A stretch of DNA of 64,000 nucleotides. Source: Ulota crispa (taxonomy: Eukaryota; Streptophyta; Bryopsida; Orthotrichales; Orthotrichaceae). Made by a program: the position numbers and the translations under genes. The stretch covers positions 36,455,060 through 36,519,059 of the forward strand of contig OY987243.1 in assembly GCA_963920765.1 (NCBI GenBank). Direction: 5' to 3'. Positions 1 to 64,000 of this stretch are shown here, piece by piece (the first letter of the stretch is position 1; each line of letters opens with the position of its first letter). The notes below the pieces were generated by a model. The model searched no databases and had not been told where the DNA came from. It was given only the letters and a program-made list of their open reading frames with translations.

Positions 1-1320
1 GTAATTATTTGAAGATAATTTTATTTCAACAACTATTATTTTGACAATTATATTGAATGCAAAGATTTGATTATTTTAAGGTTTTTTTTGGAGAAGTTGC
101 ATGCTATAGTTAGCTCTAGTGTTCATTTCTAATATCCTTTATACTTTATTTTAGTTGTTTTTGGTGGAAGCTAAACTGCAAGCATACCTCTTGCACACTA
201 AAAAGTATGATGAATAGTGTCACCAAAGAAGCTATGACAAGCTGCCATGTTGGAAAAATGGGTAGCAAGTTGAGAACAAAGTGAAGATTTCCCTTGGGCA
301 CTCCTTTGGGTAGTGAGGGCCCTTCCGTTGATAATTTATCATCTAATAAAACCTAAATGTGTTTTTGGGCTAATTTCCCTTGAAATTTCTTTCTTATACA
401 AACTAGAACTCATTAACTATTGAATCCTCTTTCATTCATAATGATTTTTGGTTAGTAATTGGAGTTTAAAAAAATCTTGGCACTAGGTGGTAGCTCTTTG
501 ACAATTGCATTGCACACTCATTTGTGAAATATTGGTCATAGATTTGGAAAGGGGGTCATTAGGCTTGAAGTGACAATAACAAACCGACTAGATCATCCTA
601 GGTAGTTGTTTTCCATTTGTACACAAAAGTTGCCATATTTGCATTTGAAGTTTTGGGCAGCTAAAAAAAAACTAAAAAACTCCATACTCATCCTCATTCA
701 ATAATAAATATAAAATTGTGTGGCCTTTTTGAAGGTTTGTTTGGTAGCACCATCTAGAAGCCTTGAAGTTCAAGATCCTACGATTACAATTTTGTTTTGA
801 TGCCTTAACCTCTAAACATCCAAGGGGGTGAGGGCAAAACATAGACGCGTTATAAATTGATACTTTTGTAACTTCAATGTTGCTTCAAAAAAAAGAACAA
901 GAAGCATGATGTTTAGTTATCCATATAGTCAAGCATTCAAAAAATGGTTTTGGACTCTTGTTTAATGAATTTAGAAGTACATACCATTAAATATTCATCA
1001 AAATTACAAATTTTATTCATAAAACTTAAAGTTTGGTATGGTTGGTTTAAAACAGAAATTCTATTGTAAAACTAAAAAATGCAATATTTTTGAAAGGGAG
1101 AACATCATTAGTTCCCAAAATAGTAAAGTTTATAACACTAGCAAATATTGAAATGTTTATCTTTGGAAAATTCTCCTTGGTGGATTTAACATGGATTGAC
1201 ATAATTAAAGTTGGATTGGAAAGTAGACTTCTTTTCTTATTTGAAAGTGTTTTTTGTTTTTTCAAAATATATTTATTTGCATCCTGAGCCACTTACAAAA
1301 AAGGGCAACAACCAAAAATG
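1..1320. other. AT-rich spacer, no gene seen
   Basis: Stops are dense in all frames. The only open frames are 65-80 codons of low-complexity, Phe/Ile/Lys-rich sequence overlapping on opposite strands at about 1047-1292, which is expected by chance in AT-rich DNA. No RNA gene or terminal repeat was recognised. Confidence 0.5.
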
Positions 1321-1324
1321 GTCG

Positions 1325-1765
1325 ACTGAGCGCTTACAGGTAATGATCTTACAAGGGTAATTTAAAAACTTCAAAAATATTTCCCAAAAATGACAAAAAC
1401 ACCCTTGGACATTTTAAAGGTTGTAAGGTAGTTGGCTCAAACTCCATTAGGGCATTAAGATCGCTCACCTCCTCAAATGTACTCAATTGATACTTTTTTT
1501 TTTCATAGCTTTTCAATAATGTACAAATGATGTATTGTACATGTGAGGAGGTGGGCGGTTTTAGAGCCCTATGACCTTTCCACTTCAAAATTTCATAACT
1601 AACTCTATAAAACTCCAAAACATATGAAAAAACTTGGGTTAGATAACAATTTCTCATCTTTCAAGTAAAATTTACTGAAAATTATTCCAAGAAATTTCAC
1701 CTTCCCAAAATTCAGTATCAACCCTTAGATGGTCGGTTTACGAGCTGTACCTTATGCCTTTGTGT
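1325..1765. repeat. MITE-like repeat, copy 1 of 2
   Basis: This segment matches 12066-12385 in the opposite orientation, including the stretches reading TTTTAGAG..CCACTTCAAAATTTCATAACTA and TCAGTAAATTTTACTTG in one or the other sense. It holds an internal inverted repeat: CGCTCACCTCCTCAAATGTA near 1465 pairs with TGTACATGTGAGGAGGTGGGCG near 1535. The matching copy lies inside the Stowaway-type element at 12.0-13.3 kb. The exact ends and the family are unknown. Confidence 0.5.
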
Positions 1766-2026
1766 AGTGTACTTTAGTAGTTTGCTTATTGCTCTTCTAA
1801 ATTGTTTATGCCATTCATAACTATTTCCTTTGCTTTATGGCACAAATAACAAAATGAAGCTTTTGCTTTGTTTGGAACTTCAACAAATTCCTAATAATGT
1901 GTGTTCTAATGTTTACAATTTGAAGAATCTCTAACCATATTTGAAAAACATATAAGGACATGAAAACTTGGTAGACCGTAATGCTCAACATTCTACCATG
2001 CACCTACTGTGAAATCATCACATTAA

Positions 2027-2735
2027 CCCCTAAAGGACCAAGCCCCCTTTTTGGGGACAAATGGGATTTCAGGCACGTACTTATGGCTAAACTACTTTGC
2101 GTGATTTTTTGAAACTTTTATGGGAGATGGGGAATTCAAAGATATGTGGGGGCATCTAATTTTTTCCTCATTCCGACATTTATTGAAGAAGTTAAAAATG
2201 AATTTATGAGAGTTTTAATTTGGCAAGCAACCCAAAAACTTCTTTAAAAATTACATTTTTTAAAAATTAAAATTTGAGGTTAGTTCTTTAGACTTATGTA
2301 TATGTGGGAAGCTTTGAATCATTCAGTTCTAATTGATGAAATGAAAATTATGAGAAGTTTTAGTTTGCGAGTGGATGTGAAAAATTTCAAAACTATGCCT
2401 ACACACAAACTAAAACTTCTCATAACTTTCATCTCATTAATTAGAACAGAATGATTCAAAGCTTCCCACATATACATAAGTCTAAAGAACTAACCTCAAA
2501 TTTTAATTTTTAAAAAATGTAATTTTTAAAGAAGTTTTTGGGCTGCCCGCTGAACTAAAATTCTCATAAATTCATTTTTAACTTCTTCAATAAATGTCAA
2601 AATGAGGTAAAAGTTAGATGCTCATACAAATATTTGAATTCCCCATCTTTCAAAAAAAATTCAAAAAATTACACAAAGTAGTTTAGCCAGCCCGAAATCC
2701 CGAAAGTCCCCGAGGGGACTTTGGTCCTTTAGGGG
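2027..2735. mobile_element. piggyBac-like foldback element A (TTAA flanks)
   Basis: A 709-bp nearly complete foldback. The left arm begins CCCCTAAAGGACCAA right after TTAA (2023-2026). The right arm ends TTGGTCCTTTAGGGG-like sequence followed by TTAA (2736-2739). The arms are about 340 bp and pair along most of their length; for example CTTCTCATAACTTTCAT near 2420 pairs with ATGAAAATTATGAGAAG near 2340. There is no coding sequence, so it would be non-autonomous. TTAA target sites with CCC...GGG ends are the signature of the piggyBac superfamily. The assignment is inferred from the ends alone. Confidence 0.55.
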
Positions 2736-2739
2736 TTAA

Positions 2740-3532
2740 ACTCGTGTAATTTGAACCTGATACGTATTTTTGATCATTTCTACTAAAAATAACTCACGAT
2801 AATTAAAATGCTTGTAAGAAACAGCATATAGAGTGATGGATGTTAAAATTGGACTGAATGGTTAGAGGATTCATTTTCACAGGAATAATGAAAAAGCAGA
2901 AGCTGGAGGACATTGTAGAAGCCACATTCTCCATTCATCAAGATAAAGACGGAGGAAACATAGCAAGATACTGTACAGCGAAAAAGAAGCACACAACCGT
3001 GGCTTTCAATAGCAGATGAGAAAAGAAATTAGATGTAACTTGCAGAAGTGCTTCGAAACGGTAACAATCGTTCCCTTGCTCCATGATTTGGCATGGGTTC
3101 TACATCAAGTTTTGCAATCAGTTCATGGAAATCTTTGATAAAACCTTCTCTAAAACGACATTCTGAAATATCCTGCACACTTGTCATACAGCCAGATTAA
3201 AAAGGGTAAAATATACAAGAGCACAGAAATAAATATATCGAGATAAGATTTGCCCATTCAACATCACAATCTGTCGGAAACGTTTAACTCCAAACTCTGG
3301 ACAGCACCTTGATTAGCCAGTGACTTCCTTTTCGTTCTTAGGTCACCTATACCATGCTTTCCAATACATATCACAAGATGCTCTACTGAGCGAATTCCTT
3401 TCGAAATTTCAGGCTATAGAACAACTTGAGCGCTCTCAAAGGTCTTATCTTTTCTGGTGCTTCCAGTATTGGTGCTGCTACCAACAAACTGTTCCAGGTT
3501 GTACTCTTCAACAGCAATAGCTTCTCGATTCT
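2740..3532. other. 3' flank of the FHA gene, probable 3' UTR
   Basis: No separate gene is visible. The stretch lies downstream of the stop codon of the minus-strand FHA gene at 3533 and may hold its 3' untranslated region. No clear polyadenylation site could be fixed. Confidence 0.35.
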
Positions 3533-6500
3533 CTAGGACGCAGCATTCGAGTTTTCATGTAGTACCACATACTCACGGCTGCAAATTTAAAACCAAAAGA
3601 TGAGTAATATGATTGGGTGTTTCAGACTTAATTGCTAGAAACACAAACAACCAATACCACATAACTAGGGAATGATCTCAGGCGGGGCCAGCTGAACTCT
3701 TCAACACATAAATTAAGCTACAAACAGTAACTGTCGAATATTTCAGATCTACAGTATTGAAATTGGTTAATGTACGAGTTTAACCGACCTGCTGTTTCCA
3801 AATTTTAACGTATCCTTTTCCCTGAGTTCATAGTATCGCTGAGCTTCAATGCGAGTACTCTGTAAGAAATCCACACCATCACAAATTTGAAAAGCATACT
3901 CGAAATCCACTTTGGTAGACATTAGTTTTCAAAGTTGTCCAAATTTATCCAACGGCTGTCCATCAGAAACAAAAAAGTCCTTGCTACAAAACAACCAATA
4001 CTACACTTACGTTCAAGAAGGTTCCATTCGTGCTACCAAGATCCATAATATAAGGCCTGTCAGCGCATGAGAAAAATATATAATCAGTTTCCGTAGGAGC
4101 ATCGGAGCTGAACGTTTTGGTCAAACGGTTGAACTGGGCTAAAGTTCCATGACAGACACCCAATAGGATATGCAAAGTTCATTGCGTGCTTAGTCCCCAG
4201 TAATCGATCCAATAAGCCAAGATTCTGCTGTGTATTTGGACTTAATAATGTATCGTTTTAGTATCCTAATAGCACTGATATTCAGTAGACAAAACAAAAA
4301 CGAAGAGAAGTAGGGCACTGACGAGCTAGAAACCAGGTAACAAAAGTATAGTCAAGAAATATTTCGAGTACGAAAATTCTTAGTTAATCACGCTGTACTG
4401 TACAAGTCCTGGTGCTCTTAGTACCTAAATAACTCCACAACGCAGCCATGACGAGAGATAAATACTGAAAATTAGAGATACAAATCTCCTTGTACGGAAG
4501 AGTTTCCGCTTTGCTGACTAATATAACCTAGACAACATACTGGATTTGTGAAGGCTGGACCTGGGCTAACCCCTCTAAACACTGAATTATTGTCACATCC
4601 TGACTTAACCAACAAATAGCCCAAACCTTAGAGCAGACAAAAGATTGAAAAAATGACTACTTGAAACAAAAGCTTGGACATTGAAGAAAACAAACGTAAT
4701 CTACAAAAATTTCAATTTACCAAACAGAATAACCACAAGATCTAGATTTCTAAATTTTCAAGGCCAAGAAAGAAGCAATAGAATATCCCTTACCTCACTT
4801 TATTCTGCATCATACCGTCGGTGCCCTCTATCTCAGTCAACCTATATCCAAGTCCAAGAAACCAAATAATCAGGATATCTTCAACTCTGAAATTCACAAA
4901 CAAAACAGGTTCAGCATCTACTACAATATGTTTAACAACATAAGAGAGGCCAGAAATCGACTAGTTCTTATGCAAGAAGGTGAGAGAAATAGCATTGGAC
5001 ATCAATTCAGTCATTAAATTCCCCCCACACTAAAACTGGCTGGCTGCCAAAGACTTGGAGCTAGCATGCGGAAACTAGCAACTATATATGGTTTAACACA
5101 TTGTTTACCGGACAAAAAGTTCCAACTATAAGGCTCTGCAAGGGACTAGCACACATTTAACTGGACCCGTGACTGCAAACGCTACTACCGAAGGAAAACG
5201 AAATATCTTGGAAAGGAACATCATTATCACAAATTTACGCGGAGCAAATACTCTTGCTCACTAAGAAATTGACGGATGTAGCTTGGATGTGATAACCTTT
5301 CGGTGGAGGTACAAGTGAAAGGAAATCAACACTCAAAATATCAATACTGTTCAAACAAGCATAAAAGGCTGGGAATTAAAATTAGGAAACACGTAGAGGA
5401 CTGTACCGGTACTGAATTACAGCATGTTGCTTGCTGCAGGAAGGATGGTCAGTGGGTACGTCTGCCACTCTGCGCTCTCGTCCAAACAAATAGCAGGTTT
5501 GACGATGGATGTATAGAGGCTCTGCAAGCGATTCAGCTTCCACTTCCTTTAACGTTGCGATCAATAAAAGTTGATGTAATATACATTTGAAATCAGAAGA
5601 AAGAAGAGGATAACCTGACCATTAAACAAAATTAGACACGTTGGCAACTAAAAAGAATGCTGCCAAACGAGGTTTAAAACACACCATTCAAAGGTTCTCC
5701 ATCCTTGAAAACATACAAACGCCACCTCGTCGAAGGCTTCCGAGCCTCTGGAGGCTCCACGAAAGCAAGTGTTACACCTACAAAAGCCAGAAGCATACCA
5801 CAATCAACATACGATAAACATACAAGAAGAGAGACAGAAATCTTACTATAAAAATCAAGAGCAAGCGCAGAAGTTTCTACACGCCCTTGAGCCCAAAAGG
5901 GTTGGACCCTCCAGGATGAATCTCACCTCGGACTTTGTTTGTTTCTGCGGCAAGCTTTCCTGAGTACTCAAACGTAGGTTGAGCCTATACCAGCCAGAAA
6001 ATCAAATTAACTAGAGGAAAAATAATGTGGTACTCCAAGCACCCTCACATATTCCATAAAATACTCAGCAAGTATACCGGCATCTGTCTTATGCCAGAAT
6101 TACCCACGCCAGAAGAGAAAGACCTAGCACCACCTACCTCCTCACAATATGTTCCTCTCCTTCTCTACAAGATAGTACGAAAATTCCCAAAGGAAATGCA
6201 ATGCAGTATCCAGACAGTTGTACGCACAAAAGAAGGAAAAAGTCACACCACAACACAGATGATGCTACCAGACTTTGAACCCGAAATGGCAATTTAAAAA
6301 ATTACCTTTTCTTTTTCTTTTGCTTCCAAGGCAGCTTTTGCAGCTTCCATTTTGTCCACAGCATCATCATCACTGTAAACATGTCGAGTTCAACCGGTAG
6401 CTCAGTCCACTATCACAAGTCCCTCGCAATAAGCCGAGATCATTGGTTGCAATTAAAGACGAGGAAAATCGTATTATACAGAAGGACAGACCTTTGATTT

Positions 6501-7398
6501 CTTGCAACCTCCGTAGCGTTCTACACGCGCACCAAACAACAACCATCAGAAAATGGCCATTGCAGCACAAAGTAGACAGGCAAATAAAAACAGCTACCTC
6601 ACACTCGCGTCAGCTATTGAGCTATTCAAATAGCTCCATACGTCAAAATTGAAAGAGTGCGTTTACTCATCTTGTGATGATTATGACATGGTAATTGACG
6701 GTGCATAATCACCATATATCAGTTTATGTGAGATGTCTAAGAATGTTAAGGATGGAACAGATCTCTCATTTGACGCAATGTTAAAGTCCTCAAAGCAGCT
6801 TGAGAAGTACGATTCATGCTGGCTTTGTTAAAACCGCCATTGCTTGAAAGAAGTAAAAACAGATTTAAATAAATTTCAGAAGCTCGTGTGAAAAGAAGGG
6901 CAAGAATAGTAAGGAGTGGATTTCACCAGACACCTCATTCGCAGCAGCGTCTGCTACTTGGCGAGGGCTCATTGTCATATCTCGATCAGAATCCATCATC
7001 CTCGCAGGTCGACTTCCGCGGTCCCCTTTGGGCTCCGCCATTGGTGACCTCGACCGAGAACGTTTCGCAGGCCGCATCTCCGCATCGCCACGTCGATCTC
7101 GTTTGTGGTGCCGGCCATTCCCGTCCCGTTCCCTGCTCCCTCCTCGCTCGTACTTGTCTCTACTCACTTCGCGAAGCTTGTCCTTGTGCTTCTCTCTCTC
7201 CATATCCCTGCTCCTTCCTCTCGCTCTTCCCCTTTCTCTCTCCCTCTCACGGCTCCGTTCTCTACCATGGTCTCTATCTCGGGGTCGATACCTATCTCTG
7301 TCCTTTTCCCTCTCTCTATCTCTATCTCTATTCCTGTCAACCTCATACTCCCTCCCTCTCCCTCTCTCGTAATCCCGCTCGTGTCGACTTCGAGACAT
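3533..7398 (-). CDS. DDL: DAWDLE/SNIP1-like FHA-domain protein (nine exons)
   Basis: The protein family binds phosphothreonine peptides and, in plants, helps DCL1 make microRNAs; it acts in the nucleus with RNA processing factors. I read nine exons (minus strand): 6932-7398, 6306-6372, 5927-5984, 5685-5777, 5407-5521, 4794-4841, 4011-4056, 3789-3859 and 3533-3578, giving about 336 residues against 314 in Arabidopsis DDL. Exon 1 encodes an Arg/Asp/Glu/Ser-rich, low-complexity N-terminus. Exon 2 encodes a charged helix (KMEAAKAALEAKEKEK). Exons 3-9 encode the conserved core: FEYSGKLAAETNKVRG, RWRLYVFKDGEPLNEPLYIH, the FHA core LFGRERRVADVPTDHPSCSK, QHAVIQYR, PYIMDLGSTNGTFLN and REYVVLHENS. Phases agree at all later junctions. 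The exon 1 donor is uncertain: only GAGGT^GTCTGG keeps frame, and it is a poor donor. The stop is TAG at 3533-3535. Confidence 0.9.
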
Positions 7399-9528
7399 AG
7401 AACCCCAAACTCTCAGATACAAAAAAAAAGAAACCTCGAACAAAAAACAGAAAGTCCGCAATAGAAAGGCGAATTTCCTACCAAGAAATTTGGCGCAGAG
7501 GAGAATCCAGTGACGGGAATTCAATCGAGAATGCCGTATGAAAGCGATGTGGAGACCAAATTAGGGTTGGGAGCGCAGCACCTTCACAGTCTGCACCCCA
7601 CTCTACTGAACTTGCCCCGGTTGCTCGTCCCCTCTGCCCAAAAATGCCCGTTCATACCGCGACCACAACCGCGTAACTACTTGCCTAAATGTTCACGACA
7701 TGAACATGAGGACCTAGATGCAGTTTTTGATCAAATGCTGCTGTGAGTTTTGAAGAGTTACTACGGGAATTGATATAAGGTAGGAAATATACAATGGCAT
7801 GTACTCCGTACTTGTTATGAAATGGGCACACAAATTGTTTTTGGAATTTTCTAAGATCGTATGAATAAATTAGGAATGGTTGAAGGCAGCTCCCTAGACC
7901 TACCTACCTATTGTAAACATTAGGTCCCCATTGAAATGTTTGTATTGAAATGAAAAAGTCACAACAAAAAGATTGTGTCACATGCACAACTTCTCCATCA
8001 CTTACACAATTTGTGTTCCCTATGTCCCATTATTGTGACAAGCTTTGTTAAAATGTGTGTGGTGACTTGCATGACGGTTTTGAGTACCCATCTCATTATT
8101 TAAGAACAAACAAGCCTTGTTTTTAGCATCTTTTACACATGGTTCCTACAATTTCAGTGATTTTGGACTCTGAAAAAAATTTGTGAACAAATGCTTGCAA
8201 TTGGAACCTTGAAATTGATGCCATTATTTTTGGTTTCCACTTCCTAACTTACAGTATTTTTTTCAAAGTTAGTCAATTGTTTTACCTACTCCAAAACCCT
8301 TATTTCTACGCTTATGGGCGCGCCTTCCTTAGAAGACCGCTAGGTGGTTGTGGCTTGCCCACACTCTAGATTCAACAATATTATATTGTAGCTTCAACAG
8401 TGTTTTGGTTGATGGGCACCAATAGTATTGCTTCTAAAAGTTTCAAAAGTCAATAGTGCATGCTGACCTCATGAAAATTGCAATAAGGGCAACTTGAAAC
8501 CAGCATTGTGATTTAAATTTCTCACAGTTTGAGTTATTTAAAAATATGAGCATATTGGTGAGATTTTTATTTGCCTTCTATGATGGATCATTGTATTTAC
8601 GGTGACTATGGAAAAAAAAACAAATGAATATGACTTTTTTCTATTGCACAGAGGGCCACAGGACAAAAAAACATCCTGATGGGCATTTAGGGGTTAAGTT
8701 GCTTTCACTTTCTTAAGGACTTAATAAGACTTCTATTGTGTGGTCTTAAATGTATTGTGGGTTATGAAAATTGGGATATCAAATTTCTTATGATTTTTTT
8801 TCTAACTCTTGGAAAAAATAAAAGTTCAGAACATGTGGCCTCTTTTTAATTAATATTAGCTAGATCATTGATTTTGTACATAGAGCTTATAGTATTTACA
8901 AACTCAAAAGTAAGCATAATTTATATTTATTGATTTACAATGGTATATTCACCTATTTTGATTTGGTATAAAGGTTCAATTTTTGGGTTGCTACTCAATG
9001 TTGAAATAGCACTTTTAGTGGCAATTTTTATAAGTAAAATACTTTATTTTTTGAACTTCTTGAAATGGAACACCTTCTAACAAACACATCAAAAATTAAC
9101 CTCTATGACTATAGCAACACTTATGACTAACAAAATGAATGAATTTTTTTTAAAGAAATTAGTATTCCATGCATCTAAATGTTTTTAATTCATTGTGTTG
9201 GTTTTATAACATTTATGTCACACAAATTTCAAAGAGGTTTCTTTATAAATGTTCTACAAATTGATTATTATGATTGTGTTTCAACTCAACAAAGAACCAT
9301 TCTTGTTGAAAATCGGATCTCCAAAATTGACTTCACTAAACAAAAAAGTTAAAATTCTTGACATACAACTACCATTCGTCCTTTAAACTCTAAAATTATT
9401 TTCTTAGCTTATATTCTTTAATATTTAATTTACAACCAATTTTGGAAAGAATTTTATATTGAATATTTTGAAAATCTGTAGGCACAAGCACAATAGATGA
9501 AACTGTATGAATATGATACATGAATAAT
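7399..9528. other. upstream region and AT-rich spacer
   Basis: The first few hundred bases are presumably the promoter and 5' untranslated region of the minus-strand FHA gene. The rest is AT-rich with no gene recognised. A lone right-end motif AGGGGTTAA at 8689-8697 resembles the ends of the TTAA-flanked elements, but no left partner was found. Confidence 0.4.
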
Positions 9529-9660
9529 CACTACAAGGAAATGGTGTTTAAATTGACATGTCCTAATTGACAGAAAAGTATCCTAATTGACCAAAAAATG
9601 TCCTAATTGACATCTCATAATTGACAAAAATGACTAAATTTACAATTTTCCTTTGTAGTT
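9529..9660. mobile_element. CACTA-type MITE (132 bp)
   Basis: It begins CACTACAAGGAAAT and ends ATTTTCCTTTGTAGTT, an imperfect inverted match, and is flanked on both sides by AAT (9526-9528 and 9661-9663), the 3-bp target duplication expected for CACTA elements. The interior holds several short repeats of the form CCTAATTGACA. It closely resembles the element at 18376-18526, so both probably depended on the same transposase. Confidence 0.75.
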
Positions 9661-10189
9661 AATGATTTATAACTTTGTGTGAAAAGCTACCAATAGATTG
9701 CTCATCTAACCAAGTGAAATTTTGTAATAGCTTGTTACGTTTTCTAAAATTTGAATTACCTTCAAAATTTAATCATGCTACTTCAAAATAATTTTGTGAT
9801 GGAAAGGGCACAAAGTGTTCAATTTTCATGCAGCATTTAAAATCAGTACCATATAAATAAACGAGTATATTTTCAACATGTTTTCACTATCTTTTGCCTT
9901 CTTTTTCACATTATTGTTGCCTATGCTCATGTTAAATTTTTAGAGCTCTTTACTATCATCTGCTCTTTGGTTGCATAAGGCATTGTTATAGAGATTTTCT
10001 AGCATAGATTATAAAATTGAAAACACAAGAAAAAGTATTATGCAAATTTAGGTCGACAGGTAGCTCTAAACAAAAGGCGGGCACGGGCACAGGCATGGGT
10101 ACGGGGTTGGTCACTCGTGACCGTGCCGGCATCTTCTTCTGCAGTGCCGTCCAACGCGATCCCATTTGCGAGATTGTGAAGATCGTTGC
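9661..10189. promoter_or_regulatory. upstream region of the CENP-X/MHF2 gene
   Basis: AT-rich up to about 10050, then a G/C-rich stretch (about 10075-10170) just before the start codon, as is common at plant promoters and 5' leaders. No single promoter element is clear enough to place. Confidence 0.3.
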
Positions 10190-11406
10190 ATGTCCAATTT
10201 CGGAATCGCGGCTTCGTCATTCTTCTCGCAGGCTATGGAGCATCTCACCAGCTCGTTTCAACCGGTAATTTGATCCCTTTCAATCCTACTGTCCTCATGT
10301 GGTGTCATCTCTGTTTCAAGATCATCTCAGGAAAACATTTGCCTTGGTCTCGGCATCGACTCAAATCGGTCTGCTCGGTTGCTGATTTCATCGTTTGCAG
10401 GACACTCTCCAGGAAATCTTCAAGTTCGTGTGGGCACAAACTGCGAAAAGTAAGAATGTCATTCTCTTGAACCTTACTCGATGGCCAGTTACATTCCTTT
10501 CTCGCATTCATAAACCCTAATTCCTGAAACCATTCGCGGGATGGCTTTGCAGAACGCTCGAAGGAGATCGATTCCGAGGAGGTAGATCCCGAGGTACGAA
10601 TTGAACTCTTCTCAGTACAATCAAGATCATAGAAAGACTTAATTTGTAGTAAGAGATTTTTGTGTTTACACTCCCAGTCGCAGCTGCATAATCTTCGTTG
10701 TAAGATTTCCTGACAGGCTTCTTGATACATACGTCTCTGTACTGTACTCTCTTCAGGCAGGTGGTGCAGGCCCTTCTAAAAAGTCTCGTGGAACTAACAG
10801 TAAGTATCTTGCAGTGTCGACGCTCATCTCGCAGTTTTACAATCTTAGATGCCTACCACTTGTGAAATTCTTTCAGACTAATCCAGCTCTCATTTCATTT
10901 ATGCACTATCTATCTTGCTCCGTCATTTCTTATGAGAGTATCTAGGTTGTTAGATGCGTGACTCAGGGTTTATGGTATAAGGTTTGTAGTGTAGAGGTTG
11001 ATTTTTGGACTGCACACAATATTGGTGTCCGTCTTAGCCACTAGACATTGAATCAGGTGTTCAAACCCTAGCCAAGGTTTCTCAAACTATGATCGTTGTC
11101 GTTGGTGCAGTCAATTCAGATGCCTTGAAACTGAGCTGTGAATATCTCCGTCTCTTCATTTCTGGTAAGTTGCGCTTAGCTAACTCTCGTAATCGTACTT
11201 GACTGTTGATAATGAATGCAAGGAGAATTTGTTGTTGATTATGAGTGCTGCTGATATATAACGAGATACTTAAATTTGGGGAATGTTTTGAGGATGATGT
11301 AGAGGCAGTCGAAAGAGCTGCGTTGGTTGCCGAAGCTGAAGGGTGCACAACAATTGAGGGAACCCACTTGGAAAGGATCCTTCCCCAACTGCTGCTTGAT
11401 TTTTAG
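10190..11406 (+). CDS. MHF2: CENP-X/MHF2 histone-fold protein (six exons)
   Basis: CENP-X (MHF2) pairs with CENP-S (MHF1) in a histone-fold complex that supports FANCM at stalled forks and crossovers and also sits at kinetochores. Exons are 10190-10264, 10401-10449, 10553-10593, 10757-10799, 11111-11164 and 11303-11406. All introns are GT-AG and phases match, giving 121 residues. Key segments are DTLQEIFKFVWAQTAKRSKE (first histone-fold helix region), a Gly/Ser/Lys linker, NSDALKLSCEYLRLFIS and EAVERAALVAEAEG, then the family's hallmark C-terminus THLERILPQLLLDF followed by TAG. The start ATG at 10190 is the first after an in-frame TGA at 10118-10120; a second in-frame ATG lies at 10235. No exon exceeds 104 bases, so simple gene finding would miss it. 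Confidence 0.92.
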
Positions 11407-12020
11407 GTGTCTGCTTACTTCTGCATCTTGGCGGTGCAGTAGTTCCCATGATTCGGGACAATTTTGGTCAGACGTGTCATTAGGATAGGAGTTGTGCTTT
11501 TTTACTTTGGAGTCTTGTTAAAAGCCACTTTGAGTTATGTTAAAGAGACTCATTTCTTCTGCAACTCTAGACTGTTGGACACAGGAAATTGATATGGCAA
11601 GAGTGCCAATCATGAATTAATTCATATCACATCCAATCAGCTCATATATTATGCTACTGTATTTTTGTGAGGGAATGTAGTCTTTTTTTAGGAGATTATG
11701 TATTTGAAGCAATTTTATCTGAGGCAACGAGAATGATGATAATGTTAACAATTGACGTTTCTGAGGCAGTTTGGAGACCATCCTTCTGGGCAGAAGTATT
11801 GTATAGGTTTATACGAAGTCATAAAAATGATGGAGAGGATGATGGAACAATCGCATGATTAAGCAAACAATGGAGAATCTGTAAGAGAGTCAAAGTTAAA
11901 GGAACGTTTTTATTTGCAGAAAGAGTATACTTTGTTCAGATGAATTGTAATAGTGTTCTACAAGCATGGCCATAATTTGGCATACATATGTTGCAGAATT
12001 AACAACTGCCCTAAAACGTA
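11407..12020. other. 3' flank of MHF2, no other gene seen
   Basis: This stretch probably carries the 3' untranslated region of MHF2. A 63-codon frame at 11667-11858 has no recognisable motif, and I do not call it. Confidence 0.4.
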
Positions 12021-12065
12021 CTCCCTCTGTCCCCTCTGTCCCAATATAAAGCTCCAAATCAGGCA

Positions 12066-12385
12066 TAAGGTAGTGCGCTCGTAAACCGTTCAACTAAGGG
12101 TTGAAACTGAATTTTGGGGAGGTGAAACTTTTTGAAATAATTTTCAGTAAATTTTTCTTGGAAGACGAGAGGAATTGGCATCTATGTTAAGTGTTCTCAT
12201 ATTTTATGGAGCTTTGTGGAATTAGTTATGAAATTTTGAAGTGGAAAGGTCATAGGTGCTCTAAAACCACCCACCTCTCAAATGTTCATCTCATGTACAT
12301 TTTTGAAAGGCTATGAATAAGACATGTACCAGTAGGATACATTTGGGGAGGTGAGTGATTTTAGAGCATGAGCAGAATATGAGCA
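12066..12385. repeat. MITE-like repeat, copy 2 of 2 (inverted to 1.3 kb)
   Basis: This is the reverse-oriented counterpart of 1430-1765, sharing long stretches such as the one around GAAATTTTGAAGTGGAAAGG (12231-12250). It is nested in the TA-flanked element and must postdate it, or have been carried along with it. Confidence 0.5.
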
Positions 12386-12549
12386 GACTACCTTAGTTCT
12401 TGTCCCACTAAAAAGTTCCCTTTTGCTAATTTCACTTGTTGAGAAAGCATTTGTCATGGTCCAACGATCTCATGTGGGCAAGTTAAGCAATTAGCGAGCA
12501 TTTCTCTCCTAACAAGCTTGGCCTTGCCCATATGAGGTACCATTGTTGC

Positions 12550-13220
12550 TACTAATTTTCAAATCATCAATAATGAGGAGCTAGCAACATGTACAAATGT
12601 GGTACTTTTTGCATGGAATTTTGGTGCCCACACGACAACATCAAAGCTAGAGATTTTGCACACATTTGGTAGATGGTTTATTGATTCTAGAATGCATGTG
12701 TCATTATCTTATTTCTCTCATAGGCTTAGTTCTATTAGTTGGGTAATTGGGTGTTTATAATATAATAAAATCTCTATTCGTTGGGTAGTTGGGTGTTCCT
12801 CCAAGAAGATTAAATGGCGGTTATGTGGCGGTTATATGGTTGTCCTTGGGGATGGGGTATACACGGGAATAGGGGGTGGCCGCTTGGAGAAGGAGGCAAA
12901 GCGTGTAGGTAGGCATAGTACAGGTAAGCTCATTGTAACGGAAAGGAGAAGAAGCTTGAAGAAGTTGATTATGAGGAAGGTCATGTTAATTTTTTTGCAA
13001 GGACCCCCTCCCGTGATGGCCCTCCACCGGAACGGCGGGTACAAAGGTCCACTAGTCAAAATATTAAAATAATGAGGAGCCGGCAACCTTCACAAACTAT
13101 GCACAAATTTGATACTTTTTGCATGGAATTTAGGTGTCCAAATAGCAACATAAAAACTTGAAATTTTGCAAATATTTGGTAGGTGATATATGGATTCTAG
13201 AATGCATTTGTCACTAGCAT
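12550..13220. repeat. diverged direct repeat pair inside the Stowaway-type element
   Basis: 12550-12710 and 13060-13220 are similar along about 160 bases, sharing ACTTTTTGCATGGAATTT and GATTCTAGAATGCAT. The sequence between them (about 12715-13055) includes a short doubled phrase around TTGGGTAATTGGGTG and a G/C-richer part. This suggests a local duplication or another nested insertion. Confidence 0.5.
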
Positions 13221-13288
13221 AATGACTAAAAATATAGTTAATCCGTCATGGAGAAATTTTTTGGAGCTTTATAATGGGGCAGAGGGAG

Positions 13289-14477
13289 TACATGACAAGT
13301 CATTTAGTTGCATTTTAATTTAGCACTGGTTTGAAAGCTATGCGAGGTTGATGGAAATATCATGCAATTCCAACTCTCAAGAGTTAAAAAGAGGACTTCA
13401 TTGATGATGGCTTGTGGCACCATTGGGGAGTCTTGAATAGAATCATTTGCTTTTTTTTTGGTCTACTATATAACTCGGTTGATTTAACAAAATCATTTAG
13501 AAAGAACTCCTAATTTGGTGTCAAGTGTGAATCTAGTCCAAAAGTATTATTATAGTCATTTTAATCCCCTATGAATGCCATTACTAGTGTCATTGCTTAC
13601 TTTGACCTCTATCATGCAATGGCAAAGTCTAGAGCTATGTAATCCTGTTTCAAAATTGTTCTTTACATATATTCTATTTTTACACTAGATATGAATGTTT
13701 ACTTTTTTTGTTTTCAACATGAAAATAACAAATAATAATTGTAGGTTTTTGTGAGAATTTGAAGTTATAGTGAATTTTTGAAGAAAAACTGAATAAGTTT
13801 CCTTCATATAAAATAGGGTTAAAAGATTGAAATTACATCCTATGTGTAAATTATAGTGTAAAATAGTATGGTGGAAATCAAGCAATAAAAAACATCTCAT
13901 ATCGCAAAATCAAGTTTTAAAAACAAAATCCAAAAACAGTAAGGTATATTGTACAGGTAAAAAAAACTGGTATTGGAAAAAAATGGCATGACTTGAAATT
14001 CTCAATGATGTAAGCATGCTATTAACAAAGTTGTGTACATAAAAAATTGGATAAACGTTTGATGTTTATTGATACTCATGGTTATAAAGAAGTAATTCGT
14101 GAATGATTGCAATGAAGTCGAATCGTCACCTCAATCAAAATGATGGATTTAGAAATTATCAAAGTTCTGATGATTTAATCTATTTTAAACTTGAAAACAC
14201 TTAAGGTGGAAGCACCCATACCCGATAACGTAAGAGGTTTTGCATCAACTTACAAAGTGTTTGAGGTGAAAAATATTTTTCCCATGTAGGAAGATAAGAA
14301 ATATTGAGATTGTAAAATTTTCATAATTTTATGTGTAAAATTTAAATGCCTATGAATTTTGGGAGTCAAAAAGTGTTCCTGGCCCATAATTAATGTTTAG
14401 ATGTATGCATTTCCACCAATAGTCAAACTAATTTTAGCTCATTACTTCCTACTTCACTTTGGGACAATGGGCATGAC
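13289..14477. other. AT-rich spacer, no gene seen
   Basis: There are only short Phe/Leu/Lys-rich open frames with many stops. No terminal repeat pair was recognised in this stretch. Confidence 0.45.
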
Positions 14478-14481
14478 TTAA

Positions 14482-15353
14482 CCCTTTAAAGACCACACAT
14501 ATTTTCACAAAATTCATTAGAAACCAAGGTAGTAACTTGGATGTGTAATTGAATCAAATATGGACCCAATTTGAATAATCCAACCGTACAAATGGGAAGA
14601 ACGCCTTGTTTATTGTAAAGTATCAAGATTCCAACAAGATCCACCATTAGAAGTGAAATACTATAATGATTGAGTGACCCATATGTGGAAAATCTCTAGT
14701 TTTCATGCTTGTGTGGTTTTGGATATTACTCCATACAAGTTTTGCTTGAATAGAGCCTTATATTCTAAAAAATAGGGTTTATCATCTTTCTGATAAGAGT
14801 AGTTTCATACAAAATGAATTAAAATAGCAATCACAAGGTGTAGCTAAGTGGACAAAAAGGGTCAAAATCCCCACTTTATTTGCTACCCAAAAACGATTTT
14901 CCTAAAAATTTGATCAATGCTATGGAAAATCCAATCGGTGAAGACAATCAAGAATTGACCTTAAATGTAGGATGACAAATTTTTAAGATGAATTGATAGC
15001 ACCATTTCAATAGATCTTCAAATACTACAATTATACTACTATTGTATAGAGAAACAATACAAGCGTATTTCTTAAGCATTTGAAAATTTTTGGACTCCAC
15101 AATTGAAATGTGGCATTCTTCTTGGATGTTTGATGACCAAGTATGGATACGTATTTTGAGGCCATGTTGTATAAACACCATTATTTATGAAAACTCACAT
15201 ACCCAATTCCATTGTTGTTTTTTTGGTTGGATGCATAATTCTTGTGATCACAAGTGTTCTTCAAGACCAGTTTCCAAATTGTTGAGCAATTTTATTCTAT
15301 AGGCCAAAAACCACTCTATTGAACCAAAATATGGTCCAATGGTCTCTAAAGGG
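14482..15353. mobile_element. piggyBac-like element B (TTAA flanks)
   Basis: Ends are CCCTTTAAAGACCA at the left and TGGTCTCTAAAGGG at the right, matching at 13 of 14 inverted positions, each bounded by TTAA (14478-14481 and 15354-15357). Length is 872 bp, with no transposase. The end sequence differs from element A (CCCCTAAAGG), so this is a related subfamily. Confidence 0.55.
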
Positions 15354-16045
15354 TTAAGTGATCCCAACTTTGAAAAGGACAAAAGAAAGCATTCCAAAGC
15401 ACCTATTCTTGTTGATATTGAAAATAGCACACCTTACTAGTTGGATATGGAATGTTGGTGACAATGGGTGCTTTCACCTTATGTCTTCCTTGATATTAGT
15501 CAATTTTAAATAAAATTTAATCTCCCATAATTCATGTAAATTCTATATTGCTTTGTTTTAATACTTTGCTAATTTACTTCATCTTTCTATAGATTTTCTA
15601 AGTTTTAATCCTTTAAGGACTAAGGGGGATCTTTTAGGTTCTCCAAAAAATGTAAAGATGAGTTATGAATTGTTGTCTAAAAAAATAAATGAATGATGAC
15701 CTTCAAACAAAAGTTGTTGATCCATAAATCATTTGCATAAAGTTGGATATATTATGGCACTCATCTTTTTTATCAATAAAATCAAGAAAAAGAGTTAAGA
15801 AATTTCTTCTAAGATTTTTTGGATAAAATAGTGATTTCCAAGATTTTTTAATTATTTTTTAATTTTTATCATGCTAGGTTGTAATTTTGGTGATTTAAAC
15901 ATACGTTTTGTTTAAAAATCATTTTTAGAAATCATTTTAAAGTGTCATTGTTTAAATTAGAAAATCTACATTTTGAGATGAAACAAACTTACATCGTTTG
16001 AATTTAGTTATTGAATAATTGTTCACAAGCATTTTCAGAATTTAT

Positions 16046-16963
16046 CCCCTACAGGACTGAGCCATTTTTTCAGTGAAAATCACTCAAAACTACCACTTTT
16101 GGGGGGTTAGCAAGAAGGTAATTTTTTTTTGAAATTTTGGGAAATCCACCTATAGGATCTTGCCCTAGACTAGATTAGGTACTTTTAAAAAAATATCAGG
16201 TCATTTCAAATGGACATGAGTGAGATATTTACATCTAAAGTGAAAAGAATTTTTTTTTTCATGCTACCGCAAAATTTTAGAAGCCTTTGACCATTCTTAC
16301 ATGAAAATAATTGCTCTATGCAACTTTGTGCTTTAATTTTCCCATGTAGGAGATCAAGTTAGCTATGTGTGGGAGAATTTTCAAATCAATTGGATTACAC
16401 AACACATGGGAAAAATCAGTAAGTAAAAAGAAATAGAGAATGAGTCAAATCACTAAACTGTTAAGAATTTAATTATTAAAATGAAAAATGAAAATCCCAA
16501 TGGTCATAATGTTGTGATAAACAATTTACTTCCTTAGGTTTTGTTTTTTTTCCAAAATAATGAAAATTGAGTAAAAAAAAAAGGACTTCAAAGTTTGTTT
16601 TAGAGTAGAGATTCCATAATTGCCCACAAACAAATACTCCTCATAGCTTTCATGTCATTGATTGAAATTAAATGATTCAAAGCTTCTCACCTATAAAAAA
16701 ATTTAAAGAACCAATTTCAAATTTTGATTTAAAAAAAAAGAAGTTTTTGGGCTGCCAGCCTGGGCAATCCTCCCTTGCTTTTTAGATTTTCATGCATAAC
16801 TTCTTCAATAATAGTTGGAATGAGGAAAAAATTAGATGCCTGCATAGATCTTTGAATTCCCCACCTTCAATAAAAGTTTCAAAAAATCACACAAAGTAAC
16901 TTATCCAAAGGTACATGCCCAAACTCCCACTTGTCCCTCAAAGGGACAATAGTCTTTTAGGAG
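16046..16963. mobile_element. piggyBac-like element C (TTAT flanks)
   Basis: The left end CCCCTACAGGACTGAGCC is preceded by TTAT, and the right end GTCTTTTAGGAG is followed by TTAT. The right portion (about 16640-16930) is related to the right arm of element A, sharing the ATGATTCAAAGCTTC, AAGTTTTTGGGCTGCC and CACACAAAGTA stretches. About 16200-16650 also matches 43313-43760 inverted. TTAT rather than TTAA flanks may be mutated or a variant target. Confidence 0.5.
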
Positions 16964-17692
16964 TTATACGGTACAAACGCTAAAGAATCAACCACATTTA
17001 TTTTGTAACATGAACTATGCCTACAAAAATTGGATTTCTCATCCACCTACATGTTCTCAAATAAATTATTCAAAATGTGCACTCTTGGTAATAAAGAATT
17101 AGATAATTGTCATATTTTACAAGGCTTGCATGCCCTTTAAAGATCAACACATGTGTTTGTATGCCAATCTTATAATCATTTAAAAATAGTAATAGTAAAA
17201 ATTTAAAGTGGAAACAATTCATTTTTAGATTTTGAACAGTTCAACAATGTGACTTGTTTATTAGAAAATGAGATTCATAGATTTCTTGTTCCTCTCACAT
17301 CATTATATTTTGAACATTGTTTGAAAATCTTTTTCAACCCTAGTCATCAATTTGTAAAATGGATTTGTTCATTACAATTAGTGCAACATACTATAACATT
17401 TAAAGGAGGTCATTGAATGAATTGTGCTTTCAAACATCATATTCAATTGTTTTTGAGTTTTTGGAAGTTTTTCCTTTTCAAATTCAAAAACAAATCCCAT
17501 AAAATTGTAAGATAGGTTTGAGGAATTAGAGACCAAAATTTTCAAATTTTGGACAAACTTAAAATGTGCGTAACTATTTTATTGACGTTTTCATATTATA
17601 AATTGTGCTGACTTTGGGTTGTACTGGGCAATTTAAAGACAAAATCATTATGAGTATGCATGGTTATGACATTTTACAAATAAATAGTAAAT

Positions 17693-18090
17693 GGGATTTG
17701 ATATGTGTACCACTCCTTTTTTACTATTCTACCACACCTACTAGCCAATATTTACAATATTAAAGTAAGTGTGGACCATGGGAAAAATATCGCTAATTTG
17801 AAAATACAATTTGATATAGAAGTTGCAACTTTGATTTTTTTAAGCTCCAGATCCTGCTCGTATTATTAGTTTTAAATATCTTAATTGAATGAAGCAAAGT
17901 TTAAATTTTTCAATTGATACCATGAAGGGGATCAAGAGCTGAAAAACAAAACTGAAGTTGCAACTTCTAAGTCAAGTTGTATTTCAAATTAGTGACGTTT
18001 TTCTCTTGGTCCACACCTACTTTAGTATTGTAAATATAGGCCATATAGTGAGTGTGGTAGAATAGTCAAAAAGGGTGGTACATAAGGTAG
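17693..18090. mobile_element. foldback MITE family FB, copy 1
   Basis: Arms of roughly 180 bp pair with each other: TGTGTACCACTCCTTTTTTA at the left end matches, inverted, AAAAAGGGTGGTACATA at the right, and ACTATTCTACCACACCTACT matches AGTGAGTGTGGTAGAATAGT inverted. There is no coding sequence. Its ends resemble the copies at 42.0, 44.0 and 45.4 kb but it is the most diverged. Confidence 0.6.
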
Positions 18091-18375
18091 GAGAACCTAA
18101 ATGTAACACCAGTTGTTTATTAACATTTACAAACAAACCTAATGTTACAAACTGTTGCACCCAAACACCCACAAGCATCACTTTGTCACCCATAACTATC
18201 AATTAATTACCCATAACCATTTGATTTATATTTGTTGGTTCCTGACAATGTCAAGTAACGCCCATGGGGACATAACATCAATGGGTGCACCTACCTTAAG
18301 GATTGAATAGCTTCATAAAAGATGGAAGTATATGTAGAAATGGAAAAGGAGATTTTGAGGAGTACGACTTTGAAT

Positions 18376-18526
18376 CACTACAAGAAATTGTGTCCTAATT
18401 GACATGTCCAAATTGACTAAATGTGTCCAAAGTGACAAAAAGATTGTCAAATTAGACAATTTTTGTAGATTTAGCCATGTTGATTTGGACATATTTCAAT
18501 CATTTAGGACAATTTTTCTTGTAGAG
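18376..18526. mobile_element. CACTA-type MITE (151 bp)
   Basis: Ends CACTACAAGAAATTGTGTCC and GGACAATTTTTCTTGTAGAG are long imperfect inverted repeats, with AAT on both sides (18373-18375 and 18527-18529) as the 3-bp target duplication. Internal CCTAATTGACA-like words are shared with the element at 9.5 kb. Confidence 0.8.
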
Positions 18527-18704
18527 AATGCAAATGTACATTCCATAGTCTCTACACCCCTTGATGAATTCATCTCCCTTTCATCTCCCTAGTCTTGTTT
18601 GCATACTATTTTTTGGTTCTTGTATTGCTCAAAGTCCAATGAAACTTATTCCGTCTGCCATTTAGTAAGTTCCAAGTATCATAGTTGCTCCTTTTTGTCA
18701 TTAA

Positions 18705-19500
18705 CCCCTGGGCGCCTTAGGCACAGGATGCTGTCGATGGGGATTAGTAAAAATGGGCTCTTGATCTTGGATTTGTGTGTACTTGGCTGGGGTGTGTACC
18801 TTAGCATAGGGGGTAGGGTTTGTGAGCAAACAGAGTGGGGTCACGGGCTAGGGGAGTTTAGAGTTAGGAGAATTGGAGTTGCCATCTGGAGGTGTAGGAG
18901 GGTGTTTTGGCCATTTGCAGGATTGTAAACTGGCTAGATCGGTGACCGCCAGTTTCTTGATCAATGGAGCCGTTTGGCACTAGAAATTTGTATCCTTCTT
19001 CAATCCTTTGAGCAACCTCCTCTAGCAATTTGAACGCGTACGGGGCTCCTGATGCCACCGTGCCAGTACCCCCCTCCTTCTCCGGTCGATCCTCCAGGGA
19101 AGGCCCTGAGAACCCCACTTTCACTGAATTCTTTTGAGGGCATCCGCAAGTTAGATGATGCCAAAATTTGGCATGCTGAAGCCTACCTACAAGCCGTAGA
19201 CCTCGTAAAAAATTCAAGAGCATCCCTTACACCAAGCATACCTTACGTGGCGTTCAAAACCAAACATCACCAAAAATTACACCCAATCACTTCTGGTCAA
19301 TGGAAGTTTGACTGCTATATTCTACACTTGGAGCCGGTGAAAAGATGTAAAAATTGAAGTCACTGATGGAGGTCCCGGCAAGCTAGCAATTTCAACGGTC
19401 AACTACCCTCGATGTAATTTTAGAGAAAATCATTCGACTTTCAAGGCCATGACCCTCATCGACTTGTCAAAGGCGGGATAAAATTACGGGCATTCAGGGG
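18705..19500. mobile_element. possible piggyBac-like element D, with non-repetitive interior
   Basis: The left end CCCCTGGGCGCC follows TTAA (18701-18704). The right end GGGCATTCAGGGG is followed by TTGA, a one-base departure from TTAA. The interior is richer in G/C than its surroundings and carries overlapping open frames of 119 codons (minus, 18864-19223) and 101 codons (plus, 19052-19357), neither of which I recognise. It could be a captured host fragment or a decayed transposon gene. The end assignment is tentative. Confidence 0.35.
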
Positions 19501-19590
19501 TTGATAACACCAAAGACTCTCTTTTTGTTAGCTTTCAAATGCAGAAGATGCTTTGCATGGGGACAAGCTACTTTCAATAGATACTGTATT

Positions 19591-19873
19591 TGTTGAAAGG
19601 TTGGAATAGAGCATTAGGAGTTTGCTCTAGGCCAAAGGAGATATGCTAGGTGGGGTACTTAGCATTGGAGACAGAGCATGTGGTAGGAGGCACCTCATAC
19701 AGAGGATCAGCCCATGAGTGTGGTTATCCCATATGGTTAGGTGAAAGGAGAGTGATTGGGAGAGTACATAGATGAGAGGGTTGGGTGACCCTCTCATCTC
19801 TTCCATTTGTATCTTATGCATTTGAGTATACCATGTGTGCCTTTGCTCTTCTATCTTCCCTATATTTTCAATA
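19591..19873 (+). repeat. 5' LTR of Copia copy 1 (283 bp)
   Basis: Begins TGTTGAAAGG and ends TTTTCAATA, so its ends are TG...TA rather than the usual TG...CA. It contains a hairpin at 19771-19798 (GATGAGAGGGT pairing with ACCCTCTCATC) just after the sequence TACATAG. It differs from its own 3' LTR at four sites, all transitions. Confidence 0.92.
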
Positions 19874-19887
19874 GGTTATGGGCCCAC
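19874..19887 (+). promoter_or_regulatory. primer-binding site, complementary to the initiator tRNA-Met anticodon arm
   Basis: GGTTATGGGCCCAC follows the LTR directly. It is the reverse complement of GTGGGCCCATAACC, which spans the anticodon (CAT) arm of plant initiator tRNA-Met. A site matching the inside of the tRNA rather than its 3' end implies priming by a tRNA half-molecule, as known for Drosophila copia. The tRNA sequence is from general knowledge. Confidence 0.75.
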
Positions 19888-20603
19888 GACTTAGAGTGTG
19901 GAGGTGCATTATGGTGAGTGGAGATCACATTTGAGGTACATCAGCCCTTAGATTTTGACCTTGTGCACTTGGAGGACTTCTTTAGCTTCCCTTTAGTGTT
20001 AGGGGTGTTTTTGTAGTGAGATTGCTTGTCATTTGAGCTACTTCAGCACTTGTCCTATCTTGTGGAGCATTTGGAGGACTACTCGTGCTTGTTTCATGGT
20101 TTGGGGTGCATTTGTGGTGGGAGAGGACCTTTGAAGAGCTTCATCTCTCTTTGCATGCTTTTTGGAGTCTTTGGAGATCTTGTTTTACCTCTTGGAGAGT
20201 GGCTGATCCTCATTTAGCTTGGTGGAGCACCAAATTCGAGTTTGTGAAAGTGTGGACCTTTTTGGAGCTTGTTGGAGGATATGATCTATCATATTGGAGG
20301 AATTGATCCACTTTGAAGCTTATTTGGAGGTCCATTTGGTGTTGCACAAGTTTTTGGAGGTGTGGAGTTGTTAAGGGTGGAGTTGCTAAGGGTGGAGTTG
20401 CACCACCAAAGTGCTTGTTTGAAGCACAAAGAGGTGATTTGTGAGTTTGTACTTGCTTTAGTTGGTTTCTACCCTTGCTTGAGGTTGTTTGCTCAAGTGG
20501 ATGCATAGTATTTGCTCAAAGGGGGCTGAAATTGCAAGGAGTGAGTTTGAGGGTGAGGTTTGAGTGATAACCTCACATTTTGGGAGATCTTGTGCTCCTT
20601 TGA

Positions 20604-20748
20604 GGGTTGGGTTGTATACTTCAGTCCCTTGTGTGTGAAGAGAGCTAGGGTTTGCTTGGGAGGTGGTTGAGTTGCATACTTCAGCCCCTTTGTGTGCATA
20701 GAAAGCTAGAGATTTGTTTGAGAGGTGGTTGAGTTGCATACTTTAGCC
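20604..20748 (+). repeat. tandem repeats in the Copia leader before gag
   Basis: Two to three units of about 65-70 bases, each with the phrase TACTTCAGCCCCTT(G)TGTG and then GAGAGCTAGGGTTTGCTTG or a variant, run up to the gag start. Copies 1 and 2 share this number; the copy at 57-62 kb has about five units. Confidence 0.7.
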
Positions 20749-23700
20749 ATGGCCACCTATGAGGGTGAGACACCCCGTGTTGTGGACAAGTTCAATGGAG
20801 ACAATTTCTCCTTGTTCAAGTTCAAAATGGAGATGATCCTTGATGAAAAGGATCTTTGGGACATTGTGGAGGGCACTGAGACGCCTCCTTCAAGTGATAG
20901 TGACCCCAAGGTCATCTCGGCCTTCAAAAAGCGTGAGAAGACGGCGTTTCGCATCTTGTGCACTCACATGGTGGATGCACAAATCCAACACGTCAAGTCT
21001 TGCAAGGGAGCTGCGGAAGCATGGAGGACCCTACGCAGCATCCACAAAACCAAGAGCTTGGCCAATGTGTTGTTCTTGAGGCGCAAGTTCTTCACTATGA
21101 AGATGCAAGAGACCGATGACCTCTTGCAACACATCAACAAAGTGAAGACTCTTGCGGACCAACTTGAGGCCCTTGATGTGCCCGTGACGCAAGGGGACAT
21201 TGTCATGACCATTTTGGAGAGCTTGCCACCTTCTTATGAGAACTTGATTGTGGCCATGGAGACCAAGGACATCAAGGAGCTCACCCTCACCTACGTGACG
21301 TCGCGGTTGATGCATGAAGTGACAAGGAAGAAGGAGCATCAGATGGTGGCCACGGAGAGTGCGGCATTGGTTGCTCGCCACAAGAGTGGTGGAGATTCAA
21401 CCAAGGTTCAAGGTGAGCCGCTTCTATGTTTCCATTGTGGCAAACCGGGCCACTTTGCTCGTAATTGCTATAAACGCAAAAGTGGCAAGGGTGAGAAGGC
21501 CAATAAAGCCAAGGTAGAAGAGAGTGGTGAGGACTATGCGTTCATGGCCTCTCATGATGGTCCATTGCACTTCGGGGGTGATTGGATCATGGATTCTGGG
21601 GCTACCACCCACATGTCACCCCATAGAGCTCATTTTGACACCTTTGAGCCCATTGCGGAAAGGAAGGTGTTCATGGGTGACGAATCGATGCTCCAAGCCC
21701 TTGGAAGGGGGTCCATTTTGGTGGACACCCTTGTTGAAGGATGCACCAAGCGCATTCGGTTCAAAAATGTGTTGTATGTGCTCAAGTTGCAAAGCAACCT
21801 CCTTTCGGTGAGCAAGATAGTGGAGGGAGGGTTGAATGTTCAATTTGGAGGTTTTGGGTGCATTGTGAGGTCTCCCAATGGAGACACCCAAGCCATGGCA
21901 ACACGAGAGGGCAACTTATATCTTTTGCGGTGCAAGGTTGTGCTTGGAGGAGAGAGTGCCCAAGTTGCCACTTCTACCAAGGATGGGTTGATTTTGTGGC
22001 ATCGACGCATGGGGCACCTAAATGTACAAAGTTTGAGGGCTCTTCCAAGCTTGGTGAGTGGCCTTGACCTTCTCAAATCTCATGGTGATGGCTTGCCCAA
22101 TGCTTGTGAGGGTTGCATTGAGGGCAAGCAACAACGGCACTCCTTTCCAAAGGATGGTGCCACACGTGCCACCAAGGTGTTGGGCATTGTGCATTCAGAT
22201 GTGTGTGGCCCCATGAAGACCACGTCATTGGGTGGGGCAAGGTATTTCTTGACCTTCATTGACGACCTTTCAAGAAAGGTGTGGGTGTACCTTCTCAAGG
22301 CCAAGAGCGAGTGTTTTGATCGCTTCAAGGAGTTCAAGGCCTTGGTGGAGGAGGCGGAGCGCTCCATGAAGGTGTTGCGGTCCGACAACGGCGGGGAGTA
22401 CACTTCCAACCAATTCGAGGCCTATTTGAAGACCCAAGGTATTGTGCACCAAACCTCAACTCCACATATGCCGCAGCAAAATGGAGTGGCTGAGAGGGCC
22501 AATCGTACCATTGTGGAGATGGCTAGAAGCATGCTCTATGGCCAAAAGCTTGGGTTGGAGTATTGGGCCGAGGCGGTGAGCAACGCGATGTACATTCGCA
22601 ATCGATGCCCCACTAGTGCGGTGGATGGCAAAACTCCACAAGAGGCGTGGAGTGGGAGGAGGCCTTCCGTGGCTCACATAAGGGTGTTTGGGTGTGTTGC
22701 ATATGCCAAGATTCCGGATGCATCAAGGACCAAACTTGATGCAAAGGCGGTGAGGTGTTTGTTTTTGGGATATTGTGAGGGCTCCAAGGCATATATGCTC
22801 ATTTGTTTGGAGTCCAAGAAGATCATTCGATGTTGTGATGTGACTTTCTGTGAGCAAAGAGAGTTGCAGGGAGACTTGGAGTTGGATCCAAGTGGGAGTA
22901 GTGGTGACCTTGTTGTGGACTCACCTCCAACGCCTTTGCATGGTGGCCATGATGATGACGAAAACGATCAGGACCAGCCCCTTGAAGATGGAGATGGTGA
23001 CCTTGTAGATGGAGATGGTGACCTTGTGGAGGATGCAAGTGCAAGCCAAGGTGATGACGGCTCCAAGCCCAAGAAGAACCCAAAGAAAAAGAAGGCACAC
23101 AACATTGCTCCAAGAGCTGAAGTGGGAGGAAGCCAACACGTGGGAGGTGTGCGGCGGTCCACAAGGGTAAGCAAGCCGTTGGGGGAGTGGTGGAAGAACC
23201 ACATCTTCCCTCAACCATCTTTGAACTCGGATCATGCTAATGTGGCTGTTGTTCATGACCCCACCACACTTGGAGAGGCCTTGGAGTCTCGGGATGCAAG
23301 CAAGTGGGAGGCAGCCATGGAGGAGGAGTACCACTCCCTCTATGCCAACGGCACGTGGGAGTTGACCACCCTTCCTCCATCTCGCAAGGCCGTGGGATGC
23401 AAGTGGGTGTTCAAGACCAAGAGGGATGCCACGGGGGAGATTGTGCGCCACAAAGCAAGGTTGGTGGCAAGGGGGTTCTCTCAAGTCCAAGGAGTGGACT
23501 TCAACGAGACCTTTGCTCCCGTGGCCAAGTTTACCACCATATGGTGCGTTGTGGCCCTTGGAGCTTCATTGGACTTGGAAATGCACCAAATGGATGTGAA
23601 GACGGCCTTCCTCAACGGCGACTTGGAGGAGGACATCTACATGGAGCAACCCAAGGGGTTTGTGCAACGTGGTCATGAGCACTTAGTTTGCAAACTTGCC

Positions 23701-24852
23701 AAGTCCTTGTACGGGCTGAAGCAAGCATCGAGAGCATGGTACCAAAAGATTGATGCAAGTCTTTTGGATTTTGGCTTTGAGAGGAGTGTGGCTGACCATA
23801 GCTTATATTTCACACAAGTGGGAGCCGATGTGATGCTTGTGCTTGTGTATGTTGATGACTTGATCATTCTTTCTAGCAACGTGGAGACCATGGGTGCATT
23901 GAAGGCCAAGTTGGAAGCGGAGTACGAGATGACGGACTTGGGGGAATTGCACTATTGCCTTGGAGTGGAGTTTGCCCGAGATTGAGGTGCGAGGACCATC
24001 ACCATGAGCCAAACCAAGTATGTGGAGGAGATGCTGAAGCGGTTTGGCATGGAGGATTGCAAACCCATTGGCACTCCATTGGACACCAAGGTGAAGTTGG
24101 TGAAGCTTAGCAACGAGGAGTATGATGCGGATGCTTCAAGGATGGTGAGTGTGCCTTACAAATCAGCGGTTGGATCATTGATGTATGCCATGGTGGCCAC
24201 AAGGGCTGATTTGGCCTTTGCCATTAGCACGGTGAGCCAACATATGGCGAGGCCGGGATGGAGTCATTGGATGGCGGTGAAGAGGATTATGAGATACCTC
24301 AAGGGCACTTCTCATGTGAAGTTGCAATTGGGAGGGAGGCACATACGCTTGATGGGGTATTGCGATGCAGATTGGGCTGGCGATGCCAACGACAGAAAGT
24401 CCACCACGGGGTATGCATTTAGCCTTGGAGAGGGCATGGTATCATGGAGTAGCAAGAAGCAACCCACGGTGGCTTTATCCACAACGGAGGTAGAGTACAT
24501 GGCGGCGAGCCATTGCACGAGAGAGGCCATATGGTTGAGGCAGCTCTTGGAGGATGTGGGGTGTGAGGACGTGGAGGGCACGTTGATCTTGTGTGACAAC
24601 CAAGGTGCCATAGCTCTTGCGAAGAACCCGGTGCACCATGCGAGGACAAAGCACATCGAGGTGCAACACCACTTTGTGAGGGAGAAGGTGGAGAAGGGAA
24701 GCATCACATTGGAGTATTGCCCAACTGAGGACATGTTGGCAGATGTGATGACAAAGGCGTTGACGCGGGATAGACATGAGCGTTTGACAAGAGCCATGGG
24801 CATTGGGGACTTTGGCCATTCGCAAAGTGGGAGTGTTGAAAGGTTGGAATAG
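20749..24852 (+). pseudogene. Copia gag-pol, copy 1, one in-frame TGA
   Basis: Start ATG at 20749 sits in GCCATGG, a strong context; an upstream in-frame ATG (20725) is weaker. The frame has the same 1367-codon length as copy 2 but is cut by TGA at 23983-23985 (codon 1079), between reverse transcriptase and RNase H, where copy 2 has CGA. Domains by codon: CCHC zinc knuckle CFHCGKPGHFARNC about 227, protease DSGA about 282, integrase HHCC from about 416 and its D, D, E near 484, 546 and 581, reverse transcriptase YVDD about 1034, RNase H CDADW about 1205. Other differences from copy 2 are P to L, G to R and R to W, all from C-to-T or G-to-A changes. The frame ends inside the 3' LTR. Confidence 0.93.
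24824..24833 (+). promoter_or_regulatory. polypurine tract of Copia copy 1
   Basis: AAAGTGGGAG lies directly before the 3' LTR. In this family it lies inside the pol coding frame, which ends 19 bases into the LTR with TAG. Confidence 0.7.
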
Positions 24853-25116
24853 AGCATTAGGAGTTTGCTCTAGGCCAAAGGAGATATGCTAGGTGGGGTA
24901 CTTAGCATTGGAGACAGAGCATGTGGTAGGAGGCACTTCATACAGAGGATCAGCCCATGAGTGTGGTTATCCCATATGGTTAGGTGAAGGGAGAGTGATT
25001 GGGAGAGTACATAGATGAGAGGGTTGGGTGACCCTCTCATCTCTTCCATTTGTATCTTATGCATTTGAGTATACCATGTGTGCCTTTGCTCTTTTATCTT
25101 CCCTATGTTTTCAATA
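24834..25116 (+). repeat. 3' LTR of Copia copy 1 (283 bp)
   Basis: Same length as the 5' LTR with four transitions between them (near the CACYTCAT, GTGAARGG, CTTYTATC and CTATRTTTT words). The same four differences separate the two LTRs of copy 2. Confidence 0.92.
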
Positions 25117-28100
25117 CATTTTAGTCTCAAGTAAACTTTCTCCAACAAACGAGAACATGGACGTCTTCATGCGCCCATTGATTGAAGAGTTGCAAGAGCT
25201 TTGGAGAGGAGTTATTGCACAAGATTTCTCAAAACCTCCTAGGCTTAGACATTTCACACTCAGAGGCATCTTTATGTGGACAATTACCGATTACCTAGCA
25301 TATAGATCAATATCTAGGCTATGTATACATGGGTACAAAGCATGCATCGTATGTGGACCAAGAACAGATGCTAGAAGTGCATCATCAGGTAATAAACTAA
25401 ATTCTCAATGAAGGGCTACAGGAAGGTAGTATATGGAGGTAGTAGAAGATGGACCAGAAATTCTCATCCGTATAGAAGAGATCTTGAATTTGACGGGAAG
25501 GTGGAAAATAGGGTGGTCTAGTAAAGTTCACTGCTGAACAGAGTAAGATTTGTGGAGAAGAGCGGGAAGCTTATGTGGCCTTTGGAGGTAGACAAGGTGG
25601 AGATGATGACCCTATATACATCCACAGAGTAAAAAAAAAGACTATTTTGCAGGAACTGCCTTATTGGACGATATGTATCCATGTTTGATTATTATGCAAT
25701 CTTGTGGGGCATAAAACAGGATTTAGCAATATTGGTCGGATTGTATGTAATGCTATATGGTAGTCGTGACCATAAATGATTGACTCAATCTCCTAAATTG
25801 TGGTACTATTGGAAAGTGATGTTTTAAATTATTTTAAGACTTTGAAGAAACAAATTCTACATAGGAAAATCTGTAGAAGGTCACTGTTACAATCCTATGT
25901 TGTAAATGGTCAGGAAGTTAGATGTTACTAGAAAGGCAATTTATGAAAGAGCTTCAGTTCTAAAAGTGAAATCATTTAAAGAAGGGTATAAACAAGACCC
26001 ACGTAATGATGGCATGACATCGTGAATAACAGTAGACCTATATGAATGACCTCATCCCTAAAAGTTTAAGGAACAACCAAAATTGAGAGATGATATGTTA
26101 ATTAGTATTGGAAAATAGTTTTCTTCATTGAAAGTGCTGAGTGAATTGTAACATTTCCTAAGTAGACTACGTATACGGAGGAAAAGAATGTTTGATGTTG
26201 ATAAAGATGAAACCAAGTGAATTATGGAATGTCTATGTTCACATGCAGCAAATGTGTTCAAGGATGTAATACTTGTATACTACTTCTGTAGGTAATTATA
26301 TTTGCATTTAATGTAGGTGTTAAGGGGTACAGAGAAATTTTTGTTTTACATTATTATTGGTATTATGTTAGTTTATAACATGTGAATCAAGAGTGTTTCC
26401 TTCAAAAACTCTATGAAACACATGGACAGTTGTTTATGAGTTTGGTGTGATGGATGCAGAAGTTAAAAATACAGCACTTGCTCAATCCTATGCATTGCGA
26501 GAAAAATCTTAGTGAAAACATCACCAAAACAATCCTAGGATTGAAGGATTCTATTGGCAGTCGTCAAGATCTTCAGTGTTTGAGTATTCGCCGTGAGCTA
26601 TGGATGACTAACGATGATACCAGATGGTCTACATTCCAGCTACCCAAAGCTCCATACATACTAACTACCAATGAGAAGTCCAAGGTTGTTGACATCATAA
26701 AAGCTCTGAAAACTCCAACAAACTATGTAAGAGCCATTCAGAGAAGTTTGGAAGAAGAAGAATTACGGTACATGAAGTCTCATGATTACCATATATTTAT
26801 ACAACAAGTAAGTGAATTGTTTTGTGCAAGTCAATCAAGCCTAGGTAATTCAGAAGAAGGCGTGAACATAACTGTTTAGTAAAATATGTAATGGACAATA
26901 TCAATTGTTCATGAAAGTATGCATGAAATGTTTTTGGAGAAGAAGTAAGCACGTTTGTGAAAATGTTTGTGTTGGTAATTGTATTGTTCTCAATTTTCAG
27001 CAAGCAACTGTGTTTAGTATTAGCTAATGTTGAACAGCGGTACTTGTTTTGTACAAGTGCTTCCTGTAGCAGTACGCAATGTCTTAACAGAAGAGGTCCG
27101 TCATGCAATATTGAAAGTGAGCAGAGTGTTTAAAAGGCTTTGCAAAAGAGAAGTGAAAGTATGTGACCAAGAATCAGATATGACAAATGCAGTGGATGCT
27201 CTATGTTTGTTAGAAAAAGTTTTCCCTCCTACATTCATGGATATAATGACTCATCTCATGATTCATTTAGTGGAGGAGTTGTATGTATGCGGACTCGTGC
27301 ATTGTAGGTGGATGTACCCAATGGAAAGGTACATGAAAACATTGAAGGAATATGTTAGAACATATGCAAGACCGGAGGCCAGCATGGTAGAGGGATATTT
27401 GATGGCAGAAACGTTGGGGTATTATACGGAATACCTACAATGTTTCAAGGAGACATCTTGTTGCATTTGGGATGAGAAAGACAAACCCCATATGAAGGAT
27501 GAAGATCCGCAAGGAAATGGGTGGTCACGTCCCATGTCACAGCAATTTTGGGAGTGGGTGCACAGTTTCCTATTATCGAACTCGTTGGACTTGGAGCCAT
27601 GGAGATTGTAAGTGCCCACAGACGTGTTTGTAATATGGTCTAATGAAGAATTCTATGGAGTCAATGAAGGGTTGCGTTTCAAAACTGAAGTAGAGTGAGA
27701 GTATTCAGATTATAACGTTTGTAAGAAAATACAGTAGATAATGATTGGTTTTCACAAGTTAGTTAGCGTAAGGAATAGTGATCTATAATTAGCGTTTTCA
27801 TGCAGGGTTTTATGGAGAATGTGAGAAGGTTTTTACTGAAGTGTAAGCAAACATTGGCATTTTCTTGTCAGGGGTATTTATCGTTGCTTCACAACGTTTG
27901 AAAGTACTGATATTATACAACGTCATGTATTGTGGTGACTTTGAATCAAGAAATATGCAACAGCAAACAAAGAGAGAGTATAGAGAAGAGAATTATATGC
28001 AAGGAGATTTAGAGATAAATTTGGCAGAAATTGTGCTGTCATTTATTCAGAAGACTGTGAATCTCTACTTGAGTTCTCTATATGGCTGAATGAAGAGGTG

Positions 28101-28696
28101 ATGAAAGCATTAGAAGGACTTGAGAAGCCTCCAGAGGACGTTGTGGAGGCGTTACAGTTACCAAAGGAACTAGGCACAGGGTACCGAGCCATGTACGCTC
28201 ATGGTATGCACCTTCGCGTACAAAGTACAGAGCAAGATAAAGTGACATTTGATAGTGGAGTTGCCGCTTCCATTCTAAATTACAAAACAAAAAGATGAAA
28301 TGGAGGAATACGCCAATGGGATGGTACTGAGTATGTTAGGTGGATTCAAGAGATCCTCAAACTAAACTATTGTAGTCATTGTGTTATTGTACTAGTGTGT
28401 TCATGGATTAAAGCAAAGGTAGGTGAAGCTATTGGAGATGTAGTAAGAGATAGATATGGGTTCACCTTGGCCAATTCAGGAACACGCTACCATTTGGGCC
28501 GGAGTCTTTTGCTTTTCCAACGCAATGTCAACAAATTTTTGTCTTTGATGATCTAGAGAAGAGTAGGGCCACTGGAGGAGATTGGAAGGTTGTTTGTGGT
28601 ACAGATATGAGAGGCCAACGTGCAGAATCCATGGCTATGAGACCAGATATTGAGATGCTAGCGCCAGGTCGAGATGCAGAGTTTGATGGACTTTGA
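25117..28696 (+). pseudogene. CACTA (En/Spm) TNP2-type transposase relic
   Basis: Successive pieces match the TNP2 transposase family in order: MDVFMRPLIEELQELWRGV, RGIFMWTITDYLAYRSIS, GYKACIVCGPRTDARS (25157-25380), KGYRKVVYGGSRRWTRNSHP (from 25411), KKKTILQELPYW (about 25632), then NPMHCEKNLSENITKTILGL (from 26485), the DUF4218 region (27055-27420, with FPPTFMDIMTHLMIHLVEEL and WMYPMERYMKTLKEYVRTYA), a linker with IWLNEEVMKALEGL and YRAMYAHGMHLR, and a DUF4216-like end (28320-28696, with FRNTLPFGPESFAF and IFVFDDLEKS). The gene must have had introns; frameshifts and stops also break it. Its 5' part is missing at the edge of Copia copy 1. No terminal CACTA repeat was found for it. Confidence 0.85.
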
Positions 28697-30284
28697 ATTT
28701 TATAGCAATGACTCTGTGAGTTCATACAGATATGTGCAGGCATATTGGATATCTTTGTTCATTGCCAGGACTTCACTTACATGTATTTTTTGTTAAAGTA
28801 AACTGCTGTGTTTGAATATGAAGAAGTGTGCATTGTTTCAGTGGAAACTTATGTTCCATGGGAAATGTAGTAGTGTGAAGACAAAAGCATTGTTTCATAT
28901 TGAAAATGTACTCGGAACTTAGTTGTAGCGTAGAAGACATCTTGAATTTAGCTTTACAACCTCCTATCCATTTAGCCTGGGCTAATTAATGTATATTGCT
29001 TATTTTGAGATGCAGGTATTTCTTGAAGTTGGAGCAAATTAGTAGAATAGAATTGTTGAAGACAATATTATGTTATCGATGAAGATTCATGTATTGGACC
29101 TTCTCACCTTCAATACTTTATTGCAATAACTAAGGAATAGTTGAATACATAGATATTTGGATATTTGAGTTCCTGGGGACTTTGAGAAGTTCGATTTGCA
29201 ATAAAACTTAGTAGGCAAATATTGGAGTAAATATTTTGCAACTAAGCTGTACAATGTGAAAATTGTACAGTCTTTCCAGTGAAGTGATTGCATTTTGAAT
29301 AAAAGATGCTCGATTTGGCATTCAGACATTTGCTTATCTATGTTTGTCGAGTCTAACTTTTGAATAGTAAGTCAAATGAGAAGTACAAAAATAGTAGCAT
29401 CTCTATTTGGTAAGTTAGGAAAATTTTTTGCTACTGAGAAGGTGACAATGGTTCATTAATGGGGCAAAGATTTAAATTAAAACAACATTTGAATAATGGT
29501 AAATGAAATAAAGAGTGAAACGGGAATTGCCTAATCATACTGCAAATATTGAGAAGAAAAATTTATTTTCCAAAATAGATATTCAGAAAATGTAACGTAT
29601 GAGCATGGGAACAAAAGAATTTAACAAAATTTAATATAAGATCATCAAAAACTTATAAAGTAGAAGAACAAGCATGGAGAATTTAATATTATTTAATTTG
29701 TGAATATGGACGCACAATAACGATTTCATGTGAATTGAACATTATGTCCACACACTGATGTACACGTGTCCACCCATGGAAGAGAACAAATTCACTTTGA
29801 GATATAAGTGTGAATATGGTAGCTTGAAAATTTGAAACCCAAACGTCAGTGTGTGAACATAATTTGGACGTAGAAAATTTCATTATTTATAGACGTACAT
29901 GTGGAAGCTCTTAATTTGCTAGCGTTTGCAAACGCAGAAAGCACCACTGAATGTCCTCAATTCTTGTTGAATAGAATGAGAGCAACCCTATCGTCATGTT
30001 AGAAAATAATGTACGTCATCTACCTTGTCACCTAACGTCTAAATCTGGAAATGAAAGTGGAATTAGTAGTTTCTAAGTTTGACTCATAATGAAAAGCGTT
30101 CTGCAGAACACCATGTTCAAAGGTGTATATGTTAAATAGCATTTTATTACAATTCATGAAACAAGCATATGTTCTTTAACGTGAAGTGAACAGCGACTTA
30201 CATAATGTTTGGCGAAATTGGCTAGAAATCACTGATCAAACACAAAAAAATCCTAAAAAACATAGGAACTGAACGTATTTTTCT
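28697..30284. other. AT-rich spacer after the CACTA relic
   Basis: No open frame with recognisable motifs. It may include the 3' noncoding part of the CACTA element and the 3' flank of the nicotianamine synthase relic, but neither border can be set. Confidence 0.4.
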
Positions 30285-30591
30285 TCAAGTGGTGGGATGG
30301 GTCACGCTACACATGGTCCAGCCCCGCAAGTCCCTTTTCTCTGCAACGAGATACAAAAATGCTTTGGCGCCATTTTCACTCCGAAGCACGAGGTAGCTAT
30401 CATCCTTCATGCCCATGCTAAGGTGCTGCAAAATGCAAGACTTCATCTTGGGCACCAATCCCACAAGTGCGGCAAGCACAATGACCTTGTACTGCCTCAA
30501 CTCCTTGTGCGGGACGTCTAGGATGTCCGCCGTCCAAAACGCCATTTGCTTGTGCAGCAAAGGCAGAGCGTGCATCCATTTTTGTGCGATA

Positions 30592-30596
30592 CAATT
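30592..30596. repeat. target site duplication CAATT (left) of Copia copy 2
   Basis: CAATT here and at 36123-36127 flank the element exactly. They fix its ends and show that the LTR ends in ...CAATA. Confidence 0.9.
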
Positions 30597-30879
30597 TATT
30601 GAAAACATAGGGAAGATAAAAGAGCAAAGGCACACATGGTATACTCAAATGCATAAGATACAAATGGAAGAGATGAGAGGGTCACCCAACCCTCTCATCT
30701 ATGTACTCTCCCAATCACTCTCCCTTCACCTAACCATATGGGATAACCACACTCATGGGCTGATCCTCTGTATGAAGTGCCTCCTACCACATGCTCTGTC
30801 TCCAATGCTAAGTACCCCACCTAGCATATCTCCTTTGGCCTAGAGCAAACTCCTAATGCTCTATTCCAACCTTTCAACA
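30597..30879 (-). repeat. 3' LTR of Copia copy 2
   Basis: 283 bp, seemingly identical to the 3' LTR of copy 1. The last 19 bases of gag-pol, including its TAG at 30861-30863, lie in it. Confidence 0.92.
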
Positions 30880-33800
30880 CTCCCACTTTGCGAATGGCCA
30901 AAGTCCCCAATGCCCATGGCTCTTGTCAAACGCTCATGTCTATCCCGCGTCAACGCCTTTGTCATCACATCTGCCAACATGTCCTCAGTTGGGCAATACT
31001 CCAATGTGATGCTTCCCTTCTCCACCTTCTCCCTCACAAAGTGGTGTTGCACCTCGATGTGCTTTGTCCTCGCATGGTGCACCGGGTTCTTCGCAAGAGC
31101 TATGGCACCTTGGTTGTCACACAAGATCAACGTGCCCTCCACGTCCTCACACCCCACATCCTCCAAGAGCTGCCTCAACCATATGGCCTCTCTCGTGCAA
31201 TGGCTCGCCGCCATGTACTCTACCTCCGTTGTGGATAAAGCCACCGTGGGTTGCTTCTTGCTACTCCATGATACCATGCCCTCTCCAAGGCTAAATGCAT
31301 ACCCCGTGGTGGACTTTCTGTCGTTGGCATCGCCAGCCCAATCTGCATCGCAATACCCCATCAAGCGTATGTGCCTCCCTCCCAATTGCAACTTCACATG
31401 AGAAGTGCCCTTGAGGTATCTCATAATCCTCTTCACCGCCATCCAATGACTCCATCCCGGCCTCGCCATATGTTGGCTCACCGTGCTAATGGCAAAGGCC
31501 AAATCAGCCCTTGTGGCCACCATGGCATACATCAATGATCCAACCGCTGATTTGTAAGGCACACTCACCATCCTTGAAGCATCCGCATCATACTCCTCGT
31601 TGCTAAGCTTCACCAACTTCACCTTGGTGTCCAATGGAGTGCCAATGGGTTTGCAATCCTCCATGCCAAACCGCTTCAGCATCTCCTCCACATACTTGGT
31701 TTGGCTCATGGTGATGGTCCTCGCACCTCGATCTCGGGCAAACTCCACTCCAAGGCAATAGTGCAATTCCCCCAAGTCCGTCATCTCGTACTCCGCTTCC
31801 AACTTGGCCTTCAATGCACCCATGGTCTCCACGTTGCTAGAAAGAATGATCAAGTCATCAACATACACAAGCACAAGCATCACATCGGCTCCCACTTGTG
31901 TGAAATATAAGCTATGGTCAGCCACACTCCTCTCAAAGCCAAAATCCAAAAGACTTGCATCAATCTTTTGGTACCATGCTCTCGATGCTTGCTTCAGCCC
32001 GTACAAGGACTTGGCAAGTTTGCAAACTAAGTGCTCATGACCACGTTGCACAAACCCCTTGGGTTGCTCCATGTAGATGTCCTCCTCCAAGTCGCCGTTG
32101 AGGAAGGCCGTCTTCACATCCATTTGGTGCATTTCCAAGTCCAATGAAGCTCCAAGGGCCACAACGCACCGTATGGTGGTAAACTTGGCCACGGGAGCAA
32201 AGGTCTCGTTGAAGTCCACTCCTTGGACTTGAGAGAACCCCCTTGCCACCAACCTTGCTTTGTGGCGCACAATCTCCCCCGTGGCATCCCTCTTGGTCTT
32301 GAACACCCACTTGCATCCCACGGCCTTGCGAGATGGAGGAAGGGTGGTCAACTCCCACGTGCCGTTGGCATAGAGGGAGTGGTACTCCTCCTCCATGGCT
32401 GCCTCCCACTTGCTTGCATCCCGAGACTCCAAGGCCTCTCCAAGTGTGGTGGGGTCATGAACAACAGCCACATTAGCATGATCCGAGTTCAAAGATGGTT
32501 GAGGGAAGATGTGGTTCTTCCACCACTCCCCCAACGGCTTGCTTACCCTTGTGGACCGCCGCACACCTCCCACGTGTTGGCTTCCTCCCACTTCAGCTCT
32601 TGGAGCAATGTTGTGTGCCTTCTTTTTCTTTGGGTTCTTCTTGGGCTTGGAGCCGTCATCACCTTGGCTTGCACTTGCATCCTCCACAAGGTCACCATCT
32701 CCATCTACAAGGTCACCATCTCCATCTTCAAGGGGCTGGTCCTGATCGTTTTCGTCATCATCATGGCCACCATGCAAAGGCGTTGGAGGTGAGTCCACAA
32801 CAAGGTCACCACTACTCCCACTTGGATCCAACTCCAAGTCTCCCTGCAACTCTCCTTGCTCACAGAAAGTCACATCACAACATCGAATGATCTTCTTGGA
32901 CTCCAAACAAATGAGCATATATGCCTTGGAGCCCTCACAATATCCCAAAAACAAACACCTCACCGCCTTTGCATCAAGTTTGGTCCTTGATGCATCCGGA
33001 ATCTTGGCATATGCAACACACCCAAACACCCTTATGTGAGCCACGGAAGGCCTCCTCCCACTCCACGCCTCTTGTGGAGTTTTGCCATCCACCGCACTAG
33101 TGGGGCATCGATTGCGAATGTACATCGCGTTGCTCACCGCCTCGGCCCAATACTCCAACCCAAGCTTTTGGCCATAGAGCATGCTTCTAGCCATCTCCAC
33201 AATGGTACGATTGGCCCTCTCAGCCACTCCATTTTGCTGCGGCATATGTGGAGTTGAGGTTTGGTGCACAATACCTTGGGTCTTCAAATAGGCCTCGAAT
33301 TGGTTGGAAGTGTACTCCCCGCCGTTGTCGGACCGCAACACCTTCATGGAGCGCTCCGCCTCCTCCACCAAGGCCTTGAACTCCTTGAAGCGATCAAAAC
33401 ACTCGCTCTTGGCCTTGAGAAGGTACACCCACACCTTTCTTGAAAGGTCGTCAATGAAGGTCAAGAAATACCTTGCCCCACCCAATGACGTGGTCTTCAT
33501 GGGGCCACACACATCTGAATGCACAATGCCCAACACCTTGGTGGCACGTGTGGCACCATCCTTTGGAAAGGAGTGCCGTTGTTGCTTGCCCTCAATGCAA
33601 CCCTCACAAGCATTGGGCAAGCCATCACCATGAGATTTGAGAAGGTCAAGGCCACTCACCAAGCTTGGAAGAGCCCTCAAACTTTGTACATTTAGGTGCC
33701 CCATGCGTCGATGCCACAAAATCAACCCATCCTTGGTAGAAGTGGCAACTTGGGCACTCTCTCCTCCAAGCACAACCTTGCACCGCAAAAGATATAAGTT

Positions 33801-34964
33801 GCCCTCTCGTGTTGCCATGGCTTGGGTGTCTCCATTGGGAGACCTCACAATGCACCCAAAACCTCCAAATTGAACATTCAACCCTCCCTCCACTATCTTG
33901 CTCACCGAAAGGAGGTTGCTTTGCAACTTGGGCACATACAACACATTTTTGAACCGAATGCGCTTGGTGCATCCTTCAACAAGGGTGTCCACCAAAATGG
34001 ACCCCCTTCCAAGGGCTTGGAGCATCGATTCGTCACCCATGAACACCTTCCTTTCCGCAATGGGCTCAAAGGTGTCAAAATGAGCTCTATGGGGTGACAT
34101 GTGGGTGGTAGCCCCAGAATCCATGATCCAATCACCCCCGAAGTGCAATGGACCATCATGAGAGGCCATGAACGCATAGTCCTCACCACTCTCTTCTACC
34201 TTGGCTTTATTGGCCTTCTCACCCTTGCCACTTTTGCGTTTATAGCAATTACGAGCAAAGTGGCCCGGTTTGCCACAATGGAAACATAGAAGCGGCTCAC
34301 CTTGAACCTTGGTTGAATCTCCACCACTCTTGTGGCGAGCAACCAATGCCGCACTCTCCGTGGCCACCATCTGATGCTCCTTCTTCCTTGTCACTTCATG
34401 CATCAACCGCGACGTCACGTAGGTGAGGGTGAGCTCCTTGATGTCCTTGGTCTCCATGGCCACAATCAAGTTCTCATAAGAAGGTGGCAAGCTCTCCAAA
34501 ATGGTCATGACAATGTCCCCTTGCGTCACGGGCACATCAAGGGCCTCAAGTTGGTCCGCAAGAGTCTTCACTTTGTTGATGTGTTGCAAGAGGTCATCGG
34601 TCTCTTGCATCTTCATAGTGAAGAACTTGCGCCTCAAGAACAACACATTGGCCAAGCTCTTGGTTTTGTGGATGCTGCGTAGGGTCCTCCATGCTTCCGC
34701 AGCTCCCTTGCAAGACTTGACGTGTTGGATTTGTGCATCCACCATGTGAGTGCACAAGATGCGAAACGCCGTCTTCTCACGCTTTTTGAAGGCCGAGATG
34801 ACCTTGGGGTCACTATCACTTGAAGGAGGCGTCTCAGTGCCCTCCACAATGTCCCAAAGATCCTTTTCATCAAGGATCATCTCCATTTTGAACTTGAACA
34901 AGGAGAAATTGTCTCCATTGAACTTGTCCACAACACGGGGTGTCTCACCCTCATAGGTGGCCAT
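30861..34964 (-). CDS. Copia gag-pol polyprotein, intact (1367 aa)
   Basis: A single uninterrupted frame codes for the whole Ty1/Copia polyprotein, cut in the family by its own aspartic protease. The start ATG at 34964 (MATYEGETPR) lies in a strong GCCATGG context; an ATG eight codons upstream is also open. In order: gag with a UBN2-like domain, CCHC knuckle (CFHCGKPGHFARNC, about 227-240), protease (WIMDSGATTHM), integrase zinc site (LWHRRMGHLN and CEGCIEGK) and catalytic D-D-E (VHSDVCGP, SDNGGEY, NGVAERAN), an acidic linker, reverse transcriptase (WVFKTKRDATGE, QMDVKTAFLNGDL, LVYVDDLIIL) and RNase H (GYCDADWAG, STTEVEYMAAS, CDNQGAIALAKN). No catalytic residue looks lost. No separate gag frame or frameshift is present. 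Confidence 0.95.
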   Translation of the reverse strand: MATYEGETPRVVDKFNGDNFSLFKFKMEMILDEKDLWDIVEGTETPPSSDSDPKVISAFKKREKTAFRILCTHMVDAQIQHVKSCKGAAEAWRTLRSIHKTKSLANVLFLRRKFFTMKMQETDDLLQHINKVKTLADQLEALDVPVTQGDIVMTILESLPPSYENLIVAMETKDIKELTLTYVTSRLMHEVTRKKEHQMVATESAALVARHKSGGDSTKVQGEPLLCFHCGKPGHFARNCYKRKSGKGEKANKAKVEESGEDYAFMASHDGPLHFGGDWIMDSGATTHMSPHRAHFDTFEPIAERKVFMGDESMLQALGRGSILVDTLVEGCTKRIRFKNVLYVPKLQSNLLSVSKIVEGGLNVQFGGFGCIVRSPNGDTQAMATREGNLYLLRCKVVLGGESAQVATSTKDGLILWHRRMGHLNVQSLRALPSLVSGLDLLKSHGDGLPNACEGCIEGKQQRHSFPKDGATRATKVLGIVHSDVCGPMKTTSLGGARYFLTFIDDLSRKVWVYLLKAKSECFDRFKEFKALVEEAERSMKVLRSDNGGEYTSNQFEAYLKTQGIVHQTSTPHMPQQNGVAERANRTIVEMARSMLYGQKLGLEYWAEAVSNAMYIRNRCPTSAVDGKTPQEAWSGRRPSVAHIRVFGCVAYAKIPDASRTKLDAKAVRCLFLGYCEGSKAYMLICLESKKIIRCCDVTFCEQGELQGDLELDPSGSSGDLVVDSPPTPLHGGHDDDENDQDQPLEDGDGDLVDGDGDLVEDASASQGDDGSKPKKNPKKKKAHNIAPRAEVGGSQHVGGVRRSTRVSKPLGEWWKNHIFPQPSLNSDHANVAVVHDPTTLGEALESRDASKWEAAMEEEYHSLYANGTWELTTLPPSRKAVGCKWVFKTKRDATGEIVRHKARLVARGFSQVQGVDFNETFAPVAKFTTIRCVVALGASLDLEMHQMDVKTAFLNGDLEEDIYMEQPKGFVQRGHEHLVCKLAKSLYGLKQASRAWYQKIDASLLDFGFERSVADHSLYFTQVGADVMLVLVYVDDLIILSSNVETMGALKAKLEAEYEMTDLGELHYCLGVEFARDRGARTITMSQTKYVEEMLKRFGMEDCKPIGTPLDTKVKLVKLSNEEYDADASRMVSVPYKSAVGSLMYAMVATRADLAFAISTVSQHMARPGWSHWMAVKRIMRYLKGTSHVKLQLGGRHIRLMGYCDADWAGDANDRKSTTGYAFSLGEGMVSWSSKKQPTVALSTTEVEYMAASHCTREAIWLRQLLEDVGCEDVEGTLILCDNQGAIALAKNPVHHARTKHIEVQHHFVREKVEKGSITLEYCPTEDMLADVMTKALTRDRHERLTRAMGIGDFGHSQSGSVERLE

Positions 34965-35109
34965 GGCTAAAGTATGCAACTCAACCACCTCTCAAACAAA
35001 TCTCTAGCTTTCTATGCACACAAAGGGGCTGAAGTATGCAACTCAACCACCTCCCAAGCAAACCCTAGCTCTCTTCACACACAAGGGACTGAAGTATACA
35101 ACCCAACCC
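34965..35109 (-). repeat. leader tandem repeats of Copia copy 2
   Basis: Same two-to-three unit array as in copy 1, just before gag on the minus strand. Confidence 0.7.
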
Positions 35110-35825
35110 TCAAAGGAGCACAAGATCTCCCAAAATGTGAGGTTATCACTCAAACCTCACCCTCAAACTCACTCCTTGCAATTTCAGCCCCCTTTGAGCA
35201 AATACTATGCATCCACTTGAGCAAACAACCTCAAGCAAGGGTAGAAACCAACTAAAGCAAGTACAAACTCACAAATCACCTCTTTGTGCTTCAAACAAGC
35301 ACTTTGGTGGTGCAACTCCACCCTTAGCAACTCCACCCTTAACAACTCCACACCTCCAAAAACTTGTGCAACACCAAATGGACCTCCAAATAAGCTTCAA
35401 AGTGGATCAATTCCTCCAATATGATAGATCATATCCTCCAACAAGCTCCAAAAAGGTCCACACTTTCACAAACTCGAATTTGGTGCTCCACCAAGCTAAA
35501 TGAGGATCAGCCACTCTCCAAGAGGTAAAACAAGATCTCCAAAGACTCCAAAAAGCATGCAAAGAGAGATGAAGCTCTTCAAAGGTCCTCTCCCACCACA
35601 AATGCACCCCAAACCATGAAACAAGCACGAGTAGTCCTCCAAATGCTCCACAAGATAGGACAAGTGCTGAAGTAGCTCAAATGACAAGCAATCTCACTAC
35701 AAAAACACCCCTAACACTAAAGGGAAGCTAAAGAAGTCCTCCAAGTGCACAAGGTCAAAATCTAAGGGCTGATGTACCTCAAATGTGATCTCCACTCACC
35801 ATAATGCACCTCCACACTCTAAGTC

Positions 35826-35839
35826 GTGGGCCCATAACC
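35826..35839 (-). promoter_or_regulatory. primer-binding site of Copia copy 2
   Basis: On the minus strand GGTTATGGGCCCAC adjoins the 5' LTR, identical to copy 1, with the same complementarity to the anticodon arm of initiator tRNA-Met. Confidence 0.75.
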
Positions 35840-36122
35840 TATTGAAAATATAGGGAAGATAGAAGAGCAAAGGCACACATGGTATACTCAAATGCATAAG
35901 ATACAAATGGAAGAGATGAGAGGGTCACCCAACCCTCTCATCTATGTACTCTCCCAATCACTCTCCTTTCACCTAACCATATGGGATAACCACACTCATG
36001 GGCTGATCCTCTGTATGAGGTGCCTCCTACCACATGCTCTGTCTCCAATGCTAAGTACCCCACCTAGCATATCTCCTTTGGCCTAGAGCAAACTCTTAAT
36101 GCTCTATTCCAACCTTTTAACA
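35840..36122 (-). repeat. 5' LTR of Copia copy 2
   Basis: Starts TGTTAAAAGG (copy 1 has TGTTGAAAGG) and has GAGCATTAAGAG where copy 1 has GAGCATTAGGAG; otherwise it carries the same bases as the 5' LTR of copy 1 at the four sites that distinguish 5' from 3' LTR. Confidence 0.92.
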
Positions 36123-36127
36123 CAATT
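36123..36127. repeat. target site duplication CAATT (right) of Copia copy 2
   Basis: Matches 30592-30596 exactly. Confidence 0.9.
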
Positions 36128-36842
36128 GGACTCCCTATCTAGGTTGTAGTTGGTCACCACGGCGTGGTGTGAGAGGAGCACGTCCACCAAATAGAGCATC
36201 GATAGTGGCAGAGGGCCCAAGCCAACAAATGCCACATTCTGTACACTAATGGTGATGCAGCGTTCCTGCCCTAGCAGGAGGTGGTATTCAAGTTGCGTTA
36301 GCTTCTTGTAGTTCTGGATGAATTGAAACGTCTAGAGCGTGGCAAAGATGTCGTCTTCAGACTCGAGGGCGCCGAGGTGCTGCGCAAAGTCGCATTCCAT
36401 CAGCGTCTCCGCTTCCGCGCATGTCACAATCAAGCGCTGCTGGTCTTGGGTGAAGGGCAACAGGAATTGAGGCCCTCCAAACTCCATTTGATAGGCGATA
36501 CATTGATGCCGGTGCCCCCTATTTGCATCCTTGCCAACATAGTGATTGTAATAGCGCACCAGGGCTTGGAGCTACTGCGCCACCTTGTCTTCCTCGGCCT
36601 CCTTGTCTATGCACTCGCTCACCAGCACTTTGAACATGCCGTTCACTTCCTCGCTCGGATACAGCAATGCTAGGGCGCAAATTGCATAGATGAGACTTGA
36701 TCTGCTCCAATTTTTGGAGAGTTGACATTGACAAGGGCAACGAGGGCAGCATCACCTTTGCATATGACGCAGCCGCCTTGCAAATTGCATGAACCACGGC
36801 GTCTGCTTTGCCGTTTATTGGAATATACGGCATTATCATCAT

Positions 36843-39800
36843 TTTTGTATTAATTTGTTATTCGTAAGGTGGTGTCTCAAGTAGAAGCCTACTAGTTAAA
36901 CTCAACTAGCACCTTCTTCCAAAAGGATCTTAACTACTGGCATTTGTTCAAGGTCATTGGACCTCAAAAAATGTTGCCGTCTTGTAATTCGTTGCCAAAG
37001 TGAGAGAGCTGATTGTGTATGACTTATGATTCAATATCTAGAAAGACAACCCACGACAAGATTTGCAGTTCCAACAGCAGATATATGAGCCCAACTCCTG
37101 AGTACAGGAAGGAGGTGCAATTACGGGCTATCATCCAATCAGGAATCTGAAACTACTCAAAGTGAGTGGAAGCTCCAAAACTTAGGAGAAAAGAATGCAA
37201 TTTGGGATGTAGGGGGGTTTAAGAGAGTGAGAGCTGTTGCAGTTTTGCGTGCAAGGGCAGTCTATAGATTGACGACCTGGCACAGACGCTCGAGCTGTGC
37301 CTGCCACCTAAGCTAAAAACAACCCTTCATGATTCTATATTCCTATAATCTCCCATGATGAGCGTATCTTGATCTATGATTGAACCTTGGGTTGACGTGC
37401 AAGCAAAGAATAGTTCTCCAAACCTTGGAACGTTCTCCCATGGAGATATACTTGGGGGTAGCAGACATGTGCGTAGTACTGTTAGTAACGCAATTCAATT
37501 CACTACTGCTGCAGAGAGCACGGAGTACATCACCAAGGTATCTGTCTGAGAGTGTGCACATTGGCACATTCACATTTGATTTTAGAAGAACCCATATCTG
37601 TAGCATGATTGTTTCTGCACCACACACGTAATCAGGCATCTTGGGTCCTACAAGTGTGCGTGAAATTTATCATGTTGGCTTTATTTCAAGCTGGGATTCC
37701 CAAACAATGTGAATGTCAAAGACACGGCAGCATTGACTCTTGACGGATGTTGCTTGTTGCAGCACCTGCTGAAGCAAGCGGTGAGGTGGTCGAGAAAGAA
37801 TTGGTCTTTGCAACGTAAAGCTGACACTCGCATCGTGGTGGCAAACGCGAGCACTATGCGAGCACGAGTCGACACGGTCAGCGTGCGAGTTCATAGGCTT
37901 GCAGATTTATCTACTTACTAAATTAGAAATCCTTTATAAATGAAGAGTATAATGAATAAGGAGAAACTTTCATGGATACTTTTTTAAAAATTAAACAAAT
38001 ACAATTTGGCCCATAAATTCTTAGGTACTTATTTGTTGTGCTTGTACTTCCTTTATCTTCACGACCAATGTTAACTCCTGAGCTTCCAAAGTTATTTTAC
38101 GATTTAGGAGAAAATGGAGGGTTTAATGGCCATGACTACAGCTTTGAAAATTACATCCATAAAAAATGACCGCAGGATTTGAAAAAGGACTACCTTCTCT
38201 GCTGATGGGAACTAGCCATGATTGTTTTCATAGTACAAATTAAGAAAAAAATGAGATAAGGTTGTGGGCCCCAATGACAGGATCATGTCAATAGAGCCCT
38301 TAAGGGTTAAAGTAGGGAAAGTAATGAAACAAAAATGAAGCAATGTGTACCCAAAGGAAGAAGGATGTGGTATGCACAACAAAACAAATGTCTGAAAATC
38401 TTAGTCCAAGAATATTTGTGATTTTTGAGAAAACATGGTTATCTATGTAATATATTGTAAATGCTAGGGATATCCACTCAATTTTCCTTTGTATAATAAA
38501 TATCCCTAGTTCTTCAAAATTTGCACAAATATTTTTGGACCATAATTTTCAAGGGTTTATTATGTTGTACACGCTACTTCCTTAGTGACCAATGTTGAAG
38601 CAAGGATTGCAATAGAACAATAAAGAAGCAACATGCACATAAAAAGAAAAAGAAGAGGCTTGCACAATAGAACAAACTCCTAAAAATCATAATCCAAGGG
38701 CATTTGAGAAATTTTGGAAAAACAAAGGATATCTATGCAAATATTGCAAACTTCAAGAGTATCCACAAAATTTTGCCTATGAATAATAAGGGCCACCTAA
38801 CACAAGGATTCAGGACTTAGGGCCATGAAGTTCAGGTCCAAAAACTTCATTTTGAACTCACTATTGGACAAAACAAGGGACGAAAAGATCTATACCAATG
38901 GTGGATTTGAGTTTAATGCTGTAAAAAAATGTTTGTGAAGTTTTTGGGCAATGCAACAAAAAGCAAGTGAAGGTAACCAAAGAAGACAAAGCTTTGAACA
39001 AGAAAGGAAAAGCTAAGAGCGCAATGGGAGAGTGAATGGGAGAAAAGAGTGAGGAAGAAGGGGAGAAGAGGTGAAAAAGAACAAAAGAGAAGAAGGTAGA
39101 CGGTTGAATGAAGGAAGAAGAGGGGAGTAAAGAGAAGTGGTTGGCAAATAAGAAAAAATCAAGAATGTTGAATTTTGATTAGGTATGCTATGGCACCAAT
39201 AGGGAAGTTTTGTTTGAGGAATTGGTTGAAATAATTGGTTGACTTGGGATCAAAAGAGTTTGGCATCAAAATGGTGCCCCTTTGAGATAAAATAATTTTG
39301 ACATAGAGTTTGGTCTCTAGTTCTAGTGTAAATTCCTTGCGTCATCCTCTATGCACCTAACAAAGAGACTCTACTTATCCAAGCTAAATTTCTAACAAAA
39401 TGCTAAACATAAGATGAAAATACTATTATATATTTGAGAGGCATCAAAGTGATTATTGGGACAATGTAAGAGAATTTGGGTTTAGATATTGGTTGATTTA
39501 GACACATCCCATCAAATGTGAACTAATTTCCAAAGTTTTTTTATAGCGCTTCAAATCAAGCCCAAATATAAGAATATCACCTATAGGGATGGCACAAGTT
39601 TTTCTTGTTTTTCCTCAAAAAGGTGATATTCTTTAAATAATAGTGTTTTCATATTATGCTTGATTGTCTAATAAAGATTTAGATTGAACATGACAAGCTT
39701 GTTTGCCCAATGAATTGGAGATGTCTTTATGGCCAATTTTATCTCTCTACCATAAGATTGCACAATTCTTGAGTTCTCTTGTTCCTAACTCTTGATGTAA

Positions 39801-39909
39801 AGTGATCCTAAAAGTTCTCAAATTATGTTGAACTAATTTTATATTATATGTGTTCAATCATGGTTGTAGTGAATGGAAATGGTCACTTTTACATTTCTCA
39901 CTTCACAAA
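36843..39909. other. spacer with a G/C-rich patch, no gene recognised
   Basis: 37.3-37.9 kb is G/C richer and has overlapping frames on both strands (60-98 codons), but I recognise no motif and no exon series. 38.0-39.9 kb is AT-rich; 38.3 kb has a lone AAGGGTTAA resembling the right end of the TTAA elements. A purine-rich stretch lies at about 38990-39160. Confidence 0.4.
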
Positions 39910-40069
39910 CACTAGTAGAAAACTCCTTCCAAAACAACAGAAAACCAACAGTTTCTTGTTGATTTGGGCACTGGTCCACGCTAATTGACTAATTTAACAG
40001 AATTCTGTAAAAAACTAAATACGTTCTGTTGATTTGGACACCATTATCTAAATCAACAGAAATTTTGGA

Positions 40070-41160
40070 ATCTTTTGAAGATCTTTTGGGAATTTTTTGT
40101 GAATCTTTAAGAATCTTCAAGAATCTTTCGGGAATCATTGAGAATCTTTTCAGGATTTTTAAGAATATTTAAGAATCTTTTTGAGATTTTAGAATCTTTG
40201 AGAATCTTTTAGGAATCTTCATGAATCTTTGGAAATCTTTTGGAATCTTTTCAAGTTTTTTTGGAATGTTTGAGAATGTTTGAGAATCTTTGAGAATCTT
40301 TCAGGAATCTTTGAGAATCTTTCAGGAATCTTTGAGAATCTTTTGAAATCTTTGGGAATCTTTTCAAGTTTTTTTGGAATCTTTGAATGTGAACAATTGA
40401 GAATCTTTGAGAATCTTTTAGGAATCTTTGAGAATCTTTGGAAATCTTTGGAAATCTTTTCAAGTTTTTTGGAATCTTTGAGAATGTTTGAGAACAATTG
40501 AGAATCTTTGAGAATCTTTGAGAATCTTTCCGAATCTTTGAGAATCTTTGAGAATCTTTGAGAATCTTTTTGGAATCTTTGAGAATATTTTGGAATCTTT
40601 CAAAATCTTTTCAAGTTTTTTTGGAATCTTTGAGAATGTTCGAGAATAATTGAGAATCTTTAAGAATCTTTTAGGAATCTTTGAGAATCTTTGAGAATCT
40701 TTTGGAATTTTTGGGAATCTTTTCAAGTTTTTTTGGAATCTTTGAGAATGTTTGAGAATCTTTGAGAATCTTTGAGAATCTTTTAGGAATCTTTGAGAAT
40801 CTTTTGGAATCTTTGGAAATCTTTTCAAGTTTTTTTGGACTCTTTGAGAATGTTTGAGAACAATTGAGAATCATTGAGAATCTTTGAGAATCTCTTTGGA
40901 ATCTTCAAGAATTTTTGGAAATCTTTAAGAATCTTTGAGAATCTTTTAGGAATCTTTGAGAATCATTTGAAATCTTTGGGAATCTTTTCAAGTATTTTGG
41001 AATCTTTGAGAATGTTTGAGAACAATTGAGAATCTTTGAGAATCTTTGGAAATCTTTTGAGAATCTTTTTTGAAATTCAAAAAGTCTTTGAAAATCTCTA
41101 AGAATTTTCAAGAACCTTTTTGGAATCTTTGAGAGTCTTTTTAAAATCTTTATGAAATTT
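40070..41160. repeat. GAATCTTTGA minisatellite, about 1.1 kb
   Basis: Dozens of tandem 10-12 base units of the type GAATCTTTGA, with variants GAATCTTTTAG and GAATCTTTTG. They are arranged in a higher-order pattern: a phrase containing TTTTCAAGTTTTTTTGGAATC and then GAATGTTTGAGAACAATTGA recurs roughly every 120-140 bases. Read on the minus strand, the units give open frames of Lys/Asp/Ser/Arg/Phe repeats up to 122 codons, which I regard as a by-product. Confidence 0.9.
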
Positions 41161-42003
41161 GTTAAAGTACTTCAAAATACTTATAGAAATAGAATCTCTT
41201 AGACTGAATTAGAGTCCTTTAGGAATCTTTTTGTAAATCATCAAAATACTTTCAAAAATACTTTCACAATAGTTTAGGTTTGTTTTTGAAATCTTTCTAA
41301 AACCTTTTTGGACCTCATTAAATTTTTTTGAAGTTTTCAAAAATAAAAGAAGTTTTCAAAAAAAAAAAATCTTTTAGAAGTTTGAGTGTACATTGACTGG
41401 TTTTATTTTCTTTACTTTTCACAATTTGGTAAGATTTAAACTTAGCAGCCTTCAAAGTCAAGTAAAAACATGACCATAATAACAAAAAACTCAACAGTTT
41501 TTTGTTGATCTAGATACTTTTGGACACAACTTCATTAATTCAACAAAATTTTATATAAAAAGTACAACATTTTGTTGTTTTAAATACCAAAATTTCTTTA
41601 CAAACAAATATAAATGATGCTCCTCAATTCTTTGAAGAAATCATAAATGTCCCTTAAGGATTAAAAGTACCAAAAATATCTTTGTGTTACATGATAACCA
41701 AGTGTATAGTTTAATGCAAATTCTTACAAGAAACTTAAGGTGATATTTACATTTCAAATAACACAAGGATATATTTAACATTTCAAAATAGAAGAGTTTT
41801 TTTATTAATTTTCCAAAATAATATGAGTATAATTGATATTCCTACAAAAAATTAGGACTATTTTTTATGTTTCACATATTTTCGACGTAAACTTGATATT
41901 TTGAAAGACTTAAAGGGTATTTTTAGTAATTTTCCTTCTATTACTAACCAAATGAATTAAAAAAAAACAATCTTATAAAATATTTTTATAAGCTTTAAAA
42001 GAT

Positions 42004-42416
42004 GGGAATTGATATGTGTACCACACCCTTCCAATTACTATACCACACCATGGGATAAATTTTAGATTTCTACCATCAAAAAGCTGAATTTGAAAATTTT
42101 GGATTTAGATTTGGACTTAGAGACCATGGTATTGTCTAGAACCATAAAAAAAGTTGCAATTCAACAACCCCCAATGAAAAAGTTTAGTTAGGGAGAAAAT
42201 TGTTAATTTTACTTTTGTTTGTAAAAAAAAGATAAGCTTTTTCATTGGGTGTTGTTGAATTGCAACTTTTTTTATGGTCCTAGACAATACCATAGTCTCT
42301 TAGTCCAAATTTGAATTCAAAATTCTCAAACTCAAATTTTTGATGGTAGAAATCTAAAATTTACCCCAAGGGTGTGGTACAGTAGTTCAAAGGGTGTGGT
42401 TCACATATTAATGCCC
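42004..42416. mobile_element. foldback MITE family FB, copy 2
   Basis: Begins GGGAATTGATATGTGTACCA and ends with the inverted counterpart ...CACATATTAATGCCC. Arms of about 170 bp pair, for example TCTAGAACCATAAAAAAAGT with ACTTTTTTTATGGTCCTAGA. There is no gene. It is nested in the CACTA-type element. Confidence 0.75.
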
Positions 42417-42924
42417 TTAAAAAATATCCAAAACTATTCAAAAGTCAATAGAATTTTGATTTTATAATTGCAAGGATTTAATTTTGTAACTTTTCACAAC
42501 ATCATGTTATTTGAAGCTATCAAACTATGGAGGCTATTTTAACAAAATAAGGTTCTTTTTACAAAAAAACTAACACTAAATAATATTTATTAATGAATCC
42601 AACCTTTGCCTGCAACAATCCTTATGAGATTTGTGAATTCCAAAAAAAAATTATAAACAAAATCAAAAAGATGGAAATAAACACTTTTTTTAAAATTTCT
42701 AAACACCTTCTTTGATTTTAGCTCATAACTTTTGATAAAAAGATTGAAATCCAAAAAAAATTGTTGGAAGTGAAAGAAAAACACATTTACCAATTTTTCT
42801 TAGTTCTAAATTTTTTGAAAAAAAATCCTTTAATGGGCGGAAATAGCCTCCAAAGTCTACTGGATTACTAAAGACATGAACATTTAATGTACAAATAGAA
42901 TTAAGATCCTAATGTATGCATGTG

Positions 42925-43085
42925 CATTTGCACATTCTCTAGTGGTTTTGAGAATGTGCTAAGGTTGTGGAGTGTGAGAGGAGAGGTGGAGGGTTCAAAC
43001 CTCGCTGTCGGCAGCTGCCCAAGAGTTCGTGCAGCTGCCCAAAAAGTTCGGGCAGCTGCCCATCCCCCTAAAAAGTTCACATTTT
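42925..43085 (+). mobile_element. possible tRNA-derived SINE fragment
   Basis: CTCTAGTGGTTTTGAGAATG (from 42936) resembles a tRNA A box, and GGTTCAAACCT (42992-43002) is a good B box, about 50 bases apart, as in tRNA-derived SINE heads. It is followed by three repeats of the palindromic GGCAGCTGCCCA word (GTGCAGCTGCCCA in one) separated by AAGTTCG-like spacers. No clear tail or target duplication was found. Confidence 0.4.
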
Positions 43086-43312
43086 CGTAAAATAATAACA
43101 AATTCTATGAAAAAAAAATTTTAAATGAAAAGAAATAGAATTGAACAACATAAAATACGTAATAGAAATCAACAACAAATTAACAGAAAACTGTAAATAA
43201 TCAACAGAAAATCAACAGAAAAGTACCCAAATCAACTTGACCAAATTCACAGAAAAAATCAACAGTTTTTGGTTGAAATTCTGTTAATTTTGTGCTGAAT
43301 TTTCTACTAGTG

Positions 43313-43760
43313 TTATGAGTTTTTGTTTGTGGGCAATTTTGGATTCTTTACTCTAAAACAAATTTTGAAGTCCTTTATTTTACTCAATTTTCATTATTTT
43401 GGAAAAAAACTAAACCAAAAAAGTAGAATGTTTATCACAACATTATAATTGCTGGGATTTGCATATTTCATTTCAATAACTAAATTCTTAACAATTTAGT
43501 GTTTTGACTCATTCTCTACTTCTTTTTACTTACTGTTTTTTCCCCATGTGTTCTGTAGTTCCAATTGATTTAAAAATTCTCACACATATACCTAGCTTGG
43601 TCTCTTACATGAAAAAATAAAAGCTCAACTTTGGATAGGACAATTTTTTTCATATAAGTGTTGTGATCAAAGAATTTTGAAATTTACGGGCAACATGAAA
43701 AAAACTTTTCTTTCTCAACATAAGAAAATGACATATTTAATACAACCCCCACTGCATTTA
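43313..43760 (-). repeat. fragment of the element C family (inverted)
   Basis: Matches about 16200-16650 in reverse orientation, including GTTTGTGGGCAATT, CTCAATTTTCATTATTTTGG and TTTATCACAACATTATA. It begins exactly at the right end of the CACTA-type element. Confidence 0.65.
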
Positions 43761-44023
43761 AGAAATTTGATTTTTTTTGGTGCGTATATTAGGACATTTT
43801 ACTTTATTTTAAGAACTAATCACAAGTAATATTGAAGTTTAAAAAAGTTACAGAATTTCCAACGAAGTTATAAAATTCTTAATTTCTAATTTGGTATAAA
43901 ATATGTATATATCAAATCTAATATTTTATTAAGTACATACAAAAAAAATCACTTTTTTGCGCCACCTGTGCTTCATGTGATAGTACAAATCCGATGTTGG
44001 GTATACATTTTTGTATTAACTAA

Positions 44024-44726
44024 GGGAATTAATACAGGCACACCTAGGTTTTTATATGCACAACCAGGTTTGAACACCCAAAGGGGTCATGCGTTAAATT
44101 TTAGATACTTATCATCAATAAGTTGAATTTGGAAAATTTGAATTTTTATTTGGATTTAGAGACCTTGGTTTAGTTTAGAACTACAAAGGAGGGTACTATT
44201 GGACAATGTCCAATGGAAAAACTTAGGTAGGGGGCAAATTATTACTTCTACCCTTGTTTGTAAAAAAAAAAACTAACGCCATATTTGTTAAATTAGGAAA
44301 ATGTGATTCCCAAATTGAACTTCACCTTAAACCTAAAAAGTTACCTTAAACCAAATTCAAATGTATCAAATTTAGTTTGAGCTAGTAAGATTTTTCCCTT
44401 GCAAATTCCTCCTCTCAAGTGAGGGCACATGTACCAAAAAAAATGTTGCTTAAATTTAAAACTGGATTTAAGGTGATCACCTTAAACCTTTAGAAGTCCC
44501 AAATTTGAACATAGTTCCCAAATTAAGAATATGGAGTTAACTAAGATTTTTCACTTGGCATAGTTCAATCTTAACCTCCTTTGCAATTCTAGACTAAAGC
44601 AAGGTCTCTAAATCCAAATTTGAATTCAAATTTTCCAAATTCAACTTGTTGGTGGTAAATATCTAAAATTTACACCCCTTCAAGTGTCCATATAACAAAT
44701 CCCCAATGTGGCCTATATCAATTCCC
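44024..44726. mobile_element. foldback MITE family FB, copy 3 (703 bp)
   Basis: Starts GGGAATTAATAC and ends ATATCAATTCCC. Arms pair around AAGTTGAATTTGGAAAATTT and AAATTTTCCAAATTCAACTT. It is longer than the other copies because its centre (about 44270-44570) holds a second, inner inverted repeat. Confidence 0.7.
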
Positions 44727-44974
44727 TTAGTCAATCATCATTGTAGCATTATGCATGTTCAATCACATATAACACATTTTAATTGCATAAAATTTTAATT
44801 TCAAAGATCTTACCTCGTGTTTTACACTTGTAATAATTTTATTATTATTTTCTTAATACAAAAAAAGAAGATTGTGGTTAGATAGCATGCCATTTTGTGG
44901 GGCTAGAGTGAAAAATCTTATACTTTTCAATTGCTAAAAAATGTAAGAGTTTAGGCATTTATCAAGAGATTTAA

Positions 44975-46302
44975 CCCCTAAAATTCTTTTGTACTTAGAG
45001 GCCCAAAACTACTTCAAAATACTAGCCCCAAAACTAGGGTCAAAATCTTCATTAAAAATTACTTCTTAACAAATCCAACCATAGGATCTTTTGGTTAACT
45101 TGCACAAGTACATTGTCCCAAAATTTCAAAATGAATATCCCCACCAATTGCAAGATCAATGTGCCTAAATTTTAAAATGTAGGCTTTTCTAGTCCTTCCA
45201 AAAGGTGAAATATTGTTTCTCAAACTTTTTAGAGAAAAACTTGTTTGTTGTTTTTCTTGTGCAACTTTGGCAATATGTTGGAAAACGGGTTGAAAGCATA
45301 TATAAAAAAATCTGACCAAATTTTTTTTTGGATTCATGTTTACAAAAATTGTAAAGTGAAAGATACTAATGAATGAAATATATAGGGAATTGAGATGTGC
45401 ACACTAGGGGGTTGATATTTGCACACCCCCTACGAGGTAAATTGTAGATTTCTACCATCCAAAATTTGAATTTGAGAATTTCGAATACAAATTTGGACTA
45501 AGAGACCATGGTTTACTCTAGAACCATAAAAAAGTTTGCAATTGAACAACAACCAATGAAATAGTTTATCTTTTTTACAAACAAAAGTAAAAGTAATACT
45601 TTTTCTACTAACTAAGCTTTTTCACTAAGTGTTATTTAATTACAACTTTTTTTAATGATTCTAGAGTAACCCATGGTCTCTAAATCCAAATCTAAATTCA
45701 AAATTCTCAAATTCAGATTTTTGATGGTTTAAATCTACAATTTATCTCCAAGAGGGGGTGTGCAAATATCAACCCCCCGATGTGCACATATCAATTTCCA
45801 TATATAACTAATATGCTAATAAATTTTGGAAGAATTTGAAATTTGTTAATCCCAATGGTAAGAATGCTCTAACAGACAATTGTAGTAACTTTAATTTTCA
45901 TTTTCATTTGAAATTTTTCAAAATTGAGAGTAAAAGATAACTTTATATGTTTTTTCTACCCTCTTCCTACCTTCATTGCCCGCAAAATAAAACTCCTTTT
46001 AACTCTTACCTCATTATTTGGAATTGAGTGGTTCAATTTTTTTTGAGTAGGTATCAATCTATAAAGTTCTTAAAAAAAAAAATTAGAATATATTTCTTGC
46101 TGCCCGGTTTGACATTGAAATTGAAAAAACCTTATAACTTTTGCATTACTTATTGGAAAGACATGAAATAAAGCTTCCCATGTAGATTATGATGAGTAGC
46201 ATCCATCATAAAAAACTCATGAAAGATTTCCAAATTATGAAGTCAATAGAGCCTGCTCGAGTTCTCATAAAGCCCAAAGTGGGCTCCTTGGGCCTTTAGG
46301 GG
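44975..46302. mobile_element. possible piggyBac-like element E (TTAA flanks)
   Basis: TTAA|CCCCTAAAATTC at 44971 and GGCCTTTAGGGG|TTAA at 46303-46306 could be the two ends. The right part (45840-46300) resembles the right part of elements A and C. The left end matches only in its first eight or nine bases, so the pairing is uncertain. Foldback copy 4 lies within. Confidence 0.35.
45385..45799. mobile_element. foldback MITE family FB, copy 4
   Basis: Starts GGGAATTGAGATGTGCACA and ends TGTGCACATATCAATTTCC, bounded on both sides by TATATA-type sequence that may be a target duplication. Arms of about 180 bp pair, including TCTAGAACCATAAAAAAGTT. Confidence 0.75.
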
Positions 46303-46306
46303 TTAA

Positions 46307-47473
46307 TATGGGAGTTTGAGTTCACATTTGGATTCAGAGACCCAGTTTTAGTCTAAAATAATGCAGGAGAAAAAACTGATCATTGTCAAAATTGAAGGCA
46401 AATTTTCACTTTTATTTTTTTATAGAAAAGGACTTAAAATTTTTACCCTAGTCCCCACAAAATAACATAACATCTAACCCCGGCCAAGAAAAAAAAGTTG
46501 TTTCTTTACCTCCCTTTGTGGTCTGAATTTTAGAAACTGGTTGCTAAAACTGCAGTTTTTTAAAATTGCCTGTTCAAGCAGCTGGTTTCTGGGCTTGTGC
46601 GGCCACGGCATGAGTGAACAACACGCTTTTCTTTGCCAATGTCTTTAGTGCAAATGTGACTTACAAAAATTTACACTAAAGAGGTACAAGAAAACTAAAG
46701 ATATTAGATGTTTTCAAGGATAAGTAAGAGTACACAAAACTAGGGATTAAGGGTAATTTTGATATTTCAAATAATATAAGGGAATTTTTGACATTTTGAA
46801 AGAACTTCGGCATTTTTGACATTTTCCCTTTTATTTTCTTTATTTGTCACGAGCAGATGCTTCTCTCGATGCTCCCTCCGTCTTGCGTTTTTTGTCCAGC
46901 TAGGTTGAATAGTTAGTCGTCCCGCCTTTCCGAGCTGGAAGTTCCGGAGCGGCTGGGCCAGCCCAAAACAAACCCTATTTGGCCAGCGTTCCCAATGACG
47001 GAAGGTGATTTGACGGCCATTGATAGCTCTTCGTTCAGTCTTGAAAAGTCAATGTCGGGAAGTGCAAAGGGAGGCAGAGTCTGCGCCGTCGCCGTGGGAA
47101 GCTGCTGTGAGAAGTTTCATATTCATGTTTCCGCATACCTTGCAGCATTGCGCGAGGTTGCGCGAGGTTGCGTTAGGGTTTTGTGCGCGTGATGCTGAAG
47201 GCGTGGCGATGCGACGGGCGTGGTGATCAGCGAAGGGGGAACATGCTTTGTGCATAAGTACGGTCGACTTCTTTCCAGCAACGTTACTGGAATAAGAAAC
47301 TGAGAAGAGGATTTGCAGTAGTTAGTTTTTGCCATGATCAGGCGGCCCTTGTTGACGATAGTCAGGTATCGAGAGAATTTGATGAATGCCGGAACGTAAT
47401 TGTTGGTTTGGACGGATGCTGAAGTTGGTGCAAGGGTGTGGTTATTCAGTCAATGTAACGATGATTGTTGCAG
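46307..47473. other. spacer turning G/C-rich, no gene called
   Basis: From about 46850 the base composition becomes G/C-richer, like the starts of the two real genes here, and short frames (61-70 codons) overlap on both strands. It may be the former 5' region of the helicase relic that follows, but no exon is recognisable. Confidence 0.35.
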
Positions 47474-47615
47474 AGGGCGGTTCTAGACCCAACCATGCAA
47501 GGAAGAGATCTGATTTGATCGCACGGGCAAAGACGAGGACGGGAAAGACTCTGGTGTTTGGAATTCCCATCATCAACACCATCATATGCGAGAACGAAGG
47601 AAACAGAACAGCCAG
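47474..47615 (+). pseudogene. DEAD-box RNA helicase exon relic (motif I region)
   Basis: An exon-like block between a TTGTTGCAG acceptor and a CCAG|GTATGG donor. It begins RAVLDPTMQGRDL in one frame, then continues DLIARAKTRTGKTLVFGIPI in another. Together they match plant DEAD-box helicases of the RH3/RH7/RH53 type around motif I. A small insertion (GATCTGATTTGATC for an expected GATCTGATC) shifts the frame, and the motif I glycine of AxTGxGKT is replaced by Arg. No neighbouring helicase exons with motifs II-VI were found, so this is a relic of a duplicated gene. Confidence 0.75.
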
Positions 47616-48476
47616 GTATGGACTTCCTCATGATCCGGCTTGTTTGGGCTCAATTGTTTGGGTGTTTGTGAGGAAACTGTGGTGAATTTTGATTTGTTAT
47701 TCGTTTTGGAAGCGCATGGATGATGTGTTGGAATGCCAAATGGAGCTTTGTGAGGAGCAAAAGACTTGCGTAAGATTACCTTCAAGCTCTTCCACCTTTT
47801 GCAACAGTAAAAACACCGTCCAGGTATTGATCCTGCTCTTCTGTAAACATTTACATCATCCCATCATAGCGATGAGGAAACAAATTTGCAAATTTTTGTA
47901 AGCGCTCTCTTTTTATTCTCAAGGAAACTAGAGGTAGATGTTTCAGGCCATGACATTTCAACGCTTTGGAACTTGCTTGACAGTTTTAGAGCTTATATTA
48001 GTTGAGAATGGATATCCTTCGATGTTTCTGCAAAGTGGGATGTATTTATCTCTTGTTTTGTTGCCTCATTTTTCAATGGCTAGGAAGAAATGAAGAAACG
48101 ATGGTTTTTGGATGTACATTTTATTGACATTGTCCATGCGCTGAACTAGACTCCAAGGCCGACAGATTTGTTATCAATGAAGATGTCTTCTACAATGTCA
48201 TTGTGACGTGGTTGTCCATATAGATTTTGTAATCTGCATCATACATCATAGAATGTGGTAGCTACGTAATTGTAGCATTAGAGGCGGAGCTTGATCTAGC
48301 GTGGGTATTCTAGGATGTCAACTTAGACATCTATGTGTTCATGTTGACATTACAAATATTACAAATTTATGCATTGCACTGTATTTTATGTTTTTGTAGG
48401 TGTCGAAGTAGTTGTCCAGCATATTATAAAAAACAAGCATAAAGCAATGTTGATGCCCAAATACATGACAAGGTCA
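47616..48476. other. spacer, no gene recognised
   Basis: Short unmatched frames only. If the helicase relic had a following exon, it is not recognisable here. Confidence 0.4.
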
Positions 48477-48958
48477 AGATGATTCCCTGGATGGCAGTGA
48501 AGAGGATTATGAGGTATTTCAAGGGTACCTCTCATGGGAAGTTGAAATTGGGAAGATGGCACATACGCTTGATCAGGTATTGTAATGCAGATTGGGTTGG
48601 CGATGCCAATGATAAAAAGTTCACCACGAGGTATGCATTTAGTCTTGGAGAGGACATGGTGTCATGAAGTAGCAAGAAGCAATCCACAGTGGCTTTATCT
48701 ACAACGGAGGCAGAGTACATGCCGGCAAGCAATTGCACAAGAGAGGCCATATGATTAAGGCAAGTCTTGGAGGATGTAGGGTGTGAAGACGTGGAGGGCA
48801 CGTTGATCTTGTGTGACAATCAAGGTGCCATAGCTCTTGCCAAGAACTCGATGCATCATGTGATGTTGAAACACATCAAGGTGCAACACCACTTTGTGAG
48901 AGAGGTGGAGAAAGAAAGTACCACATTCAAATATTGTCTAATTACAGACATGTTGGCG
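48477..48958 (+). mobile_element. Copia fragment F1 (RNase H region only)
   Basis: Starts abruptly within pol (MAVKRIMRYFKGTSH) and runs through the RNase H domain to DMLA, with in-frame stops after DMVS and elsewhere. The conserved CDADW is changed to CNADW. It abuts a truncated LTR of the opposite orientation at 48962. Confidence 0.85.
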
Positions 48959-48961
48959 TAA

Positions 48962-51197
48962 ATGATACAAATGGAAGAGATGAGAGGGTTCTTAAACCCT
49001 CTCATCTATATACTCTCCTAACCATTCTCCCTTCACCTAACCATATGGGATAACTACTTTCATGGGCTCATCCTTTCTATGAGGTGCTTCCTACCACGTG
49101 CTCTTTCTCCAATGCTAAGTACCCCATTTAGCATATCTCCTTCGGCCTAGAGCAAACTCCTAATGCTCTATTCCAGCCTTTCAACACTCCCATTTTGCAA
49201 TTGGCCAAAGTCCCCAACGCCCTTACCTCTCGTCAAACGCTCATGTCTATCCCTAGCTAATGCCTTTGTCATCACATCCGCCAACATGTCCTTAGTTGGA
49301 CAATACTCCAATCTGATGCTTCCCTTTTCTACCTTCTCTCTCACGAAATGGTGTTGCACCTCAAAGTGCTTCGTCCTCGCATGGTGCATTGGGTTCTTGA
49401 CAAGAGCTATGGCACTTTGATTGTCACACAAGATCAACGTGCCCTCCACGGTCTCACACCCCACATCCTCCAAGAGTTGTCATAGACATATGGCTTTTCT
49501 TGTGCAATGACTCGCCGCCATGTACTCTGCCTCCGTTGTGCAAAAAACCACAATGGATTGCTTCTTGCTACTCCATGACACCATGTCCTCTCCAAGGCTA
49601 AATGCGTACCCCGTGGTGGACTTCTTATCATTACCATTGCCAGCCCAATCTGCATCACAGTATCCCATCAAGCGTATGTGCCCTCCTCCCAATTTCAATT
49701 AAACATGAGAGGTGTCCTTGAAGTACCTCATGATCCTCTTCACTGCCATCCAATGACTCCATCCTAGCCTTGCCATATGCTGGCTTACTGTGCTAATGGC
49801 AAAGGCCAAATCAGCCCATGTAGCCACCATGACATACATCAATGATCCAACCGCTGATTTGTAAGGAACACTCACCATCCTTGAAGCATCCGCATCATAC
49901 TCTTCTATACTCAGCTTCATCAACTTCACCTTGATGTCCACTGGAATGCCAATGGGTTTGCACTCCTCCATGCCAAACCGCTACAACACTTCCTCTACAT
50001 ACTTGGCTTGACTTATGGTGATGGTCCTCGCACCTCGATCTCTTGCAAACTCCACTCCAAGGAATTACTGCAACTCTCCCAAATCCGTCATCTCGTACTC
50101 CGCCTCCAACTTGGCCTTCAATGTATCCATGGTCTTTACGTTGCTTGAAAGAATGATCAAGTCATCAACATAGACAAGCACAAGCATCACATGGGCTCTC
50201 ACTTGTGCAAAATACAAGCTATGGTCAGCCACACTCCTCTCAAAGCCAAAATCCAAAAGACTTGCATCAATCTTTTGGTACCATGCTCTCGATGCTTGCT
50301 TTAGTCCATACAAAGACTTTGTGAGCTTGCAAACAAGGTGCTCATGACCACGTTGCACAAACCCCTTGGATTGCTTCATGTAGAGGTCCTTCTCCAAGTC
50401 GCCGTTGAGGAATGCCGTCTTCACATCCATTTGATGCATCTCCAAATCCAACGAAGCTCCAAGGGCCACAATGCACCGAATGGTGGTGAACTTGGCCATG
50501 GGAGCAAAAGTCTCGTTGAAGTCCACTCTTTGCACTTGAGAGAATCCCCTTGCCACCAACCTTGCCTTGTGACGCACGATCTCTTCTGTGGCATCTCTCT
50601 TGGTTTTGAACACCCACTTGCATCCCACAACCTTGCGAGATGGAGGAAGGGTGGTCAACTCCCACGTGCCGTTGGCATGGAGGGAGTGGTACTCCTCCTC
50701 CATGGCTGCCTTCCACTTGCTTGCATCCCGAGACTCCAAGGCCTCTCCAAGTGTGGTGGGATCATGAACAAGGGCCACATTTGCATGATCCAAGTTGGAA
50801 GATGGTTGGGGAAAAATGTGGTTCTTCTACCACTCCCCCAAATGCTTGCTTACCCTTGTAGATCGTCGCACGCCTTCCACATGTTGGGTGCCTCCCACTT
50901 CAGCTGTTGGAGCAATGCCTTGTGCATTCTTCTTCTTTGTGACCTTCTTGGGCTTGGAGCCATCATCACCTTGGCTTGCGCTTGCATCCTCCACAATGTC
51001 ACCACCTCCATCCTCGAGGGGGTGGTGCTCATTGTGTCCATCATCATCATCATCATCCGAGGGCGTTGGAGGTGTGTTCACAACAAGGTTACCACTGCTC
51101 CCACTTGGACGCAACTCCAATTCTCTTTGCAACTCTCCATGCTCACAGAAGGTCACATCACAACAACAAATGATCATTTTGGACTCTAAATAAATTA
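48962..51197 (-). mobile_element. Copia fragment F2 (minus, 3' half with truncated 3' LTR)
   Basis: From left to right: a 3' LTR lacking its last 60 or so bases (48962-49186), RNase H and reverse transcriptase coding sequence (49168-50793 with stops and indels, YVDD retained), and the acidic linker up to SKMIICCCDVTFCEHGELQ. It is cut at 51197 by the LTR of the next copy. It carries the same TAG after GEW as the copies to its right, so it belongs to the same defective subfamily. Confidence 0.88.
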
Positions 51198-51479
51198 TAT
51201 TGAAAGCATAAGGAAGATAGAGAATAAAGGCACACATAGTATACTCAAGTGTATAAGATACAAATAGAAGAGATGAGAGGGTTTCCAAACCCTCTCATCT
51301 TTGAACTCTCCCAACTACTCTCCCTTCACCTAACCATATGGGATAACCACACTCATGGGCTGATCCTCTCTATGGGGTGCCTCCTACCACGCGTTCTCTC
51401 TCCAATGCTAAGTACCCCACCTAGCATATCTCCTTCGGCCTAGAGGAAACTTTTAATGCTCTATTCTAACCTTTCAACA
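51198..51479 (-). repeat. 3' LTR of Copia copy F3
   Basis: 282 bp with TG...TA ends. The family hairpin is conserved as GATGAGAGGGTT pairing with AACCCTCTCATC. Confidence 0.85.
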
Positions 51480-54400
51480 CTCCCACTTTGCGATTGGCCA
51501 AAGTCTCCAATGTTCATGGCTCTCATCAAACGCTCAAGTCTATCCCTTGCTAATGCCTTTGTCATCACATCTGCCAACATGTTCCCAGTTGGGCAATACT
51601 CCAATGTGATGCTTCCCTTCTCCATTTTCTCTCTCACCAAAATGGTGTTGCACCTCGATGTGTTTCGTCCTTGCATGGTGCATCGGGTTCTTGGCAAGAG
51701 CTATGGCACCTTGATTCTCACACATGATCAACACGCCCTCCACGTCCTCACACCCCACATCCTCCAAGAGTTGCCTTAGCCATATGGGCTCTTTTGTGCA
51801 ATGACTCGCCGCCATGTACTTTGCCTCTGTCGTAGATAAAGCCACCGTGGATTGCTTCTTGCTGCTCCATGACACCATGCCCTCTTCAAAGCTAAATGCG
51901 TACCTCGTGGTGGACTTCCTGTCATTGGCATTGCCAGCCCAATCTGCATCACGATACCCCATTAAGCGTATGTGCCCCCCTCCCAATTTCAATTTCACAT
52001 GAGCAGTGCCCTTGAGGTACCTCATGATCCTCTTCAACGCCATCCAATGACTCCATCCCGGCCTTGCCATATGCTGACTCACTATGCTAATGGCAAAGGC
52101 CAAATGAGCCGTTGTAGCTACCATGACATACATCAATGATCCAACCGCTGATTTGTATGACACACTCACCATCCTCAAAGCGTCCGCATCATACTCCTCC
52201 ATGCTGAGCTTCACCAACCTCACCTTGGTGTCCAATGGACTGCCAATGGGTTTGCACTCTTCCATGCCAAACCGCTTCAGCACGTCCTCCACATACTTGG
52301 CTTGATTCATGGTGATGGTCCTCGCACCTCGATCTCTTGCAAATTCCACTCCAAGGCAATACTGCAACTCTCCCAAATCCGTCATCTCGTACTCCGCCTC
52401 CAACTTGGCCTTCAATGCACCCATGGTCTCCACGTTGCTAGAAAGAATGATCAAATCATCAACATACACAAGCATAAGCATCACATGGGCTCCCACTTGT
52501 GCAAAATATAAGCTATGGTCAGCCACACTCCTCTCAAAGCCAAAATCCAAAAGACTTGCATCAATCTTTTGGTACCATGCTCTCGATGTTTGCTTTAGTC
52601 CATATAAGGACTTTGTGAGCATGCAAACAAGGTGCTCATGACCACGTTGTACAAACCCCTTGGATTGCTCCATGTAGAGGTCCTTCTCCAAGTCGCCTTT
52701 GAGGAAGGCCGTCTTGACATCCATTTGATGCATCTCCAAATTCAACAAAGCTCCAAGGGCCACAATGCACCGTATGGTGGTAAACTTGGCCACTAGAGCA
52801 AAAGTCTCGTTGAAGTCCACTCTTTGCACTTGAGAGAATCCCCTTGCCGCCAATCTTGCCTTGTGACGCACAATCTCTCATGTGGCATCTTTCTTGCTTT
52901 TGAACACCCACTTGCATCCCACGGCCTTGCAAGATGGAGGAAGGGTGGTCAACTCCCACGTGCCGTTGGCATGAAGAGAGTGGTACTCCTCCTCCATAGC
53001 TGCCTCCCACTTGCTTGCATCCCGAGACTCCAAGGCCTCTTCAAGTGTGGTGGGGTCATCAACAAGGGCCACATTTGCATGATCCAAGTTGGAAGATGGT
53101 TGAGGAAAAATGTGGTTCTTCTACCACTCTCCCAAAGGCTTACTTACCCTTATAGATCGTCGCACGCCTTCCACATGTTGGGTGCCTCCCACTTCAGCTG
53201 TTGGAGCAATGCCTTGTGCATTCTTCTTCCTTGTGACCTTCTTGGGCTTGGAGCCGTCATCACCTTGGCTTGCGCTTGCATCCTCCACAATGTCACCATC
53301 TCCATCCTTGAGGGGGTGGTGCTCATCGTGTCCATCATCATCAGCATCATCCGAGACCGTTGGAGGTGTGTTCACAACAAGGTCACCACTACCCCCACTT
53401 GGACGCAACTCCAATTCTCTTTGCAACTCTCCATGCTCACAGAAGGTCACATCACAACAACAAATGATCATTTTGGACTCTAAGCAAATCAACCTATAAG
53501 CTTTGGAGCCCTCACAATATCCCAAAAACAAACACCTTACGGCCTTTGCATCAAGTTTGGTTCTTAATGCATCGGGGATCTTGGCATATGCAACACACCC
53601 AAACACCATGATGTGTGCTACCGAAGGCCTCCTGCCACTCCACGCTTCTTGTGGAGTCTTGCCATGCACCGCACTAGTAAGACATTGGTTTCGAATGTAC
53701 ACCGCGTTGCTCACGGCCTCAGCCCAATACTCCAACCCAAGCTTTTAGCCATAGATCATACTCCCAGCCATCTCTATAATGGTGCGATTGGCCCTCTCGG
53801 CCACTCCATTTTGCTGCAGTGTATGTGGAGTTGAAGTTTGATGCACAATACCTTGGGCCTTCAAGTAGGCCTCGAATTGGTTGGAAGTGTACTCCCCGCC
53901 GTTGTCGGACCGCAATATCTTGATGGAGCACTTCGCCTCCTTCTCCACTAAGGCTTTAAACACCTTGAATCGCTCAAAACACTCGCTCTTGGCCTTGAGA
54001 AAGTACACCCACACCTTTCTTGAAAAGTCGTCAATGAAGGTCAAAAAGTACCTTGCCTCACCCAATGATGTAGTCTTCATGGGGCCACACACATCTGAAT
54101 GCACAATGTCGAACACCTTGGTGGCACGTGTGGCACCATCTTTTGGAAATGAGTGCCGTTGTTGCTTGCCCTCAATGCAACCTTCACAAGCATTGGGCAA
54201 GTCATCACCATGGGACTTGGGAAGGTCAAGGCCACTCACCAAGCTTCAAAGAGCCTTCAAGCTCTGCACATTTAAGTGCCCCATGCGTCGATGCCACAAA
54301 ATCAGCCCATCCATGGTAGAATTCGCAACTTGGGCACTCTCTCCGCCATGCACAACCTTGCACCGCAAAATGTACAAGTTGCCCTCACGTGATGCCATGG

Positions 54401-55542
54401 CTCGAGTGTCTCCATCCGGAGACCTCACAATGCACTCAAGGCCTCCAAATTGCACATTCAACCCTCCTTTGACTATCTTGCTCACCGAAAGGAGGTTGCT
54501 TTGCAACTTGGGCACATACAACACATTTTTGAACCGAATGCGCTTGGTGCATCCCTCAACAAGGGTGTCCACCAAAATGGAACCCCTTCCAAGTGCTTGG
54601 AGCACCGAATTATCACCCATGAACACCTTCTTTGCTGAAATGCCTCAAAGGTGTCAAAATGAGCTCTATGGAGTGACATATGGGCGGTAGCCCCCGAATT
54701 CATGATCCAATCATCCCCTAAACTCAATGAACCATCATGAAAGGCCATGAATGCATAGTCGTCACCACTCTCATGCGCTTTGGCTTTGTTGGCCTTCTCA
54801 CCCTTGCTACTCTTGCGTTTGTAGCAATTACGAGCAAAGTGGCCTGGTTTGCCACAATGGAAGCATAGAAGGGGCTCACCTTGAGTTTTGGTTGAATCTC
54901 CACCACTCTTGTGGCGAGCAACCAACGCCGCATTCTCCGTGGCCACAATCTGATGCTCTTTCTTCCTTGTCACCTCATGCATCAATCGCGACGTCACGTA
55001 GGTGAGGGTGAGCTCTTGATGTCTTTGGTCTCCATGGCCACAATCAAGTTCTCACAAGATGGTGGCAAGCTCTCCAAAATGGTCATGACAATGTCTCCTT
55101 CTATCACGGGCACATCAAGGGCTTTGAGTTGGTCAGCAAGAGTCTTCACCTTGTTGATGTGTTGAAAGAGACCGATGACCTCTTGCATCTTGATGGTGAA
55201 GAACTTGCGCCTCAGAAACAACACATTGGCCAAGCCTTTGGTCTCGTGGATGCCGCATAGAGTCTTCCATGCTTCCGCAGCTCCTTTACAAGACTTGACG
55301 TGTTGAATTTGTGCATCCACCAAGTGAATGCACAAGATGCAAAACGCGGTTCTCTAATGCTTTTTGAAGGCGGAGATGACCTTGGAGTCACTCTCACTTG
55401 AAGGAGCCGTCTCATTGCCCTCAACAATGTCCCAAAGATCCTTTTCATCAAGGATCATCTCCATCTTGAAGTTGAACAAGGAGAAGTTGTCTCCATTGAA
55501 CTTGTCCACAACACGGGGTGTCTCACCTTCGTAGGTGGCCAT
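51461..55542 (-). pseudogene. Copia gag-pol of F3, several disabling lesions
   Basis: The full domain order is recognisable (CFHCGKPGHFARNC, DSGA changed to NSGA, LWHRRMGHLN, SDNGGEY, YVDD, DADW), but it is broken by a one-base deletion in ATCAAGGAGCTC (near 55010), TGA after KAL (54243 area), TAG in place of the Gln or Lys of the linker after GEW (53119 area), TGA after KDAT (52877 area) and a one-base insertion in CATTTTGGTGAGA (51636 area). The protease Asp is lost. At least five of these lesions are also in F4. Confidence 0.88.
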
Positions 55543-55568
55543 GGCTAGAGTATGCAACTCAAAGCGCT

Positions 55569-56262
55569 CTCAATGTCACACGAGAATAGCAAGGGGCTGA
55601 AGTATGCAACTCAACCATTTCCCAAGCAAACCCTAGCTCTCTCCACACTCAAAGGGATAAAGTAAGCAACTCAACCACTTTCAATGCTAGCTAGCTCCAA
55701 GACAAGGGGATGAGGTATGCAACCCAACCACCTCTCAAGCAAATCTCTAGCTTTCTATGCACACAAGGGGCTGAAGTAATCAACTCAACCACCTCCCAAG
55801 CAAACCCTAGCTCTCTCCACACACAAGGGGCTGAAGTATTCAACCCAACCCTCAAAGGAGCACAACATCTACCCAAAATGTGAGGTTATCACTCAAACCT
55901 CACCCTCATACTCACTCTTTGCAATTTCAGCCCCCTTTGAGCAAATACTATGCATCTACCTGAGCAAACAACCTCAAGCAAGGGTAGAAACCAACTAAAG
56001 CAAGTACAAACTCACAACTCACCTCCTTGTGCTTCAAACAAGCACTTTGGTGGTGCAACTTGTTGAAAGGTTAGAATAGAGCATTAGGAGTTTGCTTTAG
56101 GCCAAAGAAGATATGCTAGGTGGGGTACTTAGCATTGGAGAGAGAGCACGTGGTAGGAGGGACTTCATAGGGAGGATCAACCCATGAGAGTGGTTATCCC
56201 ATATGGTTTGGTGAAGGGAGAGTGGTTGGGAGAGTATATAGATGAGAGGGTTTGGGAACCCT
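55569..56262. repeat. 694-bp duplicated segment, left copy beside the gap
   Basis: Appears identical to 56463-57156, with the 200-N gap between. It contains leader sequence of F3 and the first 202 bases of the 5' LTR of F4 (56061-56262). Element structure needs only one copy, so this one is probably an assembly artefact. Confidence 0.9.
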
Positions 56263-56462
56263 NNNNNNNNNNNNNNNNNNNNNNNNNNNNNNNNNNNNNN
56301 NNNNNNNNNNNNNNNNNNNNNNNNNNNNNNNNNNNNNNNNNNNNNNNNNNNNNNNNNNNNNNNNNNNNNNNNNNNNNNNNNNNNNNNNNNNNNNNNNNNN
56401 NNNNNNNNNNNNNNNNNNNNNNNNNNNNNNNNNNNNNNNNNNNNNNNNNNNNNNNNNNNNNN
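56263..56462. other. assembly gap (200 N)
   Basis: Exactly 200 undetermined bases, a conventional placeholder size. Open frames running through it have no meaning. Confidence 0.99.
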
Positions 56463-57156
56463 CTCAATGTCACACGAGAATAGCAAGGGGCTGAAGTATG
56501 CAACTCAACCATTTCCCAAGCAAACCCTAGCTCTCTCCACACTCAAAGGGATAAAGTAAGCAACTCAACCACTTTCAATGCTAGCTAGCTCCAAGACAAG
56601 GGGATGAGGTATGCAACCCAACCACCTCTCAAGCAAATCTCTAGCTTTCTATGCACACAAGGGGCTGAAGTAATCAACTCAACCACCTCCCAAGCAAACC
56701 CTAGCTCTCTCCACACACAAGGGGCTGAAGTATTCAACCCAACCCTCAAAGGAGCACAACATCTACCCAAAATGTGAGGTTATCACTCAAACCTCACCCT
56801 CATACTCACTCTTTGCAATTTCAGCCCCCTTTGAGCAAATACTATGCATCTACCTGAGCAAACAACCTCAAGCAAGGGTAGAAACCAACTAAAGCAAGTA
56901 CAAACTCACAACTCACCTCCTTGTGCTTCAAACAAGCACTTTGGTGGTGCAACTTGTTGAAAGGTTAGAATAGAGCATTAGGAGTTTGCTTTAGGCCAAA
57001 GAAGATATGCTAGGTGGGGTACTTAGCATTGGAGAGAGAGCACGTGGTAGGAGGGACTTCATAGGGAGGATCAACCCATGAGAGTGGTTATCCCATATGG
57101 TTTGGTGAAGGGAGAGTGGTTGGGAGAGTATATAGATGAGAGGGTTTGGGAACCCT
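56463..57156. repeat. 694-bp duplicated segment, right copy
   Basis: Right partner of 55569-56262. This copy is continuous with the rest of element F4. Confidence 0.9.
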
Positions 57157-57237
57157 CTCATCTCTTCCATTTGTATCTTATACATTTGAGTATACCATGT
57201 GTGCCTTTGCTCTTCTATCTTCCTTATGTTTTCAATA
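56955..57237 (+). repeat. 5' LTR of Copia copy F4
   Basis: 283 bp, TG...TA ends. A TATA box TATATAG at 57129-57135 runs straight into the hairpin 57135-57162 (GATGAGAGGGTT with AACCCTCTCATC), suggesting that the hairpin lies at or near the RNA 5' end. Confidence 0.9.
57129..57162 (+). promoter_or_regulatory. LTR TATA box and adjoining hairpin
   Basis: TATATAG followed by a 12-bp perfect stem with a small loop. In copies 1 and 2 the TATA word is TACATAG, yet the stem is kept. The stem is present in every LTR read here except the 3' LTR of F4, which has one mismatch (ACCCTATCATC). Confidence 0.55.
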
Positions 57238-57251
57238 GGTTATGGGTCCAC
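57238..57251 (+). promoter_or_regulatory. primer-binding site of Copia copy F4
   Basis: GGTTATGGGTCCAC, one transition from the copy 1 site GGTTATGGGCCCAC. Confidence 0.7.
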
Positions 57252-57953
57252 TTCTATGAGTGTGGAGGTACATTGTGGTGAGTGGAGATCACATTTGAGC
57301 TACATCAGCCCTTAGAATTCGACCTTGTGCTCTTGGAGGACTTCTTTAGCTACTCTTTAGTGTTAGCAGTGTTTTTGTAGTGACATTGTTTCTCATTTGA
57401 GCTACTTCAGCCCTTATCTTACCTTGTGGAGCATTTGGAGGACTTTTTGTGCTTGTTTCTTGGTTTGGGGTGCATTTGTGGTTAGAGAGAACGTTTGAGG
57501 AGCTTCACCTCTCTTTGCATGCCTTTTGGAGTCTTTGGAGATCTTGTTTTGCCTCTTGGAGAGTGGCTGATCCTCATTTAGCTTGGTGGAACACCAAATT
57601 CGAGTTTGTGGAGGTGTGCACCTTGTTGGAGCTTGTTGAAGGATCTGATCTATCATATTGGAGGAGTTGATCCACTTTGGAGCTCATTTGAAGGACTATT
57701 TTGGTGTTGCACAAGCTTTTAGAGGCTTGGAGTTGCTAAGGGTGGATTTGCATCACCAAAGTGCTTCTTTGAAGCACAAGGAGGTGATTTGTGAGTTTGT
57801 ACTTGCTTTAGTTGGTTTCTACCCTTGCTTGAGGTTGTTTGCTCAAGTAGATGCATAGTATTTGCTCAAAGGGGGCTGAAATTGCAAAGAGTGAGTATGA
57901 GGGTGAGGTTTGAGTGATAACCTCACATTTTGGGTAGATCTTGTGCTCTTTTG

Positions 57954-58263
57954 AGGGTTGGGTTGTATACTTCAGCCCCTTGTGTGTGGAGAGAGCTAGG
58001 GTTTGCTTGGGAGGTGGTTGAGTTGATTACTTCAGCCCCTTGTGTGCATAGAAAGCTAGAGATTTGCTTGAGAGGTGGTTGGGTTGCATACTTCAGCCCC
58101 TTGTCTTGGAGCTAGCTAGCATTGAAAGTGGTTGAGTTGCTTACTTTATCCCTTTGAGTGTGGAGAGAGCTAGGGTTTGCTTGGGAAATGGTTGAGTTGC
58201 ATACTTCAGCCCCTTGCTATTCTCGTGTGACATTGAGAGCGCTTTGAGTTGCATACTCTAGCC
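57954..58263 (+). repeat. expanded leader tandem repeats of F4
   Basis: About five units of 55-65 bases with the phrase TACTTCAGCCCCTTG (or TACTTTATCCCTTTG), against two to three in copies 1 and 2. The array ends at the gag ATG (58264). Confidence 0.75.
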
Positions 58264-61200
58264 ATGGCCACCTACGAAGGTGAGACACCCCGTGTTGTGG
58301 ACAAGTTCAATGGAGACAACTTCTCCTTGTTCAACTTCAAGATGGAGATGATCCTTGATGAAAAGGATCTTTGGGACATTGTTGAGGGCAATGAGACGGC
58401 TCCTTCAAGTGATAGTGACCCCAAGGTCATCTCGGCCTTCAAAAAGCGTGAGAGAACCGCGTTTCGCATCTTGTGCATTCACTTGGTGGATGCACAAATT
58501 CAACACGTCAAGTCTTGTAAAGGAGCTGCGGAAGCATGGAAGACTCTATGCGGCATCCACGAGACCAAGGGCTTGGCCAATGTGTTGTTTCTGAGGCGCA
58601 AGTTCTTCACCATCAAGATGCAAGAGACCGATGACCTCTTGCAACACATCAACAAGGTGAAGACTCTTGCTGACCAACTCGAAGCCCTTGATGTGCCCGT
58701 GACGGAAGGAGACATTGTCATGACCATTTTGGAGAGCTTGCCACCATCTTGTGAGAACTTGATTATGGCCATGGAGACCAAAGACATCAAGAGCTCACCC
58801 TCACCTACGTGACGTCGCGGTTGATGCATGAGGTGACAATGAAGATAGAGCATCAGATTGTGGCCACGGAGAATGCGGCGTTGGTTGCTCGCCACAAGAG
58901 TGGTGGAGATTCAACCAAAACTCAAGGTGAGCCCCTTCTATGCTTCCATTGTGGCAAACCAGGCCACTTTGCTCGTAATTGCTACAAACGCAAGAGTAGC
59001 AAGGGTGAGAAGGCCAACAAAGCCTTGAGAGTGGTGACGACTATGCATTAATGGCCTCTTATGATGGTCCATTGAGCTTTGGAGATGATTGGATCATGGA
59101 TTCGGGGGCTACCACCCACATGTCACCCCATAGAGCTCATTTTGACACCTTTGAGCCCATTTCATCAAGGAAGGTGTTCATGGGTGATGATTCGGTGCTC
59201 CAAGCACTTGGAAGGGGTTCCATTTTGGTGGACACCCTTGTTGAGGGATGCACCAAGCGCATTCGGTTCAAAAATGTGTTGTATGTGCCCAAGTTGCAAA
59301 GCAACCTCCTTTTGGTGAGCAAGATAGTCAAAGGAGGGTTGAATGTGCAATTTGGAGGCCTTGAGTGCATTGTGAGGTCTCCGGATAGAGACACTCGAGC
59401 CATGGCATCACGTGAGGGCAACTTGTACATTTTGCGGTGCAAGGTTGTGCATGGCGGAGAGAGTGCCCAAGTTGCGAATTCTACCATGGATGGGCTGATT
59501 TTGTGGCATCGACGCATGGGGCACTTAAATGTGCAGAGCTTGAAGGCTCTTTGAAGCTTGGTGAGTGGCCTTGACCTTCCCAAGTCCCATGGTGATGACT
59601 TGCCCAATGCTTGTGAAGGTTGCATTGAGGGCAAGCAACAACGGCACTCATTTCCAAAAGATGGTGCCACACGTGCCACCAAGGTGTTCGACATTGTGCA
59701 TTCAGATGTGTGTGGCCCCATGAAGACTACATCATTGGGTGAGGCAAGGTACTTTTTGACCTTCATTGACGACTTTTCAAGAAAGGTGTGGGTGTACTTT
59801 CTCAAGGCCAAGAGCGAGTGTTTTGAGCGATTCAAGGTGTTTAAAGCCTTAGTGGAGAAGGAGGCGAAGTGCTCCATCAAGATATTGCGGTCCGACAACG
59901 GCGGGGAGTACACTTCCAACCAATTCGAGGCCTACTTGAAGGCCCAAGGTATTGTGCACCAAACCTCAACTCCACATACACTGCAGCAAAATGGAGTGGC
60001 CGAGAGGGCCAATCGCACCATTATAGAGATGGCTAGGAGCATGATCTATGGCCAAAAGCTTGGGTTGGAGTATTGGGCTGAGGCCGTGAGCAACACGGTG
60101 TACATTCGCAATCGATGCCCTACTAGTGCGGTGCATGGCAAGACTCCTTAAGAGGCGTGGAGTGGCAGGAGGCCTTCGGTAGCACACATCAAGGTGTTTA
60201 GATGTGTTGCATATGCCAAGATCCCCGATGCATCAAGAACCAAACTTGATGCAAAGGCCGTAAGGTGTTTGTTTTTGGGATATTGTGAGGGCTCCAAAGC
60301 TTACAGGTTGATTTGCTTAGAGTCCAAAATGATCATTTGTTGTTGTGATGTGACCTTCTGTGAGCATGGAGAATTGCAAAGAGAGTTGGAGTTGCGTCCA
60401 AGTGGGAGTAGTGGCGACCTTGTTGTGGACACATCTCCAACGCCCTCGAATGATGATGATGATGATGGACACGATGAGCACCACCTCCTCGAGGATGGAG
60501 ATGGTGACATTGTGGAGGATGCAAGCGCAAGCCAAGGTGATGACGGCTCCAAGCCCAAGAAGGTCACAAGGAAGAAGAATGCACAAGGCATTGCTCCAAC
60601 AGCTGAAGTGGGAGGCACCCAACATGTGGAAGGCGTGCGACGATCTATAAGGGTAAGTAAGCCTTTGGGAGAGTGGTAGAAGAACCACATTTTTCCTCAA
60701 CCATCTTCCAACTTGGATCATGCAAATGTGGCCCTTGTTGATGACCCCACCACACTTGAAGAGGCCTTGGAGTCTCGGGATGCAAGCAAGTGGGAGGCAG
60801 CTATGGAGGAGGAGTACCACTCTCTTCATGCCAACGGCACGTGGGAGTTGACCACCCTTCCTCCATCTTGCAAGGCCGTGGGATGCAAGTGGGTGTTCAA
60901 AAGCAAGAAAGATGCCACATGAGAGATTGTGCGTCACAAGGCAAGATTGGCGGCAAGGGGATTCTCTCAAGTGCAAAGAGTGGACTTCAACGAGACTTTT
61001 GCTCTAGTGGCCAAGTTTACCACCATACGGTGCATTGTGGCCCTTGGAGCTTTGTTGAATTTGGAGATGCATCAAATGGATGTCAAGACGGCCTTCCTCA
61101 ACGGCGACTTGGAGAAGGACCTCTACATGGAGCAATCCAAGGGGTTTGTACAACGTGGTCATGAGCACCTTGTTTGCATGCTCACAAAGTCCTTATATGG

Positions 61201-62338
61201 ACTAAAGCAAACATCGAGAGCATGGTACCAAAAGATTGATGCAAGTCTTTTGGATTTTGGCTTTGAGAGGAGTGTGGCTGACCATAGCTTATATTTTGCA
61301 CAAGTGGGAGCCCATGTGATGCTTATGCTTGTGTATGTTGATGATTTGATCATTCTTTCTAGCAACGTGGAGACCATGGGTGCATTGAAGGCCAAATTGG
61401 AGGCGGAATACAAGATGACGGACTTGGGAGAGTTGCAGTATTGCCTTGGAGTGGAGTTTGCAAGAGATCGAGGTGCGAGGACCATCACCATGAGTCAAGC
61501 CAAGTATGTGGAGGTCGTGTTGAAGCGGTTTGGCATGGAGGATTGCGAACCCATTGGCAGTCCATTGGACACCAAGGTGAGGTTGGTGAAGCTCAGCATG
61601 GAGGAGTAAGATGCAGACGCTTTGAGGATGGTGAGTGTGCCATACAAATCAGCGGCTGGATCATTGATGTATGCCATGGTGGCTATAAGGGCTGATTTGG
61701 CCTTTGCCATTAGCTCGGTGAGTCAGCACATGGCAAGGCCGGGATGGAGTCATTAGATTTCGGTGAAGAGGATCATGAGGTATCTCAAGGCACCTTTCAT
61801 GTGAAGTTGAAATTGGGAGGGGGGCACATACGCTTGATGGGGTACTGTGATGCAGATTGGGCTGGCAATGCCAATGACAGGAAGTCCACCACGGGGTACG
61901 CATTTAGCCTTGGAGAGGGCATGGTATCATGGAGTAGCAAAATGCAATCCACGGTGGTTTTATCTACGACAGAGGCAGAGTACATGGCAGCCAGCCATTG
62001 CACAAGAGAGGCCATTTGGCTAAGGCAGCTCTTGGAAGATGTGGGGTGTGAAGAAGTGGAGGACACGTTGATCATGTGTGAGAATCAAGGTGCCATAGCT
62101 CTTGCCAAGAACCCGGTGCACCATGCGAGGACGAAACACATCGAGGTGCAACACCATTTTGGTGAGAGAGAAAGTGGAGAAGGGAAGCATCACATTGGAG
62201 TATTGTCCAACTGAGGACATGTTGGCGGATGTGATGACAATGGCGTTGGCGAGGGATAGGCATGAGCGTTTGACGAGAGCCATGGGCATTGGGGACTTTG
62301 GCCAATCGCAAAGTGGGAGTGTTGAAAGGTTAGAATAG
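58264..62338 (+). pseudogene. Copia gag-pol of F4, disrupted
   Basis: Starts MATYEGETPR and ends VERLE as in the intact copy. Lesions are a one-base deletion near 58790, a 7-base deletion near 59025, TGA at 59552, TAA at 60149, TAG at 60677, TGA at 60920, TAA at 61607, TAG near 61755, a short deletion near 61790 and a one-base insertion near 62160. Motifs CFHCGKPGHFARNC, DSGA, SDNGGEY, YVDD and CDADW are still readable. Confidence 0.9.
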
Positions 62339-62602
62339 AGCATTAGGAGTTTGCTCTAGGCCAAAGGAGATATGCTAGGTGAGGTACTTAGCATTGAAGA
62401 GAGAGCACGTGGTAGGAGGGACTTCATAGAGAGGATCAGCCCATGAAAGTGGTTATCCCATATGTTTTGGTGAAGGGAGAGTGGTTGGGAGAGTATATAG
62501 ATGAGAGGGTTTGGGAACCCTATCATCTCTTCCATTTGTAACTTATACATTTGAGTATACCATGTGTGCCTTTGCTTTGCTATCTTCCGTATGTTTTCAA
62601 TA
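62320..62602 (+). repeat. 3' LTR of Copia copy F4
   Basis: 283 bp; followed by CAACT, the target duplication. Confidence 0.9.
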
Positions 62603-63115
62603 CAACTCCACCCTTAGCAACTCAAGACCTCCAAAAGCTTGTGCATTACCAAATGGACCTCCAAAAAGGGCTCCAAAGTGGATCAACTCCTCCAGTATGA
62701 TAGATCAAATCCTCGAACAAGCTTCAACAAGGTGCACACCTCCACAAACTCTTTTTTGGTGTTCCACCAAGATAAATGTGGATCAGCCACTCTCTAAGAG
62801 GCAAAGCAAGATCTCCAAAGACTCCAAAAGGCATGCAAAGGGAGGGGAAGCTCCTCAAAGGTCCTCGCTAACCAGAAATGCACCCCAAACCAAAAAACAA
62901 GCACAAGAAATCCTTCAAAGGCTCCACAAGATAGGACAAGTGCTGAAGTAGCTCAAATGAGAAGCAATGTCACTACAAAAACACCCCTAACTCTAAAGAG
63001 TAGCTAAAGAAGTCCTCTAAGAGCACAAGGTCGAATTCCAATGGCTGATCTACCTTAAAAGTGATCTCCATTCACCACAATGTACCTCCACACTTGTAGA
63101 AGTAGATCCATAACC

Positions 63116-63396
63116 AATTGAAAACATAGGAAAGATAGAAGATCAAAGGCACACCTGGCATACTCAAATGTATAAGTTACAAATGGAAGAGATGAGAGGG
63201 TTTTCAAACCCTCTCATCTATATACTCTTCCAACCACTCCTCCTCACCAAACCATACAGGATTACCACACTCATGGGCTGATTGTCTCTATGAGGTGCCT
63301 CCTACCACGTGCTCTCTCTCTAATGCTAAATACCCACTTAGCATATTTTTTTTGGATTAGAGCAAACTTTTAATGCTCTATTTCAACTTTTCTACA
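63116..63396 (-). repeat. 5' LTR of Copia copy F3 (diverged)
   Basis: 281 bp in minus orientation, ending TTTTCAATT and adjoining a primer-binding site GGTTATGGATCTAC at 63102-63115. It is the most diverged LTR here, starting TGTAGAAAAG instead of TGTTGAAAGG. Confidence 0.8.
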
Positions 63397-64000
63397 GTGG
63401 AAGTACTGGTGACCTTGTTAGAAGCGCACCTCCAACGCCCTCGGATGATGATGATGATGATGGAGATGATGAGGACTAACTCTTTGAGGATGGAATCGAT
63501 GACTATATGGAGGATGCAAGGGCAAGCCAAAGTGACAAGGCTTCGAGCCTAAGAAAGTCAGAAAAAATAAAAAGTTGCAGAACATTACTCCAAGCATTAA
63601 AATGGGAAGAAGTCATCATTTGCAATATGTGTGGCAGACCACAAGGGTAAGCAAGCCTTTAGAGGTGAGGTGGAAGAGTCGCATCTTCCCTCAACTATTT
63701 TCCTACTCGGATCATGCTAGTGTGGCCTTTGTTCATGTCTCCACTTTACTTGGAGAGGCCTTAGAGTCTCGTGATGCAAGCAAGTGGGAGGTGGCCATGG
63801 AAAAGGAATATCACTCCCTCCATGCCAACGGCACGTGGGAGTTGACCACCCTTCCTCTGTCTCGTGAGGCCGTGGAATGCAAGTGGGTGTTCAAGACCAA
63901 GAGAGTTGCCACAAAAGAGATTGTGTGCCACAAGGCTAGGTTAATGGCAAGGGGGACCTTTCAAGTCCAAGGAGTAAACTTCAATAAGATTTTTGCTCCC
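63397..64000 (+). pseudogene. Copia pol fragment F5, continues past the window
   Basis: Begins in the acidic linker (SGSTGDLV) and runs in plus orientation through the region of RT that reads ASKWEVAMEKEYHSLHANGT and CKWVFKTKR up to the window end. It contains stops (for example after DDED) and indels. It is more diverged from copies 1 and 2 than F3 and F4 are. Confidence 0.85.

Follow-up and report, generated by a model that had tools for sequence, protein, structure and literature searches.

In earlier work on LTR elements, a resident element is said to take over the sequence of another while its own flanks remain unchanged. How far the two LTRs of an element differ from each other widely serves as a clock. 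As reverse transcription resets both LTRs, differences that are shared between copies indicate copying at the DNA level. In plants, conversion of LTRs was reported to involve stretches of mostly 100-1000 bp and to occur more within than between elements (PMC7251063). Gene conversion in maize centromere cores was tracked by CRM2 insertion markers across lines (PMC2834711, PMC2834710); a usual conversion tract measures about 2 kb or less (PMC2834710). In the moss Physcomitrium patens, the RLC5 copia elements occupy one spot per chromosome, which could be the centromere (PMC7466625). Here, we describe four Ty1/copia elements from one cluster of the moss Ulota crispa that share LTR-to-LTR differences. 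It is highly probable that these represent separate insertions, which were later overwritten by ectopic gene conversion within their cluster.

Results

The window, i.e., the whole stretch of 64,000 nucleotides that was analysed, contains two Ty1/copia elements, which are inverted with respect to each other:

19591..25116, + strand: copy 1, Ty1/copia element, 5526 bp
19591..19873, + strand: 5' LTR of copy 1; sites unlike the 3' LTR at 19694, 19746, 19851 and 19864
19874..19887, + strand: likely primer binding site of copy 1, adjoining the 5' LTR
20725-23985 and 24004-24852: long reading frame of copy 1, broken into two
24834..25116, + strand: 3' LTR of copy 1; counterpart sites 24937, 24989, 25094 and 25107
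25117..25346, + strand: right flank of copy 1, with matches in transposase-like reading frames elsewhere
30592..30596, unstranded: left 5-bp target-site duplication (TSD) of copy 2
30597..36122, - strand: copy 2, Ty1/copia element, 5526 bp; long frame 34988-30861
30597..30879, - strand: 3' LTR of copy 2; counterpart sites 30776, 30724, 30619 and 30606
35840..36122, - strand: 5' LTR of copy 2; shared sites 36019, 35967, 35862 and 35849, extra sites 36118 and 36096
36123..36127, unstranded: right 5-bp TSD of copy 2

Both elements are exactly 5526 bp long, as the sequence-only reading had stated, and carry LTRs of 283 bp. The native frame of copy 2 encodes 1375 amino acids, with a copia-type gag domain (residues 35-205), rve (484-583) and RVT_2 (875-1119). 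It thus forms one gag-pol frame with the integrase upstream of the reverse transcriptase, as expected of Ty1/copia, and the LTRs, the 5-bp TSD and a PBS-like stretch beside the 5' LTR agree with this assignment. In copy 1, this stretch complements what we take to be the anticodon arm of the plant initiator-Met tRNA, presumably used in half-tRNA priming; the assumed arm sequence has an exact match at four places in the genome.

In both copies, the two LTRs differ at LTR positions 104, 156, 261 and 274 with the same bases (5'/3': C/T, A/G, C/T and A/G), in line with the earlier claim. Its tally of four differences per element holds for copy 1, whereas the LTR pair of copy 2 differs at six sites, the additional ones being positions 5 and 27. 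The number of true differences between the copies, which that reading had left to be counted, is six in 5526 sites (99.89% alike). All are transitions, and two of them are those at positions 5 and 27 in the 5' LTR of copy 2. The LTR pairs, in contrast, differ at 4/283 and 6/283 sites (Fisher p = 2e-7). Two of the six differences thus lie no more than 27 bp from the element edge (post hoc chance 0.0014), which is what an unconverted rim would give. As other family members vary at positions 5 and 27 and element C8a has both in common with copy 2, the rim may equally reflect recurrent mutation.

Two further near-identical elements, copies 3 and 4, reside on the same chromosome-scale contig (C2), outside the window and beyond an N gap. 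The LTR differences at positions 156, 261 and 274 are common to all four copies and the one at 104 to copies 1-3, i.e., copy 3 has four and copy 4 three of them. Among the LTRs compared, 274A in the 5' LTR and 261T in the 3' LTR are confined to this set, and 156A is present also in three LTRs of contig C3. Divergence between the four copies amounts to 0.11-0.42%, as opposed to 1.4-3.2% between the LTRs within a copy. Their alignment contains 32 variable columns, and the polarised sites conflict: six derived sites are common to copies 3 and 4, another six to copies 1, 2 and 3. Copies 1 and 4 share an identical stretch of 2334 bp despite 23 differing sites (p = 0.0002), and copies 3 and 4, which differ at 20 sites, one of 2164 bp (p = 0.001); six pairs were tested. 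A GENECONV-style run test gave a weak signal (best p = 0.02 among six pairs, uncorrected). Conflicting genealogies and mosaic blocks are expected of gene conversion, as are post-insertion differences common to copies at distinct sites with unlike flanks.

Copies 2, 3 and 4 occupy separate integrase-type sites. The TSD of copy 2 is perfect; its joined flanks matched only its own site, and an empty site was not found in this search. Copy 4 is nested in an older copia element, the halves of which overlap by 5 positions, and its TSD keeps 4 of 5 bases. The TSD of copy 3 retains 3 of 5 bases, and its flanks, once joined, have junction-spanning matches at 40 other places; the eight that were aligned all lack the 5-bp duplication. 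The flanks of copies 1 and 2 are unlike each other as soon as the LTRs end, which bears out the earlier reading, and 2 kb on either side of both found no match elsewhere in the set compared. We therefore rejected a segmental duplication with flanks for copies 1-4, as the flank match between copies 3 and 4 also does not reach the junctions. Elements C5b and C5c have their 5' flank in common, and here a segmental duplication appears likely. Across 26 elements with both LTRs, the TSD is perfect in 15, keeps 4 of 5 bases in four more and 3 of 5 in copy 3, and is absent from six.

Copy 1 starts and stops precisely at its LTR ends and has no TSD, 19586..19590 on the left being unlike 25117-25121 on the right. 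The frames matching its right flank, presumably CACTA/Tnp2, extend upstream, and this upstream part is missing from the left side. Hence, the two flanks of copy 1 do not belong together, and with the TSD missing as well, a one-time normal insertion of copy 1 is putative. A partner for these flanks was not found: none of 28 LTR hits in a 214-kb C2 region has a 5' or 3' flank with the 5-mer of a reciprocal product, and four transposase relatives find no counterpart of their upstream part there. Among the best 40 of 186 genome matches of one such relative, the 39 besides itself stop short of the junction. A simple inversion by crossover between copies 1 and 2 was rejected, since it would have swapped the flanks, yet the TSD of copy 2 is intact. 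The inverted orientation, the missing TSD and the mismatched flanks of copy 1 had escaped the sequence-only reading.

The best matches (best 40 per search) are gathered in a single spot on every one of contigs C1-C11, none of these spots being larger than about 125 kb, which gives an RLC5-type pattern of one copia cluster per chromosome in a moss. In keeping with a moss, a LEAFY exon of this genome is identical at 103 of 105 positions to PDB 4bhk, which we take to be the P. patens protein. The C7 spot consists of a single element, and three lone elements among these matches lie elsewhere. We sorted pairs of the 26 elements with both LTRs into same-cluster, other same-chromosome and different-chromosome pairs, the sequences covering the C2 cluster and, for most other elements, their ends or first 1.8 kb. 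At least two LTR differences are shared in 12 of 19 same-cluster pairs and in 0 of 9 other same-chromosome pairs (12 of 28 same-chromosome pairs overall). The corresponding number for different chromosomes is 3 of 297 (C10a/C5b, C11c/C7a and C8a/copy 2). A background of parallel LTR change exists in the family: 29 of the 297 pairs share at least one difference, those three share two and none shares more. Shared differences also characterise groups on contigs C4, C6, C10 and C11. In the pairs C6a/C6b and C11b/C11c, the TSDs are perfect and unlike, yet two and four LTR differences, respectively, are shared. Divergence over the first 1.8 kb lies below the minimum of 382 other pairs in 16 of 24 pairs from the same cluster. 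The C5 cluster, whose pairs differ by 2.7-25%, and C1d, which is 2% from its neighbours, do not fit the picture of conversion within clusters. A permutation on mean divergence showed no significance (p = 0.42; 0.73 without copies 1-4), probably due to the diverged C5 elements; the signal was present in the median and count versions.

Discussion

According to the reading we favor, four Ty1/copia elements would have integrated separately in one C2 cluster and, much later, overwritten one another over nearly their full length by ectopic (non-allelic) gene conversion. Presumably, a break within one element would be repaired by copying a neighbor, with the direction of each transfer being putative. 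Copying would halt near the LTR edges because homology stops there, so that flanks and TSDs would keep their place while the LTR-to-LTR differences of the donor travel along. Conversion of a whole element goes beyond the usual tract size and would thus have required long tracts or several rounds. Judging by the unmatched flanks of copy 1, some exchanges probably resulted in crossovers or deletions as well. The sequence-only reading had taken shared LTR differences as a sign of DNA-level copying and offered gene conversion as one cause; both proposals gain support, as the same sign recurs in copies 3 and 4 and on contigs C4, C6, C10 and C11.

DNA-level duplication could also mean that a whole element with both LTRs was pasted into a break, whether from DNA in linear or circular form or through break-induced copying, without prior insertion. 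The flanks and missing TSD of copy 1, to which alone this might apply, and the 6 of 26 elements without a recognisable TSD would be in accordance with it. However, copy 1 ends exactly at its LTR ends, copies 2-4 sit at integrase-type sites, and the C6a/C6b and C11b/C11c pairs combine intact, unlike TSDs with common differences, which renders this scenario improbable. An assembly artefact, in which a single consensus was written into several places, had been raised by the earlier reading as well. The near-identity of copies 1 and 2 and an unresolved gap in the window, with a 694-bp exact repeat on either side, speak for such an error. It is nevertheless very unlikely, given the six differences between copies 1 and 2, the 32 variable columns among the four copies, the position of copies 3 and 4 beyond the N gap and the recurrence of the signature on four other contigs.

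Reverse-transcribed cDNA has identical LTRs and is thus unable to deliver an LTR pair differing at the same sites, which makes replacement of resident elements by homologous recombination with cDNA a highly implausible source of the pattern. Such recombination could act on the interiors, which it would homogenise, and cDNA has been discussed as a gene conversion template (PMC7251063). Independent retrotransposition followed by parallel mutation, or reverse transcription yielding unequal LTRs, can be practically dismissed. While the four common differences are transitions throughout, other family members vary at position 156 as well and single differences are shared across chromosomes, only three different-chromosome pairs reach two. 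Moreover, the divergence between copies 1 and 2 lies more than tenfold below that of the LTRs.

The copia clusters, one per moss chromosome, are possibly centromeres. It is conceivable, if rather doubtful, that they act as satellite-like arrays of retrotransposons, in which the copies of each chromosome evolve in concert by conversion and render centromere repeats chromosome-specific without satellites. Efficient homologous recombination, which is exploited for gene targeting in the moss Physcomitrium, would perhaps aid this process. Provided that the clusters are centromeres, the way in which satellite-free centromeres remain homogeneous could be tested directly in them, in plants that lend themselves to recombination genetics. 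LTR-pair differences provide a clean tracer for non-allelic exchange. As they can be common to different insertion sites, the ages and family trees obtained for clustered elements are misleading.

Conversion of LTR elements is already known; what stands out here is its near whole-element extent, its confinement to clusters and its occurrence in a moss, for which we found no description in open-access titles and abstract openings. Compared with the replacement of resident elements mentioned above, it is inferred here from a plant assembly, in several clusters and with LTR-pair differences as tracer. While the plant work addressed conversion between LTRs of different elements (PMC7251063), nearly whole 5.5-kb elements are common to the sites of one cluster in our case. 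The likeness to RLC5 of P. patens, a copia family in one spot per chromosome, concerns distribution, and the term 'gene conversion' is absent from the main text of that paper (PMC7466625). With the maize cores, our locus shares non-crossover exchange in a retrotransposon-rich setting, there a centromere; here, however, the exchange involves non-allelic copies in one cluster, whose centromere status is putative (PMC2834711, PMC2834710).

Results

The window holds two Ty1/copia elements, c1 and c2, which form an inverted pair. A search of the genome (274.8 Mb in 157 contigs, with ~271 Mb in the chromosome-scale contigs C1-C11; the window is C2:36455060-36519059) revealed two near-identical copies, c3 and c4, in a 214-kb stretch of C2. 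For two LEAFY exon pieces of this genome the best match is PDB 4bhk, from Physcomitrium patens, with 103 of 105 and 60 of 61 aligned residues identical; the host is therefore very probably a moss.

19591-25116 (window), + strand: c1, Ty1/copia element, 5526 bp, 283-bp LTRs
30597-36122 (window), - strand: c2, Ty1/copia element, 5526 bp, 283-bp LTRs
C2:36528863-36534388: c3, 5526 bp
C2:36578845-36584370: c4, 5526 bp

In its native frame, c2 carries a copia-type gag, zinc knuckle, integrase and reverse transcriptase arranged in copia order; the reading frame of c1 is broken. The bases directly after the 5' LTR are likely the primer binding site, as they can pair with the anticodon arm of plant initiator-Met tRNA. 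This arm has exact matches at four places in the genome. Half-tRNA priming is known from Drosophila copia.

The sequence-only reading had claimed equal size and four identical LTR-to-LTR differences for c1 and c2. Both points hold, as each measures 5526 bp and the shared differences between 5' and 3' LTR lie at LTR positions 104, 156, 261 and 274. Otherwise, c1 and c2 differ at six sites, all of them transitions, including positions 5 and 27 of the c2 5' LTR. The probability that two of six differences would by chance lie no more than 27 bp from an edge of the element is 0.0014 (calculated post hoc), and these edge differences fit an unconverted rim remaining from an older c2. Recurrent change at both positions may also be their source; the 5' LTR of C8a, an element on C8, has both c2 alleles, and a few other elements have one each. 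Position 82 in the 3' LTRs of c1-c3, and likewise position 110 in those of c1 and c2, shows the base otherwise typical of 5' LTRs in this set, which suggests an extra LTR-to-LTR transfer.

Under independent retrotransposition, copies are expected to be about as distant from each other as their own LTRs, or more. The own LTR pairs of c1-c4 differ at 4, 6, 9 and 6 of 283 sites (1.4-3.2%), whereas the copies differ pairwise at only 6, 19, 23, 15, 23 and 20 sites (0.11-0.42%). Four full or nearly full elements of other clusters lie 1.8-3.0% from c1; thus, they match the expectation, while c1-c4 do not.

We polarised the sites of c1-c4 with elements of other clusters as reference, which was possible for all but site 781. 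Six derived sites unite c3 and c4, six others unite c1, c2 and c3, and single sites unite c2+c3, c1+c4, c1+c2 and c1+c2+c4, so that no single tree accommodates them. Identical stretches of 2334 bp in c1/c4 (23 differences overall; p 0.0002) and 2164 bp in c3/c4 (20 differences; p 0.001) were significant; the remaining four of the six pairs were not. A GENECONV-style run test on these pairs gave a best p of 0.02.

The insertion sites of c2, c3 and c4 are separate. The target-site duplication (TSD) of c2 is a perfect 5 bp. The c4 element is nested inside an older copia, the halves of which overlap by 5 positions, and 4 of 5 TSD bases are kept. For c3, 3 of 5 are kept; 40 of 41 genome matches to its joined flanks span the junction, and the eight that were aligned lack the 5-bp duplication. 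Compared with these empty sites, the c3 TSD copies (C2:36528858-36528862 and 36534389-36534393) apparently carry one G-to-A change (+ strand) each. The 5-mers bordering c1 mismatch. Its right flank lies inside a transposase-like frame whose upstream continuation is present in at least two relatives (L073, L074) and missing at c1, and its 190-bp left flank gave no further match in the flank search; hence the left and right flanks are not a matching pair. They may have been brought together by a crossover or deletion between two elements; no partner was found among relatives, the C2 region or genome matches. Six of the 26 elements having both LTRs (c1, C5a, C11a, C10a, C1d and C10b) show no recognisable TSD and are possibly crossover products.

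Around the assembly gap (200 N, window 56263-56462), an exact 694-bp repeat (55569-56262 and 56463-57156) probably represents two contig ends with an unmerged overlap. Window 48488-64000 is a nest of older same-family copies, ~82-95% similar to c1, with an inverted pair (51195-56058/57748-62605; 96% similar) around the gap.

Two LTR searches, which scored 40 of 384 and 40 of 382 candidates, placed their best matches in a single spot per chromosome (C1-C11), none wider than ~125 kb; the spot on C7 holds a single element, and three lone elements (C1a, C2z, C3a) lie apart. We examined 29 elements, 26 with both LTRs; C4a, C5c and C9a, whose 3' LTR was not found at the expected place, were omitted from the pair count.

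Pairs of elements sharing LTR-to-LTR differences
At least two shared: same chromosome 12/28, different chromosomes 3/297
At least two shared, c1-c4 removed: 6/18, 2/213
At least one shared: 17/28, 29/297

None of 10,000 shuffles attained the same-chromosome counts. By cluster, at least two differences were shared in 12/19 same-cluster pairs and 0/9 pairs including a lone element. The sharing groups comprise four copies on C2, three on C11 and two each on C10, C4 and C6; this sign of conversion on five chromosomes is full-length for C2 and elsewhere comes from the LTRs and the first 1.8 kb.

Over the first 1.8 kb of all 29 elements, 16/24 same-cluster pairs were less than 1.23% apart against 0/382 other pairs, a zero given by construction because the minimum distance between clusters served as the cutoff. 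The result rests instead on label shuffles (p 0.0002) and medians (0.50% versus 2.46%); a mean-based divergence test of this region was not significant, and the C5 cluster and C1d depart from the pattern. C5b (C5:25073929) and C5c (C5:25037912) have an identical 25-bp 5' flank and therefore look like a segmental duplication; C5c, ~24% different over the first 1.8 kb, is probably chimeric.

Discussion

Shared LTR differences, separate sites, mosaics and cluster confinement favour gene conversion, one of the two options that the sequence-only reading had offered. Ectopic conversion between resident elements would leave flanks and TSDs in place while overwriting an element to near its edges, and repeated partial rounds would create mosaics; the break-repair step, transfer direction and tract number we infer. 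Preferential landing near the source element could make cluster-mates alike, but it cannot give common LTR-to-LTR differences. Homogenisation by cDNA recombination fails similarly, as it cannot deliver unequal LTRs. Duplication of c1-c4 together with their flanks was unsupported by flank comparison. Elsewhere, C6a/C6b and C11b/C11c have perfect, yet different TSDs.

We infer that the clusters may be centromeres, because each chromosome has one such spot and RLC5 of P. patens is described with a similar pattern (PMC7466625). Conversion between LTR elements is already known (PMC7251063, citing 1982 yeast Ty work and a 2007 Y-chromosome study), and CRM2 markers demonstrated gene conversion in maize centromeres (PMC2834711, PMC2834710). 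Our open-access literature search found no report of such conversion in a moss. Against these systems, what stands out here is conversion of nearly whole elements between non-allelic sites, confined to clusters.
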